Source: Nitrospira tepida (lineage in GTDB: Bacteria; Nitrospirota; Nitrospiria; Nitrospirales; Nitrospiraceae). Taken from it: 64,000 nucleotides of DNA. The translations under genes and the position numbers were made by a program. Position 1 is the stretch's first letter, and each line of letters starts with the position of its first letter. Shown here one piece after another: positions 1 to 64,000 of this stretch. Below the pieces are notes generated by a model, which was not told the origin of the DNA, did not search any database, and saw only the letters and a list, made by a program, of their open reading frames with translations. The stretch covers positions 62,001 through 126,000 of the forward strand of contig NZ_OX365700.1 in assembly GCF_947241125.1 (NCBI RefSeq), read 5' to 3'.

Positions 1-1
1 G

Positions 2-73
2 ATTTCCGGCGACGCGACCGCTGCGGTCACGGAACTCGTGCGGTTGCTTCATGAGGACGCGAAGGTGATCTGA
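2..73 (+). CDS. etfB: Electron transfer flavoprotein subunit beta, 3' end
   Basis: Only the last 23 codons lie in the window, read in the frame that ends at the TGA at 71-73. The C-terminal residues LVRLLHEDAKVI resemble the usual ETF-beta C-terminus. The gene sits directly upstream of etfA, the standard etfBA order. The product would be the AMP-binding partner in the ETF heterodimer, which takes electrons from acyl-CoA dehydrogenases. The call rests mostly on position, because so little sequence is present. Confidence 0.75.
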   Translation: MSGDATAAVTELVRLLHEDAKVI

Positions 74-108
74 CGGAAACGTGGCACGCGAGGTGTCCGG
101 AGCAAGGA

Positions 109-1097
109 ATGGCCAATCCGATCCTGGTCTTCTGCGAGCAACGCGACGGCCATCTGAAGAAGGCGGGGCTCGAAGCCTTAGGTCAGGCCTGCCGCCTGAG
201 CAAGGCAGGTGGCCGGGACGTGGTCGCGCTTGTTGTCGGCTCCTCCGTCAGCCCCCTCACTCAAGAGCCGGCCAGTCATGGGGCCTCACGAATCGTGATC
301 GCGGAGGACCCTGCGCTCTCGTCTTATTCATCCGAACTTTTTACGACAATTGTGGCGGACCTCGCCGCCGGGCTTAAGCCGGTCGCCATCCTGATGGGCG
401 CGACCGCCATGGGCAAGGACCTCGCTACGAAGGTAGCGGCAAGGCTCAAGAGCGCCGTGATCCAGGACTGCGTGGCGCTGGAAATGGAGGCTGATGGCTC
501 GCTGATCGCCACCCGGCCGATCTATGGGGGGAAACTGCGAGCGGTGGTGAAGCCGACGAATCCGCTCATGCAGGTCGTGACGCTCCGCCCGAACATCTTC
601 TCACTGTTGGAATCGAAGCCCGCATCCGATGTTCCGATCGAAAGGCTCGCGGTCTCGTTCGACGGCACTCGACCGATGGCGAGAATCCGCGACGCACGCG
701 CAACGGCGGACGACAAGAAAGAATTGACCGAGGCCTCGATCATCGTTTCGGGAGGCCGAGGCCTCAAAGGGCCGGATAATTTCATCCTGCTCGAAGAGCT
801 CGCGGCGGCGCTTGGAGCCGCCGTGGGAGCCTCGCGCGCGGTGGTCGATGCGGGCTGGAGGCCGCATCGCGACCAGATCGGACTCACCGGAAAGACCGTC
901 TCACCGCAGCTCTATATTGCCTGCGGGATCTCGGGAGCTATTCAACACCAAGCCGGGATGTCGTCCGCCCGGACGATCGTGGCGATCAACAATAACCCCA
1001 ACGCCCCGATCTTCAAACTCGCCACCTATGGCATCGTCGGCGATCTCTTTGAAATCGTCCCGCTGCTGACCGAAGAAGTGAAGAACCTGAGGGCCGG

Positions 1098-1101
<4 letters not shown>
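109..1101 (+). CDS. etfA: Electron transfer flavoprotein subunit alpha
   Basis: This 330-residue protein has normal ETF-alpha length. The C-terminal FAD-binding domain is clear: [12 protein letters not shown] at about residues 214-225, then [19 protein letters not shown] and the QHQAGM region at about 258-284. The protein carries electrons in the cytoplasm from flavin dehydrogenases to the quinone pool via ETF-quinone oxidoreductase. The start at 109 follows a GGAGCAAGGA ribosome site. It lies 35 bp after etfB, and its stop overlaps the nadE start (ATGA at 1098-1101), so the three genes are probably co-transcribed. An acyl-CoA dehydrogenase that could use this ETF lies at 3353-4507. Confidence 0.95.
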
Positions 1102-3161
<2,060 letters not shown>

Positions 3162-3352
3162 TCCCCGTACAATAGCTTCCTGGCCGAGTCCGACGCACTC
3201 GTTGAGGTCGGGGCGGGTCCGCCATCGTCCGGACTCATCACTCTTGATGCCCTCGGCCGTTCTGCGATCTGGATGGATGTGGGGTCAAGACGCGTGACTC
3301 GCCAGGCGGGATACTTGGGCGACCGTTGCTCGGGTGGAACCATGCTCTTCGC

Positions 3353-4507
3353 TCACGAAAAGGCCCTGATCCCCAGCACGTGCGAGCCGATCAACAGTTT
3401 CTGAATCTGCGACGTGCCTTCATAGATCGTCGCCACTTTCGCATCGCGGTAATACCGCGCGACCGGCGTTTCCTCGGAATAGCCATATGCCCCGAAGACC
3501 TGAACCGCGTCGGTTGCCGCCCGCCCCGCCGCTTCAGAAGCGAAGTACTTCGCAATGGAGGTTTCGATCGTGTTGGGAAGACCTTGGTTCTTCAGATATC
3601 CGGCCCGGAATACGAGCAGGCGCGCGGCATCCAAATCCACCGCCATGCGGGCGATCATGTCCTGCACCAGTTGAAAGCTTCCGATGGGCCGGCCGAATTG
3701 CCGGCGCGTCTTGGCGTATTCCGTACAGGCATTCAGACAGCCCTGTATGATGCCCACGCACCCGGCCGCGACGCTGTATCGCCCGTTGTCCAAGGCGGAC
3801 ATGGCGACTTTGAAGCCCTGTCCGACCGCTCCCAACAAGGCCGTCTCCGGCACCGAACAGTTGTTGAAGATCAGTTCTCCCGTATCCGAGGCGCGAAGCC
3901 CGAGTTTGTCCGTGATCGGCCTCGTTGCCAACCCTGGTGTGCCTTGGTCCACGAGAAAGGCCGCAATGCCGTCGTGGCCGTTGCCGGGGCCGGTCCGAGC
4001 AAAGACCAATGCCAGGTCGGCCACCGTCCCGTTCGAAATCCAGGTCTTGGTTCCGTCGAGCACCCACGCGGTCCCGCGCTTCACGGCAGTGGTTTCCATC
4101 GAGGCCGGATCGCTGCCCGCGTTGGGCTCTGTAAGGCCGAAGCAGCCCAGCATCCGACCGGCGCACAGGTCGGGCAGGTGCCGACGCTTCTGTTCCTCCG
4201 TTCCCCATTTCAAAATCGTGAGCGCGACCAGCGAGACTTGAACCGACAGGGTGGTGCGAAGCGAGGAGTCGGCGCGTCCCACCTCTTCGGTGAGGATGGC
4301 GTGGCTGATGTAATCCAGACCTGAGCCGCCGTACTCTTTTGGGATCGGCCCTCCGAGGAAACCCATTGCAGCCATGCGGTTGATCAACTCACGCGGAAAC
4401 CGTCCGGCTCGATCGTTCTCCCCCGCGACCGGTGCGATCTCCTGCTCGGCGAATCGCCGCGCCGTTTCCCGTATCAATCGCTGCTCGTCGGTCAGCTCGA
4501 AATCCAT
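3353..4507 (-). CDS. Acyl-CoA dehydrogenase
   Basis: The 384-residue flavoenzyme oxidises an acyl-CoA to its trans-2-enoyl-CoA and passes electrons to ETF. The sequence starts with the standard MDFELTDEQRLIRETARRF helix. It contains the FAD-binding GLTEPNAGSDPASM segment and the C-terminal YEGTSQIQ motif, whose Glu363 is the likely catalytic base. The segment SSLRTTLSVQ resembles glutaryl-CoA and related short or branched-chain dehydrogenases, but substrate cannot be read safely. It is the last gene after atpD (9 bp apart) on the same strand, so it may be transcribed from the ATPase operon. Confidence 0.93.
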   Translation of the reverse strand: MDFELTDEQRLIRETARRFAEQEIAPVAGENDRAGRFPRELINRMAAMGFLGGPIPKEYGGSGLDYISHAILTEEVGRADSSLRTTLSVQVSLVALTILKWGTEEQKRRHLPDLCAGRMLGCFGLTEPNAGSDPASMETTAVKRGTAWVLDGTKTWISNGTVADLALVFARTGPGNGHDGIAAFLVDQGTPGLATRPITDKLGLRASDTGELIFNNCSVPETALLGAVGQGFKVAMSALDNGRYSVAAGCVGIIQGCLNACTEYAKTRRQFGRPIGSFQLVQDMIARMAVDLDAARLLVFRAGYLKNQGLPNTIETSIAKYFASEAAGRAATDAVQVFGAYGYSEETPVARYYRDAKVATIYEGTSQIQKLLIGSHVLGIRAFS

Positions 4508-4516
4508 GTTGCTCCT

Positions 4517-5134
4517 TTATCCTCCACTCTTGAATCGTTTCATCCTGAACAGGTCTTCCCGCTCGCGCTCTTCGAGGGCCTGTCGAATGTTTCTGACCTC
4601 TCGGGTCAGCGCGGGGAGCACCACTTCATTGAGCGCATTGATCCGGCGCGTCACCTTCTTGATTTCCGATCCCAGCTTCTTCAGCCGCATCTCCACCGCC
4701 ACGCTGCGAAGGATCAGCTCCAGCGCCTGTTCGAAGCGCCGCGCCGTTTCGTCCACGTAGCTGGACTCTCCTGAGGGGGCGTACCCCCGGGCGTCCCACG
4801 CCCGGCCCACCGGGGCGTAGCGGACTTCCGAAAACCTGACGCCCCACACGTTGCGCTCGGTCAATTCGATGGACAACGTCCGCTTTGCCGCATGGCCGGC
4901 CGATCGGAGCGGCGCGCGGCCTTCCATGCCGAGCGCCAGCGTCAGCGTCGCCAGGGCGTGCCCCATCACGGCTTCCATTTGCGTCCGGCTTTCCGCCGCA
5001 CGGTCCATGACGGCGAAGAACTCCCGCACCAGCGCCTCGCGCTTGCTGCGGAGCAGCTCCAGTCCCCGCCGAACGACCTCGCCCCGCCGCTTCAGCAGCA
5101 ACAAATTCATTCTGGTGCGGCCGACGCTTTCCAT
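4517..5134 (-). CDS. atpD: V/A-type ATPase subunit D (central stalk)
   Basis: The 205-residue protein is predicted to be the coiled-coil rotor shaft of the V1/A1 sector. It shows the typical start SVGRTRMNLLLLKRRGEV, a long central helical region and a C-terminal helix (LPALTREVRNIRQALEERER) that would insert into the A3B3 hexamer. The start at 5134 was chosen because the family begins a few residues before the RMNLLLLKRR segment. It follows atpB by 6 bp. Confidence 0.93.
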   Translation of the reverse strand: MESVGRTRMNLLLLKRRGEVVRRGLELLRSKREALVREFFAVMDRAAESRTQMEAVMGHALATLTLALGMEGRAPLRSAGHAAKRTLSIELTERNVWGVRFSEVRYAPVGRAWDARGYAPSGESSYVDETARRFEQALELILRSVAVEMRLKKLGSEIKKVTRRINALNEVVLPALTREVRNIRQALEEREREDLFRMKRFKSGG

Positions 5135-5140
5135 AGGTCG

Positions 5141-6628
5141 TTAATCGTCAATCGTCATTCGTGTAAGGCCGGTATTGTCTTCAGGTACGATTGACGCTTG
5201 CCGAGTGACGTGTGACGTTGGCCCGTAATACCGTTCAATCAACTCCGGCTTCAGCCTGGTCAACCGCTCTTGCGGCAGATATCGCAAGAACTTCCACCCG
5301 AGGTCCAAGGTCTCTTCAATCTCACGAACACGCGATCCTTGGTTGACGAAGTGCTGCTCAAAGTCCTGGGCTAGCTTCAAGAAGCGCTTGTCGGACTCAC
5401 TCAGACCGTCCTCGCCGACGATGGCGGCAAGACGCCGGACATCTCGCCCCTGGGCATAGCAGGCATAGAGTTGATCAGCCACCGCCCGATGATCCTCGCG
5501 CGTCTTGCCGGGACCGATCCCGAGATTCATCAGCCGCGACAGGCAGGGCAGCACATCGATGGGCGGAAAGACGCCTTTGCGATGCAGCTCGCGTGACAGC
5601 ACAATCTGTCCCTCCGTGATGTACCCGGTCAAATCGGGGATCGGATGAGTCAGATCATCGTCCGGCATGGTGACGATGGGAAGCTGCGTGATGGACCCGG
5701 CTTTGCCCTTGATCCGTCCGGCCCGCTCATAGATAGAGGCCAAATCAGAATACATATACCCGGGGTAGCCTCGCCGGCCTGGGATCTCCTCACGGGCCGT
5801 GGCGATTTGACGCAGCGCGTCACAGTAGGCGGCCATGTCGGTCAGGATGACCAGCACGTGGCGACCGAGCGTGAACGCAAGGTACTCAGCCACGGTCAGG
5901 GCAAACCTCGGTGTCAGGAGCCGTTCGATCGTCGGGTCATCGGCAAGGTTGAGGAACATGACGGTGTGCTCCATGACCCCGCCGCGCTCGAACTCATCGA
6001 GAAAGAACGAGGCTTCCCGGAACGTGATCCCCATCGCCGCAAAGACAATCGCGAACGAAGGGGACTGTCGCCCTTCTTGGCCTCCCGAGGCCGGCGGCTG
6101 TCCCCGCACCTTGGCGTGGCGAACGATCTGAGCGGCGACTTCCTTGGCCGGCAGGCCGGCCCCGGAGAAAATCGGCAGCTTTTGCCCGCGCACCAGCGTG
6201 TTCAGCGCGTCAATCGTGGAGATCCCGGTCTGAATACAATGCGAGGGTTTGTCGCGCGCGACCGGATTCAGGGGCTGTCCGACGATGTCCACGCGGGCGT
6301 CGGGAATGATCGACGGCAGACCGTCGAGCGGGACGCCGGCACCGCTGAAGCGCCGCCCCAAGAGATCGGGCGAAAGATCCATTGCGGCGGCCGATTCCGT
6401 GAGCCGGACTCGGGTCCCGGTCACTCCCAAGCCCGTTGTCTCCTCCAGCACTTGGATCACGGCATGCTGTTCGGACAGCTCGATGACTTGACCTCGCCGG
6501 GCCTCCCCGGTCGCGAGAATGATCTCAACCAGCTCTCCAAGGGAAGCCTTGGTCAGCTTCTCCGCAAAGAGGAGCGGTCCGGCAATGCCGCTCACGGTCC
6601 GATATTCGCGGGTGATCAGATCATCCAT
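5141..6628 (-). CDS. atpB: V/A-type ATPase subunit B (regulatory)
   Basis: This is the non-catalytic nucleotide-binding subunit of the hexamer. The open frame extends upstream, but homology begins at [21 protein letters not shown], giving a start at 6628 and 495 residues, normal for the family. A canonical P-loop is absent, as expected for B ([16 protein letters not shown] occupies that place). [25 protein letters not shown] is typical B-subunit sequence. It lies 44 bp after atpA and 6 bp before atpD. Confidence 0.95.
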
Positions 6629-6672
6629 CTTCCACCACCGACTTGCCCACCTGACGCCTCCGGCCGCACCCT

Positions 6673-8406
6673 CTACGCCTGTGCCTCCTGCTGCATGTTC
6701 TCTATCATGGTTCGGGCCTGCTGGATGCAATCGTCCGGAGGCGTCTCCTTCATGCGTTCCAGCTCGCTTCTCAACGGCGAGGCGAGGAGTTGCTCGATCG
6801 GACGGCCTTGCTTCAGCATGGCCTGGCAGTAGGCGAGAAACTCCATCTGGGCCTTCAGCATCCAGTACTGCTTCCCAAGCGGACAGGCCGCGTCAATGTC
6901 GGAATAGGCATTCTGTCTGAGATACTCTTCTCGTATGAGGCGGCTGACCTCTAACACGATGCGCTCCTGATCCGGGACCGCATCAATCCCCACAAGCTGC
7001 ACGACCTCCTGCAGGTCTTCTTCTTTCTGGAGAAGCGCGGCCAACTCGGTTCGAAGCTGCGGCCAGTCCGGAGCCACCTGCGTCTGAAACCAGGGGTCGA
7101 GCGCGTGGGTGTAGAGGGAAAAACTGCGCTTCCAATTGATGGCGGGGAAATGCCGCCGATGCGCCAGATCCGAGTCCAAGGCCCAGAGCCCTCCGGCCGC
7201 CTGGATCGAGCCTTGTGTCACCGGCTCTGAAAAGTCGCCCCCGGGTGGGGAGATGGCCGAGACGATCGTCACCGCCCCCTGTCGGTCCGGTTCTCCCAAG
7301 CAGCGGACCCGTCCACCACGTTCATAGAATCCGGCCAGCTTGCTGGCCAAATAGGTGGGATATCCTTCCTCTCCCGGCATCTCTTCCAGCCTGGCGGAAA
7401 TCTCACGCGTCGCCTCTGCCCAGCGCGACGTGCTGTCGGCCATGAGGGCGACCGCATAGCCCATATCCCGGTAATATTCCGCGATCGTGATGCCCGTGTA
7501 GATCGACGTCTCCCGCGCCGCCACCGGCATGTTCGAGGTATTGATGACCAGGACCGTGCGCTCCATGAGCGGCAACCCGGTGGCGGGATCTTTCAGGTGG
7601 GGAAACTCGGTCAGGACCTCCGTCATTTCGTTGCCCCGCTCTCCGCACCCGATGTAAACGATGATATCGGCCTGCGCATACCTGGCGAGCGTCTGCTCAA
7701 CCACGGTCTTGCCGGTTCCGAACCCGCCGGGCACTATCACAGTTCCGCCGGAGGCAAGGGGAAGGAGCATGTCGAACACCCGCTGGCCGGTGATGAAGGG
7801 CACGACCGGAGGAAGCCGTTCGGCGACGGGGCGGGACGTCCGCACCGGCCAGCATTGCAACAAGGTCAATGGACCGTGACCATCGAGCCAGGCCACCGGC
7901 TCCTCGATCGTGTAGGCGCCTCCCTCAATCTTGGAGAGCGTTCCCGATAATCCTGGGGGGACCAGGATGCGATGTTCGATCTTTGCGGTCTCCTGGACAA
8001 CTCCCACGCAGGTTCCGCCGCCGACGGCTGTTCCGGGACGGGCCACCGGAGTGAACGCCCAGCGTCGGTCTCTGGACAGGGCCGGCAAGGTCAGGCCGCG
8101 CGCAATCCAATCACCGTACTGGGCCGCGATCACGTTCAATGGACGCTGGACCCCGTCGAAGACGGTGCCAAGCAGACCGGGCCCGAGTTCCACTTGAAGC
8201 GGTTCTCCTGCATCGGCCACCTCTTCCCCCAGCATCAGGCCCGTGGTGTCTTCATACACTTGAATCGTCGCTTCGCTTCCTCGCAGACGAATCACCTCCC
8301 CGAGCAATCCTGTCTTGCCGACCGCGACACGATTGAACATGCGGGTCTGTTCCATGCCCCGCGCGAGGACGGTCGGCCCCGAGATCTTGATGATCGTTCC
8401 GCTCAT
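6673..8406 (-). CDS. atpA: V/A-type ATPase catalytic subunit A
   Basis: The 577-residue catalytic subunit hydrolyses or makes ATP. The P-loop GGFGTGKT lies at 227-234, followed by the [11 protein letters not shown] segment. The roughly 90-residue non-homologous region that separates A from B and from F-type beta is present before the P-loop. The start codon overlaps the stop of atpF (8403-8406), so translation is probably coupled. Usual pro- and archaeal A subunits are 575-600 residues, so this one is full length. Confidence 0.97.
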
Positions 8407-8732
8407 CGTTTGAGTTTCAATTGATATCCGATCGCCCGCCGGAGGAGGCGGGCGAGATAGTGCTCCCGCATGTCTCCCTCACGTGTGGCCTGAGAGACCG
8501 GGATGGCATAGAAGACCGGGCTCACCGATTCCTCCATCTCGCTCAGGCTCTTCTCTGGAAGCCCCCACCGGTACTCCTCGTTATAGATCACGATTCCGGC
8601 CTTTCTGCTGCAGAGGAGCGAGAGTAGTTGCTCGGCGGCCTCCTCCTGGGCGCCCACTTCGCGCACATCGACACCGGCCAATCGGAAACCCAGCGCGGTA
8701 TCGGGATCGGTGATGACGATGAGTCGAGCCAT
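8403..8732 (-). CDS. atpF: V/A-type ATPase subunit F
   Basis: The 109-residue Rossmann-like protein matches the small rotor subunit F, which binds the D shaft. It begins MARLIVITDPDTALGFRLAGV, the usual beta-strand plus D-x-D-T-A-x-GFRLAGV pattern. The position between C and A in the operon agrees. Confidence 0.92.
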   Translation of the reverse strand: MARLIVITDPDTALGFRLAGVDVREVGAQEEAAEQLLSLLCSRKAGIVIYNEEYRWGLPEKSLSEMEESVSPVFYAIPVSQATREGDMREHYLARLLRRAIGYQLKLKR

Positions 8733-8826
8733 CTACTCCTCACTCTCGTTCAGCAGGTTTAGGTTGAGGCTGAGTCTGAGCTTGAATGCCTCACCTGAGC
8801 CTTGACCTTAGCCTCAACCTTCTGCT

Positions 8827-9894
8827 TCAGACGATCAGCCATTCCTCGACTTGCTCCGGTTGCATTCCCGCAGCCTTCCCTCGCAGGATCATCCGGAGGT
8901 TGCGGATCTCGTTCGTCTTCCGTTCAAGGTAGACGATCGCCGGGCCAATGCCCAACGGGTCTGGCCGAGAGAGGCCGACGGCGTGGCGGACGGCCGCACG
9001 GTCCAATTCTCTCTCGACGAGCGGGGGAGATACGGAGTCCCTGGCTCGAAACAGGTCGGCCAGCCATCCATAGGAGGTGGCGGCAAGGCGGTTGAGTCCC
9101 TCGCGCAGATCGGGCGCGCCGATGACCGCCTCATACTGAGTTCGGGTGAACCGGCCCCCTGCCTCAAGGAAATGGCGGCCGGCCTCTATCGACAAAAGAG
9201 CGCGACGTTCAGCCAGGTAGCGGAGCGCCGTCAGAAGGTTCGCCTTATCCGCGAGAAACACGAGATAACTCCTGACGGCTCGGTCATGATCATCTCCGTC
9301 AACCGCGAGTCGGCATGAGCGCATAAACGTAAATCGGTCGAGTTCAGACTCAAGCGGTTGCAGGTCGTCGGCCTCCCCAAGTTGGTTCAGCCCCGATCGA
9401 ACTGGACGAGCGAGCGGAAGCCGCCACAGCTCCAGCAAGTGAGCCACGGCTTGCATGGTCGGCGCTCGCGCAAGTTCGGCCACGGCGATGTCGTCGAGGA
9501 CCCCCACCGGAAACGTCATGGCCAAGACCTCCTCGACCGGCGCCGCCGCCCGTTTGCCGCGCAGGACGGTTTTCAGATTGTAGACGTCCCATCGGAGGAG
9601 GAGCGCGTCGAGCAATTCACGCGATCGATCGGAGAAGAAGCGCCGAAGGATGCCGAGGGTCTCCACAAGGTCTCGTCGCAGAGCCTCATCGAGATAACCG
9701 ATCGTCCGGAGGCCCTGGGCGCGATCGAGCGTGGCGAGGATGGGCTCCAGCGCGCGCGCATACGGCAAACTCTTCAGGGCATTGATCAGGGCATCAAGGG
9801 TCGCCTGCTCCAGCAAAGACGCATACTGGTCCCGGCGGAGGAGGCGGCCCTCCATGGCGCGGATCCTCGCATTGGTGTAGGCATAGTCGTCCAT
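8827..9894 (-). CDS. atpC: V/A-type ATPase subunit C (d-like)
   Basis: The 355-residue alpha-helical protein matches the C/d family that couples the rotor shaft to the proteolipid ring. Recognisable segments are the N-terminal YTNARIRAMEGRLL and the repeated helical motif RWDVYNLKTVLRGK. The gene is separated from atpE by a 0.5 kb stretch holding an inserted repeat element, whereas the other genes of this operon are close together. Confidence 0.92.
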   Translation of the reverse strand: MDDYAYTNARIRAMEGRLLRRDQYASLLEQATLDALINALKSLPYARALEPILATLDRAQGLRTIGYLDEALRRDLVETLGILRRFFSDRSRELLDALLLRWDVYNLKTVLRGKRAAAPVEEVLAMTFPVGVLDDIAVAELARAPTMQAVAHLLELWRLPLARPVRSGLNQLGEADDLQPLESELDRFTFMRSCRLAVDGDDHDRAVRSYLVFLADKANLLTALRYLAERRALLSIEAGRHFLEAGGRFTRTQYEAVIGAPDLREGLNRLAATSYGWLADLFRARDSVSPPLVERELDRAAVRHAVGLSRPDPLGIGPAIVYLERKTNEIRNLRMILRGKAAGMQPEQVEEWLIV

Positions 9895-9945
9895 TTGTCG
9901 TCCAATCTCTTAGCCCGCATTATTCATGACGATTCGTCGCGTTCC

Positions 9946-9972
9946 ACCCGTTGCATTGGAAGCGCAACGGGT
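9946..9972. repeat. Short palindromic repeat, ACCCGTTGC type
   Basis: ACCCGTTGC at 9946-9954 pairs perfectly with GCAACGGGT at 9964-9972 across a 9-base loop. This is one of four similar hairpins in the window. Confidence 0.6.
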
Positions 9973-9995
9973 ACCCGGCACTCGCCAAGCGTTGG

Positions 9996-10024
9996 ACCCA
10001 TTGCAATGAAAAAGAGCAATGGGT
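9996..10024. repeat. Short palindromic repeat, ACCCATTGC variant
   Basis: ACCCATTGC at 9996-10004 pairs with GCAATGGGT at 10016-10024. It is a compensated variant of the neighbouring hairpin: a G-C pair became A-T on both arms. Confidence 0.6.
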
Positions 10025-10271
10025 ACCCCCAAGCACAGCCGCGAAGGACCAAGGCGTACTTGAAACAGTACGTCGAGGGGCGCACGGCGCGATGAATAAA
10101 GAGCGCCATGTCTGTGCGCGCCGCCGAGTTGGTGAGGCGGCCGGACCTGAGCGGCGAGCACGCCCGCCATACCAAGCTTCGCTTGAGCCGCCGCGTCCGA
10201 TCACATCGCGGCGGAGAGATACTTTGCCTTCGACTTCTCATGTAGGCTCTGTCGCAGCGGCGAATCGGGGC

Positions 10272-10298
10272 GCCCGTTGCTCCTCTGTTGCAATGGGC
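10272..10298. repeat. Short palindromic repeat, third copy
   Basis: GCCCGTTGC at 10272-10280 pairs with GCAATGGGC at 10290-10298, with one G-T wobble. It lies just inside the right end of the MITE-like element. Confidence 0.5.
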
Positions 10299-10396
10299 CA
10301 AGGCAGCAGAAGCGTTCATGAATAATGCGGGTTAAGGCTGAGGTTAAGACGAAGGATTCGCCCACGACCGGGCTAACCTCAACCTGAGCCTCGGCC

Positions 10397-10987
10397 TTAC
10401 CCTTCTCTGAACAACAGTCGGTTCAGTTCGATTGTCAGGGCCGGCTTAGCCTTCGCGAGGCGCGCCGCAAAGGAGTTCGTGAGCACCTCGCCGTTCGCCT
10501 CAAGCGCGATCCCCAGTAGGAGCGCATCCTGATGCCGCTCTTCCACTGCGAGGCCTCGTTGTTTCAGACTCTCCTCAAGGAATGGCCGCTCCCGATTGTC
10601 AACGAGCACGCGAGGCGATTGAGAAGGGGATGCGGCCAGCACTTCCGCCAGCAGGGCCCTGAGGACTCGCGTCCGAGCATCGCCGGCGAGCGACAGGGCT
10701 TTCTCGCCGGCGTGTCGCCACACGGCATCCAAGATCTCTCGCTTGGCCTGCAGCACGATCTGGCGGCCGGCCAGCGCGGCGCGGGCCAGCAGTGCGGCCC
10801 GCCGGGCAGAAAGGTCTCGACGAATGATGAGATCGACCTCAGAGGCCAAAGCGTCGCATTCCCGCTTCGCGTCAGACAGGAGCCGCTCGGCTTCCACCTG
10901 AGCCTGATGCAGGATCGCGTCGCGTTTGGCTCGTCCCTCTTCCAACAGCGCCTCGATGAGCCTGTCGTACGGCATCGTGAGACTCAC
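10397..10987 (-). CDS. atpE: V/A-type ATPase subunit E (peripheral stalk)
   Basis: The 196-residue protein has a long charged N-terminal coiled coil (LIEALLEEGRAKRDAILHQAQVEAER) and a compact C-terminal domain, the pattern of subunit E in the peripheral stator. It pairs with subunit G/H encoded upstream at 13154-13552. Its start overlaps the atpK stop by four bases (10984-10987). Sequence similarity in this family is low, so the call leans on operon position and architecture. Confidence 0.85.
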   Translation of the reverse strand: MSLTMPYDRLIEALLEEGRAKRDAILHQAQVEAERLLSDAKRECDALASEVDLIIRRDLSARRAALLARAALAGRQIVLQAKREILDAVWRHAGEKALSLAGDARTRVLRALLAEVLAASPSQSPRVLVDNRERPFLEESLKQRGLAVEERHQDALLLGIALEANGEVLTNSFAARLAKAKPALTIELNRLLFREG

Positions 10988-11205
10988 TTCAGCGCGAAGA
11001 GAATCAGAATGGCCACGGTGAAGCCGAAGATGACCAAGGTTTCCGGGATGACGAGTAATATCAACATCGTCCCGAAAGTCTCGGGCTTCTCCAAAATGGC
11101 GCCAATCGCCGCTGCACCAATCTTAGCCTGCGCCAACGCGGTAGCCAGCGCGGCCAGTCCGATCGCCAGGCCCGCACCGATGGCGACGAGTCCGATCTCT
11201 GTCAT
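10984..11205 (-). CDS. atpK: V/A-type ATPase proteolipid subunit K (c)
   Basis: A 73-residue two-helix hairpin is predicted from the start at 11205, which follows a GAGGGGG ribosome site. The longer frame to 11241 lacks a good site. Helix 1 is glycine- and alanine-rich and contains Gln26 in ALAQAKIG. Helix 2 contains the ion-binding Glu55 in IPETLVIFG. The membrane ring of these hairpins carries the coupling ion. The single-hairpin form is like Thermus rather than the duplicated four-helix form. Ion specificity (H+ or Na+) cannot be decided from this motif. Confidence 0.92.
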   Translation of the reverse strand: MTEIGLVAIGAGLAIGLAALATALAQAKIGAAAIGAILEKPETFGTMLILLVIPETLVIFGFTVAILILFALK

Positions 11206-11237
11206 GATTCCCCCTCCATGGTTGTCCCCCCCCTCCC

Positions 11238-13157
11238 TCACCCTCGAACGGGCGGGGTCGCGTGGAAATGCCGAAAAGGCTTGTACGGCCTGCCGCCAGG
11301 CGCAAAGAAGTTTTCGAAAAATTCCACATAATGGAGCCGGAGCGATTGGATGGTCGGCGAGAGGATGCCGAAGACGACATTGATCCCGTGGAGTGCTCCC
11401 GCGACGACGATGCCCACGAAGACGTTGCCCACCAGGCCGCCCAGCTTGTTGGCGGCAAAGGCGAGCGCGGCCGACGCGACACCGATCCCCATCAGACGCA
11501 GGTAGGAGAGCACATTGACGAGGTTATGCAGTTCCATGACCCCGCGGCCCCTTCCGAAGATAAAGATGATCAGCAGCGCGCACAGGAGTCCGACGACCTC
11601 GGCCGCCATCCACTCGCGCGGCACGAGTCCGGCGGCGCTTGCGATGAGAGAGATGAATGACAGCACCAGCACCATGCCGCCGCACTTCGTCAGACACTCC
11701 TGCCGGTTCCCATGCCGCCAGGCCGAGTGCGCACCCAGCGCAAGCCCTAACACCACATGCGCCGTGCCGATTCCGATGGATAGGGAGAGAAGAGGCAGGA
11801 ACGCCTGCATGCGGTTCAGCACCGGATGCAGACCGACGGACCCGCCCAGTTCCCCAAACAGCTCCCCGAACAGGAAACCGAACAAGATGGCCGAGCCCGA
11901 AGCCCACAGGAAGATGGTCGAAAGGTCGCGAACGAGCGGATGGGAACGGTGCCGTCGGCGAACCATGGCTGCGGCGACAAGCAAGAGCAGCCCATAGCCG
12001 ACATCGCCGAGGATCACGCCGTAGAACAGGGGAACACACACCGCCATATAGGGGGTCGGATCGATGCTCCCGTACCGTGGCAAGGCCACGACCCGGGTCA
12101 ATGTCTCGAACGGCCGGGCAACGACCGGGTTCCGCAGTGTCACCGGAACAGTCGCCCATTCCTTGGGAGCAACCGGACATGCTTCCAATACAACCTTGCC
12201 GCCGAATTCGTCTTCGATCCTGAGACGCAAGGCGGTGAGCATCTCGCATGGGACCCAGCCATAGATCAGGAGAGCCATCTCGGTGTGATAGAAATACAGG
12301 CTCACTTCAATATGTTCGAGACCGCACACAATCGCATCGTAGTACTCCGCCAATTCCTGACGCCGCTGGAACGCCACGGCTTTCAGCTCCCGGCGATAAC
12401 GGTCCGCCTCGCGGGGAAGGTCCGTCTTTTTCTGAAGGAGCAGGCGCATGGCCTCTCCCAGGGGTTTATCCGCGACGGAGACGGGCAGCCGCAGTTCGGC
12501 GATGCCTTCTTCCCACAACAGATTGCGAACTCTGGCGCTATGCACCCTTGGAAACATCAGCAGCACCACAAGGGAACGTGCGTCTATCCGTGTATGGAAC
12601 AGCTCATAACGATTGTCCGTGATCTTGGCCATCATTTCGCGCAGGAGCGGCAGGAGAGCGCCGGAACCTTCGCGCTCATCGAGCGTCACGCCGAGGTGGT
12701 CTAATTCCTCGCTGTCCTGGATGAACCGTAAGAACGGAGCCAGCCCCGCCAAGGCCCTCTCGTATTTGGACAGGAGTGCCAGCTCTTCCTCACTTGTCTT
12801 CAGCCTGGTCGCAAGGTCATCAACATGACGACCGATCTCCCGGACCAGACCGGCGAGGCGGGTGAGGCCGTCTTCCGTCAGTTCCGGATGTCGAGTGGGG
12901 CGTGCGATCATTCGCTCATCCGCCGGAATCTCCGGAAGGAGCAGAAGCAGGCGGCGCACGTCTTCGCGCAATCGTTCCAGTTCAGCTCGTCGCCGTCGGG
13001 CGGCTTCATCCATCATCTGCGGCCGAAGGGGAACCTGAGCCGCTTCCAATGGGGTCGACTCGATATGCAGGACGCCAACCTCCTGGAGCGTCGAGGTGAC
13101 TCGGTCGATAAGCGTCCGGGGAGAGGCCACTCGTACCTTTGCCATTGGCTCAATCAT
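11238..13157 (-). CDS. atpI: V/A-type ATPase membrane subunit I (a)
   Basis: The 639-residue protein has a soluble N-terminal half of about 330 residues forming the stator arm, then a C-terminal half with about seven or eight membrane helices that forms the ion channel against the K ring. Helical segments such as VPLFYGVILGDVGYGLLLL and LRLMGIGVASAALAFAANK are typical of subunit I. Its start overlaps the stop of the G/H gene (13154-13157), and 32 bp separate it from atpK. Confidence 0.94.
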   Translation of the reverse strand: MIEPMAKVRVASPRTLIDRVTSTLQEVGVLHIESTPLEAAQVPLRPQMMDEAARRRRAELERLREDVRRLLLLLPEIPADERMIARPTRHPELTEDGLTRLAGLVREIGRHVDDLATRLKTSEEELALLSKYERALAGLAPFLRFIQDSEELDHLGVTLDEREGSGALLPLLREMMAKITDNRYELFHTRIDARSLVVLLMFPRVHSARVRNLLWEEGIAELRLPVSVADKPLGEAMRLLLQKKTDLPREADRYRRELKAVAFQRRQELAEYYDAIVCGLEHIEVSLYFYHTEMALLIYGWVPCEMLTALRLRIEDEFGGKVVLEACPVAPKEWATVPVTLRNPVVARPFETLTRVVALPRYGSIDPTPYMAVCVPLFYGVILGDVGYGLLLLVAAAMVRRRHRSHPLVRDLSTIFLWASGSAILFGFLFGELFGELGGSVGLHPVLNRMQAFLPLLSLSIGIGTAHVVLGLALGAHSAWRHGNRQECLTKCGGMVLVLSFISLIASAAGLVPREWMAAEVVGLLCALLIIFIFGRGRGVMELHNLVNVLSYLRLMGIGVASAALAFAANKLGGLVGNVFVGIVVAGALHGINVVFGILSPTIQSLRLHYVEFFENFFAPGGRPYKPFRHFHATPPVRG

Positions 13158-13552
13158 TCATCAGCCTGTAACCGGCTCTCGGGGCCATCCTGAAGCGAGT
13201 CGTCCGCGGCTCCCTTTGAGCTCGGCAGAATCCGCTCAAGCACCAGTTCGACCGCCTCGTCCATGCTGCCCATGCACCGGGCCTTCAGATTGCCTGCCTT
13301 TGCCCGTATCTCCGTGAGCAGTTGTTCAGCCTCACGTGCTGCCTCCGCGATGCTCTTCGCCTCGGCCTCCGCCTTCTTCCGCTCAAGAGAGCGACGTGTC
13401 TCCAGTAACAGGGTTTCAACCTGGGCCCTCGCCCTCGCGAGAAGGGCCGTCGCTTCCTGCTGCGCCGCCTGGACCATGCCGTCCACGCTCTGCTCGGCAG
13501 CTTGGATGTGGATGAGAATCTCCGGAGACTGCTGATCCGAAGGCTCCGACAT
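13154..13552 (-). CDS. V/A-type ATPase subunit G/H (stator coiled coil)
   Basis: From the start at 13552 the product is 132 residues, almost entirely a charged, alanine-rich coiled coil (ARARAQVETLLLETRRSLER, AEAREAEQLL-type heptads). Such a protein pairs with subunit E in the peripheral stalk. The gene is first among the ATPase subunits, 22 bp after the FHA-protease gene. An upstream in-frame ATG at 13600 would add 16 residues and overlap that gene, so 13552 is preferred. Confidence 0.82.
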   Translation of the reverse strand: MSEPSDQQSPEILIHIQAAEQSVDGMVQAAQQEATALLARARAQVETLLLETRRSLERKKAEAEAKSIAEAAREAEQLLTEIRAKAGNLKARCMGSMDEAVELVLERILPSSKGAADDSLQDGPESRLQADE

Positions 13553-13574
13553 AGCTGCCTCAGATTGGGACCAC

Positions 13575-15200
13575 TCAACTGTCCGAGTGAAGTAATTCAT
13601 CGACCCTGGCGGCCGGCACGCCGGAGCCGACCGCGCCGAATCGGGTCATGATGGATGAATGGACGGCAATGAGTTCTCCTTGGCTGTTGAAGATCGGACT
13701 CCCACTGCCGCCACTCGTGGTCTGGGCATCATGGATAATGCGATTCGGCACGGCATCGCTCACGTGGCCTTGCGTGGTCAGCGGTCTGACAAGCCCTCGG
13801 TCGGCCAGGTCTTGCATCAGCTTCTGCAAATTGCGCTCGGCTCCTTTCAAAAGCTCGGTGGCAGCGTGTTCATCCAGCCTCGCCAAGATCCCTTCCAGAC
13901 CTGAGGGGTAGCCAACAACGACGACCGCTTCGCCAGGGACTGCCTGAGGCGATGGCTTCTCCAGGGGAACCGGCGTCATGCCCCTGGGCTCCGGAGTGAG
14001 CTGGGCCAGCGCCACATCTCCTTGCTCAGAGAGCTTCAGGACGGTGACGTCATAGGCCTGCGCCCGGCCGGGGAAATAGGCACGCATGATCACCAGGCGC
14101 GGCTCGAGACCGGCTTGGAGCATCTCCGCCGTTCCTTTCGGATCCATGGACCAGGGCTCGGCGAGGTGCCGATTGGTCACGATACGCCCCTCCGCATCGA
14201 TCAGAAAGCCGGTGCCGGTGTACTCCAACAGGGTATGGGGCGCCTCCTCTTTGTCGCCCTTTTCGACAAAGCCGTAGGCAATGTACAAGAGGCAGGTTGA
14301 CGGGCCGAACCGTGTGATCAACAGTTCGGCATTGTTCCGTTCAGCCTCCAACGTTCTCAGACGTAGGGTCAACGCCTCGAGTGCTTCCGATGAAGCGCCT
14401 TTCTTGCGCTGTTCCTCCACCATCACCATTAAACGTTGTTCTTCCGTCTCATGGATCGCCAAGGTCTCGGTCAGCCGCCTCCGTTCGTCTGCGCTGTTCT
14501 GCTCCAATTCGGCCAAAGAGATGCGAGACAGCTCAAGCTCCCTCAACAACGAGGCGATATGGCGTTCATGAGCCTGTTGCGTGAGGTAGTTATAGTAGGC
14601 CAGCCCTCCGATGGCCGCGATGAGCATCACGAGCAAGCCGACCACGACCACTTGCGTCGCCAGGGTGGCATTCCGCACGATCTCAAAGGCGAGTTGGCCG
14701 ACGAAAGACCGGAGGGTCACGCGTCCGTCAGCACGTCCAGCGGAAGCGACGTCGCGGGCATCTTGCAGAATCTCCTTGAGCTGCTTGCAAAGCGTATATT
14801 CTTCGGGGCGGATGCGGAACCGGAGGGTGGGGCCGTTCGGCCCCAGTTGAATCACGTCCCTGTCACGAAGAATGATTTCCTCAACCGCTTCGCGATTCAC
14901 CAATGTCCGTGCTGCCGGATCGCAGTTGCGCAGCCGCATCTCGCAATTCGCCTGGAACATCTCGGCTTGCAGAGGCGCAACCGGGCACTCGCCATTTGCG
15001 GGAAAAGATACATCGACGCCGGGGGCGCTGCCGAATGTCACCGGCGCGCGTTGGAAGAACTGCGTCTCCCCTCGGCGACGCCCCGAAAGATGGATGAGCG
15101 AAAATCTCAAACCGCTGCCGGACGGCCGGCGAAGCGCGGCATCAGGCGCGTCGTCGAGGACGGGTGCGTGCATCATCTCGCGGCTCGTGACTGTCGCCAT
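13575..15200 (-). CDS. Membrane-anchored FHA and trypsin-like serine protease protein
   Basis: From the ATG at 15200 the product is 541 residues. The N-terminal part (about 30-150) looks like an FHA phosphothreonine-binding domain (PVTFGSAPGVDVSF, DRDVIQLG, LRFRI). One membrane helix follows (VVVVGLLVMLIAAIGGLAYY), then a coiled coil, then a trypsin-like domain with a visible triad: His in VTNRHLAEP, Asp in GDVALAQL and Ser in SGGSGSPIFN. It may therefore sense a phosphorylated partner inside the cell and cut proteins outside, as HtrA-like proteases do. It is the first gene of the ATPase operon, 22 bp before subunit G/H. Its link to the ATPase is unknown. Confidence 0.85.
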   Translation of the reverse strand: MATVTSREMMHAPVLDDAPDAALRRPSGSGLRFSLIHLSGRRRGETQFFQRAPVTFGSAPGVDVSFPANGECPVAPLQAEMFQANCEMRLRNCDPAARTLVNREAVEEIILRDRDVIQLGPNGPTLRFRIRPEEYTLCKQLKEILQDARDVASAGRADGRVTLRSFVGQLAFEIVRNATLATQVVVVGLLVMLIAAIGGLAYYNYLTQQAHERHIASLLRELELSRISLAELEQNSADERRRLTETLAIHETEEQRLMVMVEEQRKKGASSEALEALTLRLRTLEAERNNAELLITRFGPSTCLLYIAYGFVEKGDKEEAPHTLLEYTGTGFLIDAEGRIVTNRHLAEPWSMDPKGTAEMLQAGLEPRLVIMRAYFPGRAQAYDVTVLKLSEQGDVALAQLTPEPRGMTPVPLEKPSPQAVPGEAVVVVGYPSGLEGILARLDEHAATELLKGAERNLQKLMQDLADRGLVRPLTTQGHVSDAVPNRIIHDAQTTSGGSGSPIFNSQGELIAVHSSIMTRFGAVGSGVPAARVDELLHSDS

Positions 15201-15235
15201 CGTGATCGCGCTCCGACCGTCGGACCATTGCTTCC

Positions 15236-15457
15236 CTACAGACCGGAAGGACCACCACCCTCTTTCACGATCTGTCGCCTCTTCGCCAGAGCCTCTGCCT
15301 GGATCAGGTTCTTGCAATGGTCGCAAATCCAATGTCCATACAAGAGGGCCGGTCCCATCTGCCCGCAAAGCAGACAATGGCTGGGCTTTTCGTACGGTGA
15401 TGTCTCTTCACTCTTCTTTTCGGGCTTCATGTCTGTTTGGTCGTCTGCCTTCATCAT
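15236..15457 (-). CDS. Small zinc-ribbon-like protein
   Basis: A 73-residue protein starting at 15457 after a good GGGAGGG site. It has two CxxC pairs, CLLCGQMG and CDHCKNLIQ, spaced like a treble-clef or zinc-ribbon fold. It is charged and has no membrane segment. It lies 35 bp upstream of the FHA-protease gene on the same strand and may be co-transcribed with it. No specific family is recognised. Confidence 0.65.
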   Translation of the reverse strand: MMKADDQTDMKPEKKSEETSPYEKPSHCLLCGQMGPALLYGHWICDHCKNLIQAEALAKRRQIVKEGGGPSGL

Positions 15458-15650
15458 GATGCCCTCCCGCGTTTGTGCATCTTTAAGAATCGACAACGTG
15501 CCGACAGTCGCGCTATCAGCCGATCATGTCGCCCCTTGCTCCCACCTTCGGATGAGCCAGATGGGATGCAGGCGCCAAGGGCTCGCGTTGTCATGTTGTC
15601 TGCCGTTTCATCTCCCCAGGATCAACGCGATCCTCGGAGCCGTGATCATC

Positions 15651-16853
15651 TCACCCCCGCCCTCCCGGCCGGCGCTCGATCGGGACATAGCCTCGGCCAT
15701 GCGGGCCGTCATAAATCTGGTCCGGGCGGAAGAGCTTATTGTCCTTGATCTGCTCCAGCCAATGGGCCAACCAACCGCTCACGCGGGCCATCGCAAACAC
15801 ACAGGTAAAGAAGTCTTCATCAAGACCCATCGTCTTGTAGAGCACGCCGGAGTAGAAATCCACGTTGGCGTGGATGCCCTTCCCAGCCAGCAACTCCTCC
15901 CCCACACGCTCGACCTCTTCTGCGAGCTTATAGAGGGGGGAGCGCCAGGATTCTGCCAGGAGCCGCTGCGCCAGCTTTTGGAGAATGATGGCTCTCGGAT
16001 CTTTCACCTTGTAAATGCGGTGTCCGAAGCCCATGAGCTTCTGCTTCGCGGCCAGCCTCTGCATGATGTACGGCCGGACATGGTCCACGGATCCGATCTC
16101 TTCCAACATGTCCACGGTCTCTTGAGCGGCTCCGCCGTGTAACGGTCCTTTCAAGGTGCCGATGGCCGAGGAGACCACGGTGTAAGGATCGGCCAGAGTG
16201 GAGGCGGTCACCATGCCGCTGAAGGTGGACGCGTTCATCGTATGTTCAGCATGAAGGATGAGGCAGGTGTCGAGCATCTTCGCGATCAGAGGGTCCGGGA
16301 CCGTTTCAGTCAGCATGTAGAGAAAGTTGCCGGCATGGTCCAAATCATCGCGGGGCTGAACCTGCTCGTCACCGCGCCGGAGCCGATGGTATGCGGCCAC
16401 AATCGTGGGCATCTTGGCGATCAGCCGGACGGCCGACCAGTATTGCACCTGAGGATCCAAGACGTGCCTGGCCGGATAAAACATCCCAAGAGCCGCCACG
16501 GCCGCCTGCAGCGCATCCATGGGATGGCCCTGTTCCGGCAAACACTTGATGAGATCCGTGATCCGATACTTGATGCGCCGGTGCTGGGTCACATCGGATG
16601 TGAACCGATCGAGTTCCGTCTGATCCGGCAGGCGATCGTAGAGCAGCAGGTAGGTCGTCTCCAGAAAGGAACTGTGTTCCGCCAATTCTTCGATTCGAAT
16701 CCCGCGATATTCCAGCAGACCAGTCTCGCCATTCACGAAGCTGATGGAGGACCTGGCGGCGGGCACACCGGCAAGCCCGGGTGAAAACTCCCGCCGGACA
16801 GCTTCCGAGCTAGCCGTCGCCTCAGGCGTGGTCGCCTTCACGTCTCCCTTCAT
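15651..16853 (-). CDS. gltA: Citrate synthase
   Basis: From the ATG at 16853 the protein is 400 residues. Family motifs are clear: ETGLLEYRGIRIEELAE near the N-terminus, LILHAEHTMNASTF (catalytic His region), GPLHGGAAQETVDML and MGFGHRIYKVKDPR. The catalytic Asp is expected near DFYSGVLY. The enzyme condenses acetyl-CoA and oxaloacetate. It is of the short bacterial/archaeal type, so 2-methylcitrate synthase activity is possible. If the host uses the reductive TCA cycle, as Nitrospira does, the oxidative role is uncertain. The start overlaps the stop of the upstream zinc-ribbon gene by four bases. Confidence 0.92.
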   Translation of the reverse strand: MKGDVKATTPEATASSEAVRREFSPGLAGVPAARSSISFVNGETGLLEYRGIRIEELAEHSSFLETTYLLLYDRLPDQTELDRFTSDVTQHRRIKYRITDLIKCLPEQGHPMDALQAAVAALGMFYPARHVLDPQVQYWSAVRLIAKMPTIVAAYHRLRRGDEQVQPRDDLDHAGNFLYMLTETVPDPLIAKMLDTCLILHAEHTMNASTFSGMVTASTLADPYTVVSSAIGTLKGPLHGGAAQETVDMLEEIGSVDHVRPYIMQRLAAKQKLMGFGHRIYKVKDPRAIILQKLAQRLLAESWRSPLYKLAEEVERVGEELLAGKGIHANVDFYSGVLYKTMGLDEDFFTCVFAMARVSGWLAHWLEQIKDNKLFRPDQIYDGPHGRGYVPIERRPGGRG

Positions 16854-17128
16854 GGTCCTGACCTCTGTTGAGGATGCGTGACGCACTTCCATCCGAAGCC
16901 CGCGCACCCGCTGGGATTGCCGCCACGGCCCCGCTTGCCGGCCTGCTCCATCCTGTTCTTCACGATAATCGGATCCAGCCGTTCCCCGCAGATCACGCAA
17001 CGCCAGCCCTCGGCCAAGCCGGCCCCTTCCTCGAACTCCTCCCAAACCAGGAGCCCGCCGCATCGATCACACCGATCAGGACGTTCTCGCTGCGCGCGCT
17101 CGGTCCCGCTGGCTTCCGTCGTCAACAT
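16850..17128 (-). CDS. Small zinc-ribbon protein upstream of citrate synthase
   Basis: A 92-residue protein is predicted from the ATG at 17128. It has two CxxC pairs, CDRCGGLLVWEEF and CVICGERLDP, that would bind one zinc. A short basic tail containing GKRGRGG follows. It overlaps the gltA start (ATGA at 16850-16853), so it is probably translated with citrate synthase. It resembles the small CxxC proteins common in Nitrospira genomes; function unknown. Confidence 0.7.
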   Translation of the reverse strand: MLTTEASGTERAQRERPDRCDRCGGLLVWEEFEEGAGLAEGWRCVICGERLDPIIVKNRMEQAGKRGRGGNPSGCAGFGWKCVTHPQQRSGP

Positions 17129-17329
17129 GGTCGCTCCTTTGCCCTCTCTGTTGTGAGAGAGAAGCATGGGATGTGCCTGTACCCTTCCCGCTTGGCCGTT
17201 CGGAACCACCTGGTATCACAAGTACTTTGATGCAGCGGATTTGAGGAAAGGAGTCTGTTGCGAGCCCGTTTGGGGTGTTTTAGATCATGAGTCACGTCGT
17301 GACTGTCGCAAAATACCTCAGAGCATGGC

Positions 17330-17764
17330 TTACCCATCGCCCCAGAAGAATTCGTCCCAGTTGACGGTCTTGTCCCACCACTGCTTGTGGCGCTTGACGT
17401 CGTGCAAGGCCGGCGGCGTCACCTGGTAACAGTAATCCCAGATCGCGTCCGCGACCTTGGCGCTGATCCCGCCGTCTCTGGATTCCAGCATGTCCATGAA
17501 GCGGTTCATGGCCGCGTAGGTTCTCTCCTGATCACCATTCTCGTAGGCGTGACGCACGACGTGGAGTTGGTCGAGATAGATCTCAAACCTCGTGGATTCC
17601 CCATTGACGAGCGCAGCCCCCTGCTGGGCCACCACGAACCCCGTCAACTCCTCAAGCCATCCGTCCCGCGGCACCACAGACCCTGATTCGCCGCTCACCG
17701 GAAGGAGGAGGATCGCGGCTACGAGGCCAGCTCGCCACATCGCCTGATTGAATGTCGGCTTCAT
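17330..17764 (-). CDS. Exported protein of the MNRFMDMLE family, copy 1
   Basis: A 144-residue protein with an N-terminal signal peptide (LVAAILLLPVSGESG) and a helical mature part. Shared family features are WLEELTGFVV, AAMNRFMDMLESRDGGI at about 85-100, and the motif C-x8-H-x4-H (Cys112, His121, His126) ending in an aromatic tail (WWDKTVNWDEFFW). Six copies occur in 17.3-30.2 kb. The invariant Cys and two His could bind a metal, which is inference. I do not recognise the family. It is the second gene after the cupredoxin gene at 17931-18419. Confidence 0.8.
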   Translation of the reverse strand: MKPTFNQAMWRAGLVAAILLLPVSGESGSVVPRDGWLEELTGFVVAQQGAALVNGESTRFEIYLDQLHVVRHAYENGDQERTYAAMNRFMDMLESRDGGISAKVADAIWDYCYQVTPPALHDVKRHKQWWDKTVNWDEFFWGDG

Positions 17765-17841
17765 GGTTCAGCCCTCCGTTTCGTGTCAGTCTCCACGCTC
17801 GGTTCCGGCCGCCTTCCCGAACAGGAAGGTTGGGAAGGACA

Positions 17842-17882
17842 GGCGCGAAACGTGGAGGAGGCCGAAGCCCGCGTTTCGCGCC
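17842..17882. terminator. Intercistronic hairpin
   Basis: GGCGCGAAACG at 17842-17852 pairs perfectly with CGTTTCGCGCC at 17872-17882 around a 19-base loop. It lies between a cupredoxin gene and the next family gene on the minus strand. There is no clear U-run, so it may tune expression of the downstream gene rather than fully end transcription. Confidence 0.5.
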
Positions 17883-17930
17883 GCGAGGCGGGGCTAACCG
17901 CTGAACAACCCCGCGCCTATCTCCGCCGCT

Positions 17931-18419
17931 TCACCGCGACCCAACGAAATAGATGTGCCCGCCCAGATGCCAATCCTTGTGCAGCGGACACCAGACGCGG
18001 AACAGCAATCCCGGGCCACTCACGCGGGCCCCCTCGAACTGCGCCGTGCTCACGATGATGCGCTTGGTCTCACCCGGAGGCACGCTGACACGAATGGGCT
18101 TCAAGTGGTAGACCATTCCGGCTTCCTCCCCGGGCGCCAGCGCTTCCGTGCTTTTTTCCGCCGTCATCTCAAACATGCCTCGGACAGCGAACGCGTGCTC
18201 TTCCTTCGTGGGATTCTCCAAGATAAACGTGAGCCCGCCCTTCAAGTCCTCGTCGTCCATCATCACCTGGTTGGGCTGCCAGATCGCCCACCTTGGAGGC
18301 ATCATCTCCGAGGCCACCCATCGAATCTCGCCTGCCTGTGCCGTCTCGCCGGCGAATAAGCCGACAAGGAAGACGACGGCAAGGCCTGCCGCATAGCCTA
18401 TGTCTTTCCATTTCCTCAT
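17931..18419 (-). CDS. Periplasmic cupredoxin-like protein, family A, copy 1
   Basis: A 162-residue exported protein; start 18419 follows a GGAGG site and a signal peptide ending near TAQAGE. The mature part is beta-rich with the family A pattern: LTFILENPTKEEHAFAVRGMFE (first putative Cu ligand His), an LKPIRVSVPPGET strand, and a C-terminal loop WCPLHKDWH with Cys, His at +3 and another His at +7. This is a plausible type-1 or nitrosocyanin-like copper site. It is the first gene downstream of operator copy 1 (18592-18617), about 170 bp away. Its closest relatives are the four other family A copies in the window. Confidence 0.8.
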   Translation of the reverse strand: MRKWKDIGYAAGLAVVFLVGLFAGETAQAGEIRWVASEMMPPRWAIWQPNQVMMDDEDLKGGLTFILENPTKEEHAFAVRGMFEMTAEKSTEALAPGEEAGMVYHLKPIRVSVPPGETKRIIVSTAQFEGARVSGPGLLFRVWCPLHKDWHLGGHIYFVGSR

Positions 18420-18591
18420 GGCCCGTCCTCCTATCTCACCGGATCTCCGTTCTCGCACACCGACGATCCTGAGCGGGTGAGTGTGCACGGCACCACCGAC
18501 TGCTGACGCTCACCTCCTTTCCCGTGCCTCCCGTTCAAGACCCGCCGAGTCGTGTTCGCAACTCCACCATATGGTCTGGCATGGTCGCGCA

Positions 18592-18617
18592 CAATGAGCA
18601 GGTGGCCTCATTTTGTG
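18592..18617 (-). promoter_or_regulatory. 26-bp operator-like element, copy 1
   Basis: On the minus strand this reads AAAATGAGGCC followed by CTCATTG, with a perfect palindrome AATGAG-N8-CTCATT. Two further copies (23953-23978 minus, 26522-26547 plus) share AAAATG and CTCATTG at identical spacing. Each lies upstream of a block of cupredoxin-like genes. This copy sits between the PAS-LuxR gene and the block starting at 18419. Confidence 0.65.
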
Positions 18618-18663
18618 CCTGGGGCGACGGCCTCAGTTGATCGAGAAGGCGTTGCCGCGGAAG

Positions 18664-19371
18664 TCAGGGAGCGGTGGGCGGACTGGTGCGCGCTAGTCGG
18701 CATGGCAGCGAGCCGGTCCCCGGAGGAAAGGCGATCGCGAGGGCCTGGAGCCGGCTGTGGGCGCCCAGTTTTGCAAGGATGTGTTGGATGTGATTGCGCA
18801 CGGTCTTGGGACTAATGCTCAGGGTCTCGGCGATGCGCGCGGATGTGGCGCCGGTGGCTACCAAACGAAGGACTTCCCGCTCCCGTTCGGTGAGCGGGAG
18901 GGTTGCCGGGATGTCCGGCGGCGAGTCCGGCCGGATTTCCGCTACGGGCGATCCGGGAGATCCGAGCACGACTTGCAGCTCCTGTACCAAGTGTCGGGCC
19001 CGCACTTGGTTGGTGATATCTCGAAACAAATGGGCGATCCAAAAGACGTTCGGTTTGCGGGAGGGGACCGGCAGCGTGCTCACGTTCAACCAGAGGAGGC
19101 GGCCGTCCTTCGTTCGTGTCTGCATGTCGAACTGTCTGACCCCGCCGCCGCTTCGGATGCGGCTCGCGATCGGGCAGGTCGGCGAGCACAGGGGTTGACC
19201 GTTCAGCGTCTCACCGCGAATGATCTCACAGCAGGGACGGCCCATGACCTCCTGGGCGTTGAACCCCAGCAAGCGTTGAGCGACTCGATTCCAGAACGCC
19301 ACCTTCCCGTCCTGGTCCACCACCATGGCGCCCTCAGCCGCCCGTCCCAGCATGGCGGTGAGCTGTTTCAT
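18664..19371 (-). CDS. PAS-LuxR family transcriptional regulator, copy 1
   Basis: A 235-residue regulator. An N-terminal PAS domain (about 5-125) starts with EGAMVVDQDGKVAFWN and carries three cysteines in GRPCCEI and PLCSPTCPI that are also present in the second copy. A C-terminal LuxR-type HTH ([25 protein letters not shown], about 170-225) follows. There is no receiver domain, so the PAS domain is the likely sensor, perhaps through its cysteine cluster. It lies just upstream of operator copy 1 and its target genes. It is a paralogue of the protein at 24133-24837. Confidence 0.88.
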   Translation of the reverse strand: MKQLTAMLGRAAEGAMVVDQDGKVAFWNRVAQRLLGFNAQEVMGRPCCEIIRGETLNGQPLCSPTCPIASRIRSGGGVRQFDMQTRTKDGRLLWLNVSTLPVPSRKPNVFWIAHLFRDITNQVRARHLVQELQVVLGSPGSPVAEIRPDSPPDIPATLPLTEREREVLRLVATGATSARIAETLSISPKTVRNHIQHILAKLGAHSRLQALAIAFPPGTGSLPCRLARTSPPTAP

Positions 19372-19422
19372 GGTCGTTGTCCGCGAACAGTTCGCAGCGA
19401 ATAGCCCGGACTCGGCTTTCAG

Positions 19423-19677
19423 CTACTCACGACGTACTTGCTGTTCGTTCTGCTCCTTCGCCTCGGCCGCCGCAGCAACCGCTAGCCGTGAAAGCTCCTG
19501 CTGGAGCCGGTCCCGTAATTTCATGAGAGCCTTGAGGCGCGGCGACCGCCAGACCGCCAGCGGAGTACCTTGGTGAACCTTGTCGCCGCCATGGCTCTGA
19601 TCCGAGCGGCGACATGTGGACCAGCCCGGTTGCGTGCCTCGTGCCCTGCCTCTCGCCGCTGCTCCCTCTTGAATCAT
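19423..19677 (-). CDS. Hypothetical short helical protein or relic
   Basis: The last about 50 codons encode a plausible helical protein (LAVWRSPRLKALMKLRDRLQQ), but the upstream part has no ribosome site and looks random. It fills the 0.3 kb gap between the PAS-LuxR gene and the next exported-protein gene. The start is not defined. It may be a gene remnant. Confidence 0.25.
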   Translation of the reverse strand: MIQEGAAARGRARGTQPGWSTCRRSDQSHGGDKVHQGTPLAVWRSPRLKALMKLRDRLQQELSRLAVAAAAEAKEQNEQQVRRE

Positions 19678-19695
19678 GCTCGGGCAATTCCAGAG

Positions 19696-20139
19696 TTAGC
19701 CCGGCCACCGGACGCCTTCAGGCGCTCGGGGCTGTTCAGTTTTGGGCGGTCCGCTATGTCGTTCCACGTCATGGAACTGTGCGGGGGTCACGAGATTGCA
19801 AAAGTTGAACAGCTCATTCGCCGCCACGCCGGGAATCCCTCCCTCACGAGCCTCCAACATGTCCATGAACCGATTCATGGCCAGATAGGTCGCATGGATG
19901 TCCCCTGCCGCGTACGTTGTCTGTACCAGCCGTACCTGGTCGAGGTAGAGATCCCAATCGGCTCTCGGATATTCCTTCTTGTAATAGGCGTCCCCCTTGT
20001 AGAAGATGATGGCGCCGTGGATGTCGTCAATCCAGGTGAAGGGGCGCGAATCTGCCTGTACAGCCATCGGTGCCAGCACGCAGGCGAGTCCCGCAACCAG
20101 CGCCATCGCCGTCATGCTTATGTGAGTGCCGTGTTTCAT
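19696..20139 (-). CDS. Exported protein of the MNRFMDMLE family, copy 2
   Basis: A 147-residue protein; the start at 20139 follows GAGGTG and gives a clean signal peptide ending near PMAVQAD. It retains LAMNRFMDMLEAREGGI and the motif C-x8-H-x4-H in FCNLVTPAQFHDVERH. The C-terminus differs from copies 1 and 3: the aromatic tail is replaced by a proline-rich end (PPKTEQPRAPEG). The middle (IIFYKGDAYYKKEYPRADW) is also divergent. Eighth and last of the genes in the minus-strand block that starts at 23824. Confidence 0.78.
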   Translation of the reverse strand: MKHGTHISMTAMALVAGLACVLAPMAVQADSRPFTWIDDIHGAIIFYKGDAYYKKEYPRADWDLYLDQVRLVQTTYAAGDIHATYLAMNRFMDMLEAREGGIPGVAANELFNFCNLVTPAQFHDVERHSGPPKTEQPRAPEGVRWPG

Positions 20140-20189
20140 CGTTGCACCTCGGAATGATTGTGTCTGACTCACTGTGCCGTTCGTTCTGT

Positions 20190-20633
20190 TCACTCCTCCC
20201 AGAAGAACTGCTCCCAATCCACGCGCTTGTCCCACCATTCCTTATGTCGTTTGACGTCATGCAAGGACGGTGGGGTCACCTCGTAGCAGTAATCCCAAAT
20301 CGCATCGGCGGCCTTGGGATTGATGTCCCCTTCTCGGACTTCCAACATGTCCATGAGGCGGTTCATGGCCATGTAGGAGCCGTTCCAGTCACCTCGGTCA
20401 TACAGACTCCGCACCAGGGTGACCTGGCCGATGTAGGGATCGAACGATCCTGGCTCATCCTTGGCCTGGGCGATTCCTCGCTGGACGACGACAAAGCCGG
20501 TCAGTTGATCCACCCAGCCTGCCGTGCTTGCAGGACTGGCTCCCGACTTGAGCGGCGTCAGGAGCAATATCGCTCCAAGGAAACCAGGCGCCAGGGCTGC
20601 GATGAGCGATCTCTGGCAAACAATCCGGTCCAT
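20190..20633 (-). CDS. Exported protein of the MNRFMDMLE family, copy 3
   Basis: A 147-residue protein with a signal peptide (LIAALAPGFLGAILLLTPL). The mature part is close to copy 1 and to the frameshifted copy at 29767: WVDQLTGFVVVQRG, SYMAMNRLMDMLEVREGDI, then CYEVTPPSLHDVKRH and a WWDKRVDWEQFFW tail. Putative metal ligands are the Cys and two His of C-x8-H-x4-H. It lies about 90 bp after the cupredoxin gene at 20722, the same neighbour relation as copy 1 and the 29767 copy. Confidence 0.8.
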   Translation of the reverse strand: MDRIVCQRSLIAALAPGFLGAILLLTPLKSGASPASTAGWVDQLTGFVVVQRGIAQAKDEPGSFDPYIGQVTLVRSLYDRGDWNGSYMAMNRLMDMLEVREGDINPKAADAIWDYCYEVTPPSLHDVKRHKEWWDKRVDWEQFFWEE

Positions 20634-20721
20634 GGTTCATTCCCCCTCTCTTTTCTTCTCTCACAGGCCTGCGCTCTGATGGACCCGGCTCCTCCGTCTC
20701 GCGTGAAGACCGCTGTTTCGA

Positions 20722-21201
20722 CTACGGGACCATCCGGATCGTCCCCCCAAGATGAACGATCCGGATCGTTCCGCCCGGATCACGATCCCCTCTATGCAAG
20801 GGGCAGAAGAATCGAAACTCTGTTTCGCGGTCTGAGTGAACTTCTTGGAACGGCTCCGTGGCGATCACTGCCCGAATGGTTTCCTCGGGCGCGATCGTGA
20901 CCCGCAAGGGCCTGACATTCAGCACTCCATTTTCATCGACCATCTGTTCCTCAAGGCCCTCGACAAAAAACACATGCGTGCGGGCCGTCGGGTTCTCCAG
21001 GATGAAGAGTAATCCCCCTCTCAAGTCCGTTTCCCGGTGAATGACCACCTGGTCAGGCAGCCAGGCCGCGCTGTTGTCCGGCAAATCCTGCACCGTGAAG
21101 TGGAACTCACCGCCATGGGCGCCCTGGCTGGCTGCCAGGCACCAGGTCAGCACGAGGGGCAGAACCCTCGCCACTACGAATCGGTTGGCGACTGTACTCA
21201 T
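20722..21201 (-). CDS. Periplasmic cupredoxin-like protein, family A, copy 2
   Basis: From the ATG at 21201 the protein is 159 residues with a signal peptide ending near GAHGGE. Family A features: AAWLPDQVVIHRETDLRGG, LENPTARTHVFFVEGLEE and the C-terminal loop FFCPLHRGDRDPGG, with Cys and His at +3 but Asp where copies 3 and 4 have the second His. Odd feature: the end is duplicated (GGTIRIVHLGGTIRMVP), caused by a short repeat in the DNA at about 20732-20770. A longer start at 21255 lacks a ribosome site. Confidence 0.78.
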   Translation of the reverse strand: MSTVANRFVVARVLPLVLTWCLAASQGAHGGEFHFTVQDLPDNSAAWLPDQVVIHRETDLRGGLLFILENPTARTHVFFVEGLEEQMVDENGVLNVRPLRVTIAPEETIRAVIATEPFQEVHSDRETEFRFFCPLHRGDRDPGGTIRIVHLGGTIRMVP

Positions 21202-21266
21202 GGCCGCAAATGCTCTCCCTTCGGTCTCTCCAGGGTCTTCTGCAAGGAGGAACATCTGATCAGCCG

Positions 21267-21734
21267 CTACGGCACCACCCGGATCGTTCCCCCTGCGTGG
21301 GCGTCTCCCTTATGGAGCGGACAAAAGAACGGGAACTGCTCCTCGCCTCTCATGCCGTCGATCGCGCCTCCCGGCGATGCGAACTGCACTGTGCTGATTT
21401 GTACCCTCACTGTATCTTCCTGGGTCACGTTGATCCGTAACGGCTTCCTTGTGAGTTCTCCGCCCGCACCCATCGTTTCTTCGAACAATCCGTAGGCGGC
21501 AAACGCATGGGTGCGATCCGTCGGATTATCCAGCACAAACACCAACCCGTCCTGCATCTCCGTGCTCCGGTGAATCACCACCTCCTGCGGCACCCACAGG
21601 GCCCGCTTGTCTCCGATCTCCTGCACCACAAAGTGAAACTCCGTGGCCCTGGCCGGGTTCCAGCACCCCAGAGCGCCGGACAAGGCCACGAACGCCAGCC
21701 CAACCAGGCCGGCTATTGGTGAACCAGCTCGCAT
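21267..21734 (-). CDS. Periplasmic cupredoxin-like protein, family A, copy 3
   Basis: A 155-residue exported protein, nearly colinear with the plus-strand copy at 28699-29157. Signal peptide ends near PARATE. The mature domain shows RALWVPQEVVIHRSTEMQDG, NPTDRTHAFAAYGLFEE and FFCPLHKGDAHAGG. The last loop has Cys, His at +3 and His at +8, the spacing of the Cys-His-His copper ligands of nitrosocyanin. The fourth ligand position would be the His of RTHAF. A copper role is inference; the fold is a confident cupredoxin-type guess. Confidence 0.8.
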   Translation of the reverse strand: MRAGSPIAGLVGLAFVALSGALGCWNPARATEFHFVVQEIGDKRALWVPQEVVIHRSTEMQDGLVFVLDNPTDRTHAFAAYGLFEETMGAGGELTRKPLRINVTQEDTVRVQISTVQFASPGGAIDGMRGEEQFPFFCPLHKGDAHAGGTIRVVP

Positions 21735-21763
21735 GCGACATGCCTCCAGGCTAGAAGACCCCC

Positions 21764-22258
21764 TCAGCCGCCGCCGATTTCTCCTCTGGTTTCGATGACA
21801 TACAGCTCCCCTTTGACTTCGGGGTGAATGTCACACCACAGCGCATGGCGAATGCTCTCCGCTCCGCCCGTCGCTGGATCGAAATTCGACGGCGCGGTTG
21901 CAAAGTGCAGCGTCAGGGTCTTTCCCGGCTCGACATGGAACGACGTGAAGTTCTTCCCGCGCACTTCCGTCCCGCCCTCCATCCGGACCGGGAGGTCCTT
22001 GAACAGTCTTGACGCGAACCCATGGGTCACCGTATTCAGGTTGCGGACCACGATCGTCGTCTCATGTGACGGCATCGTGAGTCCCATAGTTTCATACCCG
22101 TGCTGCCGATCCTTGATCGTGATTTCCACCTTCGACGGCGGCGCCCCCATGCCCGGGGCTTGTGCAAACGCCTCTCTCGCTCCCATGCCGAGCAGCGTTA
22201 CCGCCGCCAGCGCGAGGGGAACGGCTAATACTGGGGTGGTGTGTCCTCTGATTTTCAT
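21764..22258 (-). CDS. Periplasmic cupredoxin-like protein, family B, copy 1
   Basis: From the ATG at 22258 (strong AAGGAGG site) the protein is 164 residues, with a signal peptide LAVPLALAAVTLLGMGAREAFA. Family B pattern: VEITIKDRQHGYE, a VVRNLNTVTHGFASRLF segment with the first putative ligand His, and HALWCDIHPEVKGELYVIE with Cys and His at +3. This resembles a type-1 copper site without the usual axial Met. It is separated by 134 bp from another family B gene upstream. Confidence 0.8.
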   Translation of the reverse strand: MKIRGHTTPVLAVPLALAAVTLLGMGAREAFAQAPGMGAPPSKVEITIKDRQHGYETMGLTMPSHETTIVVRNLNTVTHGFASRLFKDLPVRMEGGTEVRGKNFTSFHVEPGKTLTLHFATAPSNFDPATGGAESIRHALWCDIHPEVKGELYVIETRGEIGGG

Positions 22259-22392
22259 GATGGACCTCCTTGTCTCGAAACATGAACTGCTCACGGCTGA
22301 ACTTCTCATCACCATCCGTTCCTGCCCTCCGACAGGATCTTCACGTCATCACCTCCCCTCTCTGACGGACTGTTGACTCCACGTACTAACCC

Positions 22393-22869
22393 TCAACCTC
22401 GGCGCTCGATGATGAACAGCTCCCCCTTCACATCCGGGTGCATGTCGCACCAGATGACGTGACGCACCAGCGGGCTCATCATCGTGAGAGGGGCTTCCGC
22501 TGATCCCTTCGTGAAATGGAGCGTCATGGTCTTCCCCGGGTCCACACGGAACGCCGGGCCATCCTTCCCCGCGACCTGATACCCATCGCCTTCAAGGTGG
22601 ACCGGTGTGTCCTTGAACAAGGGGGAGTAAAATCCATGCGTGACCCCGTCTTCATTGCGGACCACGATGGCGGTCGGATTCCCCTCTCGCCCGTAGCCGG
22701 TGACATGGAACTCCATCTTCTTGATGGACACTTCGATCGTCAGTTCCGGGAGTCCCTTTCCCGCCGTGGCCGCGTCACTCACGGCCATTCCCCCGCCTAC
22801 CAGCACACCAAGCATTAACGCCGTTGACCAGCACGTTGCTGTCAACGGAATGTTTCCCATCGTTCTCAT
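22393..22869 (-). CDS. Periplasmic cupredoxin-like protein, family B, copy 2
   Basis: A 158-residue exported protein with a very good AAGGAGGTG ribosome site. The mature domain has IEVSIKKMEFHVTGYG, VVRNEDGVTHGFYSPLF and HVIWCDMHPDVKGELFIIE. Putative copper ligands are the His of THGF, and the Cys and His of WCDMH; a His four residues before the Cys is also conserved in the family. The most divergent family B copy. Its 5' end is overlapped by the abnormal 3' extension of the gene at 22775-23332. Confidence 0.8.
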   Translation of the reverse strand: MRTMGNIPLTATCWSTALMLGVLVGGGMAVSDAATAGKGLPELTIEVSIKKMEFHVTGYGREGNPTAIVVRNEDGVTHGFYSPLFKDTPVHLEGDGYQVAGKDGPAFRVDPGKTMTLHFTKGSAEAPLTMMSPLVRHVIWCDMHPDVKGELFIIERRG

Positions 22870-23332
22870 GGCACACCTCCTTTCTGAAGGCGGTCAGAAC
22901 AAACTGCCTGAAGAGACCGTCGGATGTCCCGAACTGGTCTCGTTTGAATTTCTCAATGTGTCGCGACACGTCGTGGTACTGGGCCGGCACCACGACGTAG
23001 CAAAAGTCGAAGAGCCAGTCCGCTGTCGCTGCCGGCACGCCATTCTCCCTGGCTTCCAACATGTCCATGAACCGGTTCATCGCCTTGTACGTCGCCTCGA
23101 CATCCCTCCGTTCGAAGTGGGTTCGGACCACCTGAAGCTGACCGAGATAGGGTTCCCACCTGACGCCTGGATAACCGCCTCCACCCCGCCGTTCGATCAA
23201 CACGGCGTTCGTGATGGCGTCGATCCAATCGTTGTCGGCCTGATGGAGGGAGGCCGATGTCGACGCTATCGCTCCCGCCGTGGCGGTCAGTACTACCAGC
23301 CCTCCCAGCCAGTTCATCAGCATCCGTGTCAT
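22775..23332 (-). CDS. Exported protein of the MNRFMDMLE family, copy 4, with aberrant C-terminus
   Basis: From the ATG at 23332 the frame is 185 codons, longer than the about 145 of its relatives. It has a signal peptide, YKAMNRFMDMLEARENGV, and C-x8-H-x4-H in CYVVVPAQYHDVSRH. The family sequence ends near EKFKRDQFG, after which the frame runs on about 45 residues, through the ribosome site and 95 bp into the next gene. The extension looks like the result of a lost stop codon or a frameshift. The conserved core is intact, so the protein may still work. Confidence 0.7.
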   Translation of the reverse strand: MTRMLMNWLGGLVVLTATAGAIASTSASLHQADNDWIDAITNAVLIERRGGGGYPGVRWEPYLGQLQVVRTHFERRDVEATYKAMNRFMDMLEARENGVPAATADWLFDFCYVVVPAQYHDVSRHIEKFKRDQFGTSDGLFRQFVLTAFRKEVCHENDGKHSVDSNVLVNGVNAWCAGRRGNGRE

Positions 23333-23406
23333 GACCCGCCTCTTCCCTCTGTCGGTGCATTCTCTTCCCTTCCCCATTGGCCGTTCGCTTGACCGTTCCT
23401 ACAGGC

Positions 23407-23824
23407 TCACCCCACCGGACGAACCGGCCCGCCGAACTGATGCTCCTTGAACCTCTCGATGTGACGCGAGACATCATGGTACCTGGCCGGCGTCACGGCG
23501 TAGCAGTAATCAAAGAGCCAATCAGCACTGGCTTCTGGATCCCGTTCTCGCGTTGCTCGAGCATGTCCATAAAGTGATTCATCCCTCATAGTCATAGGTG
23601 GCCTCGATATCCCCTCTCCGAAAATGCGCCCGGACTTCTTCCACTTGAGCCACATATGGCGCATAGGTTCCCCAGAACGGCCCCTGGTTCAGTTGCTCAA
23701 CGAGGACGGCATTCATCATCGCATTGAGCCAATCGCCATCCGTAGAAGAAACCACGACCGGTCCTCCAATGAGGACGACCATGAAGCCGGTCATCCCCAC
23801 GAGGATGGCCATTGTTCTCTTCAT
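23407..23824 (-). pseudogene. MNRFMDMLE-family gene broken by two frameshifts
   Basis: Three frames together rebuild a normal family member: MKRTMAILVGMTGFMVVL to IEATY in one frame (stop at 23579), MNHFMDMLEQRENGI in a second, and ASADWLFDYCYAVTPARYHDVSRHIE in the third. The C-x8-H-x4-H motif survives in the last piece. Two indels are therefore needed, which suggests a real pseudogene rather than one sequencing error. It would have been the first gene after operator copy 2. Confidence 0.8.
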
Positions 23825-23952
23825 GCTCGCTGCCACCCACATCCTGTCCTCCGCTCCCCGTGCTCATCACGGCATCCGCTGAATGGCCCTGGCCAATCTC
23901 TGGCCCGTGATCCATTTCCACCTTTACCGTAGTCACCCCCGATGCCCTCGAA

Positions 23953-23978
23953 CAATGAGATGGCGGCATCATTTTGGA
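23953..23978 (-). promoter_or_regulatory. 26-bp operator-like element, copy 2
   Basis: On the minus strand it reads CCAAAATGATGCC, then GCCATCTCATTG. It matches copy 1 at 19 of 26 bases, with AAAATG and CTCATTG in the same positions. It lies between the second PAS-LuxR gene and the first gene (23824) of the eight-gene minus-strand block. Confidence 0.65.
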
Positions 23979-24132
23979 GGTGGGTTGGTCTCACCAGGGC
24001 GAGCAAGGCGATCCTGTTTCAAGGTCGCTGACACAGCGAACTGAGCAGGAGGCGTTCCGGGATAATCCTGGCCGGGATGGAGAGCGAGGCCCGAACTCAC
24101 CGAGAGAGAACGGCTGTCAGCCCGTCCGGAGC

Positions 24133-24837
24133 TTACTTGAGAGCAGGTGACGCACCAGGAGGAAATGCGAGGGCGAGGGCCTGGAGACGCGTATGCGCTC
24201 CAAGCTTTTCGAGAATGTGCTGGATATGGTTCCGTACGGTTACGGGGCTGATAAAGAGCGTGTCCGCGATGTCTTTGGAGGGCTTCCCAGCCGCGAGCAG
24301 ACGCAGCACCTCCTTCTCCCGGTTGCTCAACGGTAAGGCGCTCCAAATAGCCGGAAGCTCGCCAGTCTCCCTCGAAGTTGACCGTCTCTTTGTGGTTTCA
24401 GAAACCGGCTTGCCCCCAGGGGGCGACAGCAGGACATGGAGCTCCTCGGCGAGCCGGCGTATTTTGATCTGCTTCGTGATGTCTCGAAACAGATGCATCG
24501 CCAGAAACCGGCCCTTCTTCCGAGAAGGCACGGGAAGCGAACTGATATTGATCCAGACGACACGGCCGGACTTCGCATGGGTCTGCATATCGTAGTTGCG
24601 CACCCCGCCACCGCCGGCGAGCTTGCGGCCCATTGCGCAGGAGGCCGAACACAGCGGTTGGCCGCCCAATGTTTCCCCGCACAGGACCTCACGGCAGGGT
24701 CGCCCGATCACGTCCTGAGCGCGAAATCCCAACAATCGCTCGGCGGCCTTGTTCCACAGGATCACCCTGCCGCCTTCATCCACCAGCATGGCGCCGTCGG
24801 CGGTGCGAGACAGCATCGTCATAACCGAGCGATCCAT
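24133..24837 (-). CDS. PAS-LuxR family transcriptional regulator, copy 2
   Basis: A 234-residue paralogue of the regulator at 18664-19371. The PAS domain begins DGAMLVDEGGRVILWN and keeps three cysteines in PCREVLCGE and PLCSASCAM. The C-terminal LuxR HTH (LSNREKEVLRLLAAGKPSKDIADTL) has an ISPVTVRNHIQHILEKLGAHTRLQ recognition region almost the same as copy 1, so both may bind the same operator. It lies 155 bp upstream of operator copy 2. Confidence 0.88.
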   Translation of the reverse strand: MDRSVMTMLSRTADGAMLVDEGGRVILWNKAAERLLGFRAQDVIGRPCREVLCGETLGGQPLCSASCAMGRKLAGGGGVRNYDMQTHAKSGRVVWINISSLPVPSRKKGRFLAMHLFRDITKQIKIRRLAEELHVLLSPPGGKPVSETTKRRSTSRETGELPAIWSALPLSNREKEVLRLLAAGKPSKDIADTLFISPVTVRNHIQHILEKLGAHTRLQALALAFPPGASPALK

Positions 24838-24871
24838 ACTTCCTCACGGGCATCGAGTCTGGCTTGTTATT

Positions 24872-24902
24872 ATTATACATAAGGCAGCCCGATCGCCCGC
24901 AA
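24872..24902 (-). promoter_or_regulatory. Possible sigma-70 promoter of the PAS-LuxR gene
   Basis: The minus strand has a perfect TATAAT (rc of 24872-24877) in an AT-rich patch 35 bp before the gene start. A weak TTGCGG lies 19 bp further up (24897-24902). The spacing is long, so only the -10 is convincing. Confidence 0.35.
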
Positions 24903-25083
24903 TCGCCCGTTCGGTGGCAGTGGCTCTTGCCCTATTCCACGAGGGATCGAGATGAAGCACCCGATGGGGCAATCGAGGGATCCGCGGTTCCCGCTGAACC
25001 ATGAAAGGCGTTCGGCTGAGTCTTTGTCATAGGAACGACACCGGCACCCCTCTACCGTCAACGACCCTCCCGTGAACGTCGCG

Positions 25084-25437
25084 TCAGAATGTAAGCACTT
25101 TGTCGGAATCCACCACCCACTGTGCCAACTGGCTCATCGTGCCGACCTCGATGCCTTCGATCAGGGCCACCTGTTCCAGTCCACGAGCCTCTACGCAGGT
25201 GCCGCAGGCTCTCACTTCCCCCTGCTTGCCCATCACCGCTTTGAGCATCCGTTCGACGTTGTAGTACCCCTGCGGCGTGATCTGCGCCGGCATGGCCGCA
25301 GTGACGGCGTCCGCCATCAGAAAGACGCGGATCTCTCCTTCGGCATGCTCCTGCTGCAACTTCATCGCAAGGCGCAAAGCGTTGTACACCTTCTCGGAGC
25401 CATAGGGGGCATCATGAAGAATCATGAGAAGCTTCAT
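25084..25437 (-). CDS. DsrE-family protein
   Basis: A 117-residue small alpha/beta protein of the DsrE/DsrF/YchN type: MKLLMILHDAPYGSEKVYNAL start, IRVFLMADAV second strand, and CGTCVEARG with two cysteines at about residues 78-81. Relatives act in sulfur transfer or as small redox proteins, but many are uncharacterised. The start at 25437 follows GAGGTGA. It stands alone between the PAS-LuxR gene and the hydroxylase gene, all on the minus strand. Confidence 0.85.
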   Translation of the reverse strand: MKLLMILHDAPYGSEKVYNALRLAMKLQQEHAEGEIRVFLMADAVTAAMPAQITPQGYYNVERMLKAVMGKQGEVRACGTCVEARGLEQVALIEGIEVGTMSQLAQWVVDSDKVLTF

Positions 25438-25517
25438 ACGTCACCTCATTGGTTCGTTTCCTGCGTACGCGGCTCACAGGCCGTGCTGACAGGTCATCCA
25501 GGGCTCCCACATCGCCG

Positions 25518-26336
25518 TCATCGATCATGGCTCAACGGATAGTCACCCGGCCTTCCCGTAAAGGGAAGCAGGAGCATTCCCGTGAGTGTCAAACGGGCTG
25601 GGTCCCTGAACTGTGTCAGGCCGAGTGTCATCCGCTCGTGACCATCGTTCGGCTGAAGCCGATAGGTTCCCAGCAGCCGATCCCACCACGGGAGGTTGAA
25701 CCCGAAATTCGTATTGGTCTCTCGTGGCAGGATCGAATGGTGAATGCGATGCATGTCGGGGGTCACGACGATCCAGCGAAGGCATCGGTCCATCGTGGCC
25801 GGGAGTCGTACGTTACTGTGGTTGAACATGGCGGTGGCATTGAGCAGCACCTCGAAGCTCAGTACGGCCTGGGGCGATGGGCCCAGGACCGCAATCGCGG
25901 AGACCTTGATGAGCATCGACAGGACCACCTCAACGGGATGGAACCGGAGCCCTGTGGTGACATCGCAGTCCAGGTCGGCGTGATGCATCATGTGGACGCG
26001 CCAGAGCAGGGGGACGGCGTGGAACATCACGTGCTGCAGATACAGAACAAGATCCAGTGCGACGACGGCCAGCACTAGTTCCAACCAGTTCGGCCAACTG
26101 AGATGGTTCAGAACGCCCCAGTGTCGCTCCGCAGCCAGCATGGATGCCCCGACCGCGCCGGCAGTGAACAATAGGCGGACGGCGGCGGCGTCTATGACCA
26201 CGATGGAGAGGTTGGCGACCCACCGTCGCGCCTTTGAGGTGGTCAGGTGACGCCGGGGGATGAGCACCTCCCCAAATGCCATCAGCCCCAGCACTCCGAG
26301 GAACGCCGATATTCTAATCAGCATCTCTTCCGCCAT
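25518..26336 (-). CDS. Sterol desaturase / fatty acid hydroxylase family membrane protein
   Basis: A 272-residue integral membrane di-iron enzyme. Four or five hydrophobic segments surround the three histidine clusters of the family: HVMFH, HMMHH with HADLD, and HRIHH. FGFNLPWWDRLLGTY near the C-terminus is also typical. The substrate (lipid, carotenoid or hopanoid-related) cannot be told. The start at 26336 follows GAGGGTG; a GTG six bases upstream is possible. Confidence 0.88.
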   Translation of the reverse strand: MAEEMLIRISAFLGVLGLMAFGEVLIPRRHLTTSKARRWVANLSIVVIDAAAVRLLFTAGAVGASMLAAERHWGVLNHLSWPNWLELVLAVVALDLVLYLQHVMFHAVPLLWRVHMMHHADLDCDVTTGLRFHPVEVVLSMLIKVSAIAVLGPSPQAVLSFEVLLNATAMFNHSNVRLPATMDRCLRWIVVTPDMHRIHHSILPRETNTNFGFNLPWWDRLLGTYRLQPNDGHERMTLGLTQFRDPARLTLTGMLLLPFTGRPGDYPLSHDR

Positions 26337-26521
26337 GACCACACCCTCACAACACTATACCGGACTGTCCCCCGTGTAGGGGGTGAACTCTCGACCAATT
26401 ATTCTTACCTGGAGACCGCCTTCACGCTCCGGCCAGGTCATCTCCCTGGCTCTTCCATGTGCAACGGATGGAACGCGACAAAGGTCCAAGAGAGCATGCC
26501 GACTGGTGCGACCACCTCATC

Positions 26522-26547
26522 GCAAAAATGGTGTGTCCATCTCATTG
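26522..26547 (+). promoter_or_regulatory. 26-bp operator-like element, copy 3
   Basis: The plus strand reads CAAAAATGGTGTG followed by TCCATCTCATTG. Aligned without gaps to copies 1 and 2 it shares AAAATG, the CC near the centre and CTCATTG. It points toward the plus-strand cupredoxin block whose first gene starts at 26896, about 350 bp downstream. No regulator gene lies next to it. Confidence 0.55.
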
Positions 26548-26857
26548 CTGGGAGATGAACGGCTGATTATGCTCTGAGCATGGATGAATCGGATCATGCG
26601 CACACGCGAGCATCTCGAGAACGGGAGTGAGGCGGGAGCGGCCGATCGGCTGGTAGATCAACTTATCGCGAGAGGGTGCCGCCGATGACAAGTCGTCGCC
26701 GCGGCTTATTCTCAGTGAGCAGATAGCGTGTCGGTCCGGCGAGGTCTCCGTCGGAGGAAGGAGGTGAAGGGCGGGTCGGCAAGTTGGGGGATGAAGGAGG
26801 TAAGTGAGTGAAACGGCGAAGAAGGAACAGGACAGCCACTTGTAATGGTAAGAGGAG

Positions 26858-26876
26858 CGGATGCCGCAAGCATCCG
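26858..26876 (+). promoter_or_regulatory. Leader hairpin just upstream of a ribosome site
   Basis: CGGATGC (26858-26864) pairs with GCATCCG (26870-26876) across a 5-base loop, ending 4 bases before GGAAGGAGAG of the gene at 26896. The same hairpin stands at 28000-28018 before the paralogue, so it is conserved and may protect the mRNA or adjust translation. Confidence 0.5.
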
Positions 26877-26895
26877 GAGAGGAAGGAGAGTTCCC

Positions 26896-27408
26896 ATGAG
26901 AATGAGAGGATGCCATAAGACCATGTTGGCAGTCCCCCTCGCGCTGGCGGCGGTCGTGATGCTGCCGGGAACAGGGCCGGGGCGCGCCGATGCCCAGGCG
27001 CCCGGGATGGCCCCTCCGGTTCAAGAGTTGACCATCGTGATCAAGGACCGAGACCATGGGTATGAGCTGTTGAAGGGGACGGCTATGGCGGGGTCGCTGA
27101 TGAAGATCACCGTTCGTAACGAGGACTCGGTCACGCATGGGTTCGCCTCGCGTCTCTTTGACGGGATCACGGTGAAGATGGACGGTCAGGGCAAGGAGGT
27201 CGCGGGAAAGAAGGTCAAGAGCTTTCACCTTGACCCAGGACAGGTCATGACGCTCACCTTCACCAAGCCGTCGGCCATCGAGCCCGCGGGACTGTACGGA
27301 GGGAACGAAGCCTATACGCAGTACCATACCATCTGGTGCGACATTCACCCCGAAGTGCGTGGTGAGTTGCTGGTCGTTGAAACGTTGGGTGTGCCAGGAG
27401 CGGGATAA
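26896..27408 (+). CDS. Periplasmic cupredoxin-like protein, family B, copy 3
   Basis: A 170-residue protein from the ATG at 26896 (GGAAGGAG site). Signal peptide: MLAVPLALAAVVMLPG to ADAQA. The mature part is nearly the same as the copy at 28036: VQELTIVIKDRDHGYELL, VRNEDSVTHGFASRLF, and HTIWCDIHPEVRGELLVVE. Putative ligands are His of THGF, and Cys and His of WCDIH. First gene of the plus-strand block. The two genes, their leader hairpins and their terminators form a tandem duplication. Confidence 0.82.
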   Translation: MRMRGCHKTMLAVPLALAAVVMLPGTGPGRADAQAPGMAPPVQELTIVIKDRDHGYELLKGTAMAGSLMKITVRNEDSVTHGFASRLFDGITVKMDGQGKEVAGKKVKSFHLDPGQVMTLTFTKPSAIEPAGLYGGNEAYTQYHTIWCDIHPEVRGELLVVETLGVPGAG

Positions 27409-27449
27409 GTTCTCCGCTTGATTGAGACGAGATTTGTCGAGAGTCCGCT

Positions 27450-27496
27450 GCAGCCCCGGTCGGCGCCCGTGTTTCAAGAAGCCCGGCCGGGGCTGC
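27450..27496 (+). terminator. Rho-independent-type terminator hairpin
   Basis: GCAGCCCCGG (27450-27459) pairs with CCGGGGCTGC (27487-27496), followed by GGCATTTC. It lies 42 bp after the family B gene. The same stem follows the paralogue at 28580-28622. Confidence 0.55.
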
Positions 27497-27999
27497 GGCA
27501 TTTCAGCAAACCAGCGGCAAGAGCATGAGTTCTCTTACCCTGTTGGACAAACTGTAGTGTCTGTAGTGTGCGGGCTCAAGCTCTTGGTGCTCGAACCGTC
27601 ATTTGTACCTTCCTGCCCTAGGACATAACGCGACATTGTTGCGTTTCTCCCCAGGTTCGAGCCTGGTTCTCCGGATACATGCCGAAATTACTGGGGATTC
27701 ACTGTGGCAAGGGTTTCGCACAGCGCATTCGCAGGAGCTGAGGCAATGGCAAGCATGTCGAGAACGGAAGGCCGCGGTGAAGGGATGGACGCGATGGAGC
27801 GTGGGAATGATCAGGGCAAGAGGGTGACGTCGGCGGCCTGTCATGTTGCCTTCAGTCACCTCGACGGGTACATCAAGCATCAGTCCGTCGGGCCGATCTG
27901 ATATCCGTCGCAGGGAAGGAGGTGAGGGGCTGGGGAACGACCGGTTCGAGATTGATCGAGGAGCAAAGCGACGCACAGGATATGCACATTGAAGAGGAA

Positions 28000-28018
28000 C
28001 GGATGCGGAACGCATCCG
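28000..28018 (+). promoter_or_regulatory. Leader hairpin, second copy
   Basis: CGGATGC and GCATCCG enclose a 5-base loop just before the GAGGAGGGAG ribosome site of the gene at 28036. The loop sequence differs from the first copy while the stem is kept. Confidence 0.5.
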
Positions 28019-28035
28019 CGGAGGAGGGAGACACC

Positions 28036-28545
28036 ATGAGAATGAGAGGATGCCCCAAAACAATGTTGGCGGTGCCCCTCGCGCTGGCGGCGCTGACGCT
28101 GCCGGGGCTGGGAACCGGGAAGGCGGATGCCCAGGCCCCTGGGATGGCCGCGCCGGTTCAAGAGTTGACCATCGTCATCAAGGACCGAGACCATGGGTAT
28201 GAGCTGTTGAAGGGGACGGCCATGGCCGGGTCGTTGATGAAGATCACCGTTCGGAACGAAGATTCGGTCACGCACGGGTTTACGTCCCATCTGTTCCAGA
28301 ATCTCCCGGTGAAACTGGAAGGGCAAGGCAAGGAGGTCAAGGGGAAGAAGATCAGGAGCTTCCACCTTGATCCGGGACAGGTGATGACGCTCACGTTCAC
28401 CAAGCCGTCGGACGTGCAGCGCGACGGGCTGTACGGCGGAAATGAAGCCTATACGCAGTACCACACGATCTGGTGCGATATTCACCCGGAAGTGCGCGGC
28501 GAGTTGCTGGTCGTTGAAACCTCCGGCGTCCCTGGAGGGGGATGA
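28036..28545 (+). CDS. Periplasmic cupredoxin-like protein, family B, copy 4
   Basis: A 169-residue protein, the near-identical tandem duplicate of the gene at 26896. It has the same MRMRGC start, signal peptide ending GKADAQA, and the putative copper ligands in VTHGF and WCDIHPEV. Differences cluster after THGF (TSHLFQNLPVKLE against ASRLFDGITVKMD), so the two may differ in partner or exposure. A strong terminator hairpin follows. Confidence 0.82.
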   Translation: MRMRGCPKTMLAVPLALAALTLPGLGTGKADAQAPGMAAPVQELTIVIKDRDHGYELLKGTAMAGSLMKITVRNEDSVTHGFTSHLFQNLPVKLEGQGKEVKGKKIRSFHLDPGQVMTLTFTKPSDVQRDGLYGGNEAYTQYHTIWCDIHPEVRGELLVVETSGVPGGG

Positions 28546-28579
28546 GTTGGACGCTTGAGAGGGTGGAGAGTGGACCGTC

Positions 28580-28622
28580 GCAGCCCCGGCCGGCTTGATT
28601 GTGGAAGCCAGGCCGGGGCTGC
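28580..28622 (+). terminator. Rho-independent-type terminator hairpin, second copy
   Basis: GCAGCCCCGGCC at 28580-28591 pairs perfectly with GGCCGGGGCTGC at 28611-28622. It follows the family B gene at 28036 and is homologous to the hairpin at 27450. Confidence 0.6.
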
Positions 28623-28698
28623 GGCATTTCATGGAAACGACGGAACAAGAGCGGATGGGCCCGATCACGCCGTGTGCTGAATCAGGGGATGGGATAAC

Positions 28699-29157
28699 AT
28701 GAGAAGATCGCGGCGACAACGGTTCCTCGGCGGGCCGGCGCTGGCGGTTCTGGCCGGCACCGTGGCGTTAGTCAACGTGGCCTGGGCCGTGGAGATCCAC
28801 TTTATCGCCGAAGAACGTGGCGAGAAGCGAGCCGCCTGGGTGCCTCAAGAGGTGGTGGTTCACCGCGGCACGGAGCTGCAGGACGGGCTGGTGTTGGTCT
28901 TGAAGAATCCCACCTACCGCACCCATGCCTTCGCGGCCTATGGACTCTTTGAGGAAACGATGGGCGCCAACGGCAATCTGATGACGAGACCCTTGCGGGT
29001 GACGGTGATGCCTGAGGATGAGGTTCGCGTCCAGATCAGCACGGCGCAATTTGCCACAGGCGGGACCGTGTCGGCGAGGGTGGAGGAGTTTCCGTTTTTT
29101 TGTCCGTTGCACAAGGGAGACGCGCATGCCGGGGGAACGATCCGGGTCGTGCCGTGA
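28699..29157 (+). CDS. Periplasmic cupredoxin-like protein, family A, copy 4
   Basis: A 152-residue exported protein very close to the minus-strand copy at 21267. Signal peptide ends near VAWAVE. It has RAAWVPQEVVVHRGTELQDG, NPTYRTHAFAAYGLFEE and FFCPLHKGDAHAGG, giving Cys, His+3 and His+8, the nitrosocyanin-like spacing. Together with the next two genes it repeats the order cupredoxin A, cupredoxin A, MNRFMDMLE protein, seen in mirror order at 20190-21734. Confidence 0.82.
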   Translation: MRRSRRQRFLGGPALAVLAGTVALVNVAWAVEIHFIAEERGEKRAAWVPQEVVVHRGTELQDGLVLVLKNPTYRTHAFAAYGLFEETMGANGNLMTRPLRVTVMPEDEVRVQISTAQFATGGTVSARVEEFPFFCPLHKGDAHAGGTIRVVP

Positions 29158-29192
29158 ACAGGCGTCGAGGACCGGCTCAAACAGGAGGACTC

Positions 29193-29756
29193 ATGTGTGA
29201 ACCGGTCCGGCGGTCTGAAGCGCACGAAGTCATCCGGATCAGACAGGCGGGCGCAGACCGTGGAGAGCTGGGCCGGCGGCCGTTCCTCCATCACGTCAGG
29301 GTCGCATGGCTGGGTCTCTTGCTTGGCGTAGGATTTGGGTTGACCCTCGGAGTTGGCATGCTGGGCCAACCGACTCTCAGCCTGGCCAAGGAGTTGCACT
29401 TTGTGGTGCGCGATGTCGATGGCGCGCAGGCCGTGTGGTTTCCACGCGAAGTCCTCATCTCCCGGCAGCAGGATTTGACGGAACCCCTCAGCTTCCGGCT
29501 TGAGAATCCGTCTCCTCGAACCCATGTCTTCGAGGCTCCGGGGCTGTTCGAGTCGTTTGAAGAAGGCGGCATCATGTCGGCCAGGCCCCTTCGCATCACC
29601 ATTGCGTCGGAGGAAACCCTGTTGGTTGAAGTGGACAGAGACCGCCTGGCGGACGATGTGGTCGGTTCCCAAGGAGACACGATGATCTATCGCTTTTTCT
29701 GTCCACTCCACCGGAACGATGCGGATGCCGGCAGTCGGATCAAGGTCATCCCGTAA
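29193..29756 (+). CDS. Periplasmic cupredoxin-like protein, family A, copy 5
   Basis: A 187-residue protein from the ATG at 29193, directly after a perfect AGGAGGA site. It has a long N-terminal region (about 35 residues) before the hydrophobic signal segment LLGVGFGLTLGVGML. Mature part: AVWFPREVLISRQQDLTEPL, NPSPRTHVFEAPGLFESFE and FFCPLHRNDADAGS, where Asp replaces the second His of copies 3 and 4. It resembles the copy at 20722. Confidence 0.8.
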   Translation: MCEPVRRSEAHEVIRIRQAGADRGELGRRPFLHHVRVAWLGLLLGVGFGLTLGVGMLGQPTLSLAKELHFVVRDVDGAQAVWFPREVLISRQQDLTEPLSFRLENPSPRTHVFEAPGLFESFEEGGIMSARPLRITIASEETLLVEVDRDRLADDVVGSQGDTMIYRFFCPLHRNDADAGSRIKVIP

Positions 29757-29766
29757 AGGGGGAGTC

Positions 29767-30200
29767 ATGGCACAGGCGATCAGCTCGCAAAGAAAGTGGG
29801 TCTTGTTCCTGTCCCTTCTGTTCGCCACAGCCATGCTCTGGGCGGCGATCGCCATGGCGGTCTGGTCGGAAGGTTGGCTGGACCAATTGACCGGATTTAT
29901 CCTGCTGCAACAGGGAACGGCACAGGCCAAGGCCGAACCGGGAACGTTCGATCCCTATATTGGGCAGGTGGCGTTGATGCGGAGCCTCTACGGTCGGAAT
30001 GATGTGGACAGGTCCTATCTTGCGATGAATCGACCGATGGACATGTTGGAACAGCGCGACGGAGGGATCAGCCCCGAAGCCGCCGATGCCATCTGGGATA
30101 TTGTTATCAGGTCACCCCGTCGGCGTTGCACGATGTGAAGCGCCACAAACAATGGTGGGACAAGACCGTCGAGTGGGAGAAGTGCTTCTGGGAGGAGTGA
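29767..30200 (+). pseudogene. MNRFMDMLE-family gene with a single-base frameshift
   Basis: The frame starts at 29767 with a signal peptide and SYLAMNRPMDMLEQRDGGI. It shifts at about 30101, where GATATTGTTATC replaces the expected GATTATTGTTATC. Restoring one T gives DYCYQVTPSALHDVKRHKQWW and a stop at 30198-30200, like copies 1 and 3. Without the correction it ends at 30138. This is one indel, so a sequencing error cannot be excluded. Confidence 0.75.
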
Positions 30201-30326
30201 AGGCTCTCCAAGTATAAGCCAGCCATCCGCTCCCTCCCGCCTTGCGCGCTAGCACCGCCAGGACGCTTCCTCTTATAATGGGCCGGCGCCGATCGCGTCG
30301 GCGCGCAGAATTGCGCGCCATCCACG

Positions 30327-32393
30327 ATGCCTATGCCGGAAGCCCATCCCCTTATCGAACAGTATCAGGCGCTCTTGGAGGTGTCGGAGGCGATCGCCCG
30401 GCATCCGGACCTCCCCGCGCTGCTGAAGGACCTCGCGCGACGCCTGCCCCGGATCATTCCGGTGAACTTTGTTGGGTTGTCGCTTTACGATCCGGAACGG
30501 CAGGTCATGCGGTTGCACAGTTTGGAGGCCAATGTGCCGGCCGACATCATCGGCGGGCATGAGGACGAACTCGATGCGACCCCCGCCGGCCTGGTCTGGG
30601 AGACACAGCAACCGTTGCTCATTCGCAATCTATCGGACGAACGCCGGTGGCCGCAGGTCATCGCCCGCATGCAGGAAGACGGCGTACGGTCCTGTTGTCT
30701 CCTTCCGCTGACCAGTTCCGCCCGGAAACTGGGCGTGTTGGAGTTCGCGAGCCTCCAGGCCGACGCCTACGGGAAGACCGATCTGGACTTCTTGCAGCAG
30801 GTAGGACGCCAAGTGGCCGTGGCGGTGGACAATGTCTTGAACCGGGAAGCCGCCTCGGCCTCGCAACAGGATGTGGAGCGCCAGCGCGACCGGTTCGGCC
30901 TCCTGCTCCGGATGACCAACGCAATGGTCTCCAAACTGGAGCTGCGGGAGCTGTTCAGCGCAGTGAGCCTCTCGTTGCGCGAGGTGGTCCCGCAGGAATA
31001 TGCCAGCCTGCTGCTCTACGACAGCGAGCAGAACCGCTTTCGCCTCCACGCGTTGGATTTTCCAGATAACAAAGGCCTTTTGGCCGAAGGCTTGACGACG
31101 GACGCGACCGATTCCCCTGCGGCGGTCGCCCTGCGCACCAAACGGCCGGTGGTGGCGGGAGAAGAGGAGTTGGCCGCATTCGAGCACGAAGTGATCCGGT
31201 TGCTCCTCCAGAAGGGATTCAAGTCGCTCTGCTCCCTTCCGCTGCTCTCGAAGGACCGCGCCCTCGGCTGCCTCAGCCTGGGGAGCCGCCGCGCCAAAGC
31301 CTTTTCGCCCTCCGACGTGGAATTCCTGAGCCAGGTCGCCGGCCAGATCGCACTGGCCGTGGCGAACTCCCTGGCCTATCAGGAGATCACGCAACTGAAG
31401 GACCGGCTGGCCAAGGAGAAACTGTATCTCGAAGAGGAGATTCAGACGGCCTATAACTTTGAGGAAATCGTCGGCGAGAGCAAGCCCCTCAAGCGGTTGC
31501 TCAAGCAGGTGCAGACGGTCGCTCCGACGGATTCCACGGTGTTGATTCTGGGTGAAACCGGGAGCGGCAAGGAGCTGATCGCCCGCGCGCTGCACAACCT
31601 CAGCGACCGGAAGGACCGGACGTTCGTCAAGCTCAACTGCGCGGCCATCCCGACCGGCCTTTTGGAAAGCGAGCTGTTCGGGCATGAGAAGGGCGCCTTC
31701 ACGGGAGCCATCAGCACCAAGATCGGCCGGTTCGAGCTGGCGGACCGGGGCACGATCTTTCTCGATGAGGTGGGAGAGATTCCGCTGGAACTGCAGGTCA
31801 AATTGTTGCGGGTCTTGCAGGAGCAAGAGTTCGAACGGCTGGGCAGCACCCGCACGGTGCGCGTGGACGTGCGCGTGGTGGCCGCCACCAACCGCGACCT
31901 TTCCCAGATGGTCGAGGAGCAGAAGTTCCGGAGCGATCTCTACTATCGGCTGAACGTCTTCCCGCTCACCGTGCCGCCGCTCCGGGAGCGGGTCGAGGAC
32001 ATCCCCGTGCTCGTGCGCCACTTCGTCCAGAAGTTTGGCATGCGGATGAAAAAGCGCATCGAAACCATTCCGGCCGAATCGATGAAGGCGCTTCAGCGCT
32101 ATTCGTGGCCCGGCAACGTCCGCGAGCTGGAGAACTTCATCGAACGGTCCGTCATCCTCACCGCCGGAGCGGACCTGTTCGTGCCCCTCTCGGAATTGAA
32201 ACCCCACCAGGCGGTCTCCGGGAACGGTGTCCCCACCACGCTGGAAGAGGCGGAACGGGAGCATATCCTCAAGACCCTGCGCGAGACCAACTGGACGATC
32301 GGCGGCGCGGCCGGCGCGGCGGCCCGCCTCGGCCTGAAGCGCACCACGCTCCAGTCCCGCATGCAGAAGCTGGGGATCACGAGGCCGCGATAG
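30327..32393 (+). CDS. Sigma-54-dependent activator with two GAF domains
   Basis: A 688-residue FhlA-like regulator. Two GAF sensor domains (about 20-175 and 195-360) precede an AAA+ domain with Walker A GETGSGKE at 409-416, the sigma-54 contact loop GAFTGA at 456-461 and Walker [11 protein letters not shown] Fis-type HTH (about 645-685, [17 protein letters not shown]) ends the protein. It opens promoters of the -24/-12 class. The nearby candidate target is the convergent bd-like oxidase operon, which has a -24/-12 match at 34821-34836. A fragment of a similar gene's 3' end lies at 38290-38373. Confidence 0.94.
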
Positions 32394-32661
32394 CGCCGAC
32401 TTTTCGCAAACGTCGAGCAGCCGGCCTCGACTCCGGCGCAATCCATGCCCTCTTCAATCTGTTTCATTTCCACATCTCCTTGATAGTGGTCCCAACAGCT
32501 CGAGGATCTGTGCTCATCCTCGCGGGAGAACGGTCATTGCTGGTCGGATGCGCATCGTCGCGGCTCACTGGCCGACACCCATCCGGAATATCGGCTCGGC
32601 CGGTCATTGCGAAACCGGCCGAACCCGATGGCATCCGACGACGTTGGCCACAGGGCGGCGA

Positions 32662-34611
32662 TCATGACCGCCCGACAGGGGACGTTGTCAGGTTTGGGCT
32701 CGATGCCGCCGCTTTTGTGACCGGTTGTTTCTCTCCCAACGACGCCAACCAGAACACGAACAGGATACTGATCCAGAAGAACAGCACGTTGAACGAGATC
32801 ATGTTGGCCGCGAACCCGACCGTATGGGTGTAGGCCCAGGGGGAGTTGTCGCGCATGATCTCGTTGACATGCCAGAACAGGCGCACCGACGAGCGGATAT
32901 AGCCCATCAGCGCCATCATCCAGGTAAACTCCGTCGCGAGCATCACCAACGCATATTGCGAGCGCGCCGTCATCTTCCCCCATTCGACGGCGCCTTGCCG
33001 CGTGGCGCCCTTGAGCATGGCCAGATTGAGGGCGGTCATGAGCAGCAGGCACGACAAGGTCGTCGCGACCTGGGGCACCGAGAGCCCGACCCGGACGTTG
33101 GCCGGAATGTAATAGCCGTAGACGGCCAACCACACGATGTTCGCATAGGCCAGGGCAAAGAACACGCCCATGAAGATGTTGCCGAATTTCCGCCACGACA
33201 CGGCAGCGACGAGATTGCCCCGCTGATACCAGATAAAACTCAACACCGTCGTGACGATCATCACATTGATGCCGCCGTTCTTGGCGGACATCACGCCGTA
33301 ATTCCCCAGCACCGGATGCTGCTGGCCACCCATCGCCTTCAATTCCGCCGGCGTCATCACCATGGTGTGGGGGGTGATGAACACCAGAAAACCGGCGAAC
33401 ATGATGAAGACCAGATACTTCACGTATCGCAGATAGCGTTCGGCCCCGGGCATCCGGCCGAGGCATTGCCAGAGATAATAGGTGGTGGTGAGGAACAACG
33501 CTCCGATCATGGTGGCCTGGATGATGAACAACCAGGCCAGCAATCCTCCCATGAGCGTGATCCCCATCTGCTGGCGATAGGCGTAGACCTCCCGCATCAA
33601 CCAGTACCCCGCGAACGGCAGCGGAATCAGGAAGAGGACGGCGATGAACATGGCCACGTAGCCCATCCAATCATAATGCGCGCGTTCCTCTTGCGTGCGC
33701 GCCGAGAGAAACCGATAGGCGGCATAGGCCGCCACCACGCTCCCGCCGAAGGCCATGTTCCCGAGGATGCGATGCAGGTTCAGCGGATTCCAGAGCGCCG
33801 TATGGATGACGTGCCAGATGTTGCCCAGGTACCGGCCCTGCTCATCGACGCCAGCCGGCGACATCATGAAGGCGATCCACGAGTTCGCCAGGAACATCAG
33901 GGCCGTGCCGATCGTGTTCAACATCACCGACATGCTGAGGTGCACCCACTTGAGGAACCCGGTCTTCATCTTGTTCCATCCGTAATAGTAGATGTAGAGG
34001 GTGCCGCTCTCCGCCACGAACAACAGGGCATAGAGGTGCATCACCGGCCGAAAGATGCCGGAGAGATAGCCGAAGAAGGTCGGATACAGCGTCAAGAACG
34101 TGAACAGCAGGATGCCGCCGAGGATGGCGGTCAAGGAGTAGGCGGTCAGGCTGATCTTCACAAAATCGTAGGCCAGCCGGTCGTAGCGCTCCCCGAGGGA
34201 CCGGTCCTTCGTCACGATTCCGAGAAACTCGATGATCATGCAGAAGATCGGCACTGCGAGCACGAAGCTGCCGTAATAGAGATGCTGTTGATTGGCGAAC
34301 CAGATCAAGATCCGACTCTCGAAGTTGTAGCGCGGATAATGGATCTGGTCGTTGCTGGTCGCGGGAGCGGGCGGGCCGCTCACCACGCCTTCCGTTTTGT
34401 AATACACGTCGCGGGCGGTTTCGGGTCGCATGCTTGGATCGATCTCGGCCTGTCCGGCCGGTTCGGACGGCGGATCGGGAGCTTCCGCGGACGACGCCGA
34501 TGCCGCCAGCAAGCAGCCGGACAGCAAGATCGTGACCGCGGACATCGCGAGGGACAGCAGACATGCGGTACGAAGCGCACACGGTGCTCGCAGTATATCC
34601 GTCCTGTTCAT
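32662..34611 (-). CDS. Cytochrome bd-like oxidase subunit (Nitrospira-type)
   Basis: From the ATG at 34611 (GAGGAGG site) the protein is 649 residues. The N-terminus carries a possible lipobox LLSGC (Cys33), then a proline-rich linker, then about 13 membrane helices, for example HLYYGSFVLAVPIFCMIIEFLGIV. Several helices resemble CydA, including YRFLSARTQEE and the FAGYWLMREVYAY region. It fits the long cytochrome bd-like proteins proposed as terminal oxidases in Nitrospira. Conserved histidines are present, but haem ligands are not assigned here. Its start overlaps the stop of a 47-residue membrane protein gene (ATGA at 34608-34611). Confidence 0.78.
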   Translation of the reverse strand: MNRTDILRAPCALRTACLLSLAMSAVTILLSGCLLAASASSAEAPDPPSEPAGQAEIDPSMRPETARDVYYKTEGVVSGPPAPATSNDQIHYPRYNFESRILIWFANQQHLYYGSFVLAVPIFCMIIEFLGIVTKDRSLGERYDRLAYDFVKISLTAYSLTAILGGILLFTFLTLYPTFFGYLSGIFRPVMHLYALLFVAESGTLYIYYYGWNKMKTGFLKWVHLSMSVMLNTIGTALMFLANSWIAFMMSPAGVDEQGRYLGNIWHVIHTALWNPLNLHRILGNMAFGGSVVAAYAAYRFLSARTQEERAHYDWMGYVAMFIAVLFLIPLPFAGYWLMREVYAYRQQMGITLMGGLLAWLFIIQATMIGALFLTTTYYLWQCLGRMPGAERYLRYVKYLVFIMFAGFLVFITPHTMVMTPAELKAMGGQQHPVLGNYGVMSAKNGGINVMIVTTVLSFIWYQRGNLVAAVSWRKFGNIFMGVFFALAYANIVWLAVYGYYIPANVRVGLSVPQVATTLSCLLLMTALNLAMLKGATRQGAVEWGKMTARSQYALVMLATEFTWMMALMGYIRSSVRLFWHVNEIMRDNSPWAYTHTVGFAANMISFNVLFFWISILFVFWLASLGEKQPVTKAAASSPNLTTSPVGRS

Positions 34612-34751
34612 GGCGTCCTCCTCTGTCGCCAGATCCTCTCGATGGCAGGGGTCCGCTTTAACGGCGGAACCACGAGCCAGATATTCGTTCCGGCAAACAC
34701 AAACGCACCGACCACACCGAGCAACAACAGTCCCATATCCAATTCCGTCAT
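34608..34751 (-). CDS. 47-residue single-helix membrane protein before the bd-like gene
   Basis: An ATG at 34751 with a perfect AAGGAGGTG site opens a 47-codon frame. One membrane helix (LLLLGVVGAFVFAGTNIWLVV) is followed by a basic tail (RIWRQRR). Four-base overlap with the oxidase gene implies translational coupling. Small helices such as CydX stabilise canonical bd oxidases, so a CydX-like role is a reasonable inference, though no sequence similarity to CydX is claimed. Confidence 0.75.
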   Translation of the reverse strand: MTELDMGLLLLGVVGAFVFAGTNIWLVVPPLKRTPAIERIWRQRRTP

Positions 34752-34820
34752 GGGGCACCTCCTTCCATCCCTCGCAATGTTGGTTGCTCCGCTGCGAGCG
34801 GATGCCTGTGCCCCTGACCA

Positions 34821-34836
34821 CGCAACAGCCGTGCCG
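34821..34836 (-). promoter_or_regulatory. Sigma-54-type -24/-12 promoter
   Basis: The minus strand reads CGGCACGGCTGTTGCG, matching the TGGCACG-N4-TTGC consensus at GG, GCACG and TTGC with exact spacing. It lies 70 bp upstream of the 47-residue ORF that leads the bd-like oxidase operon. A sigma-54 activator gene is at 30327-32393. Confidence 0.5.
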
Positions 34837-35055
34837 CTGCCCCTGTTCGCGATCACTCTGAAACTGTGAGAGAAACCGGCCGTGCCGTGCATCCTTGTGG
34901 AAACAACACGGTGGATTTTCACTATCCATCGTGATCGGTCGTGGTCACGAGCGACCGCCAAAAGCGGAGGATGTTCTTGAAGATCTCATGATGGGGTGGA
35001 AGGACAGAGCGCAGAGGCGGGCAGGCGAACGGCAATGAAGGGGGAGCTTCAATCA

Positions 35056-35075
35056 CACCGTGCAATGGCACGGTG
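35056..35075. promoter_or_regulatory. Perfect 8-bp inverted repeat in a divergent intergenic region
   Basis: CACCGTGC (35056-35063) and GCACGGTG (35068-35075) flank AATG. It could be an operator or a weak terminator. No U-run follows. The 0.57 kb around it (34752-35322) otherwise holds the sigma-54 promoter and the TTCAT box site. Confidence 0.35.
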
Positions 35076-35162
35076 CCCCGTGAAATATCGCGAGTGATGC
35101 AAGAGCGGTTGACCTGACGCACATGGGCTCATGGACGGGTACGGAAGCTTGATGAAGAGTTC

Positions 35163-35189
35163 TTCATCCTCTGTTCGGATCTTGTTCAT
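35163..35189 (+). promoter_or_regulatory. OmpR-type direct repeats, degenerate centre
   Basis: TTCAT at 35163, TTCGG at 35174 and TTCAT at 35185 are spaced by exactly 11 bp. The site is 134 bp upstream of the small membrane protein gene at 35323 and shares orientation with the other sites relative to their genes. Confidence 0.4.
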
Positions 35190-35322
35190 CTCGCCTCGGT
35201 ATCCTGCGCTCAGGAAGAAGGTGTTGTCGTGGGAGGCTCGTAGGCCACAATTGCGGTTGTCTCCGTCCCGCTCCGTTAAAGCCAGCGCCGGATTCGTGGC
35301 CCGAAAGGAGGGAATATTGATC

Positions 35323-35454
35323 ATGCCCTATGCCGAGGTGGCGCTGCTGCTCGTGACGGCGTTCTGGGGCGTGGCGCTCTGGCGCGCCTATACAGATGAG
35401 AGGCCGTATTATCCGACTGTGCCTCGTTCGGAGAACAAGCGGAAGGCGGACTGA
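35323..35454 (+). CDS. 43-residue single-helix membrane protein
   Basis: The ATG at 35323 follows GGAGG. The product MPYAEVALLLVTAFWGVALW forms one membrane helix, and a tyrosine-, proline- and lysine-rich tail follows (DERPYYPTVPRSENKRK). The helix-then-charged-tail form recalls the tiny proteins near 51-53 kb. Family unknown. An OmpR-type site lies upstream. Confidence 0.65.
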   Translation: MPYAEVALLLVTAFWGVALWRAYTDERPYYPTVPRSENKRKAD

Positions 35455-35609
35455 ATGGAGGGGTTTCCGAGATCGAATCGTTTCGGTTCAGGTCTGCGAT
35501 TGCGTGACAGATGCGATCACGTGCCGTCTGGATTGGTCCGGAAGAGAGCATTTGCTGTTCCGCCCATTCTTCATCGTTTGTCACAATGCGCTCAAGGTCT
35601 CGCCGGCAA

Positions 35610-35648
35610 AAGAACGGCCGGCAACCTTTGACGTTGCCGGCCGTTCTT
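35610..35648 (+). terminator. Strong bidirectional terminator hairpin
   Basis: AAGAACGGCCGGCAAC (35610-35625) pairs perfectly over 16 bp with GTTGCCGGCCGTTCTT (35633-35648). A and T at the outer ends give both strands a short U-run. It can serve the plus gene ending at 35454 and the minus small ORF ending at 35669. Confidence 0.75.
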
Positions 35649-35668
35649 CCCTTCCGAGATGCAGACGG

Positions 35669-35764
35669 TTACGACGGCTTCTCGTCCCGATATGAAGCGA
35701 CCATTGCGATCGCCCATGTCAGGAACATCAACGCACCTAAAGCCTACGCCGGATAAATTGGCAC
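35669..35764 (-). pseudogene. Small membrane protein frame with an in-frame TAG
   Basis: A GTG at 35762-35764 after GGGAGGA opens VPIYPA, then a TAG (35744-35746), then ALGALMFLTWAIAMVASYRDEKPS to a TAA at 35669. The part after the stop is a convincing membrane helix with a charged tail, like the other tiny proteins. An OmpR-type site at 35903-35929 lies upstream in the expected orientation. Either the start has been lost, or an internal start (ATG at 35728) is used. Amber readthrough is possible but unsupported. Confidence 0.35.
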
Positions 35765-35838
35765 TCCTCCCTTTTCCATTGGCAACCCTCCTTTTCCTTT
35801 GTCGCAATGTTCTCTTCAGTCCATAGCACCCCGAAGGC

Positions 35839-35884
35839 GGAGACAGCCCGCTATCTGAACGCAGGTTCTCCGCCGGCTGTCTCC
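35839..35884. other. Inverted repeat in intergenic DNA
   Basis: GGAGACAGCC (35839-35848) pairs with GGCTGTCTCC (35875-35884); an inner GGCGGAG/CTCCGCC pair offers an alternative fold. It lies in the 0.54 kb between 35454 and 36001, which otherwise holds the terminator, the interrupted small ORF and a box site. Confidence 0.35.
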
Positions 35885-35902
35885 AGAGCCTCACTGATGA
35901 AG

Positions 35903-35929
35903 ATGAACCGGGAATGAAGCCCTCGTGAA
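35903..35929 (-). promoter_or_regulatory. OmpR-type triple direct repeat
   Basis: ATGAA at 35903 and 35914 and GTGAA at 35925 are spaced by 11 bp. Read on the minus strand they are TTCAT/TTCAC boxes upstream of the small interrupted ORF ending at 35669. Confidence 0.5.
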
Positions 35930-36000
35930 AAGTTGCTCATCTTCCGTTCGGGATCAGCGACAGACTGCTGAACAGCCGGCCCCTGATCCGGATGCTCCTC

Positions 36001-36294
36001 TTACACCGCTATCGGCAAGGGAGCCGCTTCATCCACGATAGCCCACTCGATGTCCTCTTCAGCAACGCCCTCGAACTTCGCTGCGATGACCTCCCGCGCC
36101 TTGGCTTTGGCGGCGTCGACAGCATGCTCCTTGATCCCAAACTCCGCACCCCCGTAGACGTGCTCTCCACGAGAGCCAATGATCACTCGATTCCCCATTC
36201 CATATCCCATCAGAGTCTTATAGGGTACCCAGGCGGTTCCGTGCTTCCGCTCCTCAATGAAGATTCTGCACATGACTTTCTTCTTGACCGTCAC
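36001..36294 (-). CDS. Hypothetical 97-residue cytoplasmic protein
   Basis: A GTG start at 36294 follows a good GAAAGGAGG site. The protein begins MTVKKKVMCRIFIEERKHGTA, is mixed alpha/beta, has no signal or membrane segment, and ends in an acidic tail (EEDIEWAIVDEAAPLP). Not recognised. It is isolated between a terminator region and superoxide dismutase. Confidence 0.65.
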   Translation of the reverse strand: MTVKKKVMCRIFIEERKHGTAWVPYKTLMGYGMGNRVIIGSRGEHVYGGAEFGIKEHAVDAAKAKAREVIAAKFEGVAEEDIEWAIVDEAAPLPIAV

Positions 36295-36504
36295 AAGCCC
36301 CTCCTTTCATACGCCGTATGTCGTGCTTGCAGGGAAGCCGTCCTCTCACTCTTGACAGAGTCCTTGCCGCCGGCACTCATCGGAAGCATCTTCGCCCGCA
36401 CCACGAACTGATCCGGAAACAGGGTGCCCCATGAGTCAGGTCGAATCGGCCTCGATGCCGTTGCACCGCTCCGGCTACGAGACCTGGGCCTTCAGATGCA
36501 CGCA

Positions 36505-37203
36505 TCAGGATCCGTAGAATTCCTTTCGCATCCGTTCCATGCGCGTTCTCGCGCATTCGTTCAACCGTTCGTCCACTGCCTCCCAGTGAACGTTCGAGAA
36601 GAAGGTCTCGACGTACGTCCGCCGTTCCGACGGCGCGTAGTCGAGCAGGAACGCATGTTCCCACAGATCCAGCACGAGCAAGGGCACGAAGCCGGCGACG
36701 GTTCCGACCTCATGCGAGCTGATCCAATGGTTCGACAATCGCCCCGTCATCGGATCGTAATAGCAGATGGTCCACCCTACCCCGCGCATCGAGGCCGTGG
36801 CGACGAAATCGGTTTTCCAAACGTCATAGGACCCGAAGCTGGCTTCGGCCGCCCGTAAGAACGACGAGGAACGATCCGGATCGCCCGTCCCCTGCCGAAT
36901 GAGATTGCCGAAATAATATTCGTGCAAGACCATCCCGTTGTATTCGAATCCGAGGCGGCGGGTCAGTTCCGAGAACAACGGCATGTCATCCTGAGCGACA
37001 GGGCCGTCCGTCAGAAACGCGCGAATCCGTTCGCTGAGGCGATTCGCCTCACGGACGTACCCGTGATAGAGCGACAAATGCAGCTCCATGGTCCGTTCCG
37101 ACATACCGTTGAGGCCGCCGAGATCGAACGGCTTGGCTTGATAGGGAAGCGTGGCAATTATGGTCACTACCTCCTTCTTGATTGACCGACTCGAATATCT
37201 CAT
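36505..37203 (-). CDS. Iron/manganese superoxide dismutase
   Basis: A Fe/Mn-SOD of 232 residues from the ATG at 37203. It has the N-terminal TLPYQAKPFDLGGLNGMSERTME region and the metal-ligand segments LHLSLYHGYV, NGMVLHEYYFGNL and VLDLWEHAFLLDYAP (Asp and His of DLWEH). The start is uncertain: a ribosome-like AAGGAGG is inside the frame near 37175, so the protein may begin at a GTG at 37167 just before TIIATLPY. No signal peptide is obvious. It dismutates superoxide, and the metal is not decided by the visible motifs. Confidence 0.9.
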   Translation of the reverse strand: MRYSSRSIKKEVVTIIATLPYQAKPFDLGGLNGMSERTMELHLSLYHGYVREANRLSERIRAFLTDGPVAQDDMPLFSELTRRLGFEYNGMVLHEYYFGNLIRQGTGDPDRSSSFLRAAEASFGSYDVWKTDFVATASMRGVGWTICYYDPMTGRLSNHWISSHEVGTVAGFVPLLVLDLWEHAFLLDYAPSERRTYVETFFSNVHWEAVDERLNECARTRMERMRKEFYGS

Positions 37204-37214
37204 GCTAGCGCCGC

Positions 37215-38156
37215 TCACCCCGCGTGAAGCAGTTCAGGCGCCTCCTCCGCGAAGGTCGGTTGTTTGCCGATCTTGTCGAGCGTCTCCGTGATCCTTGTCG
37301 GGTTCCCCCAGTCGCTCCACAGGACCCCCCGCATCTCCATGACCGCCAGCCGGTCCGGTCTGCGCTGCAGGAGATGCGAGGAGAAGTTCCTCCGCGGCAT
37401 GGTTTCATAGATGGCGGAGAGCACCTTTGGCTCATCGGTTGTGTCGATGGCGCGTGTCAAGCGATCGAAGAGGCCCATCACTTCCGGGAAACAGTCCCGC
37501 CCGAGATCCCAGAGCTGTTTGCCTCCGGCCGCCAGCACCATCGTGTTCCAAAGGCCGCCGGCGTCCTTGGCCCGTCGTGCGGCCACCTCATCGGGTTTTT
37601 CGACGAAGCCGTCCACCGCTAAGATGGGAGCGTCCCCCGTCCAGCCGAGAAACCGGCCGGGACGAATCCATCCGTACTCCAATTCCAGGGAATCCGGCCT
37701 TGCGGCCAGGAGGACGGGCCGTCCCCCGAGCAGCTCGCTTCCCCGCGCCGCATGTTCCACCGCCGAGACAAACCGGTCTTTCGGATAGATGAAATGATCC
37801 GAGGGATAGACCGCCACGCTGGCGCCGGGATCGCGCGCCAGGATGTAGGCGAGCGGGAGAAAGATCCCGGCCGCCGTGTCCCGATTCTCGGGCTGCAACA
37901 ATACGATGCCTACCGGCCTCCCATCGAGCTGGTGCCAGACCTCCGGTTGATGGTGCCGAGCCGCCACCACGACCACTCGCTCCCAGGGCGTGAGCAGGGA
38001 CGCGCGGTCGAGCGTGTGCTGGAACATGGAGCGGGTCCCGACGAAGGCGCAGTATTGCTTCGGCTTGGCCGATCCCAGCCATCGCCGGATGAATGCGCTC
38101 GTCCGGACTCCGTCCCCTCCCGCCAATACAATCGACCACAAGTGCCCTCGTGTCAT
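37215..38156 (-). CDS. Sugar-phosphate nucleotidyltransferase (mannose-1-phosphate guanylyltransferase-like)
   Basis: From the ATG at 38156 (AGGAGAAGGAG site) the protein is 313 residues. It has the nucleotidyltransferase start WSIVLAGGDGVR, the PKQYCAF sugar-nucleotide signature, and YPSDHFIYPKDRFV and VDGFVEKPDEVAAR segments typical of ManC-type enzymes. It is shorter than ManC and lacks the isomerase domain. It would make a nucleotide sugar for surface polysaccharide. A triple OmpR-type box lies 75-100 bp upstream. Confidence 0.85.
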   Translation of the reverse strand: MTRGHLWSIVLAGGDGVRTSAFIRRWLGSAKPKQYCAFVGTRSMFQHTLDRASLLTPWERVVVVAARHHQPEVWHQLDGRPVGIVLLQPENRDTAAGIFLPLAYILARDPGASVAVYPSDHFIYPKDRFVSAVEHAARGSELLGGRPVLLAARPDSLELEYGWIRPGRFLGWTGDAPILAVDGFVEKPDEVAARRAKDAGGLWNTMVLAAGGKQLWDLGRDCFPEVMGLFDRLTRAIDTTDEPKVLSAIYETMPRRNFSSHLLQRRPDRLAVMEMRGVLWSDWGNPTRITETLDKIGKQPTFAEEAPELLHAG

Positions 38157-38229
38157 CTCCTTCTCCTTTCGGTCGTCCAGTTCACTGACCTCGTCGGCTC
38201 TTGTCTTGAAAGGACTGTACGGTCGGAAG

Positions 38230-38256
38230 ATGAGAAGCCGATGAACGGACCATGAA
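38230..38256 (-). promoter_or_regulatory. OmpR-type triple direct repeat
   Basis: ATGAG at 38230, ATGAA at 38241 and ATGAA at 38252, exactly 11 bp apart. On the minus strand these are TTCAT boxes 75 bp before the nucleotidyltransferase start. Confidence 0.6.
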
Positions 38257-38289
38257 GATGTCTTCATGATCGGGCGGCGCGGTCCTGCT

Positions 38290-38373
38290 CGACATGAAGC
38301 GCACCACTCTCCAATCCCGCATGCAGAAGTTGGACATCTCGCGGCCACGGCAGCGCCGAACTTTCGGCAGGCG
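38290..38373 (+). pseudogene. Relic of the 3' end of a sigma-54 activator gene
   Basis: The DNA encodes [19 protein letters not shown], matching the Fis-type recognition helix at the end of the activator at 30327-32393 ([18 protein letters not shown]). The similarity continues past the stop of the intact gene (CGCCGA-ACTTTCGGCA). The rest of the gene is missing. This is either a duplicated fragment or the last trace of a deleted regulator. Confidence 0.7.
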
Positions 38374-38577
38374 CCGAGAAATCGGCGCTGCTGTTTCGTC
38401 ATCGCTTCCCATCCGGCTCCGCTCACGTTGCCGGCGTTCCCGGTAGAAACCTTCGTTCAACGGCCACTTAGACTGGCATGCTCGGTCTGTCTGCTTCAGG
38501 AACGGGCTATGCTCATGCGCGGGCGAAAGAGGTGGCTAAGAGACCAGCTCATTGTTGAAAGTGCCGGAGAGGAGGAC

Positions 38578-38844
38578 ATGATGAAACCAGGCAAGCACCA
38601 GATCGCTGCGGCTTCGTGGGTGTATGACCGACGGGCTGCGAAGCCTTGCGAGCACCGCCGAACGTTTCTCAACGGAACAAGTCGGACCGTCATGGACGCG
38701 AGCGGCTCGCTCGCCATTACAGCCTGGACCTGCGCCGATTGCGGCGGCCTGATCGAAGAGGTTCACATTCTGTCACGCGGCAACAGGTATTCAAGCAGGG
38801 CCAGCCGGTATCGGGGTGGCGCTGACGCGACCGGTGGCTCATGA
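38578..38844 (+). CDS. Small CxxC protein of unknown function
   Basis: An 88-residue frame starts after AGAGGAGGAC. It has PCEHRRTFLNGTSRTVMD and WTCADCGGLIEEVHI, giving a possible zinc-binding set of one Cys-x-His and one CxxC. The C-terminal part (RYSSRASRYRGGAD) is low complexity. No family name. It ends 28 bp before the DedA gene. Confidence 0.6.
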   Translation: MMKPGKHQIAAASWVYDRRAAKPCEHRRTFLNGTSRTVMDASGSLAITAWTCADCGGLIEEVHILSRGNRYSSRASRYRGGADATGGS

Positions 38845-38872
38845 GCAAGGTCTGGTGAAGGGATGAGGCCCA

Positions 38873-39829
38873 ATGGAATTCCTGACTGACGTTCTGCATC
38901 GCCATGGCGCGCTCATCGTCTTCGGCGTCGTCTTCGCCGAGCAGGCAGGACTTCCTCTCCCCGCCTGGCCGCTGTTGGTAGCGGCGGGGATCCTGATCGG
39001 GACGGAGCACATGGGATTGGTTCCGGCGGTCGGCGCGGCGTTCCTCGCTACCCTCTGTGCCGACGGTCTCTGGTACCTTGCCGGACAACGGCGCGGCCGG
39101 CCGGTGTTGGCTTTGCTCTGCAGAATCGCGCTCGAGCCTGACACGTGCATCCGGCGGACGGAGGAGTTCTTTCGAATGCATGGGCCTCACGCGCTCCTTT
39201 TGGCCAAGTTCGTTCCCGGATTCAGCACCGTCGCGCCGCCGCTTGCCGGTGTCGTCGGGATCGGTCCCCTGAACTTCCTCCTCTATGACTCGCTTGGGAC
39301 GGCACTGTGGGTCGGCTCCGGACTGGCCCTCGGTTATGCCGTTGGCACGGGCACTCCTGAGATGGTCGCCCATGGGACTCACATAACGCCGCTTGTGGAA
39401 GCGACGGTGGCGGCGTTGCTGGCTGGTTGTCTCGGCGCGAAAGCGTGGCGGCGGCGAGCCGAGCTGAAACGGGCGCCGCGAATCACGGTGACAGAAGTCC
39501 TAGAGCGTTTGGAAGCGGGACAGGCGGTCCTCTTCGTGGACCTTCGCTCAACGGTTCACCGGCACGAAGTCCCGGGCATCGCCGGCGCAATGACCATGAG
39601 CATGGTCGATCTGGCCGGCCAAGCCGCTGTGCTTCCGAGAGACCGGGCCATCGTGTTCTATTGCGCCTGCCCGCGCGATGCGTCCAGCGCCGAGGCCACG
39701 TTGGTCCTGCGCCGGCTGGGGTTCGATCAGGTGTGGGCACTGGCCGGCGGTATCGAAGCCTGGCGGGCGCTGGCGGAAAAACCAGAGGTTGAAATGAGGG
39801 TGTCTGACGAGCAGGCCGTTGCCGCCTGA
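38873..39829 (+). CDS. DedA-family membrane protein fused to a rhodanese domain
   Basis: A 318-residue fusion. Residues 1-185 form a DedA/SNARE-associated membrane domain (FAEQAGLPLPAWPLLVAAG; FRMHGPHALLLAKFVPGFSTVAPPLAG with the functional Arg and Pro-Gly signature). Residues about 203-305 are a rhodanese domain with an active-site Cys264 in VFYCACPRD. DedA proteins affect membrane lipid or proton homeostasis, and rhodaneses carry persulfide sulfur. The fusion suggests a membrane-tethered sulfur-transfer or redox function, which is inference. Confidence 0.9.
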   Translation: MEFLTDVLHRHGALIVFGVVFAEQAGLPLPAWPLLVAAGILIGTEHMGLVPAVGAAFLATLCADGLWYLAGQRRGRPVLALLCRIALEPDTCIRRTEEFFRMHGPHALLLAKFVPGFSTVAPPLAGVVGIGPLNFLLYDSLGTALWVGSGLALGYAVGTGTPEMVAHGTHITPLVEATVAALLAGCLGAKAWRRRAELKRAPRITVTEVLERLEAGQAVLFVDLRSTVHRHEVPGIAGAMTMSMVDLAGQAAVLPRDRAIVFYCACPRDASSAEATLVLRRLGFDQVWALAGGIEAWRALAEKPEVEMRVSDEQAVAA

Positions 39830-39880
39830 CCGGTGGAATGCCGAGCGGAACCGCCCCGTGGAAGATGCCAAGGGGATTAG

Positions 39881-39997
39881 ATGAAGCGGCTCGGCACGCC
39901 GAAGGACATCGCGGATGTGGTGGCGTTCATCGTCAGCGACGATGCAGGCTGGATCACCGGCGGCACGATTCAGGCCGGCGGAGGCGTGGTGATGTGA
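39881..39997 (+). pseudogene. C-terminal relic of a short-chain dehydrogenase
   Basis: The frame encodes [21 protein letters not shown] and then [16 protein letters not shown], the standard C-terminal end of an SDR enzyme (GWITGxxIxxxGG). A stop lies just before the Met, and no catalytic part is present. It opens the eroded segment up to 44.2 kb. Confidence 0.75.
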
Positions 39998-40046
39998 AGG
40001 GGGGAAGAGGGACGTATTCGGACGACAGGGACGAGGAGACGCGACC

Positions 40047-40325
40047 ATGCGATTTCTTGATATGGTGCAGGGTCCCAAGGACTTGGAAGCGGGTGGGATG
40101 CGAAGCGGTCGGCTTGCCGCGGAGATGACGACAGACCGCGACCGGGCGCCGCGACTCATCTCGCGACTCAACGGCTGGAGGATTCGACCGAGCTCGAAGG
40201 GCGGGCGCATCCCAGACTTCGGAGCCAAGCCGATGGTGATCGATGGCCCCTTTGCCGAAACGAAAGAGCTGATCGGAGGCCGCTCGCTCATCCGTGCAAG
40301 GTCGAGGGAAAAGGAGAGGCGATGA
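40047..40325 (+). pseudogene. Degraded YCII (DGPF) domain protein
   Basis: The frame begins [21 protein letters not shown] and later has HPSSKG-like RPSSKGGRI and [15 protein letters not shown], the DGPF core of YCII-related proteins. The middle (about residues 27-45) and the C-terminus do not fit, implying frameshifts. A second fragment of the family is at 41336. Confidence 0.7.
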
Positions 40326-41074
40326 CGGACAACGCGAGAGTGGCGGAGATCGCCCCAGATCATTATGCGATCTCGATCTACGTTCCGGAATTCAACCTGC
40401 GGTTCAATCACTTTCTCATCAAGGACGACGAGCCGCTCCTGTTTCACACGGGGATGAAGCAGATGTTTCCGCTGGTGCGCGAGGCATTGGCGCGCGTCAT
40501 CGATCCTTCCATGCTGCGCTGGATCTCGTTCAGCCATTTCGAGGCCGATGAGTGTGGGGCGCTGAACGATTGGCTGGAAGTGGCTCCGCTCGCGGAACCG
40601 GTATGCGGCTTAGTGGGGGCGCTCGTCAGCGTGAATGATTTCGCCGTTCGTCCGGCGCATGTCCTGGCACAAGACGAAATCCTCAAGACCGGTCGATATA
40701 GATTGCGATTCCGTCGGACGCCGCATGTGCCGCACAACTGGGAGGCTGGCCTTCTGTTCGAAGAAGTGACGAGCACCTTGCTCTGCTCCGATCTCTTCAC
40801 CCATGAAGGAGACGTCGAGGCGCTCACCGAATCGGATGTGGTCGATCGCGCCCGGCGATCGTTGATCGAGGGCCAGAAAGGCCCATTTGCCCACGCCTAT
40901 CCCTACACGCCGTTGACCGACTCCATCCTCCACGGACTGGCCGATCTCCGGCCGAAGCAACTGGCGCTCATGCATGGATCGACATTCGTAGGAGACGGCG
41001 CACGGGCGCTGCGGAACCTCGCGGTCGCCATGCGGGAAGTTCTGGGGCCCGGCCCCGACCGTACTGCAGACTGA
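40322..41074 (+). CDS. MBL-fold oxygen-binding di-iron (ODP-like) protein
   Basis: A 250-residue protein of the metallo-beta-lactamase fold, related to the ODP and flavodiiron group: [17 protein letters not shown] strand, [15 protein letters not shown] with an HxExD metal motif, [32 protein letters not shown], and [12 protein letters not shown] with a late His. Lacks the flavodoxin domain. Probable role in O2 or NO sensing or reduction, uncertain. One of the few intact genes in the eroded cluster. Confidence 0.85.
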
Positions 41075-41335
41075 GCCTCGACTTCTGGTTCCGCCAGGGA
41101 CGAGCCATGCGGCTCACCAGGGCCGCAGTGGTGGCGCCGAGTCGATGCCATGCTGCAGTGGGTGGACGAGAAAGAGGACGGGCAACGCTCTTCTGAGGCA
41201 CGCTGCCACATGGACCCACCGGGAACCGGGAGCCGGGTCTCTCGTGGTCCAGTGCCTCATGTCGATTTTGCGCTTCCCGTTCGACAAGAAGGTGAACCCC
41301 CGGCCCCGGAGCGAAAACCGGGAGGAGATGCGACG

Positions 41336-41449
41336 ATGCGCTTCATGCTCGTCGTCAAGGCCATCAAGAAAGTGGAAGCCGGCGTTCTCCCGACGAGTCA
41401 GGAAACTATTGTGACGAGAAAGGAGCTCTGTCATGCCGACTGTTCCTAA
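41336..41449 (+). pseudogene. N-terminal relic of a YCII domain protein
   Basis: The start MRFMLVVKAIKKVEAGVLPTS is typical of YCII/DGPF proteins, but the rest of the domain is gone and the frame runs into the next gene's start. The 0.36 kb gap between 41074 and 41433 holds nothing else recognised. Confidence 0.65.
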
Positions 41450-41921
41450 GATCGTCCCCCATCTCTGGTACGCCAACGAAGCCGAAGAGGCCGCGCGCTT
41501 CTACACGTCGATTTTCCCGAATTCGCACATTGATCGAGTGACGCCAGTGCCGGCAGACACGCCCAGCGGTCCTGCCGGTTCGGTGAAAGTAGTCGAGTTC
41601 ACCATCGCGGGCCAGCCATTCATGGCGATTACTGCGGGGCCGCTCGACCCCTTCAACCACGCCATTTCGTTTTGCGTGATGTGCGACGATCAGGCGGAAA
41701 TCGACACATATTGGACGGCGCTGTTGAACGGCGGGTCGCCCGAGCAATGCGGCTGGCTCAGAGACCGGTACGGCGTTTCCTGGCAGATTGTGCCGACGGT
41801 TCTGGGAGGCATGATGGCCGATCCGGATCGCACACGCGCGAAACGCGTGGCTGAGGCCATATTGAAGATGGTGAAGCTCGATATCGCCGACCTTCAAGCA
41901 GCCTACTCGAAGGGGGCCTAA
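41433..41921 (+). CDS. PhnB-like VOC family protein
   Basis: A 162-residue VOC-superfamily protein: KIVPHLWYANEAEEAARFYTSIFPNSHI start, FTIAGQPFMAITAGP, FNHAISFCVMCDDQAEID, and GGSPEQCGWLRDRYGVSWQIVP. It corresponds to PhnB/3-demethylubiquinone-methyltransferase-like proteins, most of which have no proven activity. The start follows AAAGGAGCTC. Intact and full length. Confidence 0.9.
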   Translation: MPTVPKIVPHLWYANEAEEAARFYTSIFPNSHIDRVTPVPADTPSGPAGSVKVVEFTIAGQPFMAITAGPLDPFNHAISFCVMCDDQAEIDTYWTALLNGGSPEQCGWLRDRYGVSWQIVPTVLGGMMADPDRTRAKRVAEAILKMVKLDIADLQAAYSKGA

Positions 41922-42187
41922 CTGGAATTGATCTTATCGGACTGTTTGATAGACCGCGAAAAGGAGGCGGCAGGCCAATTGAGGGAGTACGCGAGTCTCT
42001 ACGAGTCTCTAATGGATGGCATGCCGCCCAGGCGACTGAGACGACGATCGAGCCAATGCCGGCCAATCTCGAAGCTGCGGAAAATGCGCAGACTACCAAC
42101 ACGATGAATAAGATCGAGCCGTGTGCCAGTAGCGAAAGGTCAATGAATCATGGCTCTTCAGGATTTTGTGTGGGTGACTCAAGTTGA

Positions 42188-42383
42188 GGGTCGGCATGGG
42201 GCTTGTGCTGCCGCGCCTCCCAGAGCGACCCTACCGGGGCTTGCCGAGCGGAAACCCTTCCGAAATTCCCGCGTCCACGGTCTGCGACCGTGGTGCCTTG
42301 GTCAGTTTCGGCTTTCCTGCTCGACAAACCCTCGGTGGGGCCCCGCTCCTTCAGCGAAGGCAGCGTCACCCCCATGCCGACCC
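42188..42383. repeat. 196-bp imperfect long palindrome
   Basis: GGGTCGGCATGGGG (42188-42201) is the exact reverse complement of 42370-42383, and imperfect complementarity continues inward to a centre hairpin CCACGGTC/GACCGTGG (42275-42293). The whole would fold into one long stem. Short frames across it are not protein-like. It could be a MITE-like element or a structured RNA. It lies in the 1 kb gap 41922-42918, where no gene was found. Confidence 0.6.
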
Positions 42384-42539
42384 TGAAGCCACCCCAATGC
42401 CTGCAGAGCAGCCCAAGGGCTTTTCCGGAAATTGTGCGGGCCATCGGACGAGGTGCCATCGTGCCAGCCCCGGCTGGAAGGGCGGACACAGAGGGTTCGC
42501 GTCATGGCGGGAACGGGGCGAATGCAGGTTGATCCTGGT

Positions 42540-42588
42540 GCCACCGCGACGGCTTGACGCTCCGGCGTCGCCTCACAGTCGCGGTGGC
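42540..42588. repeat. Nested hairpin repeat
   Basis: GCCACCGCGAC (42540-42550) pairs with GTCGCGGTGGC (42578-42588); inside, GACGC-TCCG-GCGTC (42556-42569) forms a second stem. It follows the long palindrome in the same gene-free stretch. Confidence 0.5.
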
Positions 42589-42654
42589 CGACAGGACGAC
42601 CAGGAACGGCCTCCTGACGCCAACGCATCATGACGCAACCCGGAGTGTCGGGGA

Positions 42655-42682
42655 ACCCGTTGCCTTTCTGGATGCAACGGGT
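42655..42682. repeat. Short palindromic repeat, ACCCGTTGC type, fourth copy
   Basis: ACCCGTTGC (42655-42663) and GCAACGGGT (42674-42682), the same arms as the hairpin at 9946-9972, 32 kb away. Confidence 0.6.
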
Positions 42683-42918
42683 CCAACGTCAGCCGGAGTC
42701 ATCAACTTCACCCACACGATTTCCGGAAGAGCCTGAATCATTATCTACCGGCGATGATGAACTTTGAGGAGAGTCCCCGTCATCTTCGGGCTCCAACGCT
42801 CGTGAGCGAGGTGATGGACGGCGGCATCCGGATGATGGTCTACAGAGCATGGAGGAAGTGAGAGACGGTTCCACACGAGGAACTGCGCCTGAAGGCTGAC
42901 ACGCGAAGGGACCTTGCC

Positions 42919-43341
42919 ATGAAGCCACGCATCTCCGTCATCACCGTCGGCGTCGATGATCTGGACAGGTCCCTGCGTTTCTATCGCGACGGTCTGGGGC
43001 TGAAGACGGAGGGCATCATCGGAACGGAGTTCGAGCACGGCGCAGTGGTCTTCTTTGATTTAGAGGCCGGAGTGAAGCTCGCGCTCTGGCCGCGCCAGAG
43101 TCTGGCGCGAGACTCCGGGCTGTCTTTGGAGAAGCCCAGCGCTACTGAGTTCTCGCTCGGACATACCGTCTCGTCCAAGAAGGAAGTGGACATTGTCATG
43201 GAGCAGGCGCGCCAGGCCGGGGCGATCATCGTCAAGCCGGCGCAAGACACGTTCTGGGGCGGCTATGCGGGCTATTTCCAGGACCCCGACAGGCATTTGT
43301 GGGAGATCGCCTGGAATCCTGCGTGGGAGGCGGCGGAATAG
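42919..43341 (+). CDS. Glyoxalase/VOC family protein
   Basis: A 140-residue protein with the VOC betaalphabetabetabeta pattern twice: ITVGVDDLDRSLRFYRDGLGL at the start and GYFQDPDRHLWEIAWNP at the end. FFDLEAGVKLALWPRQSLA is typical of a subgroup found with YCII genes. Metal ligands and substrate are not assigned. Intact. Confidence 0.88.
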   Translation: MKPRISVITVGVDDLDRSLRFYRDGLGLKTEGIIGTEFEHGAVVFFDLEAGVKLALWPRQSLARDSGLSLEKPSATEFSLGHTVSSKKEVDIVMEQARQAGAIIVKPAQDTFWGGYAGYFQDPDRHLWEIAWNPAWEAAE

Positions 43342-43401
43342 CCATCGTCGTGTGCGCAAGAGCCCGACGAATCCCGTCACTGCAGGAAAGAGTCGCAAAG
43401 G

Positions 43402-44567
<1,166 letters not shown>

Positions 44568-44789
44568 CAGACGGCCACGGGGACGGTCGAGCTCACACAT
44601 GGGCCACGTCCTCGGTCGTGCCGAAGGGACTCATAACCATCGCCGGCCGGTCATCCTTGCCCGCGTGATGCGCACTCTGATCGAGTTCCCGGGCGCCCTC
44701 CGACCTCGGTGGGTCTTCAGGTAGCGCCTTCCCGCTGTCTGTCGGCCGGTGGCGAGGTCGCCAGGCGTCCAATGCCGGCAGGAGGAAAC

Positions 44790-44818
44790 TTGAAATACGA
44801 TTTTAGTTTCCGTAGTAT
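44790..44818 (+). promoter_or_regulatory. Sigma-70 promoter of the TetR gene
   Basis: TTGAAA (44790-44795) and TAGTAT (44813-44818) with a 17-bp spacer. The predicted transcription start is only about 6-8 bases before the ATG at 44832, so the mRNA would be almost leaderless. The AATAC/GTATT-like symmetry around the spacer may be the TetR operator. Confidence 0.55.
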
Positions 44819-44831
44819 TGACCTATCGACC

Positions 44832-45467
44832 ATGCGATCCCGCCCAACCTCCATCGCGCCGTCCGGTCCGTCGGTCGCCCAACGCGTGGTCACCGCCGCC
44901 CGTCAGCAGTTCATGCGCCATGGGTTTCGCCACGTTACGATGGACGAGCTGGCGGCGGAGCTCGGCATGAGCAAGAAAACGCTGTACGCCTGCTTTCCGA
45001 GCAAAATCTCGCTCCTGGAGGCGGTGCTCCTGGATAAGTTCCGGAGCGTCGAGGCGGATCTCGACGGCATCACGGCCGACAGCTCCTCCGACGTGCTGAG
45101 CGCGCTGCACCGGCTCCTCGCCTGCATGCAGCGGCACACGGAAGAGATCCAGCCGCCGTTCGTGCGCGACATGCGGCGGGAGTCGCCGGAGCTGTTCAAG
45201 ATCGTGGAGAACCGGCGCCGGGACGTGATTCAACGCCATTTCGGCAAGATCCTCGGCGAAGGGCGCAGGGCCGGCATTATCAGAAAGGACATCCCGGCCA
45301 CCCTGATCATGGAGATTCTGCTCGGCGCCGTGCAGGCCGTGATGAATCCCCCGAAGATGGCCGAACTCGCGCTCACGCCGAAAACCGGCTATGCCACCAT
45401 CATGAAGGTCGTTCTTGAGGGCGTGATGACCGAGACAGGAAGGTCCAAGGAGCCTGTCCAACATTGA
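44832..45467 (+). CDS. TetR family transcriptional regulator
   Basis: A 211-residue repressor from the ATG at 44832. The N-terminal HTH is clear (VVTAARQQFMRHGFRHVTMDEL, AAELGMSKKTLYACFPSKISLLEAVL, about 18-65). The C-terminal ligand domain is of the AcrR/YbiH type. It precedes an HlyD-ABC exporter and probably represses it. The first possible exporter codons overlap the 3' end. Confidence 0.92.
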   Translation: MRSRPTSIAPSGPSVAQRVVTAARQQFMRHGFRHVTMDELAAELGMSKKTLYACFPSKISLLEAVLLDKFRSVEADLDGITADSSSDVLSALHRLLACMQRHTEEIQPPFVRDMRRESPELFKIVENRRRDVIQRHFGKILGEGRRAGIIRKDIPATLIMEILLGAVQAVMNPPKMAELALTPKTGYATIMKVVLEGVMTETGRSKEPVQH

Positions 45468-45637
45468 CCTTTCTACTGCGGCGAACGATGTACCGGCATC
45501 TGCTTCGTTCTCGGCCCCGAAACATCCTCAACGTATTCCAGCGAATACGCTTCCGGGTTTTCGTGGCCTGCGGCCTGGCATCTGCCAGCACCTCCTTCAC
45601 CTCGTCACGAACGGCAATGCCGGACAGGCTCCAAACT

Positions 45638-46624
45638 ATGACCGGCTGTGAGCCGTCATATAGACGCCTCGTCTGCCGCATGGCGGTCCCGCTGGCATGG
45701 ATGGCGCTCGCAGCCGGTTGCGGCAACTCGGACCCCAACCTGGTCCAGGGCTATGTCGAAGGAGAATATGTCTATGTGGCCTCTCCCCTCCCCGGCGCGC
45801 TGGAATCCTTGTCAGTGCAACGGGGCACACAGGTGAAGGAAGGCGATCCCCTGTTCGCGCTGGACAGCGTGGCGGAGCAAGCGGCCAGGGACGAGGCGGA
45901 GCGCAGGCTCGCGCAAGCCCGGGCGAATTTGGAGGACGCGAAGAAGGGCAAGCGGCCCACGGAAATTGAGGCCATCAAGGCGCAACTGAAGCAAGCGCGG
46001 GCGGCGCTGAAACTGGCGGAAAGCGAGTTTGCCCGGCACGAAGCCTTGATGAGCGTCCCCGGCGCGACGGCGGAATTGGAGTTTGACCGGGCCCGCTCCA
46101 TGCGAGACCAGCAACGCCAGCGGGTGGCGCAGCTTGAAGCCGACCTGACGACGGCGCAGCTTGGCTCGCGCAGCGACCTGGTGATCGCGGCCGAAGCCGA
46201 AGTGCGCGCGCGGGAAGCGGCGCTGGCCAAGGCGGAATGGGACCTCTCGCAGAAACGCCAACGAGCCCCGAAGGCGGGCTTAGTGTTCGATACGCTCTAT
46301 CGCGAGGGAGAATGGGTGGCGGCGGGGCGGCCGGTCGTCGCGCTGCTGCCGCCGCAGAACGTCAAGGTCCGCGCCTTTGTCCCCCAGGCCAAGATTGGAA
46401 CGATTCATCTCGGCGATCAGGTGGCGGTCAGCATGGACAGCGTGGCCCAGCCGTTGATCGGCACCGTGAGCTTTATTTCGCCCCGGGTGGAATTCACCCC
46501 GCCGGTCATCTACAGCCGGGAGAGCCGGGATAAGCTCGTCTTCATGATTGAAGCGACGTTCGATCCCCAGGTCGCGGCCAATTTGCATCCGGGACAGCCG
46601 GTGGATGTGCGGGTTGGAATCTGA
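45638..46624 (+). CDS. HlyD-family membrane fusion lipoprotein of an ABC exporter
   Basis: A periplasmic adaptor of about 328 residues. A lipobox LAAGC follows a short basic N-terminus, so it is probably a lipoprotein. The lipoyl half-motif VASPLPGALESLSVQRGTQVKEG, a long coiled coil (ARANLEDAKKGKRPTEIEAI and on) and the C-terminal beta-barrel segment RGEW-type LYREGEWVAAGRPVVALLPP match YbhG/HlyD. Start codon uncertain: 45617, 45638 or 45680. Confidence 0.9.
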   Translation: MTGCEPSYRRLVCRMAVPLAWMALAAGCGNSDPNLVQGYVEGEYVYVASPLPGALESLSVQRGTQVKEGDPLFALDSVAEQAARDEAERRLAQARANLEDAKKGKRPTEIEAIKAQLKQARAALKLAESEFARHEALMSVPGATAELEFDRARSMRDQQRQRVAQLEADLTTAQLGSRSDLVIAAEAEVRAREAALAKAEWDLSQKRQRAPKAGLVFDTLYREGEWVAAGRPVVALLPPQNVKVRAFVPQAKIGTIHLGDQVAVSMDSVAQPLIGTVSFISPRVEFTPPVIYSRESRDKLVFMIEATFDPQVAANLHPGQPVDVRVGI

Positions 46625-46801
46625 CCGCCATCGCGAAGAGCCGGGCAGCTCCGTGGCGAGTGATCGCGAAACTGTGACCTGTCGTCAAGCGTCATCCGTC
46701 AATCGAGGGACGATGACGGAAACACGATACGAAGACCGGCTGCTCCGATACGTTTGACGAATGACGGATATCCCTGCCCCTAAGCGTGAGCCACACGGAC
46801 C

Positions 46802-47728
46802 ATGACGAACAACCTGGCCATCAACGTGCGCGGGATGACGAAGCGATTCGGCGCGCTGACCGCCGTGGACCATATCGACCTGGACGTCCGCCAGGGAGAG
46901 ATCTGCGGATTTCTCGGGCCGAACGGCAGCGGGAAGACGACGTTTATCCGCATGCTCTGCGGGCTCCTCCGCCCGGACGAGGGGCGCGGCACCTGCCTCG
47001 GCCATAACGTCATCACCGAGAGCGAGGCCATCAAGCGCCAGGTCGGCTACATGACCCAACGGTTCAGCTTCTACGAGGACCTCAGCATCGCCGAGAATCT
47101 GGATTTCGTGGCGCGCATGTACTCCGTGCCGCGCCGCCGCGAAGCGGTCCGCACAAGCCTGGACCGCCTCGGCTTGACGGAGCGGAAACAGCAACTCGCG
47201 GGCCAGTTGTCCGGCGGATGGAAACAGCGCCTGGCCCTCGGCGCCTGCATGATTCACGACCCCAAGCTGCTCCTGCTCGACGAGCCGACCGCCGGGGTCG
47301 ATCCCAAAGCGCGGCGCGAATTCTGGGAGCAGATCCATGAGCTGGCCGCGCAGGGCCTGACGTTCCTGATCACCACGCACTACATGGATGAAGCCGAGCG
47401 GTGCCATCGGCTCGCCTACATCACCGCCGGCAAGCTGCTCACGCATGGCACGGTCACGGAGGTGATCGCGCACTCGCGGCTCACGACCTGGTCGGTCAGC
47501 GGCCCGAATCTCGTCGAACTCGCGCAGCGGCTCCGGGAAGCGCCGGGCGTGCAGCAGGCCGTGGCGTTCGGCACGATGTTGCACGTCAGCGGAGACGATG
47601 CGGGCTCGCTGGAACGGGCGATCGCGCCGTTTCGAACGGAGCCCTATGAATGGCGGCGGATCGAGACGGGGCTGGAGGACGTGTTCATTCACCTGATGGA
47701 CAATGCGCCGGAGAGGATCTCGGCATGA
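46802..47728 (+). CDS. ABC-2 exporter ATP-binding protein
   Basis: A 308-residue ATPase with Walker A GPNGSGKTT, Q-loop YMTQRFSFYEDL, signature LSGGWKQRL, Walker B LLLLDEPTAGVDP and an H-loop in TTHYMDEAERC. It resembles one half of YbhF. Located between the adaptor and the permease, overlapping the permease start by four bases. It would drive efflux of a drug or a lipid-like substrate. Confidence 0.95.
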   Translation: MTNNLAINVRGMTKRFGALTAVDHIDLDVRQGEICGFLGPNGSGKTTFIRMLCGLLRPDEGRGTCLGHNVITESEAIKRQVGYMTQRFSFYEDLSIAENLDFVARMYSVPRRREAVRTSLDRLGLTERKQQLAGQLSGGWKQRLALGACMIHDPKLLLLDEPTAGVDPKARREFWEQIHELAAQGLTFLITTHYMDEAERCHRLAYITAGKLLTHGTVTEVIAHSRLTTWSVSGPNLVELAQRLREAPGVQQAVAFGTMLHVSGDDAGSLERAIAPFRTEPYEWRRIETGLEDVFIHLMDNAPERISA

Positions 47729-48867
47729 CGAAGCGGCTGGCCTTCTCACCGGCTCGGTTCTGGGCGATTGTCGTCAAGGAGTTCATCCAGATGCGCCGGG
47801 ACCGCCTGACCTTCGGGATGATGGTCGGGGTGCCGCTGATCCAGCTCACGCTGTTCGGTTTGGCGATCAATTCTGACCCCAAGCAGTTGCCCACCGCCGT
47901 GCTCCTGGCCGATCAGGGTCCGCAAGGCCGCTCGTTGCTGTATGGGATTCGAAACAGCGGCTATTTTGAATTCGTCCGGCAGGTGCAGACCGAAGCCGAA
48001 GCACAGGAGGCGCTCGCCCGCGGCGAGGTGCAGTTCGTCGTCACCATCCCGGAGAACTTCACGCGCGATCTCCTGCGCGGCGACAGGCCGGCTGTGCTGC
48101 TTGAAGCGGACGCCACCGATCCCGCCGCCACGAGCAACGCGCTGGGCTCGCTGCGCACGGCGGTGAATACAGCCTTGCGGGAGGATCTCAAGGGGCCGCT
48201 CGCCTTTCTCGCCGCCGGCGACGGTCCGATCGACCTGCGGGTCCATCCTCGGTACAACCCCGAGGCCATCACCCATTACAACATCGTGCCGGGTCTGATG
48301 GGCGTCGTCCTCACGATGACCATGATCATGATTACGGGATTGGCCATCACGCGCGAGCGCGAGCGCGGCACCATGGAGAATCTCCTCTCGATGCCGACCC
48401 GCCCCTTCGAGGTCATGACCGGCAAGATCCTTCCCTATATCGTCGTGGGCTACGTGCAAGTCGGGTTGATCCTCCTGGCCGCGCGCTTTCTCTTCCACGT
48501 GCCGATGGTCGGCAACGTGCTGCTGCTGCTTGCCGTGACCCTGATCTTCATCGCCGCCAACCTGGCGGTGGGCATCACCTTTTCCACGTTGGCGCAGAAC
48601 CAACTCCAGGCCGTGCAGATGACGTTCTTCTTCTTCCTGCCGTCGCTTCTGTTGTCCGGGTTCATGTTCCCGTTTCGCGGCATGCCTCAGTGGGCGCAGG
48701 CTCTCGGCGAAGTCTTTCCTCTCACCCATTTTCTCCGGATCGTGCGGGGCATTCTCTTGAAGGGCAACGGTTTTGACGAGGTCGTCCTCCAGCTCTGGCA
48801 AATCGCGCTGTTCGCCGCGGTCGCGCTGATGATCGGCGTGAAGCGGTACCGGCAGACGCTGGATTAG
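47725..48867 (+). CDS. ABC-2 exporter permease
   Basis: A 380-residue permease: one helix near the N-terminus (FGMMVGVPLIQLTLFGLAINS), a large periplasmic domain, then five or six C-terminal helices including MTMIMITGLAITRERERGTMENLLSMP and the ABC-2 signature region FPFRGMPQWAQALGEVFPLTHFLRIVRG. It matches YbhR/YbhS-type permeases. The start overlaps the ATPase stop (ATGA). Last gene of the TetR-HlyD-ABC unit. Confidence 0.94.
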   Translation: MTKRLAFSPARFWAIVVKEFIQMRRDRLTFGMMVGVPLIQLTLFGLAINSDPKQLPTAVLLADQGPQGRSLLYGIRNSGYFEFVRQVQTEAEAQEALARGEVQFVVTIPENFTRDLLRGDRPAVLLEADATDPAATSNALGSLRTAVNTALREDLKGPLAFLAAGDGPIDLRVHPRYNPEAITHYNIVPGLMGVVLTMTMIMITGLAITRERERGTMENLLSMPTRPFEVMTGKILPYIVVGYVQVGLILLAARFLFHVPMVGNVLLLLAVTLIFIAANLAVGITFSTLAQNQLQAVQMTFFFFLPSLLLSGFMFPFRGMPQWAQALGEVFPLTHFLRIVRGILLKGNGFDEVVLQLWQIALFAAVALMIGVKRYRQTLD

Positions 48868-49037
48868 CCCGGTCTTCGTGATCCGTCAATCGACAAGCGT
48901 CAACCGCCATTGGTCATCGGACATTTCATGGCGTACGCCTCGCTACCGACCTCTCATCGATCGGCGAATGACGCCTGACGCATGACGAACGTTCTGACCG
49001 CCGAGATCAGCCTCGGTTGATTTCCACAGCGTGTTGC

Positions 49038-50462
49038 TTAACTCTTCGGGATCGGCAGCCAGAGGGTAAAGACGGAGCCTGTGCCGACCTGGCTCTCGAC
49101 CGTGATGCGCCCGCCGTGGGCTTCGATGATTTCCTTCACGATCGGCAGGCCCAGGCCCGTGCCGCCGGAATCCCGAGCCCTGGCCCGGTCGGTGCGATAG
49201 AACCGCTCGAAGAGGTGCGGCAGTTGATCGGGTTCGATCCCCTGGCCCGTATCTTCCACGGTGATGCAGACCTGCGATTCTCGGATTCCCAGTCTGACCG
49301 TGACGCGCCCGCCCGGCTCCGTGTAGCGGAGGGCATTGTGCAGCAGATTGATCACGGCCTGTTTGAGCCACCGGGGGTCGCCTTGGATGGAAGGAACCGG
49401 ATCGGCCTGAAGCGTCAACCGGAGCTTGTGGTCGTCGGCCAGGACCGCCAGCTCATCGACCAGTTCCCGGAGCAACGGCTCCAGCGCCAGCGGGGCCGGC
49501 TGTACTAAAGAATGGTCTCCGCTCAGACGGGCGAGGGTCAAGAGCGACCGTGTCAGGCTGACCAACCGTTGGACTTCCTCCCAATTGTTCAGCAAGGCCT
49601 CGCGATATTCCTCCGCCGTCCGCGCCTTCTGGAGCACCACTTCGATGTTGCCCTGCAGGACCGTCAACGGGGTTTGCATCTCGTGCGCCGCATGGTCCAC
49701 GAAACGCCGCTGGCCCTCGAAGACCTTTTGCAATCGGTCCAGCATGGCGTTGAAGGCCTGCGCCAAGCGATGGAACTCCTGATACGGAGCATCCACGTTC
49801 AATCGGGTTTGGAGCGCGGAACCGGAGACGGTCTCCGTCGTGGCGCTGAGGACCTCGATGGGTCCCAAGACCTTTCGCGCCAACCAACTACTGCCGAACC
49901 AGGCGACGGCCATCATGGCCGCGGACACGATCGCCAGCAAACCCATCAGATTGCGGAGCGCCCGTTGGGAGAATCCGAGGGAAACCTCGGCTTGGAGGAT
50001 GTACCGGACTTCTCCCTGTGAGGGAATCGGGAGCGACAGGCGCCGCACGGGTGGACCGTTGACCGTGGAAACGGTGTCGTAGACGGGATGTCCGCGCCGG
50101 ACCCGTTCGAGCAACGGGCCGCTCACCGGCGGACGGGGTACGACGTTGGAACCTTGCCAGACGATCCGGCCATCGGGAGAGAGGACGACGATCGAGTGCG
50201 CCGTTTCGCGCAGTTCGTGCTGCGCCTCGTCAGCCCCCGTCTCCTGAGCCGGAACGAGGTCCTGTTCCCGGCTGCCGCTCAGGAGATCCGGCCGTTGCTC
50301 GATGAGGGTGGCCAGCGTCTGGGCCAGCCCCAGGAGCCTGGCGTTGGCATAGCGCTCAAGCAGGACCTCGAATCCCCCATAGACCAGCGCGCTGAAGATC
50401 GCGAGGAGGACCAGGATCAGCGCCAAGGCCCAGGCACGGATCAGGTTCCGAAAGGAGGTCAT
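49038..50462 (-). CDS. Sensor histidine kinase of an OmpR-type pair
   Basis: A 474-residue kinase from the ATG at 50462. Two membrane helices (12-34 and about 172-192) bracket a periplasmic sensor of about 140 residues. A HAMP segment, H-box DHAAHEMQTPLTVL with His260, and an ATPase domain with LLHNALRYTEPGG and GGTGLGLPIVKEI follow. The form resembles CusS/heavy-metal sensors. It overlaps the regulator stop by four bases. Input signal unknown; copper is a guess from the neighbours. Confidence 0.93.
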   Translation of the reverse strand: MTSFRNLIRAWALALILVLLAIFSALVYGGFEVLLERYANARLLGLAQTLATLIEQRPDLLSGSREQDLVPAQETGADEAQHELRETAHSIVVLSPDGRIVWQGSNVVPRPPVSGPLLERVRRGHPVYDTVSTVNGPPVRRLSLPIPSQGEVRYILQAEVSLGFSQRALRNLMGLLAIVSAAMMAVAWFGSSWLARKVLGPIEVLSATTETVSGSALQTRLNVDAPYQEFHRLAQAFNAMLDRLQKVFEGQRRFVDHAAHEMQTPLTVLQGNIEVVLQKARTAEEYREALLNNWEEVQRLVSLTRSLLTLARLSGDHSLVQPAPLALEPLLRELVDELAVLADDHKLRLTLQADPVPSIQGDPRWLKQAVINLLHNALRYTEPGGRVTVRLGIRESQVCITVEDTGQGIEPDQLPHLFERFYRTDRARARDSGGTGLGLPIVKEIIEAHGGRITVESQVGTGSVFTLWLPIPKS

Positions 50463-51139
50463 GCCTCCTCCGGCGTCTCCAACATGTAGCCGGCCCCTCG
50501 CACGGTCGTAATCAGCGGCGGCGAGAAGTCGCGGTCGATCTTGGCGCGCAGGGCTCGAATGTGCGCGTCCACGATATTGGTCATGGGATCGTAGCTGATG
50601 TCCCACACGTGCTCGATGATCGCGGTCCTCGTCAAGACGCGGTTCTTGTTCCGGAGGAGAAAGTCCAGGATCGCGTATTCCTTGTTGGTCAGCGCGATCT
50701 CCTTGCCGGCGCGCCAGACCCGGTGGGAGGCAGGATCAAGCTCCAAATCCGCCGCCTTCAAGCGCGTGGGGGTGTGGGGACCGCCTCGACGGAGGAGGGC
50801 CCGCACCCGGGCCAACAGCTCCGCGAAGGCGAAGGGTTTGGTCAAGTAATCGTCGGCGCCGCTGTCGAGCCCCGCCACCTTGTCTTGCACGGAATCCTGC
50901 GCCGTGAGGAGGAGAATCGGAGTCCGCCCTCCCTTAGCCCGGAACCGGCGGCAAAGCGTCAAGCCGTCCAACTTGGGCAGGAGAATGTCCACGATGAGGA
51001 GGTCGTAATCATTCTGGCCGGCGAGGTCGAGCCCTTCTTCGCCATCGCCGGCCCAGTCCACGGCATAACGCTCTTCACGGAGGCCCTTCTGCACGAACTG
51101 GGCGAGATTGGCGTCGTCTTCGACAAGCAAGATTCGCAT
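50459..51139 (-). CDS. OmpR/PhoB-family response regulator
   Basis: A 226-residue regulator from the ATG at 51139: receiver with EDD acidic triad (residues 7-9), phospho-acceptor Asp51 in LLIVDILLPKLDG and Lys in LTKPFAFAELL; then a winged helix (LELDPASHRVWRAGKEIALTNKEYAILDFLLRNKNRVLTRTAI). It fits the CopR/CusR group. It is the best candidate for binding the 11-bp-spaced TTCAT boxes found near tiny membrane protein genes, several of which are within 2 kb. Confidence 0.94.
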   Translation of the reverse strand: MRILLVEDDANLAQFVQKGLREERYAVDWAGDGEEGLDLAGQNDYDLLIVDILLPKLDGLTLCRRFRAKGGRTPILLLTAQDSVQDKVAGLDSGADDYLTKPFAFAELLARVRALLRRGGPHTPTRLKAADLELDPASHRVWRAGKEIALTNKEYAILDFLLRNKNRVLTRTAIIEHVWDISYDPMTNIVDAHIRALRAKIDRDFSPPLITTVRGAGYMLETPEEA

Positions 51140-51286
51140 GGTCGTGATGTCACAGCCGGCGAAGCAAGACAAGGAACGTCCGAGCACCCGGCCGCCGCCC
51201 TATTGTGCTCCTGCCGGCCCATGAAATGCCACGGGGCTGCTCGGCTGTTCATGGGGACGACCGCTCAATCAGTCCGAGTGATCCCG

Positions 51287-51376
51287 TTAGGCAATGATGG
51301 ACAGGCCCCACATGATGAGCAGCGCCAACCCCAGCATGGTGACGATGAGTATGATGGTGGCCAGGATTGTAGACAT
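51287..51376 (-). CDS. 29-residue single-helix membrane protein
   Basis: ATG at 51376 after a perfect AAGGAGG. The product MSTILATIILIVTMLGLALL plus IMWGLSIIA is one hydrophobic helix. It lies just upstream of the two-component genes on the same strand. Its similarity in pattern to the next ORF (both end WGxS-II/LL-A) suggests the two are paralogues. Confidence 0.65.
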   Translation of the reverse strand: MSTILATIILIVTMLGLALLIMWGLSIIA

Positions 51377-51437
51377 GGTTCTCGCCTCCTTCCTTGGACA
51401 GTTGCATCCTTTAAACGGCCCGCGGCCCGTTCCGTTT

Positions 51438-51530
51438 TCATGCCAGCAACGACATGCCCCACCAGACCAACGCCGCCATCGCAACCAGCAGCAGCGTGAG
51501 GAGAACTGCCGGGCCAAATATGTCAGACAT
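51438..51530 (-). CDS. 30-residue single-helix membrane protein
   Basis: ATG at 51530 after GAGGT. MSDIFGPAVLLTLLLVAMAA followed by LVWWGMSLLA forms one helix. It resembles the neighbouring 29-residue ORF in ending and topology. An OmpR-type triple box at 51609-51635 lies 79 bp upstream. Confidence 0.65.
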   Translation of the reverse strand: MSDIFGPAVLLTLLLVAMAALVWWGMSLLA

Positions 51531-51608
51531 GGGCTTACCTCACGATCCGTATCTTGCGGTCATTCCGTTGCGTCGCATCATCCGATGCCCACAAGCTAAC
51601 GGCGCGAC

Positions 51609-51635
51609 ATGAACCGCGCGTGAATGGATCGTGAA
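51609..51635 (-). promoter_or_regulatory. OmpR-type triple direct repeat
   Basis: ATGAA at 51609, GTGAA at 51620 and GTGAA at 51631, 11 bp apart. On the minus strand the boxes precede the 30-residue membrane protein gene. Confidence 0.65.
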
Positions 51636-51679
51636 GAAATGTTCATGATCACAGCGGGAGGGAGAGTGCGAAGTGAGAA

Positions 51680-51714
51680 ATGACGAATGACGAATGACGA
51701 ATGACGAATGACGA
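51680..51714. repeat. 7-bp tandem repeat ATGACGA x5
   Basis: Five perfect copies of ATGACGA lie between two divergent regulator sites. Related TGACGAATGAC-like strings occur in other intergenic places (5140-5160, 46690-46760, 48885-48990). The copy number may vary between strains. Confidence 0.85.
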
Positions 51715-51749
51715 AGAAGGACCCATGGACGGCGCAATCTGAGCGAGTC

Positions 51750-51776
51750 TTCATCCGTTCTTCATGAAACCTTCAT
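51750..51776 (+). promoter_or_regulatory. OmpR-type triple direct repeat
   Basis: TTCAT at 51750, 51761 and 51772, exactly 11 bp apart and all perfect. They end 38 bp before the ATG at 51814, close to where a -35 would lie (TTCTACCT follows), so the regulator would act as an activator here. Confidence 0.7.
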
Positions 51777-51813
51777 CCGGCGGTTCTACCTTGCAGACAG
51801 GAAAGGAGCGCTG

Positions 51814-51996
51814 ATGTCCCCGTTGATCACCATCTGGCTGTCCGCCCTCGGCACAGCCGTTCTGCTCATGGCGACGGTCTGGAAACTATGGCCATCGTGG
51901 TGCCGGCACCCTGGGAATGGCGTGACGGTCGCGGCGGGCGTCTCTCCTTCTCCGCCTCGCAGGCATTCTTCCAAGCAAGCCCCCTCGCGACCGTAA
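51814..51996 (+). CDS. 60-residue small membrane protein
   Basis: ATG at 51814 after AAAGGAG. An N-terminal helix (LITIWLSALGTAVLLMATVW) is followed by a polar, proline-rich tail (SPSPPRRHSSKQAPSRP). It lies directly under three perfect TTCAT boxes. Not recognised. The tail may be poorly conserved. Confidence 0.6.
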   Translation: MSPLITIWLSALGTAVLLMATVWKLWPSWCRHPGNGVTVAAGVSPSPPRRHSSKQAPSRP

Positions 51997-52088
51997 TTCC
52001 AAGCCCTGTGCTGATCGGCGAGCCCCGGTGTTTCGTCGCGCAGCCGGGGATATCGTTCTTCAATCTTTCGATCAAGGAGCATAACGCT

Positions 52089-52505
52089 ATGGAACAACGA
52101 GACATCTATATGACTGCCTTCGACCTGGAGCGATTGTCGGAACTCTTGCAGGTCGGGATCGTCTTCAATGGCAAGAACAGCGAGTACCTCAAGAGCCTGG
52201 AGCGGGAGTTGGACCGGGCGCATGTGGTGGACCCGAAAGCGATTCCCACGGACGTGGTGACCATGAACTCGCAGGTTCGCCTGCGGGACGTCGATACGGG
52301 TGAAGAGCGGGTCTACACCCTGGTGTTTCCCAGCCAAGCGAAGATCGAAGAAGGCAGGATTTCCGTGCTCGCGCCGATCGGCACCGCCATGTTGGGCTAT
52401 CGGGTGGGCGACACGGTCGAATGGCAGGTTCCGGCGGGGGTGAAGAAGGTCAGGATTGAAGCAGTGCTCTACCAGCCGGAAGCGGCCGGCGATTTCGACC
52501 GGTAA
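52089..52505 (+). CDS. rnk: Rnk/GreA-C-type nucleoside diphosphate kinase regulator
   Basis: A 138-residue protein from the ATG at 52089 (AAGGAG site). It has an N-terminal two-helix part (TAFDLERLSELLQVG, YLKSLERELDRAHVV) and a C-terminal GreA-like FKBP-fold domain (TMNSQVRLRDVDTGEERVYTLVFP, PIGTAMLGYRVGDTVEW). Rnk-type proteins bind RNA polymerase via the secondary channel. It is next to the tiny ORFs and possibly in the same stress response. Confidence 0.9.
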   Translation: MEQRDIYMTAFDLERLSELLQVGIVFNGKNSEYLKSLERELDRAHVVDPKAIPTDVVTMNSQVRLRDVDTGEERVYTLVFPSQAKIEEGRISVLAPIGTAMLGYRVGDTVEWQVPAGVKKVRIEAVLYQPEAAGDFDR

Positions 52506-52604
52506 TCACCGTCGTTTGCGGTTCTCCGCATACAGGGCGACTCCCAACATGCCCACGAAGAGCAGGAATAGTCCGGTCATGGCCAGCAGCATCGGGATCA
52601 TCAT
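52506..52604 (-). CDS. 32-residue single-helix membrane protein
   Basis: ATG at 52604 after AAGGAG. MMIPMLLAMTGLFLLFVGML then GVALYAENRKRR: one helix with a basic cytoplasmic end. Triple OmpR-type box 115 bp upstream (52719-52745). It converges with rnk; the stops touch. Confidence 0.65.
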   Translation of the reverse strand: MMIPMLLAMTGLFLLFVGMLGVALYAENRKRR

Positions 52605-52718
52605 AGTCACGGACTCCTTGCCTCATCCGTCGGAAGCCCGGCCGCCATCACCATCGAGAGGTTGCTGCGGACCGGACTCCGCTGCGCCGGAGTTCGGTCC
52701 TCATTCTAGCGGGGCCGG

Positions 52719-52745
52719 ATGAAGATTCCGTGAAACGCCCATGAA
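52719..52745 (-). promoter_or_regulatory. OmpR-type triple direct repeat
   Basis: ATGAA 52719, GTGAA 52730, ATGAA 52741, all 11 bp apart; TTCAT orientation toward the minus-strand ORF at 52604. Confidence 0.65.
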
Positions 52746-52771
52746 GATTGGAGGCTGAAAGATCATCGGTT

Positions 52772-52787
52772 CTTCACCGGCTCTTCA
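52772..52787 (+). promoter_or_regulatory. OmpR-type double direct repeat
   Basis: TTCAC at 52772 and TTCAT at 52783, 11 bp apart, oriented toward the plus-strand ORF at 52840. With the preceding site it makes a divergent control region. Confidence 0.5.
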
Positions 52788-52839
52788 TGCTGCCTGCTTA
52801 CCTATGAAATGGAGGGGATGAAGAAAGGAGGAAGCCGTG

Positions 52840-52950
52840 ATGTTCATCATGGGGTTGTTGGCGTTGCTCATGCATCCAGCCGGCTTGATCCTCGCTGCCA
52901 TGGTCCTGATTGGGAAAGATCTGACGCGGCTCCTGCTCGGCGCGGACTGA
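52840..52950 (+). CDS. 36-residue single-helix membrane protein
   Basis: ATG at 52840 after AAAGGAGG. MFIMGLLALLMHPAGLILAA then MVLIGKDLTRLLLGAD: one helix of about 22 residues. OmpR-type boxes upstream and a strong terminator at 53014-53042 downstream make it a complete single-gene unit. Confidence 0.65.
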   Translation: MFIMGLLALLMHPAGLILAAMVLIGKDLTRLLLGAD

Positions 52951-53013
52951 CGTGAACCTGAAACGAGTCCGCGCCTTCTCTCGATGTCCCGACTCACATC
53001 CTCGATCCGATCT

Positions 53014-53042
53014 GGGAGGGCCTCCGACAGGGAGGCCTTCCC
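53014..53042 (+). terminator. Terminator hairpin
   Basis: GGGAGGGCCTCC (53014-53025) pairs with GGAGGCCTTCCC (53031-53042) with one G-T wobble and a short loop. It separates the small ORF at 52840 from the copper operon. Confidence 0.6.
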
Positions 53043-53070
53043 GACTGTAATAATCCGCCGCCGTTTCCGT

Positions 53071-53120
53071 CTGTAGTGGTGACAGCGCCTGTGATCAGGC
53101 GAAACAGCCACCACCTACAG
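53071..53120 (+). promoter_or_regulatory. Structured leader or operator before copZ
   Basis: Two nested stems: CTGTAG-TGGTG (53071-53081) with CACCA-C-CTACAG (53109-53120), and CGCCTG-TGAT-CAGGCG (53086-53101). The copZ ribosome site lies 4 bp downstream. It may be a metal-regulator operator or an RNA control element. Confidence 0.5.
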
Positions 53121-53133
53121 AGGGGAGAGTCCC

Positions 53134-53352
53134 ATGAACGAGATCACGTTACAGATCGAGGGGATGAGCTGCGGCCATTGCGTGGGTCAAATCCGAAGGG
53201 CCTTGGCGCGCGTGGAGGGTTTGCAGCATTGCGAGGTGAAAGTGGGAGAGGCCAGGGTGATTTACGATCCGAAGGTGAGCGAGCTCGGCGACATCGTCGA
53301 GGCCGTGAAGGAGGCGGGCTACGACGTTCGCCCAGCCGGGAGGGCCGCATGA
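53134..53352 (+). CDS. copZ: CopZ-like copper chaperone
   Basis: A 72-residue HMA-domain protein with the metal-binding motif GMSCGHC at residues 10-16 and the usual ferredoxin-like fold pattern ([24 protein letters not shown]). It would deliver Cu(I) to the ATPase encoded 107 bp downstream. Its stop overlaps the start of the 41-residue membrane protein gene. Confidence 0.92.
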
Positions 53353-53474
53353 GCGCCATCGAATGGCTGGTCATCCTCGGCGGAACCGCGGTCATCGCTT
53401 GGATCAACTGGTATTTCTTCCTGGCCCAAAGCCGGGAAGTCGCAAAGGAGGACTCCTCATGGAAACGGCGCTGA
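53349..53474 (+). CDS. 41-residue membrane protein between copZ and copA
   Basis: Starts inside the copZ stop (ATGA) and ends 15 bp inside cop[21 protein letters not shown] then [20 protein letters not shown]: one aromatic-rich helix with a charged tail. Overlaps on both sides argue for translational coupling in fixed ratio. It may be a helper subunit of the copper ATPase; this is inference. Confidence 0.75.
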
Positions 53475-55861
53475 AGGACCACCCGCTTGCCGTCGAGGAG
53501 GCCGGCGGCGCCCGCCCGGGCGCCGCCGCTCGAACGATCACGATACCGGTTCAGGGGATGACCTGCGCCGCCTGCCAAGCGCGCGTGCAGCGCACCCTCG
53601 GACAACAACCAGGTGTCATCGAGGCCTCCGTCAACCTGATGATGAAGAGCGCGGCGGTCCGGTTCGATCCGGCCGCCACGTCGCCGGAAGACCTCGTCGC
53701 CGCGATCCGGGACACCGGCTACCAGGCCGATCTGCCCAGTCCCGCTTTGAGCGCGGTGGATGAGCAAGAGACGCGGGATAAGGCGCAGGCGGAAGAATTC
53801 CTGTCGCTCAAGCGCAAGGCGATCTGGAGCGGTCTGGCCGGAACGGTGGCGATGGTCCTGTCGATGCCCCTGATGGCCGGCATGACCGAACATGGGCCGA
53901 CTGCCGATCCCTTCATGCGGTGGGCTATGGAGCGCTTGACCCCGGTGCTGCGCGGCGCCGCGCCGTGGCTCTACGGCATCGAGCCGAGGGTTCTGTCCCT
54001 CGCCCTGTTGGGCGTGACGCTCGGCGTGATGGTCTGGGCGGGGCGCCACTTTTATCTTCGCGCCTGGTCGGCGTTCCGCCACCATTCGGCGGACATGAAT
54101 ACCTTGGTCGCCGTGGGCACGGGCGCGGCCTTTCTGTACAGCGCGCTCGCAACCGTCGCGCCCGGCCTGTTCATCGAGCGGGGTCTCGCCCCGGATGTCT
54201 ACTACGAGGCGGTGATCCTCATCATCGCCCTGATCCTGACCGGCCACATGATGGAGGCCCGGGCGAAACGCCAAACCTCCGCCGCCCTTCAACGGCTGGT
54301 CTCCCTGCAGCCGAAGACCGCGCGGGTCCTGCGCGACGGGATGGAGCAGACCCTGCCGGTCGGGACCGTCGGGGCAGGAGACCTAGTGGTCGTGCGGCCG
54401 GGCGAGCGGATTCCGGTGGACGGCACGATCATCGACGGGACAAGCAGCGTGGACGAATCGATGCTCACCGGAGAAGCCATGCCGGTGGACAAGCGCGCTG
54501 GCGATGCGGTGATCGGCGGGACGATCAATAAGACCGGCGCGTTTCAGTACCGGGCGACAACGGTCGGGGCAGCAAGCGTCTTGTCCCAAATCGTGACCTT
54601 GATGCGCGACGCCCAGAGCTCGCGCGCGCCGATTCAGAAGTTGGCCGATCGCGTGAGCGCGGTCTTCGTCCCGGTGGTGCTGTCGCTCGCGGTCGCCACC
54701 TTCGTCGTCTGGTTCGTGACCGCGGAGACGGCTCCGGCCGTGAGGGCCTTCGCGGCTTCCGTCGCTGTGCTGATCATTGCCTGCCCCTGCGCCATGGGAC
54801 TCGCCGTACCGACCGCGGTCATGGTGGCGACCGGGAAGGGCGCCGAGCTCGGCATCCTGATCAAAGGGGGCGAGGCGTTGCAGCGCATCGGCGGTGTGAC
54901 GGCCGTCGTGTTGGACAAGACCGGCACCATCACGGAGGGGCAACCCACCGTCACCGACTATGTGGGCGCGAAAGCGGCGCCCTGGCCGAACCGCGAGGTG
55001 CTTCGACTGGTGGCGTCGCTCGAGCGGTCGTCGGAACATCCAGTAGCCGAGGCGATTGTCCGGTATGCCGCGGAACAGTCGCTCGTGCTGAGCCGAGCTG
55101 AGAACTTTCAGGCCGTGACCGGCCAGGGGGCGAGCGGCTGGATCGACGGCATATCGGTCCTGGTCGGCAACGAAGGCTTGATGGCGGCCTCCGGTGTGGC
55201 GACCGACGAGCTGCGGGAGGAGGCCGAGCGCCTGGCGGAGGCAGGCAAGACTCCGATGTTCATCGCGGTCGACGGGCGGCTCGCCGGTCTGATCGCCGTG
55301 GCCGACCGGATCAAGCCGACGTCCCGGGAAGCGGTGAAACGGATGAAACGGCTCGGGCTTCAGGTGGCCATGCTCACTGGCGATCACCGGCGCACCGCGG
55401 AGACCGTGGCCGCCCAGGCCGGAATTGATCGTGTCGTCGCACGGGTCTCGCCAGAGGGGAAGGTGGCGGAGATCACGCGTCTCCAGAAGGAGGGAGCGAC
55501 CGTGGCGATGGTCGGCGACGGAATCAACGATGCGCCGGCTCTGGCGCAGGCGGACGTGGGCATCGCCGTCGGCGCCGGCACCGACATCGCGATCGAGGCG
55601 AGCGACGTGACGTTGATGCGCTCGGACCTGCGGAGCGCGGTCACCGCGATTGAATTGTCCAGACGCACGATGAGGACGATGAAACAGAACCTGTTCTGGG
55701 CCTTCGCCTACAACGTGGTCGGGATTCCGGTGGCGGCCGGACTCCTCTACCCGGCCTTCGGGCTCCTGCTGAGCCCGATTCTCGCGAGCGCCGCCATGGC
55801 GTTCAGCTCTGTCAGCGTGGTGGCCAACAGCCTGCGTCTCCAATATGCGGACATCCGGTAG
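53459..55861 (+). CDS. copA: Copper-translocating P1B-type ATPase
   Basis: An 800-residue Cu(I) exporter from the ATG at 53459 (AAAGGAGG site). One N-terminal HMA domain with GMTCAACQ (Cys36, Cys39), eight membrane helices, CPC at 442-444, phosphorylation site DKTGT with Asp486, the SEHPVAEAI motif, and [10 protein letters not shown]. The copper-group signatures are present: YNVVGIP in helix 7 and MAFSSVSVV in helix 8. Pumps Cu(I) from the cytoplasm to the periplasm, either for detoxification or to supply cuproproteins. Confidence 0.96.
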
Positions 55862-55873
55862 GGGATCACCGGA

Positions 55874-55891
55874 CTGCCGATATGTCGGCAG
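55874..55891 (+). terminator. Small hairpin after copA
   Basis: CTGCCGA-TATG-TCGGCAG just 13 bp after the copA stop. No U-run, so a weak or Rho-assisted terminator. Confidence 0.4.
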
Positions 55892-56100
55892 TTGCCGATA
55901 GGACGGCGGGCTGGCCTTCGGCACCGCGGGTTTTTCCTCGCTGAATTGCAAGAGAAATGGAAGAGAATCGTCTATGTGATCGCGGAGTTGGAAGCTCGAT
56001 GGATTCGTGAACCACACATGGAACGGCGATTGCTGATGACTCAGGGCATGAGTCATCGAGTTCCATCACAACCACGATCTTTCAAGTAAGGAGGTGTGAG

Positions 56101-56601
56101 ATGCAAGCGCTGTTCAAGACGGACGAGTCCTGGTCTCCTGTGGTGCTGCGGCTGATGTTGGCGACGGTCATGTTCCCGCACGGCGCGCAAAAGTTGTTGG
56201 GCTGGTTCGGCGGCCACGGATTCGAAGGGACGCTCGGGTTCTTTACGCAACAGATGGGATTGCCCTGGCTCGTCGCGTTTCTCGTCATCATCGGCGAGTC
56301 CCTCGGCAGCCTGGCGTTGGCCGCCGGCCTGTTGACGCGGTTCACGGCGGCGAGCTTCATCGTGATCATGCTCGGCGCGATCGTAACCTCCCATCTGCCG
56401 CACGGCTTTTTCATGAACTGGTTCGGCCAGCAGCAGGGGGAAGGATTTGAATATCACCTGCTCGTGATCGGGATGAGCGCCGCGCTGGTGTTGACCGGCG
56501 GAGGAGCCTGGTCCCTCGACCGGGTCATCGCGCGATGGTTCGGCGCCGAGCGCCACTATGCCCCGCGGCCGCTCCATGAGGCCCATCACCACATCGGCTG
56601 A
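56101..56601 (+). CDS. DoxX family membrane protein
   Basis: A 166-residue protein with four membrane helices: VVLRLMLATVMFPHGAQKLLGWFGG, LPWLVAFLVIIGESLGSLALAAGLLTRF, ASFIVIMLGAIV and LLVIGMSAALVLTGGGAWSLDRVI. This is the DoxX fold. Relatives are quinol-linked or redox-stress membrane proteins. The start follows AAGGAGGTG. It has a His-rich tail (EAHHHI) that could bind metal. Confidence 0.9.
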   Translation: MQALFKTDESWSPVVLRLMLATVMFPHGAQKLLGWFGGHGFEGTLGFFTQQMGLPWLVAFLVIIGESLGSLALAAGLLTRFTAASFIVIMLGAIVTSHLPHGFFMNWFGQQQGEGFEYHLLVIGMSAALVLTGGGAWSLDRVIARWFGAERHYAPRPLHEAHHHIG

Positions 56602-56656
56602 CAGTCAGGACGACGGTCCGCCATTCCACAAAGCCATCATGAAAGGAGAAGGTAAG

Positions 56657-57616
56657 ATGACCCCTGTCAAGTCAAGAGAAGAGAATCCGAGCCGCAGGCC
56701 GATCGGGTCGCTCGCCGGAGCGATGGTGCTGAGCCTGCTGTTGGCTGCATCCCCCGCCCTGGCCGATGAGGGCGGCAAGCACAGCCACGGCCCCGGCACC
56801 CACATGAAGGTCAGCGGGGAGGTGACGGCCATTCAGTCCGACCTGATCACGATCAAGACTCCCTGGGGACAGATGCGGGTGGCCTCCAAGACGGCTCCCA
56901 AGAATCTCGAAGTGGGAGAACAGGTCGAGATGTCGGTGAACGAAAACAACGTCGTGATCGACCTGCACCGAAAGGGCGATCCGGCCCACAAGCACCGGTT
57001 CGTCACGGGCAAACTGGCTTATGCCTCGAAGGATCGGAAAGAGATCAAGCTCTGGACGCCGGAGGGCGAGAAGACCTTCGACGTGCAAAGCGGCCGGTCC
57101 CAGTTGGCGGGCATCGAGGAGGGCACGCCCATCTCCGTCGAACTCAATGAGGCCGGGAAGGTCATCGATATTCATAAGATGAACGTGGAGATGACCTTTG
57201 ACGAACAGCCGAAGACCAAGGCTGGCTACCACATCACCGTGCATGGGGTGGTCGATCGGATTCAAGGGCCGATGGTGGCCGTCAAGGCGCCAGGCGGCGA
57301 CTATTGGCTCAACGCCAAGACTTTGCCGAAGGACATCAAGGCCGGCGACGAGATCACGCTTTGGGTCAACGAGGAAAACATAGTCGTGGACCACCACCAG
57401 AAGGGCCATGACAAGGCCCATCGGCTGGTCACGGGCAAGCTGGTCTATGTCGGCAAGATGAAGAAGGAGATCAAGCTCTGGACGCCCGAAGGGGAGAAGG
57501 TGTTCCCGCTCGAACGGATCGAAGTCAAGGCCAAGCCGATCGAGGAAGGCAGCCGCGTCACGATCGAGCTGAACGAAAGCGGCGCGGTGACGGATATTTG
57601 GAAAGCCGGGTCGTAA
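56657..57616 (+). CDS. Exported protein with two tandem repeats
   Basis: A 319-residue exported protein (signal peptide ending PALADE). Two homologous halves each contain a VVDLH/VVDHH segment, a VTGKLAY or VTGKLVY strand, and KEIKLWTPEGEK. The halves run about 45-175 and 195-318. The region after the signal peptide is His-rich (GGKHSHGPGTH). The beta-rich repeats look like small barrel domains. Not recognised; perhaps a periplasmic metal-binding or stress protein, given its neighbours. Confidence 0.75.
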   Translation: MTPVKSREENPSRRPIGSLAGAMVLSLLLAASPALADEGGKHSHGPGTHMKVSGEVTAIQSDLITIKTPWGQMRVASKTAPKNLEVGEQVEMSVNENNVVIDLHRKGDPAHKHRFVTGKLAYASKDRKEIKLWTPEGEKTFDVQSGRSQLAGIEEGTPISVELNEAGKVIDIHKMNVEMTFDEQPKTKAGYHITVHGVVDRIQGPMVAVKAPGGDYWLNAKTLPKDIKAGDEITLWVNEENIVVDHHQKGHDKAHRLVTGKLVYVGKMKKEIKLWTPEGEKVFPLERIEVKAKPIEEGSRVTIELNESGAVTDIWKAGS

Positions 57617-57639
57617 CTGTTCGGCGGTCGTTTTCTCAT

Positions 57640-57668
57640 GGGCCGCGCCACGACGAGTGGCGCGGCCC
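57640..57668 (+). terminator. Perfect 12-bp hairpin
   Basis: GGGCCGCGCCAC-GACGA-GTGGCGCGGCCC, 24 bp after the two-repeat gene. The following sequence is not U-rich. Confidence 0.5.
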
Positions 57669-58039
57669 ACGCTCGTAAGATCGTTGGTCCCCAGTGACAG
57701 AGCCATTTGAGAGACCCCTCGGCCTCTGTCACGCCGTTATCCTGATTCCCCCCAAGCCATCCTCCTCTACTCCGAACGCATCCGTTCTCTGGCATCTTGC
57801 GAGCCTCTTCGTTACCTTGAGGGTATTGGTCGATGGGCGAGATCAAGGGAGAGGGGAAGGCCGCCCCGCGGTTGGTCCCGCGCTCCCGGAACGCGCGCCC
57901 TCAGAAGGGCCTCGTTCGACGGCCGCAATCGGCCCAATCACGGGGCGTCTTCCCGGGGAGAACGTCCAATCAGCGAGTTCGCGGGGCGCATTGGCGCGTA
58001 TATCGACAACCAAGGTCGGAGCCTGACGGCCCCCTTGTC
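57669..58039. other. Gene-free interval
   Basis: No convincing gene is seen between the terminator hairpin and the small HTH gene. One frame encodes EFAGRIGAYIDNQGRSLTAP before 58040, possibly a gene remnant (for example of a toxin partner), but it has no start and no recognised family. Confidence 0.3.
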
Positions 58040-58065
58040 GAAGGGTAGATTTTCGACTACCCTTC
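58040..58065. other. Perfect inverted repeat before the antitoxin-like gene
   Basis: GAAGGGTAG (58040-58048) and CTACCCTTC (58057-58065). It ends 20 bp before the ATG at 58086, a usual place for an antitoxin auto-operator. Confidence 0.5.
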
Positions 58066-58085
58066 GGTCCGCACAGGAGACAGTC

Positions 58086-58379
58086 ATGAAAAGGAGCAAA
58101 GCCTATCAGCCGGAGCTGATTCAGAGCCTGCGCAATCCGCGTGAGGCCGAAGAATATTTGAACGCGGCATTGGAAGAAGACGATCCCGAGTTGTTTCTGT
58201 TGGCGCTCAGAAACGTGACGGAGGCGCAGGGAGGCGTGACGCAACTCGCCCGGAAAACCAAACTCAACCGCGAAAGCCTGTACAAGATGCTCTCGGAGCG
58301 CGGGAATCCTGAACTGAAGAGTCTCGACAGGCTACTCCACGCCATGGGATTTCGCCTCGCGGTTGCAGCGAACCGCTAA
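58086..58379 (+). CDS. HTH antitoxin-like protein (addiction-module type)
   Basis: A 97-residue protein: YQPELIQSLRNPREAEEYLNAALEE start, then an HTH (GVTQLARKTKLNRESLYKMLSERGNPELKSL). This matches the probable addiction-module antidote family that pairs with RelE/HigB-like toxins. No toxin gene is visible upstream, where it would usually be, so it is an orphan or the partner has decayed. Confidence 0.85.
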   Translation: MKRSKAYQPELIQSLRNPREAEEYLNAALEEDDPELFLLALRNVTEAQGGVTQLARKTKLNRESLYKMLSERGNPELKSLDRLLHAMGFRLAVAANR

Positions 58380-58426
58380 ACGGTGAGCACGATGTACCTG
58401 GGAGAAGCGACGTAGGTCTGATGTAG

Positions 58427-58447
58427 GATTGCAAGACCTGACCCTCA
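58427..58447. repeat. REP-like element end, copy 1
   Basis: GATTGCAAGACCTGACCCT, reverse complement of the AGGTCTTG-containing strings at 59490 and 60577. It replaces the start region of the beta-barrel gene that follows. Confidence 0.6.
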
Positions 58448-59449
58448 TCAGCGTCGTCCCGCCCCGATCCTCTCCGCCGTCTGCCTCAGCCTCCTGCTCG
58501 CAAGCCCGTGGGCAGCGCCGGTGGTCATGGGTACCGAACTCGATGAGGAGCTCGCTTCCCTGCGCGCGCCGTGGTTCACCGGGACTCTGCTTTCGAGTCG
58601 CGGGAGCACCCTCGACCGGGGACATGCTGTCGTCGAACCCTACCTCTATTTCACGCAGTACGGCGGGCTCTACAATGACACGTGGCGCCTGCAATCGGCG
58701 AACAACTTCCGCACAATCGTTCAGCAGAACTATCTCATCTACGGCCTCACCGACCGCATCGATCTCGAACTGGCCCCGCAATGGCTCAGCAATCGTTCAC
58801 AGGGGCAGTCTTCCACGGGATTCGGAGATTTCCGGTCGCGCTCGGATTTCAAGCACTGAGGGGCCGGCCCGGCTCGTGGGTTCCGGCGATCAGGCTTTGG
58901 GTGCAGGAGATGTTTCCGACGGGACGCTTCGAGAATCTGGACCCGATCAAAGCGAGCGTCGAAGCGACCGGAGGGGGATCCTTCGCCACGACCTTCGGCG
59001 CCGGAGTCCAGAACCTGTTCCATCTCGGCGGCGACCATTTCCTTCGCTACCGTTTCAATCTGACTCATAGCCTGTACATGCCCGTCGACGTGACCGGGTT
59101 CAACGCCTATGGAGGCGGTTTCGGGACGGATGGACGGGTTCACCCGGGATCGGTCACGACGCTGACGGCGGCCGCCGAGTACACGCTCACGCGTCATTGG
59201 GTGCTCGCGCTCGACATCGGCTTTCAGATCATCCAGGCGACTCGCTTTTCCGGAACGCCGGGAATCGGCCCGACAGGTGAACCGGCGGTCACCGGCAGGG
59301 GATCAGGCGATGTGCTGAGCGTGGCGCCGGCCGTGGAATATCTCTATAACGAACACGTCGGCTTGATCGCCGGCCCCTGGTTCAGCGTAAGAGGCAGGAA
59401 CACGTCCGACTTCTTCGGGATGGTGGCCGCGATCTACCTGTTTCTGTAA
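58428..59449 (+). pseudogene. Outer-membrane beta-barrel-like protein, start lost and frameshifted
   Basis: The coding frame can be followed from a signal-peptide-like stretch (ILSAVCLSLLLASPWAAP) but has no ATG, GTG or TTG before it because the REP-like sequence abuts it; a GTG at 58521 is past the signal. A second lesion at about 58834 (GATTTCCGGTC instead of GATTTCCCGGTC) shifts the frame. After correction the protein continues FQALRGRPGSWVPAIRLWVQEMFPTG to YNEHVGLIAGPWFSVRGR and a terminal aromatic LYLFL-like strand. Alternating strands suggest a barrel of about 310 residues. Confidence 0.75.
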
Positions 59450-59489
59450 GCCCGTCGGAGCGGGCGTCTCCTGCTTGCTGAATCTAGAT

Positions 59490-59517
59490 GGGGTCGGGTC
59501 TTGCAATCACACATTGC
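59490..59517. repeat. REP-like element end, copy 2
   Basis: GGGGTCGGGTCTTGCAATC then ACACATTGC, just after the beta-barrel gene. Such strings are common at ends of REP/Y1-transposase-associated repeats. Confidence 0.6.
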
Positions 59518-59606
59518 ACGGCGTGTGGCTGTCCAGCCTGCCTACCATTCGGTCCTAGCTTCTCACTCCCCTCGCTTCTCCGGGATCGCGCGTACGGGAC
59601 ACATTC

Positions 59607-59918
59607 TTAGGCTGCGCCTTTTCTCGGTGGGCGATGTAACGCCTCGGCCACTGCACGGGGATTGCGAGCTGCGACGCGAAGTAGAGCGAGCGCCGGACCT
59701 TCAGGCCTTCGCCGTCCCTGTTCCCAGTTACGGAGCGTCGCGATGCTGACACCGATCATTAAGGCAAATTCGGCCTGCGATGCCTTGAGCTTCTCCCGGA
59801 TGCTCTTCACATCGGCCGGACGAAAGGTGGTGACGCGAGCAGGCTTCAGCGTGCCTCGACGAATGCGTCCGGCTTGCCGGATGCTGGTCAGCAGCTCTTG
59901 AAATGCCGTGTCCTTCAT
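59607..59918 (-). CDS. HigA/NadS-like antitoxin
   Basis: A 103-residue protein with a C-terminal XRE-type HTH (IREKLKASQAEFALMIGVS, ATLRNWEQGRRRPEGPA). The N-terminal about 35 residues would cover the toxin. It follows the toxin gene with a four-base overlap, toxin first, as in higBA loci. Ribosome site GGAGGG. Confidence 0.9.
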   Translation of the reverse strand: MKDTAFQELLTSIRQAGRIRRGTLKPARVTTFRPADVKSIREKLKASQAEFALMIGVSIATLRNWEQGRRRPEGPALALLRVAARNPRAVAEALHRPPRKGAA

Positions 59919-60232
59919 GAGAATTCCCTCCGAACGAGCTTGGCCAACACCTTGAGTTGGTCTGCCGTGAGGTCGCCCTGCTCGTTCTTTGCATAGAGGT
60001 ACAACATATAAAACGTCTGGCTTGCCGGCTCCCAATAGTAGATGAGGCGGACCCCGCCTCGTTTGCCTCGCCCCTCCGCCGCCCATCGGAGTTTGCGCAG
60101 TCCCGCGCCACCTTGAATGATGGGGCCTTGCGTGGGCCGCAGCAACAATGCCAATTGCAGCGCCCGATAGCTCTCGTCGTCTAGCTGACGCCGCACCGCG
60201 GCGGTAAACACCGGAGTCTCCACAAACCGCAT
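59915..60232 (-). CDS. RelE/HigB-like toxin
   Basis: A 105-residue protein from the ATG at 60232. It has the compact RelE-fold pattern: MRFVETPVFTAAVRRQLDDE, GLRKLRWAAEGRGKRGGVRLIYYW and FYMLYLYAKNEQGDLTADQLKVL. It would be an mRNA endonuclease, bound by the antitoxin encoded downstream. Complete and apparently functional. Confidence 0.9.
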   Translation of the reverse strand: MRFVETPVFTAAVRRQLDDESYRALQLALLLRPTQGPIIQGGAGLRKLRWAAEGRGKRGGVRLIYYWEPASQTFYMLYLYAKNEQGDLTADQLKVLAKLVRREFS

Positions 60233-60472
60233 GGAGAATGGTACGCCATTGGCGCACACTGTAGCAAGACGCAGTTGCAAGCTGGAGTGGCGGTCCAGCC
60301 TGCTTCGTCATTCGCGATGAGCCAGCGGTAGGCTTGCACAGTCGAATGAGCCCTGGGGCCACTTCGGGTATTGCAACCCGACAACCGGATCGAGGTTGCG
60401 GACGGATGCCGCTCGCCGGCCGGTGTCTGGAGCACCTTGACCCAGATGCCTGATTGATGCATGTTCATGCAT

Positions 60473-60577
60473 ATGCGTACGACGCTGAACATCGACGACC
60501 AGCTCATGAAGCGGGCGGCACAGCTCACCGGGGTGCACGAAAAAACTCAGCTTGTGCGCCTGGGCATTGGGAATTAG
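60473..60577 (+). pseudogene. vapB: VapB-type antitoxin truncated by a REP-like repeat
   Basis: MRTTLNIDDQLMKRAAQLTG then VHEKTQLVRLGIGN: the first about 30 residues of a VapB antitoxin. The usual length is 65-85, and the toxin-binding C-terminus is absent. The TAG stop runs straight into the REP-like sequence at 60577. No vapC toxin follows. Confidence 0.75.
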
Positions 60578-60603
60578 GGTCAGGTCTTGTCATCACACAT
60601 TGC
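60577..60603. repeat. REP-like element end, copy 3
   Basis: GGGTCAGGTCTTGTCATCAC then ACATTGC, immediately after the truncated vapB. Same sequence family as 59490-59517. Confidence 0.6.
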
Positions 60604-60746
60604 GTGTGGGTGGCAGGCCAATCAGCGTGATTCGTCATTGCGTCAAGCCCCCCGTAACACTTCTCGTCCCTGCTCCCCACACAGCGCTCCATCTCGTCCC
60701 CGGAGTGATGAATCCGCCTCCGACTTTGCAGTAGACTTGCCACGCT

Positions 60747-61207
60747 ATGAAGAAGCTGCCGGTCGCACGCTCTGGGTTCGTCCTCGTCCTGGTGGTCCTG
60801 GTGAATGCGGGAATGGTCTGGGCGCAATCGCATGACGCCTCGGATGACGACCCGTCACGGCATGAGGCGATGGTGACGTTCATCCAAGACAGGGCCGCCG
60901 AGTGCCGTCCATTCCCGAGCCACGAGTATCGGGACGGAGATCGAAGTGAGACCCGGGGTGAAGAGGAACGGTCAGCGACAAGCGACGCAGTACGGGGGCA
61001 GGAGGGCATCACTGAGCCACGGCCGTCTATCAACGATGGCGTGAAGGTGGCGGAGGACATGCGGTGCCGGCAGTGTCGGAGGAAATGCGCGGCGGACAGT
61101 CTGCGGTGCCGGAGCCAGTGCGCGGGCGACGCGCCTGTTTGGTCCATTGCCAAGAGCGAACAGAGAAGTGCGAGGCCCTGTGCAAGCAGCTCTTTCAGTG
61201 CGAGTGA
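60747..61207 (+). pseudogene. Exported Cys-rich protein, frameshifted copy
   Basis: A signal peptide (FVLVLVVLVNAGMVWAQ) precedes a hydrophilic region and a Cys-rich end. CRQCRRKCAADSLRCRSQCAGD is in frame, then one missing base (GGCGACGCGCC against GGCGATAGCGCC in the copy at 62931) shifts it. The corrected end reads CQERTEKCEALCKQLFQCE with a stop at 61205-61207. Regular C-x3-C spacing suggests disulfides or metal binding. Confidence 0.7.
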
Positions 61208-61280
61208 CCAATCGACTCTTGATTGTCATCCTTCCTGTTCTCATAACACCTGTTCCCATTATTGGATGCAACAGAGTGAC

Positions 61281-61303
61281 TGAAGTCCTGTCATCACACG
61301 TTG
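61281..61303. repeat. REP-like element end, copy 4 (diverged)
   Basis: TGAAGTCCTGTCATCACACG then TTGC, a diverged version of the strings at 59490 and 60577. Confidence 0.45.
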
Positions 61304-61473
61304 CGCCGCACCCGGGGGACGTCTTCTCTGTCCCGCTCGATTAGCCGCTCTTCGCACGGCACCTTCTCCTGGGGTGATGGATACGCCGTCAATGTTGCAG
61401 TAGACTGCCTGCACCAGGCCGCCAAATCATTCCACAACCTTTCGAGATCTCAAACCCTCAAGAAGGAGTGGTC

Positions 61474-61704
61474 ATGCCGTATGTCAATATCCAGATTACC
61501 AAGGGTGCCACGAGAGCACAGAAAGCCCGTCTCGTGAGAGAGGTGACCGGTTCGCTTGTCCGGATCCTGGGCAAGCATCCAGAGCATACCCATATCGTGA
61601 TTCAAGAAATTGCAGAAGCCAACTGGGGGTTCTCGGGGTTATTGACGAACGATTGGAAGAAACAACGGTCCCGCAAGCAGATGAGAACGCGGAGCAAAAC
61701 CTGA
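61474..61704 (+). CDS. 4-oxalocrotonate tautomerase family protein
   Basis: A 76-residue protein starting MPYVNIQITKGATRAQKARL. Pro2 becomes the N-terminal catalytic base after Met removal. The start at 61474, not the ATG six bases earlier, is set by the AAGGAG site and by Pro2. The segment HTHIVIQEIAEANWGFSG matches the family. It would catalyse keto-enol tautomerisation; substrate unknown. Confidence 0.9.
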   Translation: MPYVNIQITKGATRAQKARLVREVTGSLVRILGKHPEHTHIVIQEIAEANWGFSGLLTNDWKKQRSRKQMRTRSKT

Positions 61705-61855
61705 TGCCACCCCACCCGATCGCGGCGCGTGGCAGCCCGTGTCTCCGCCCCGCTCCCTCAGTCGCCGATTCCCACGTCACCTGAGACCCGGCCGATCTGT
61801 GGCGGTATCGGTGACGAAGAGATCCCGGGCCTCTTGTTCTGCACCTCACGACCGG

Positions 61856-62842
61856 TCAGAACTCTTGCAACAATCTCCCCGCCCCTACTACTGCTCCTTG
61901 GATCCCCGTTTCCCGGAGGGCGTACCAAAAGATCACAGCGTTGATACCCAGGATAGGCATCCCGATCACCGGCTCCAGTTGTTCCGCCACATCGATCAAG
62001 CTCATATTCGTGCCACACTGGACGACGGCGTCCAGTGCATTGTCACGCGTGGCCAGCATGTCCAGTATGGCCTTCTCCTTGGCCCAGTCCGGAACATGTG
62101 CGATATGCAGAGCATTGGCGCAAGAAAAGCCTACGCTCGCCACCACCTCGAACCCCAGGTCTTGGAACATGCGCGTGGCGTGCTCGTTTCCTTTCTTGTC
62201 GAACGGTGTCAAGATCCCGATGCGCCTCGCCTGATACTTTCGCAGCGCGGCGACGACGGCCTCATGCCAGGTGGCCCATGGCAATCTCGAGTGCTCCTCG
62301 ATCTCAGCCATAGGTTCTTTTACTTGTTCGATGCCGCACAGAATATGTTCCAAGCTCATGCCCATAAGCATGTATTGCGGCTCCGCCAACAGCGCCGTAT
62401 CAACCGCGGCCTTCAATCCGCCCAAGAACTGCTTCTGATACTCCAAGAGATCTGCCTCGGTTTCTAACGTCGGCTTCGGCGTGATGACATTGGACGTGTG
62501 CAGGCCGACCCCTCTGAGTGTCTGTGGATTCCTGCCAATAATGCTCCAAAGCTCGTGCTCCATGCTGGTATTCGTAGCGGGGACAATCAGACCGAACTTT
62601 CTTCTGAAGCTCCTCACATCAGGATATCCGCGGGAGGAGTCGATCTCGCCGAAGTGTTCGGCTGTCCTGCCGTTGTGAATGACGCCGGAAGGAGCCAGAG
62701 CAGGCATCGGCGGACGGTTCACATCCGGTATGTTGATCGTCTTCCCGGACAGTGGGCCGATGACCTTCTGGGGTCCATGGTGGCTCGCGTGCTGATGCTC
62801 TCCCATCATGACCAGTGCCTCGCATTCGGCGACAGTTTTCAC
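61856..62842 (-). CDS. Maleate isomerase / Asp-Glu racemase superfamily protein
   Basis: A 328-residue protein. The core (about 75-325) has FGLIVPATNTSMEHELWSI, MSLEHILCGIEQVK with one Cys, RRIGILTPFDKKGNEHATRMF, and VVQCGTNMSLIDVAEQLE with the second catalytic Cys. The two-cysteine layout fits maleate cis-trans isomerase and arylmalonate decarboxylase relatives. The N-terminal about 70 residues are extra and may be partly untranslated. No pathway partner is adjacent apart from the tautomerase. Confidence 0.82.
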   Translation of the reverse strand: MKTVAECEALVMMGEHQHASHHGPQKVIGPLSGKTINIPDVNRPPMPALAPSGVIHNGRTAEHFGEIDSSRGYPDVRSFRRKFGLIVPATNTSMEHELWSIIGRNPQTLRGVGLHTSNVITPKPTLETEADLLEYQKQFLGGLKAAVDTALLAEPQYMLMGMSLEHILCGIEQVKEPMAEIEEHSRLPWATWHEAVVAALRKYQARRIGILTPFDKKGNEHATRMFQDLGFEVVASVGFSCANALHIAHVPDWAKEKAILDMLATRDNALDAVVQCGTNMSLIDVAEQLEPVIGMPILGINAVIFWYALRETGIQGAVVGAGRLLQEF

Positions 62843-62930
62843 CTGTACTCAACTCGGCTCTATAATAGTGGGCGGGAAAGTCCCTGAAAGGCAAGAGGGC
62901 ATAAGCAGTTGGTCCAGGTGACAGGCCGGG

Positions 62931-63058
62931 ATAAGTACGCGGCGGATAGTCTGATGTGCCGGAGCCAATGCGCGGGCGATAGCGCCTGTTTAGCCCTTTG
63001 CCAAGAGCGAACCGAGAAGTGCGAGGCCCTGTGCAAGCAGCTCTTTCAGTGCGAGTGA
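62931..63058 (+). pseudogene. 3' relic of the Cys-rich exported protein gene
   Basis: YAADSLMCRSQCAGDSACLA then LCQERTEKCEALCKQLFQCE to a stop at 63056-63058. About 85 percent identical in DNA to 61080-61207, but without the 5' half. It keeps the uninterrupted reading frame lost in the first copy. The two copies flank the tautomerase and isomerase genes as direct repeats. Confidence 0.75.
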
Positions 63059-63366
63059 CGGGTGTTGGCCTACAGGATCGCGCCAGTTTGGCCGTCCCAC
63101 TGTGTGGCCTTCACTCCGTCATGCTCCTTCTGCAACGATGCCCTGCCAAGCCTCCCGCCTCCGCCGTCCGATTTCCCATCACAAGCGGTTCCCATACCAG
63201 CCTGCCAACCACCCACCAGCGAATCCTGATCTGGGAGGATCCTTCGTTGCGTACCGCCCGTTCCCCTATCGACGCGGCGGAGCGCCGGGTTCCGGGTTGA
63301 GGGTCGAAGTTCGACGGTGCCCTTGTCAGGCGTGACGAGCGATCGCTTGCAATGTACCGATACGCC
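63059..63366. other. Gene-free interval
   Basis: No gene, repeat or clear terminator is recognised in these about 300 bases. It separates the Cys-rich relic from the convergent methyltransferase gene. Confidence 0.4.
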
Positions 63367-64000
63367 TCATCTTTTTATCAGCCACACCTTCTCCTTGGCT
63401 GGACATTTGCCCTTCAATCCACCGGATACCTCTCTGCTCTCGAGGAGCGTGAGATCATAATGCGCGGCATAATGCCGCGTGACTTCCTCGTTGCTCACTG
63501 AAAACGGAGGACCGTCCATCATGCGTTGGTCATACTCATAGCAAATCAGCAACTGCGGAGCCTTGCCTGTCATCGTTGTGAGGTGCGCGGCATAGCGATC
63601 GCGCATTTCTTCGGGGAAGGCCACCAACGCGGCCCGATCATAGACGGTATCGACCGGGCCGAGTCTCTCTCCGGACAGCGCAAAGATGTCGCCGACAAAT
63701 ACGTCAAGCTGTGGTGCGCTCCACCGCTCCACTTGGCCGGTCGCCGATATGGCTGGTTGCTGGCCCAATTCCGTGAATAACTGCTCAATGGCCAGTCGGC
63801 TCAATTCGGCTCCCGCCACCCGATAGCCGTTGGAGAGTAGCCAAGAAATATCCAGAGTCTTCCCGCACAATGGGACAAAAATCCGGCTGCCTTTGGCTAC
63901 GCCAAGCTCACGAAAGTGCTCCACGAGCAGTGGATTGGCCTTACTTTCGTGAAAGGCAATCTCATTCTTCTCCCACCTTTGGTGCCAAAAACTTGGGTCC
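63367..64000 (-). CDS. tpm: Thiopurine S-methyltransferase (5' end cut by window edge)
   Basis: The frame reaches the window edge and lacks only the first two bases of the ATG. It starts DPSFWHQRWEKNEIAFHE, continues FVPLCGKTLDISWLLSNGYRVAGAELS (SAM-binding), DIFALSGERLGPVDTVYDRAALVAFPEEMR and LICYEYDQRMMDGPPFSVS. These are standard bacterial TPMT motifs. Family members methylate thiols or selenium/tellurium compounds with SAM. Length about 211 residues, normal. Confidence 0.95.
   Translation of the reverse strand, partial: DPSFWHQRWEKNEIAFHESKANPLLVEHFRELGVAKGSRIFVPLCGKTLDISWLLSNGYRVAGAELSRLAIEQLFTELGQQPAISATGQVERWSAPQLDVFVGDIFALSGERLGPVDTVYDRAALVAFPEEMRDRYAAHLTTMTGKAPQLLICYEYDQRMMDGPPFSVSNEEVTRHYAAHYDLTLLESREVSGGLKGKCPAKEKVWLIKR

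Follow-up and report, generated by a model that had tools for sequence, protein, structure and literature searches.

A predicted single-pass membrane serine protease with an FHA-like domain beside the V/A-type ATPase genes of Nitrospira tepida

The membrane-anchored HtrA-type stress proteases DegS and AlgW sense damage outside, and DegS is held by one membrane anchor. Several other described proteins resemble one part or another of the protein considered here. A trypsin-like protease represented by the structures 3k6y, 3k6z and 3lt3 ("possible membrane-associated serine protease"), which we take to be the M. tuberculosis protein Rv3671c/MarP, linked to acid resistance, is membrane-associated as well. 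YscD of type III secretion has an FHA domain followed by a membrane helix, and its C-terminal part consists of ring-building domains. GarA and OdhI are soluble FHA proteins that keep the phosphothreonine-binding Arg. In a 64,000-nucleotide stretch of the N. tepida genome (the window), we analyzed a gene whose product joins an N-terminal FHA-like domain, a single membrane segment, a long helical region and a trypsin-like domain, and which lies next to genes for a V/A-type ATPase (Table 1). A first-pass annotation had proposed that it links phospho-signalling or protein quality control to ATPase assembly; the domain composition and position it described were largely borne out, and of its interpretation only a lineage-restricted linkage to the ATPase genes was retained.

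Table 1. Features of the protease locus and the adjoining V/A-type ATPase genes (window positions)
Feature	Position	Strand	Basis
V/A-ATPase subunits F, A, B, D	4517..8732	-	open frames; named by eye
V/A-ATPase subunit C (AtpC)	8827..9894	-	Pfam vATP-synt_AC39, 210.5 bits
V/A-ATPase subunit E (AtpE)	10397..10987	-	Pfam vATP-synt_E, 28.5 bits
V/A-ATPase proteolipid subunit K (ends approximate)	10988..11205	-	identity by eye from translation
V/A-ATPase subunit I (AtpI)	11238..13157	-	Pfam V_ATPase_I, 49.9 bits
V/A-ATPase peripheral stalk (stator) subunit H/G (AtpH)	13154..13552	-	Pfam; Thermus subunit G homology
FHA-like / transmembrane / long-helix / HtrA-fold serine protease	13575..15200	-	open frame, Pfam, predicted structure
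Trypsin-like (HtrA-fold) protease domain, no PDZ	13575..14300	-	Pfam, fold comparison, residue table
N-terminal FHA-fold domain without phosphothreonine-binding Arg	14796..15110	-	fold comparison, residue table
Zinc-ribbon-like protein, 73 aa, C-x2-C...C-x2-C; probable first gene of the run	15236..15457	-	open frame; homologues in relatives
Citrate synthase, upstream gene	15651..17063	-	Pfam, 452.7 bits

Two starts are candidates for the protease gene, ATG 15200 (541 aa) and TTG 15110 (511 aa), and at the latter position most aligned homologues start or carry Met or Val. The 22 bp reported between the protease and the next gene were confirmed (stop 13577-13575, ATG 13552), and that next gene encodes the G/stator subunit of the ATPase: V-ATPase_G_2 was matched by all seven AtpH copies (the window copy at 23.7 bits, below the 28-bit Pfam cut-off), and a match to Thermus subunit G had an E value of 1.4e-5. 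The interval previously given to the protease, 13154-15200, thus includes AtpH as well, and the protease is not the first gene of the operon, as had been stated, since a 73-codon ORF (15457-15236) ends 35 bp before ATG 15200. Homologues of this zinc-ribbon-like ORF lie just upstream of the protease in genomes G012, G014 and, truncated, G022; its matches to zinc-ribbon-type Pfam families were all below cut-off, and a match in G098 (40.9% over 22 residues, E 0.007) was taken as chance. A site scan listed no terminator-like or promoter-like site between the protease stop and the AtpH start, although the promoter scan says little: over 12.5 kb it listed one site, fewer than the 2.7 that chance alone would give.

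The trypsin-like domain appears intact, as was first noted. Trypsin_2 was matched in the window protein at 75 bits (cut-off 27.6) and in the C-terminal part of all 20 homologues, all of which also carry the triad His315/Asp365/Ser469 (511-aa numbering); proteolytic activity is predicted. The predicted structure has a chymotrypsin-like HtrA fold (Foldseek best E 1.1e-11; VIA-align Z up to 21.7 with DegS/HtrA): DegS without its PDZ gave Z 21.7 (rmsd 4.3, 186 residues), a second DegS entry Z 21.6 (rmsd 2.3, 181 residues) and AlgW Z 20.9, and the profile match to the presumed MarP structures had an E value of 1.5e-9. Among the Pfam families matched by the 20 members (E up to 0.01) there was no PDZ, and nothing follows the protease domain in the chain; for lack of this C-terminal domain, we do not file the protein as a member of the HtrA/DegP family. 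Compared with DegS and AlgW, with the former of which it shares the single anchor, it lacks the PDZ and adds a presumably cytoplasmic FHA-like domain and a long helical stalk, and no evidence was found for an RseA-like substrate. Unlike this protein, Rv3671c/MarP has no FHA domain and has several membrane helices.

The N-terminal domain has the FHA fold that had been assigned to it, superposing on the FHA domains of GarA and OdhI, the closest solved folds, with Z 17.0 and rmsd 1.4-1.5 over 97-98 residues. FHA was matched by 18 of the 20 homologues (Pfam, E up to 0.01), while the window copy itself, at 17.7 bits, is below the cut-off of 20.7. The phosphate pocket of FHA domains is built on an Arg and a Ser; unlike in GarA and OdhI, the Arg after the conserved Gly is present in none of the 20 homologues, and the canonical Ser in four. 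Yop-YscD_cpl was likewise matched by 18 of the 20 members, with a fold match to 4a0e, but the C-terminal part is a Trypsin_2 protease in all 20, in place of the ring-building domains of YscD.

The membrane helix of the first-pass annotation was recovered as the only hydrophobic segment of the protein (peak at residues 154-172). Helices predicted at 150-236 and 241-271, with low confidence (block pLDDT 53-63 over 191-260), may form a coiled coil. The mean number of Lys plus Arg flanking the membrane helix was 2.8 vs. 2.35 in 20 FHA-type rows and 4.2 vs. 4.3 in 23 receiver-type rows, and the charge count therefore leaves the topology undecided. These receiver-type rows are homologues, mostly from Acidobacteriota, that share the transmembrane, helix and Trypsin_2 parts and have a receiver domain in place of the FHA domain (Pfam receiver match in 22 of 23); the phospho-acceptor Asp is kept in two. 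The triad is present in all 29 distant rows. No description of an FHA- or receiver-bearing membrane protease family was found in searches of open-licence papers; the conflict systems described in PMC7159879 have a different architecture.

Linkage to the ATPase was followed in 235 genomes of the order. With the window protein as query and the best six candidates per genome scored, the protease was matched in 30; the ATPase C subunit was matched in 11, and both in three: N. tepida, G022 and G012. The C subunit was not matched in the other 27 protease genomes. When the 11 ATPase genomes were searched also with the protease family profile, with all candidates scored, the remaining eight gave nothing beyond weak matches to part of the protein, at best E 1.3e-9 over about 50 residues. 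AtpH was present in seven of 27 genomes searched, these being the ATPase genomes of the family, and in four of the seven the protease search brought up nothing but short stretches of similarity to serine proteases of ordinary type. An accessory subunit would be expected wherever the V/A-ATPase is; here the protease occurs in three of 11 ATPase genomes, in one as a remnant. In G022 it has been gutted, while the adjoining ATPase frames stand, the 22-bp junction with AtpH is the same, and homologues of subunits F, A, B and D follow in the same order. In G012 the protease and AtpH, the only copy found there, are 31 bp apart, on a different contig from AtpI-E-C, and citrate synthase lies directly before AtpI (locus L036). 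Confinement to the window genome would have counted against the linkage, but it recurs in G012 and, as a remnant, in G022; the other ATPase genomes gave only the weak protease matches described above.

The slot upstream of AtpH varies, with CBS-domain genes in G098, G132 and G134 (Pfam was run on the G098 pair only) and other reading frames in G096. Sequence identities had suggested a mosaic origin, in which AtpH and the protease came together from a source resembling G012; trees did not bear this out, and the idea was dropped as unproven. In seven-row trees, the grouping of N. tepida, G022 and G012 was absent from the best AtpH tree with p-AU 0.119, and so not rejected; AtpI rejected it (p-AU 0.0002), and AtpC and AtpE did not decide (p-AU 0.076 and 0.061).

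Among the neighbours probed, the commonest was a universal-stress gene, directly downstream of the protease in 16 of 31 loci; the seven rows linked to it form one branch in the 20-row protease tree (support 100/100). G037 has a universal-stress-like gene on the other side, 30 bp upstream of the protease. Within the sequence covered, none of the probed neighbours was seen at nine of the 31 loci; G021, G050 and G217, which belong to the same subfamily as the window protein, account for three of these.

We consider it somewhat more probable than otherwise that the gene encodes a stress-related single-pass membrane protease with a phospho-independent FHA-like domain, whose placement with the ATPase genes reflects lineage-specific co-expression and which is not a part of the ATPase. 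The core role in stress physiology is suggested by the gene neighbours. The HtrA-fold domain would most likely lie outside the cytoplasmic membrane on its long helical stalk, and the FHA-like domain, in the cytoplasm, would most likely bind a partner without phosphothreonine, the binding setting the place or time of protease action; overall the protein would resemble an envelope stress protease of the DegS type that is controlled from inside the cell. A canonical domain coupling Ser/Thr kinase signalling to the protease by reading phosphothreonine might be expected from the kinase-pathway proteins GarA and OdhI being its closest folds and from the presence of one kinase gene in the genome. It is nonetheless very improbable, and phospho-signalling is disfavoured, because the pocket Arg is missing throughout and the sole Hanks-type kinase match lies about 1.85 Mb from this gene, beside another FHA gene with a stronger match.

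In one Nitrospirales branch, the zinc-ribbon/protease/AtpH block heads the V/A-ATPase operon, and co-expression of protease and ATPase is for this reason probable. That the block came to lie there by chance, without purposeful co-regulation, agrees with the variable slot upstream of AtpH and with the citrate synthase before AtpI in G012; we regard this as unlikely in view of the tight protease-AtpH gap, with no room for a promoter or terminator, kept in N. tepida, G022 and G012. The same spacing could be expected of a dedicated factor acting on the stator subunit or its complex, whether to mature, protect or remove it, and the lone AtpH of G012, adjoining the protease with AtpI-E-C elsewhere, fits such a closer tie and counts against the explanation we prefer. 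We judge a dedicated factor quite unlikely, however: AtpH is a cytoplasmic stalk protein while the protease domain is expected outside. The split contigs of G012, the gutting in G022, the four ATPase genomes without the protease and the 27 protease genomes without a C subunit match also give no support to the view that assembly or quality control of the ATPase requires the protease.

Beyond this stress-protease reading, we tentatively raise the less probable idea of a wider family of inside-out signalling proteases, in which a phosphate-dead cytoplasmic domain, one membrane helix, a long stalk and an extracytoplasmic HtrA-fold protease would allow partner binding to switch envelope proteolysis. 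Its members would be the FHA proteins of Nitrospirota and some other phyla, which lack the Arg, and the receiver proteins, mostly of Acidobacteriota, which lack the Asp in 21 of 23; the cytoplasmic partner could be a universal stress protein, the stator of the ATPase or some other protein. For the ATPase, the assembly-factor claim is tempered, with the protease-AtpH pair of G012 as the one clear hint left, and the retained pairing with the universal-stress gene offers a direct candidate partner for the protease. If the idea is true, a cytoplasmic sensor with exchangeable, seemingly phosphorylation-dead domains would provide a route from cell state to envelope proteolysis.

The first-pass annotation had made the FHA-like membrane protease the first gene of the V/A-type ATPase operon, a placement that does not hold, as a zinc-ribbon-like ORF (C-x2-C...C-x2-C) ends 35 bp before the protease ATG at 15200. 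The 22 bp spacing it gave was borne out by measurement from the protease stop to the start of AtpH, after which AtpI, AtpK, AtpE, AtpC, AtpF, AtpA, AtpB and AtpD follow in that order on the minus strand. The zinc-ribbon-like ORF also lies just upstream of the protease in two related genomes, G012 and G014, and is truncated in a third, G022.

Features of the protease-ATPase loci (window coordinates unless a locus is named)
Feature	Coordinates	Strand	Remark
Citrate synthase	17063-15651	minus	
Zinc-ribbon-like ORF	15457-15236	minus	73 codons
Protease	start 15200 or 15110, stop 13575	minus	
AtpH	13552-13154	minus	
CBS-domain gene pair upstream of AtpH	L129 4920-6092		same slot in L130 and L131; three related ATPase operons

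Judged by its sequence, the gene downstream of the protease is the ATPase stator subunit. V-ATPase_G_2 was matched by all seven AtpH homologues (window copy 23.7 bits, below the 28-bit cut-off), and the AtpH profile finds the Thermus V-type subunit G (E 1.4e-5 to 2.6e-5). AtpH was present in 7 of 27 genomes searched, one copy in each, and these seven are precisely the genomes of family f1 of the order that have the ATPase; the G012 match shows two internal stops because it runs beyond the gene's own stop codon. At 1e-6 AtpH was not matched in the ATPase genomes outside family f1 (G036, G205, G206 and G219), and weak AtpH-like matches (E 0.001 to 0.007) lie inside the ATPase stretches of G205 and G206.

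Between AtpE and AtpC of the window is a 428-bp element with 21-nt terminal inverted repeats (9909-10336), which looks like a non-autonomous, MITE-like mobile element because it has 103 full or partial matches in the genome; the corresponding gap in G022 is only 27 bp. An acyl-CoA-dehydrogenase-like gene (by eye; 3353-4507) follows AtpD, in the same place as in G022. At 17330-24837 lies an array of small paralogues that look secreted; they belong to at least two families, one of them cupredoxin-like by eye, and are accompanied by two PAS-LuxR-type regulators. Pfam gave no match for the two small paralogues scanned. In G012, G014 and G059 the same families occur on the upstream side of the protease.

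The window protease matches Trypsin_2 at 75 bits (cut-off 27.6) and FHA at 17.7 bits, below the 20.7 cut-off. Among 20 homologues (Pfam, E up to 0.01), Trypsin_2 was matched in all, and FHA and Yop-YscD_cpl in 18 each. The whole-chain model has a mean pLDDT of 79.7 and a pTM of 0.53, and the relative placing of its domains is therefore unreliable. Its protease part matches DegS, DegP, DegQ and HtrA1 chains (Z about 20 to 21.7); the FHA part, modelled alone (pLDDT 89.9), matches OdhI and GarA (Z 17.0). The catalytic triad is present in 20/20 homologues. The Arg that binds phosphothreonine in FHA domains is found in none of them, the motif Ser in 4 and the motif His in 17, with Gln at the His position in the window copy. 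There is a single hydrophobic segment, peaking at residues 154-172, and we infer a topology with the FHA part in the cytoplasm and the protease outside, which the charge count leaves undecided. A single Hanks-type kinase hit came up in the genome, about 1 kb away from the strongest of its FHA-domain genes (contig 1926845-1928793).

A scan of a species-genome collection gave 49 loci of the family, 29 distant rows of which, one of them (L067) a Nitrospirota FHA member, were aligned with the window copy; the triad is visible in all 29, and Trypsin_2 was found in all 29 proteins (scanned in batches of 10, 9 and 10). The N-terminus is of receiver type in 23 rows; by title, 22 of them belong to Acidobacteriota or one of its subgroups and one to Betaproteobacteria. 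Response_reg was matched by 22 of the 23, 21 over the cut-off and L085 below it, L080 being the sole row without a Pfam match to it. Counted by eye in these 23 rows aligned with the window's own response regulator (L067, L068, L093, L094, L095 and L097, truncated or of another type, were left out), the phospho-acceptor Asp is kept in two (L066, L069); the other 21 carry a different residue, Glu in one case (L085). The FHA/receiver split does not strictly follow phylum lines: L065 (Gemmatimonadetes) matches FHA, and Yop-YscD_cpl instead of a receiver is matched by L078 (titled Blastocatellia) and L090 (titled Acidobacteriota).

Within the order, the ATPase C subunit occurs in 11 of 235 genomes and the protease (E up to 1e-20) in 30, a count that takes in the G022 remnant, pieces at contig ends, and two genomes, G020 and G076, matched in the protease half alone. 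Three genomes have both, absences being provisional because some genomes are incomplete. The zinc ribbon, protease and ATPase set is intact in the window's genome (G000). G012, a draft of 84% completeness, keeps the order zinc ribbon-protease-AtpH with a 31 bp gap between the latter two; the gene after AtpH looks, by eye, like a phosphoribosyltransferase, and a second contig carries citrate synthase-AtpI-E-C-F. In G022 the protease is reduced to residues 1-13 plus residues 416-511 in a different frame, and the zinc-ribbon ORF to residues 41-72. The frames of AtpH, I, E, C, F, A, B and D are open there. This decay is read from one assembly and may be an assembly error.

Linkage in relatives thus stands in part, being kept in G012 and, as a remnant, in G022, whereas the four other ATPase genomes of family f1 (G096, G098, G132 and G134) have AtpH-AtpI and no protease at 1e-20. 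Searched with the family profile (E up to 1e-3), these four gave nothing but partial matches; the strongest (E 1.3e-9) spans about 50 residues at the Ser motif, which is what ordinary serine proteases would give. Two CBS-domain genes fill the slot upstream of AtpH in G098, G132 and G134 (Pfam on the G098 pair). The remaining four ATPase genomes, outside family f1, likewise gave partial protease matches only. Of 395 genomes sampled evenly across the phylum, the profile at 1e-40 matched 13, all in family f1; the order scan also found members in families f2 and f3.

Neighbours were probed as a fixed set (E up to 1e-5) at 31 loci, one for each of the 30 hits plus a contig-edge piece in G014. Sixteen loci have a tandem universal-stress (Usp) gene (Pfam Usp, 183 bits) immediately downstream of the protease and on its strand; the distance is 25-104 bp in 15 of them, and in G176 the gene overlaps the match end. 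A seventeenth locus of this type, in G229, ends with its contig. AtpH is downstream in three (G000, G012, G022). A Usp-like gene lies 30 bp upstream in G037, LuxR and small-protein genes upstream on the opposite strand in G059, and a zinc ribbon and LuxR upstream in G014. None of the probed neighbours was found at nine loci (G021, G050, G217, G073, G074, G188, G076, G020 and G229), several on short contigs. In a 20-row tree the seven Usp-linked rows form one branch (support 100/100), and the two AtpH-linked rows fall within a five-row branch (100/100) without being each other's nearest, AtpH linkage needing two changes of state. At L040, L041 and L046 a conserved putative cDPGS gene and an amino-acid-kinase-family gene (Pfam on the L041 copy only) are found some kilobases away from the Usp-linked protease, surroundings that may be a stress or dormancy island.

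PMC12342949 reports that 4.8% of Nitrospirales genomes carry V/A-type ATPases that are at least 50% complete, and that their gene order differs in lineage IV. PMC13109103 reports that an acid-tolerant comammox enrichment expressed V-type ATPases more strongly when conditions were acidic. Excerpts of the two papers do not mention the protease.

The observation of the first-pass annotation is sound. The protease-AtpH adjacency is older than the window's genome alone, but is not necessary to the ATPase and is not typical of the protease. The best hint left of a functional tie is the pair retained in G012. The protease appears to be a membrane enzyme linked to stress, which in one branch stands at the head of the ATPase operon.

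Follow-up and report, generated by a model that had tools for sequence, protein, structure and literature searches.

The stretch of Nitrospira tepida DNA that we analysed, referred to as the window (64,000 nucleotides), holds an array of genes for predicted cupredoxins (family A), cupredoxin-like proteins (family B), and small exported helical proteins (family C), accompanied by regulators. Residues of the family A loop are numbered below from its Cys, so that +3 and +8 are the third and eighth residues after it. The genes are as follows:

17330 to 17764, minus strand: family C, small exported helical protein
17931 to 18488, minus strand: family A predicted cupredoxin, short-loop clade with His at +7 (CPLHKDWH); loop at 17967-17990
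18664 to 19371, minus strand: PAS-LuxR transcription regulator
19696 to 20115, minus strand: family C, small exported helical protein
20190 to 20633, minus strand: family C, all-helical AF2 model (pLDDT 90.6)
20722 to 21255, minus strand: family A predicted cupredoxin, Asp+8 clade (CPLHRGDRD); loop at 20779-20805
21267 to 21734, minus strand: family A predicted cupredoxin, His+8 clade (CPLHKGDAH); N-terminal ligand candidate His76 at 21507-21509, loop Cys138-His146 at 21297-21323
21764 to 22315, minus strand: family B cupredoxin-like partner (CDIHPEVKGEL)
22393 to 22869, minus strand: family B cupredoxin-like protein (CDMHPDVKGEL)
22775 to 23332, minus strand: family C, small exported helical protein
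24133 to 24837, minus strand: PAS-LuxR transcription regulator, of a kind adjoining family B/A arrays in other Nitrospira
26896 to 27408, plus strand: family B cupredoxin-like protein (CDIHPEVRGEL)
27952 to 28545, plus strand: family B cupredoxin-like protein, 83% identical to that at 26896
28699 to 29157, plus strand: family A predicted cupredoxin, His+8 clade (CPLHKGDAH); His76 at 28924-28926, loop Cys135-His143 at 29101-29127
29193 to 29756, plus strand, start codon uncertain: family A predicted cupredoxin, Asp+8 clade (CPLHRNDAD); loop at 29700-29726
30333 to 32393, plus strand: GAF and sigma-54 activator, adjacent to the array

The array is laid out as an imperfect inverted duplication of B-B-A-A-C with PAS-LuxR and sigma-54/GAF regulators at its flanks, and the products of 21267 and 28699 are 66% identical. 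The genome is one contig of 4.73 Mb and holds three further, distant family A copies at 4.034-4.039 Mb; a gene related to the 30333 activator flanks this second array. By inspection, the family A N-termini resemble signal peptides.

The sequence-only reading of this locus had described His at +3 and +8 in 21267 and 28699, Asp at +8 in 20722 and 29193, and His at +7 in 17931, and both the letters and the coordinates are correct. Upstream of the loop, the segment that it gave as RTHAF is found as such in 21267 and 28699, as RTHVF in 20722 and 29193, and as EEHAF in 17931. Chance or a misread motif was rejected on the confirmed letters and on conservation among 102 relatives, since the core is kept in 100 to 101 of them and His+8 throughout its clade (23 of 23).

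These relatives were gathered with a profile built from the five window copies, which found family A in 67 of 175 Nitrospiraceae genomes, including Candidatus Nitrospira defluvii. In a phylum-wide sample nearly all matches fell within the Nitrospiraceae, with partial or weak matches in three outside genomes; as far as these searches reach, the family appears confined to the Nitrospiraceae. No Pfam or NCBIfam model names the five copies, as all their matches at E values up to 1 lie below curated cut-offs and concern families without relation to them, such as PepX_C in the case of 17931. Cupredoxin_1 (PF13473) gave no match to the window family A proteins at E up to 1, and one short-loop family member matched at E 0.19, short of the gathering cut-off. 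Neither a single sequence nor profiles of the whole family and of the short-loop clade retrieved a cupredoxin from the PDB sequences, and we found no open-access literature on these Nitrospira proteins. Among the 102 members, the N-terminal His and the Cys are each kept in 101 and His+3 in 100, while +8 is Asp in 40, His in 32 (a count that takes in short-loop members, whose aligned residue sits at +7), Arg in 12, and Ala in 11. Every clade lacks an axial Met at +6 to +8, and hence the type 1 (blue) ligand set.

Position +8 is fixed by clade. On a family A tree computed without the loop columns, its four states require 7 changes, compared with a minimum of 3 and a mean of 48 for shuffled labels. 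One clade has His in 23 of 23 members, Asp or Glu occupies the position in 40 of 40 members of the Asp groups, another clade has mostly Ala, and another has Arg. The window array samples the His clade (21267 and 28699), the short-loop His clade (17931), and two different Asp groups (20722 and 29193), the latter of the kind typical of ammonia monooxygenase (AMO)-positive Nitrospira; the mostly-Ala clade is absent from it. The earlier proposal of a graded set of sites is supported at the sequence level, and the cluster could be a natural series of predicted copper sites with three constant core residues and a fourth that is His, Asp, or none according to lineage.

Whether the +8 residue touches the metal is a separate matter. 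Invariance of His+8 is by itself weak evidence, because 45 of the 123 columns in the His clade are invariant. A somewhat unlikely alternative is that +8 is not a ligand at all and serves only to shape the loop or a surface for docking, around either a three-coordinate His-Cys-His site or one that includes the conserved Asp+6. It would account for an Asp or Glu at +6 (+5 in short-loop members) in 99 of 102 proteins where +8 varies among His, Asp, Arg, and Ala, for a whole clade with Arg, and for the one His-clade member (L060) in which GDAH is preceded by an insertion of three residues; being better conserved than +8, Asp+6 may itself be the real fourth ligand. However, the Asp groups keep an acidic +8 without exception while +7 and +9 vary freely, and a His in the same register is a nitrosocyanin ligand.

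Structure prediction, which had been suggested as a check, gave a confident AF2 model of the mature 21267 protein (pLDDT 89.2, pTM 0.84; about 75 in the block of the +8 loop), and family A is accordingly predicted to have the cupredoxin fold, a Greek-key beta sandwich. Foldseek matched this model to AcoP (best), laccases, and nitrosocyanin. Nitrosocyanin was the top row by VIA-align (Z 11.4, 2.2 A over 94 residues, 19% identity), followed by FtrB (Z 11.0), a Bacillus Cupredoxin_1 protein (Z 10.9), and AcoP (Z 10.3). The fold does not single out nitrosocyanin, because FtrB and the Bacillus protein lie within 1 Z unit, effectively a tie.

The nitrosocyanin ligands named in the sequence-only reading (Glu60, Cys95, His98, and His103) agree with the sequence of PDB 1iby. 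What that reading took as the sign of a nitrosocyanin-like site, the +3/+8 spacing, does not discriminate, as plastocyanin has the same spacing (Cys, His+3, Met+8). A better argument for likeness is the register of the loop relative to the Gly of the following strand. In nitrosocyanin and family A the residue in question lies three before this Gly (H-x-x-G-T-[IL]), whereas the axial Met of canonical sites precedes it by two (plastocyanin, CSPHQGAGMVGKVTV; amicyanin, CTPHPFMRGKVVV). In the alignment, the last 25 columns of family A match nitrosocyanin without gaps. Nitrosocyanin NKSPISE60GF ... C95QLH98PKNIH103LPGTLNVV stands against family A NPTDRTHAF ... CPLHKGDAH(L/A)GGTIRVV; in the short-loop clade, HPKNIHLPGTL stands against H-KDIHLAGSL. 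In the VIA-align superposition the ends are offset by 14 (126 to 112), and so are the Cys residues (109 to 95), which fits the requirement of a gap-free ligand loop. The part of the proposed resemblance that stands is the segment from Cys95 through His98 and His103 to the protein end. The Cys95 and His98 equivalents are shared across the family, and the residue in the place of His103, a candidate ligand, is present as His in the His clade only (23 of 23), with Asp in 20722 and 29193 and His at +7 in 17931. The part that falls is the complete site: judged by the common N-x5-[E/H]-x-F pattern, Glu60 gives way to His in 101 of the 102 members and to a gap in one.

Kinship specifically with nitrosocyanin is possible on these comparisons. 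Its strong form, in which family A shares a closer ancestor with nitrosocyanin than with other cupredoxins and has changed Glu60 to His, strikes us as doubtful. Besides the gap-free columns and the top VIA-align row, it draws on the short-loop clade, the only one with a margin in the profile comparison, for which hhalign gave nitrosocyanin 91% and a score of 41.6 against 31.3 for the next best control, plastocyanin, and of which one member matched the nitrosocyanin model TIGR03096 at E 0.011. These comparisons used a single nitrosocyanin sequence and few controls, of which plastocyanin and amicyanin were confirmed against the PDB and azurin, unmatched in the PDB at a very strict threshold, was given no weight; pseudoazurin was a further control. 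Against such ancestry, the whole-family profile scored nitrosocyanin at 30.5 (shuffled nitrosocyanin, at most 20.7), plastocyanin at 30.1, and two other cupredoxins of the genome at about 30, an affinity that is not specific because plastocyanin scores equally; the Asp clade profile gave nitrosocyanin 20.0 vs 29.3 for plastocyanin. The Z-score tie points the same way, as does NCBIfam, where CopI (NF051440) does equally well with a weak match to two short-loop members (E 0.012). Outright membership was rejected, given the His in place of Glu60 and a missed curated cut-off: no protein in the 175 Nitrospiraceae genomes exceeded the 142.85 bits of TIGR03096, and this genome's matches to that model did not include the family A loci.

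Because His replaces Glu60, the predicted site is His3-Cys or His2-Cys-Asp, nearer to azurin Met121His than to red copper. With +8 as a putative ligand, the His3-Cys set of Met121His is the nearest to that of the His clade; this azurin is an engineered variant, described as type 1.5 (Kroes 1996, as cited in PMC4059628). Nitrosocyanin of Nitrosomonas europaea (PDB 1iby/1ibz/1ic0) has the same fold and, gap-free with the His clade, the same Cys, His+3, His+8, and H-x-x-G-T-[IL]-x-V strand, but it has Glu60 where family A has His, and the other family A clades carry Asp, Ala, or Arg at +8. Family A shares the fold and the core of N-terminal His, Cys, and His+3 with plastocyanin and other type 1 cupredoxins, and the plastocyanin fourth ligand is also at +8, yet it is Met, in another register to the strand Gly. 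The best Foldseek match, the green cupredoxin AcoP of Acidithiobacillus (PDB 7z3b/7z3f), has His, Cys, His, and Met ligands on a longer loop, and its Met has no family A counterpart. AcoP is a single-domain respiratory cupredoxin (PMC4059628). CopI is a green cupredoxin of copper tolerance with a His-Cys-His-Met site and His/Met-rich segments (PMC13308877); family A lacks both a candidate for that Met and such segments.

Certain genes recur beside family A. A family B gene is its immediate upstream neighbour at 20 of the 21 loci of the His clade and at 24 of the 37 loci of the Asp clade. The family B loop is of amicyanin length with Val in place of the axial Met, a residue that outgroup members of family B keep (CDLHxxMKGEL). 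A gene for a tetrahaem cytochrome c lies at most three genes from family A at 19 of the 37 loci of the Asp clade. The model of the family C protein at 20190 had no PDB fold match with an E value under 0.6.

Such neighbours bear on whether family A serves in copper storage or delivery, or binds a metal other than copper, in place of carrying electrons, which we regard as unlikely. Structures of the Bacillus Cupredoxin_1 protein contain zinc in addition to copper, FtrB ranks with the nearest folds, and the copper-tolerance protein CopI (PMC13308877) is a weak profile match. However, the invariant His-Cys-His core is that of redox cupredoxins, and the nearby cytochrome argues for electron transfer.

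The family A types differ in their association with ammonia oxidation. AMO is absent from 19 of the 21 genomes that hold the His clade and present in 26 of the 31 that hold only the Asp type (Fisher p 9e-8, counting genomes as independent despite their shared ancestry). A link of the His clade to ammonia oxidation was rejected on these counts and on this genome, where we found no AMO. According to the N. inopinata paper, nitrosocyanin is missing from the comammox genomes analysed (PMC6478695).

With a defined sequence family, a predicted fold, a position fixed by clade, and a recurrent gene pairing in hand, we consider it reasonably probable that family A comprises duplicated, Nitrospiraceae-specific, exported single-domain cupredoxins whose copper site is tuned by a clade-specific fourth residue. 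The signal-like N-termini suggest export to the periplasm, where each protein would probably bind one copper through the invariant His in the Glu60 place, the Cys, and His+3. The fourth position, in the register of nitrosocyanin His103, would offer His, Asp or Glu, mostly Ala, or Arg as candidate ligands or non-ligands and could thereby tune the reduction potential and open coordination. Replacement of the axial Met in cupredoxins is known to turn blue sites green or red (PMC4059628). Family A proteins may then act as periplasmic electron carriers or copper-handling proteins, with the Val-axial family B cupredoxins and, in many relatives, the tetrahaem cytochrome c as putative partners. More speculatively, and with a good deal less confidence, a single scaffold may present a lineage-fixed series of swapped ligands: His3-Cys sites in mostly AMO-free genomes, His2-Cys-Asp sites in mostly AMO-bearing ones, and sites with no fourth ligand, with family B as a high-potential partner. 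Compared with nitrosocyanin, the His2-Cys-Asp sites would have the carboxylate and the His in each other's place.

A 2014 account named nitrosocyanin as the one natural cupredoxin of the red (type 2) kind that had been well characterised (PMC4059628). Proteins with the same loop register and a naturally swapped fourth residue would allow colour, potential, and reactivity to be tested without engineering, and the natural series of residues could reveal the means by which cells adjust their copper sites. Uncharacterised electron carriers of the periplasm may also come to light in this way, in a group of nitrifiers that matters for the environment. This genome further encodes three NxrB-like beta subunits that score below the model's cut-off, and its own copy of the tetrahaem cytochrome c lies at 4.44 Mb.

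Elsewhere in the N. tepida genome, a second array of family A, the predicted exported single-domain cupredoxins, lies at G000:C1 4034727-4038694 (locus L116) and adjoins a sigma-54/GAF activator. This array carries CEIHKDIHLAGSL, which is strikingly like the CQLHPKNIHLPGTL of nitrosocyanin, the red copper protein of Nitrosomonas. A further cupredoxin of this genome (L009, G000:C1 4211775-4212020) has CQLHPAHLGGQL with QGEHGF and weakly matches the nitrosocyanin model.

Among family A relatives, second copies of the A3 type (L056, L057, L058, L065, and others) form a clade in which position +8 from the core Cys is mostly Ala. This clade has acquired an extra Cys four residues upstream of the core Cys (CPFFCPLH), which might give rise to a disulfide or to an additional site. 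In one member of the clade of the copy at 17931 (L068 9070-9669 / L163), Arg replaces His at +3 (CPLRKD), and its loop would reflect either a lost site or an assembly error. In the neighboring cupredoxin-like family B (window 21764-22869 and 26896-28545), the axial place held by Met in amicyanin-type loops is instead Val, and outgroup members of the family retain Met there.

Four copies of family C, which are small, predicted exported, all-helical proteins, lie in the window:

17330-17764, family C copy
19696-20115, family C copy
20190-20633, family C copy
22775-23332, family C copy

Invariant in this family are W, Y, MN..M.ML, C, V.P, and HD..RH. Its AF2 model is all-helical (pLDDT 90.6), and a PDB fold search with that model gave zero matches at E < 0.6. 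Because two family C copies (29767-30138 and 23407-23842) are split by frameshifts, the array is decaying in part.

LuxR regulators at 18664-19371 and 24133-24837 carry three or four clustered Cys in their PAS domains (PCCEIIRGETLNGQPLCSPTC in the former), and these clusters are possibly redox- or cluster-sensing. A gene for a cytochrome bd-like oxidase subunit I (32662-34545; Pfam E 3e-15) adjoins the array and its sigma-54 activator.

Follow-up and report, generated by a model that had tools for sequence, protein, structure and literature searches.

A predicted local regulon of membrane micro-proteins beside a two-component system in Nitrospira tepida

Background

The question raised by this locus is whether a group of very short ORFs, each with one predicted membrane helix, are real genes and, if so, which regulator controls them and what their products might do. 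The ORFs lie in the genome of Nitrospira tepida (4.73 Mb, a single contig), in a stretch of 64 kb that was analysed as a whole and is called the window below; all coordinates refer to it. An initial annotation had described five such ORFs as part of a presumed stress-responsive set of eight membrane micro-proteins. Two-component systems, and single micro-proteins under the control of such systems (MgrB, KdpF), are already known kinds. Neither the micro-protein families described here, nor the promoter signature, nor a regulon consisting mostly of micro-proteins was found in the literature that we searched (open-licence papers).

Results and discussion

The small ORFs and their neighbours

The cluster between 49 and 53.5 kb contains the following genes and ORFs:

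HK, 49038..50462, minus strand: sensor histidine kinase of the heavy-metal (CztS/SilS/CopS) type, 280.8 bits against TIGR01386 and thus below its curated cut-off of 292.55
RR, 50459..51139, minus strand: OmpR/PhoB-type response regulator, the presumed binder of the TTCAY box, 264.8 bits against TIGR01387 and thus below its curated cut-off of 279.2
S1, 51287..51376, minus strand: 29 aa, single helix, family A, MSTILATIILIVTMLGLALLIMWGLSIIA; Shine-Dalgarno (SD) sequence AAGGAGG; 3' of S2 on the same strand
S2, 51438..51530, minus strand: 30 aa, single helix, family A, MSDIFGPAVLLTLLLVAMAALVWWGMSLLA; box and -10 upstream
S3, 51814..51996, plus strand: 60 aa, one N-terminal helix; SD AAGGAG; box and -10 upstream
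Rnk-like protein of the GreA/GreB family, 52089..52505, plus strand: PF01272 (1.1e-26) and PF14760 (6.5e-11); second gene after the S3 promoter
S4, 52506..52604, minus strand: 32-34 aa, single helix, alternative start at 52610; SD AAGGAG; box with TAGAAT
S5, 52840..52950, plus strand: 36 aa, single helix, family B, motif HPAxL; SD AAGGAGG

CopZ, S6 and CopA also lie within this region. All five ORFs S1-S5 of the initial annotation were present, each preceded by an SD-like sequence (GAGGT in the case of S2) and each containing a single 17-residue stretch with a mean Kyte-Doolittle value above 2, in line with the one membrane helix that had been ascribed to them. The C-terminal half of S3 has a low-complexity appearance, and S4 is isolated and convergent with the Rnk-like gene. 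None of the five matched a family in Pfam or NCBIfam at the cut-off. The suggestion that the first two ORFs are paralogues held: S1 and S2 are 36% identical (shuffle p = 7e-4), and S1 matches the family A profile with an E-value of 3.7e-6.

Two other features of the intergenic regions were seen. A short tandem array of AATGACG units is located at 51675-51715, between the promoters of S2 and S3, and two stable hairpins are located between S5 and CopZ (53013-53043, z -3.5, and 53070-53121, z -5.5), the second of which is a long near-palindrome immediately 5' of copZ and perhaps a copper operator or attenuator.

A triple TTCAY box with a -10 element at fixed spacing

The box consists of three TTCAY repeats with a period of 11 bp. 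Its two-repeat form, TTCATN6TTCAT with at most one mismatch, has 12 matches in the window, where 2.5 are expected and none of 100 shuffles reached 12. The triple box with zero or one mismatch is present six times in the whole genome, every time within the window, and a reversed-pattern control gave no match at all. These six boxes precede S2, S3, S4, S5, a ManC-like gene and the relic of a further ORF (S9); a seventh box in the window, with two mismatches, is found upstream of S8. Within the cluster the boxes thus stand before exactly those four ORFs (S2, S3, S4 and S5) for which a regulator box had been claimed. S1 has no box of its own, and S2, upstream of it on the same strand, carries one.

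By aligning the flanks of distinct exact boxes from genomes of the family, we found that a -10 element (TAnnnT) starts exactly 10 nt past the last repeat in 92 of the 111 distinct boxes outside the window, where 4% would be expected, and that an inverted ATGAA half-site lies upstream in about half of the boxes (53/111 exact). In the window the TA of the -10 element stands at this spacing for six of the seven boxes (S2, S3, S4, S5, S8 and ManC), against one of the 18 two-mismatch boxes elsewhere in the genome. The boxes and -10 elements are:

Promoter of S2-S1(-RR-HK), 51593..51635, minus strand: triple TTCAY box 51609-51635 and TAGCTT 51593-51598, with the inverted ATGAA half-site upstream
Promoter of S3(-Rnk), 51750..51792, plus strand: triple box 51750-51776 and TACCTT 51787-51792
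Promoter of S4, 52703..52745, minus strand: triple box 52719-52745 and TAGAAT 52703-52708
Promoter of S5, 52762..52804, plus strand: triple box 52762-52788 (one mismatch) and TACCTA 52799-52804
Promoter of S8, 35163..35205, plus strand: two-mismatch box 35163-35189 and TATCCT 35200-35205, with an ATGAAGA half-site
Promoter of the ManC-like gene, 38214..38256, minus strand: box 38230-38256 (one mismatch) and TACAGT 38214-38219
Box of the S9 relic, 35903..35929, minus strand: -10 absent

All six detectable promoters with box and -10 are located inside 17.7 kb, and at five of them (S2 with S1, S3, S4, S5 and S8) the first gene encodes a micro-membrane protein, the ManC-like gene being first at the remaining one. 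A scan with the sigma-70 consensus found no complete promoter and no recognisable -35, as expected for activator-dependent promoters without a -35. The box is, as judged from its sequence context, a predicted promoter element with the activator-type layout of OmpR/PhoB-type regulators. Regulators of that family bind such repeats cooperatively and head-to-tail, and three or four repeats give tighter binding (PMC4832192). The PhoP box of Streptomyces (GTTCACCN4GTTCACC) and the pho box of E. coli resemble the TTCAY box in having 11-bp direct repeats with a similar core, close 5' of the -10. The TTCAY box differs from both in its three repeats, in the ATGAA half-site present in about half of the cases and in being unlinked to pst genes.

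Four tandem TTCAT repeats, i.e. two overlapping triples, were seen in the g18 genomes at the loci L118, L133, L134 and L161. In several g18 genomes this four-repeat box shares a contig with the main cluster, at a distance of some 80-90 kb, and in L133 and L161 it stands upstream of a conserved lipoprotein-like gene.

Box and kinase in the family

We surveyed 175 genomes of the family, belonging to 22 genera, for the box and the kinase. The exact box was found in 63 genomes (control matches: 0 in all) and an orthologue of HK (E<=1e-25) in 104; the five genera, out of 22, in which they occur are the same for both. The kinase is present in 58 of the 63 genomes with a box, which leaves five genomes that have the box and no kinase and 46 that have the kinase and no exact box. 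With genomes treated as independent, which they are not, the association has a Fisher p of 4e-12 over all genomes, 0.001 among those of g18 and 0.003 among those of g10. In 35 of the 58 genomes that have both, no more than 2.4 kb separate a box from the kinase.

A micro-membrane ORF (short, SD-led and hydrophobic) follows 31 of 113 exact boxes; on the opposite strand the count is 4 of 113, and random places give 2.2%. When one mismatch in the box was permitted and the -10 was required, 57 distinct micro-proteins (24 to 80 aa) were found behind box and -10; 31 of them are isolated, and for 26 a longer ORF in the same direction lies no more than 250 nt away. They vary by genus, often beside the same kinase: for instance, g6 has MDANWL...VYKKGQ and MTTIFFALLALTAVFGFMYK, and g10 has MMTVALIDALLFGGIFIFC, with a relative in g2. 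Further boxes are located upstream of genes that we read as encoding lipoproteins, carbonic-anhydrase-like, PepSY-like and glycosyltransferase-like proteins, so the micro-proteins are not the sole output. The output of the regulon is predicted to be envelope-directed, with micro-proteins as a large share of it and not the whole. The carbonic-anhydrase-like gene (identity again by reading) stands behind the same box at three g10 loci (L245, L246 and L255).

Conservation of the micro-proteins

Relatives of S1 and S2 (family A, motif WGxS) with an FWGxSLL core occur in about 20 g18 genomes, mostly in the order RR-HK-box-A-(C)-ManC-Usp-Rnk, where C is a protein of about 48 aa encoded 3' of A. The relatives of S2 adjoin the orthologous HK, and the RR in the syntenic loci is 71-73% identical to that of N. 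tepida. In g10, an A-like protein with LMWGMS follows the kinase. Weak tblastn matches of S2 inside long ORFs were discarded as generic helix similarity. Family B (S5, HPAxL) is encoded divergently, 5' of RR and behind the same box, in several g18 genomes, and S5 is 35-42% identical to these boxed ORFs (shuffle p 0.003). One genome has a truncated version of family A, and in several relatives family B is either degenerate or absent, which indicates that gains and losses occur.

The pN/pS ratio was 0.54 for family A (64 of 2000 neutral replicates were as low), 0.33 for family B (11 of 2000) and 0.43 for family C (3 of 2000), and in all three families the second codon positions are the most conserved. 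These ratios, moderately below 1, point with moderate strength to coding sequences in which amino-acid changes are fewer than silent ones. The check on frame conservation and codon positions proposed with the initial annotation therefore came out in favour of S1/S2 and S5, which have syntenic relatives under purifying selection, and did not extend to S3 and S4, for which a search of the 175 genomes gave noise-level matches, their own genus being represented by this one genome. For S3 and S4, the assignment as candidate genes is based on promoter, SD and helix.

A second group of boxes at 34-38 kb

The other promoters of the window belong to the following ORFs:

S8, 35323..35454, plus strand: 43 aa, single helix, related to the S9 family (shuffle p 3e-4 against S9); SD AAGGAGG
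S9 relic, 35669..35779, minus strand: MEKGGVPIYPA*ALGALMFLTWAIAMVASYRDEKPS, with an in-frame TAG at 35744-35746
Superoxide-dismutase-like ORF (identity by reading), 36505..37218, minus strand: overlaps the end of the ManC-like gene by 4 nt
ManC-like gene (mannose-1-phosphate guanylyltransferase-like by reading), 37215..38156, minus strand: box and -10 upstream

Intact relatives of S9 are found in L107 (MFDIGGMPMYPAVILAGLTLFAWIVVMVRSYMDETP) and L135, behind functional-looking boxes and beside A-like paralogues. With its in-frame TAG and a box that lacks its -10, S9 is, on this comparison, a presumptive decayed further member, absent from the earlier list. An orthologue of the ManC-like gene stands 3' of family A in relatives (48-52% identical, beside A in L061-L068), and the superoxide-dismutase-like ORF is probably co-transcribed with the ManC-like gene. 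A match of S8 to an MlaD-type protein was set aside as generic helix similarity. In L107 (G102:C14:4000-17000) we also observed a second micro-protein cluster, resembling the one at 35-38 kb in the window, with two boxes, two A-like paralogues, the intact S9 relative, a 72-aa single-helix protein and a ManC-like gene.

The proposed set of eight thus had to be revised: S1-S5 and S8 (with its two-mismatch box and -10) stay in it, and S6 (at 53349) and S7 (at 34608) were excluded because they have no box. S6 (53349-53474) is a single-helix ORF of 41 aa that overlaps the ends of CopZ and CopA, without a TTCAY box; it may be similar to the N-terminal helix found in membrane proteins of the cupredoxin type. 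S7 (34608-34751) is a single-helix ORF of 47 aa with a strong SD and no box; it extends over the 5' end of a bd-like oxidase gene and may encode a small subunit of an oxidase.

A probable local regulon of the neighbouring two-component system

The idea of a co-regulated set of membrane micro-proteins was borne out by the shared box and by the conservation of S1/S2 and S5 beside the same RR and HK in Nitrospira relatives. On the basis of the shared promoters with box and -10, the co-occurrence of the box with RR and HK and the purifying selection in families A and B, we consider it likely that these are real micro-protein genes that make up most of a local regulon under the neighbouring two-component system, a judgement from sequence that leaves aside any feedback on the kinase. 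Phosphorylated RR would bind the TTCAY repeats as a head-to-tail oligomer and activate S2-S1-RR-HK, S3-Rnk, S4, S5, S8 and ManC with the superoxide-dismutase-like ORF, of which S2-S1-RR-HK is probably one positively autoregulated unit. The products would be inner-membrane proteins that modulate larger proteins of the membrane.

The families that score highest for RR and HK are those of the CztR/SilR/CopR and CztS/SilS/CopS systems, and CopZ-CopA adjoin the cluster in N. tepida. The locus differs from such systems in its tandem TTCAY array and in the relatives, where it has ManC, Usp and Rnk and no metal pumps. The neighbouring copper genes are only a hint as to the signal of HK, and stress, suggested as the trigger in the initial annotation, is a conjecture. 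An AlphaFold model of HK (6 sequences) had a mean pLDDT of 51.8, with values below 50 in the sensor region.

For S1 and S2, the single most likely role is that of MgrB-like feedback modulators of the neighbouring kinase, a tentative proposal by analogy in which the contact with the kinase is hypothetical. MgrB feeds back on its kinase in the PhoQP system of E. coli (PMC2789325) and is likewise a small single-helix membrane protein under two-component control; by their promoter signature and co-location, S1 and S2 are also small single-helix proteins in the regulon of a kinase. They differ from it in length (29-36 aa for the micro-proteins here versus 47 aa) and in that there are several unrelated micro-proteins per genome, and no sequence relation is claimed. 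For S3, S4, S5 and S8, an action on other membrane enzymes or as effectors of envelope stress is more likely.

About as likely as kinase feedback for S1 and S2, and hence possible rather than probable, is a role of the micro-proteins as accessory subunits or assembly factors of different membrane enzymes (CydX-, KdpF- or CcoS-like) that are induced on need; this is compatible with the regulon and competes only with the feedback step. S8, less than 1 kb from the bd-like oxidase gene, would suit such a role, CydX-type oxidase subunits being of comparable size with a single helix, and so would the occurrence of unrelated micro-proteins in different genera. There is also the precedent of KdpF, a 30-aa single-helix transporter peptide that is controlled by KdpDE and able to contact the kinase (PMC3618439). 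However, S1-S5 are located outside oxidase operons, no transporter operon lies behind S1, S2 or S4, and no enzyme subunit is encoded next to S1, S2, S4 or family B; moreover, the occurrence of family A follows that of the kinase or of ManC/Usp/Rnk and not that of one enzyme. The Pfam and NCBIfam searches gave no match to the CydX, CydS or CcoS families.

It is unlikely that the boxes serve the larger downstream genes (RR-HK, Rnk, CopZ-CopA and ManC) and that the small ORFs are incidental or leader peptides. The same-strand order of S2-S1 and RR-HK, of S3 and Rnk and of S5 and CopZ would fit such an arrangement, as would the longer ORFs that follow 26 of the 57 micro-proteins of the family. Nevertheless, about half of the micro-proteins, among them S4, family B in relatives and many of those in g6, are isolated, which argues against mere leader peptides, as does the codon-level selection in families A, B and C, and the stable hairpin at 53013-53043 separates S5 from CopZ. 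The size of the micro-proteins (26-36 aa), their one helix and their regulated promoters would suit small hydrophobic stress toxins of the TisB/Hok kind, which depolarise the membrane, but we regard this as very unlikely, as no antitoxin RNA family was matched in the region (Rfam, 0 matches) and the helices of family A carry no charge and show a conserved WGxS motif instead of an amphipathic cationic face. Least probable of all, and rejected here, is a phosphate-starvation regulon with the box as its Pho box: the PhoP site of Streptomyces does share the 11-bp period and a near-identical core (PMC4832192; PMC9019756), but the pstS homologues of the genome (at 2.50 Mb and elsewhere) are far from all boxes, RR scores 264.8 bits as CztR/SilR/CopR versus 190.6 bits as PhoB, and the presence of the box follows this kinase.

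Returning to the local regulon, we put the chances as even that unrelated single-helix micro-proteins make up the main conserved output of this two-component system, the battery being replaced by different ones in each genus, and that the system serves as a micro-protein response dedicated to the Nitrospira membrane. There appears to be no earlier description of a compact regulon that has a different membrane micro-protein first at five of its six promoters and in which the architecture is conserved while the proteins turn over. Its signature (TTCAY triplet, 10 nt, TAnnnT) provides a search handle, in nitrite oxidisers, for micro-protein genes that are easily overlooked by annotation, and the purpose of regulated membrane micro-proteins becomes testable in one small circuit.

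Elsewhere in the window, at 18-29 kb, we observed a tight cluster in which many short exported paralogues end in cupredoxin-like HPEV or CPLHKGDAHAGG and which also contains two PAS-LuxR-like regulators.
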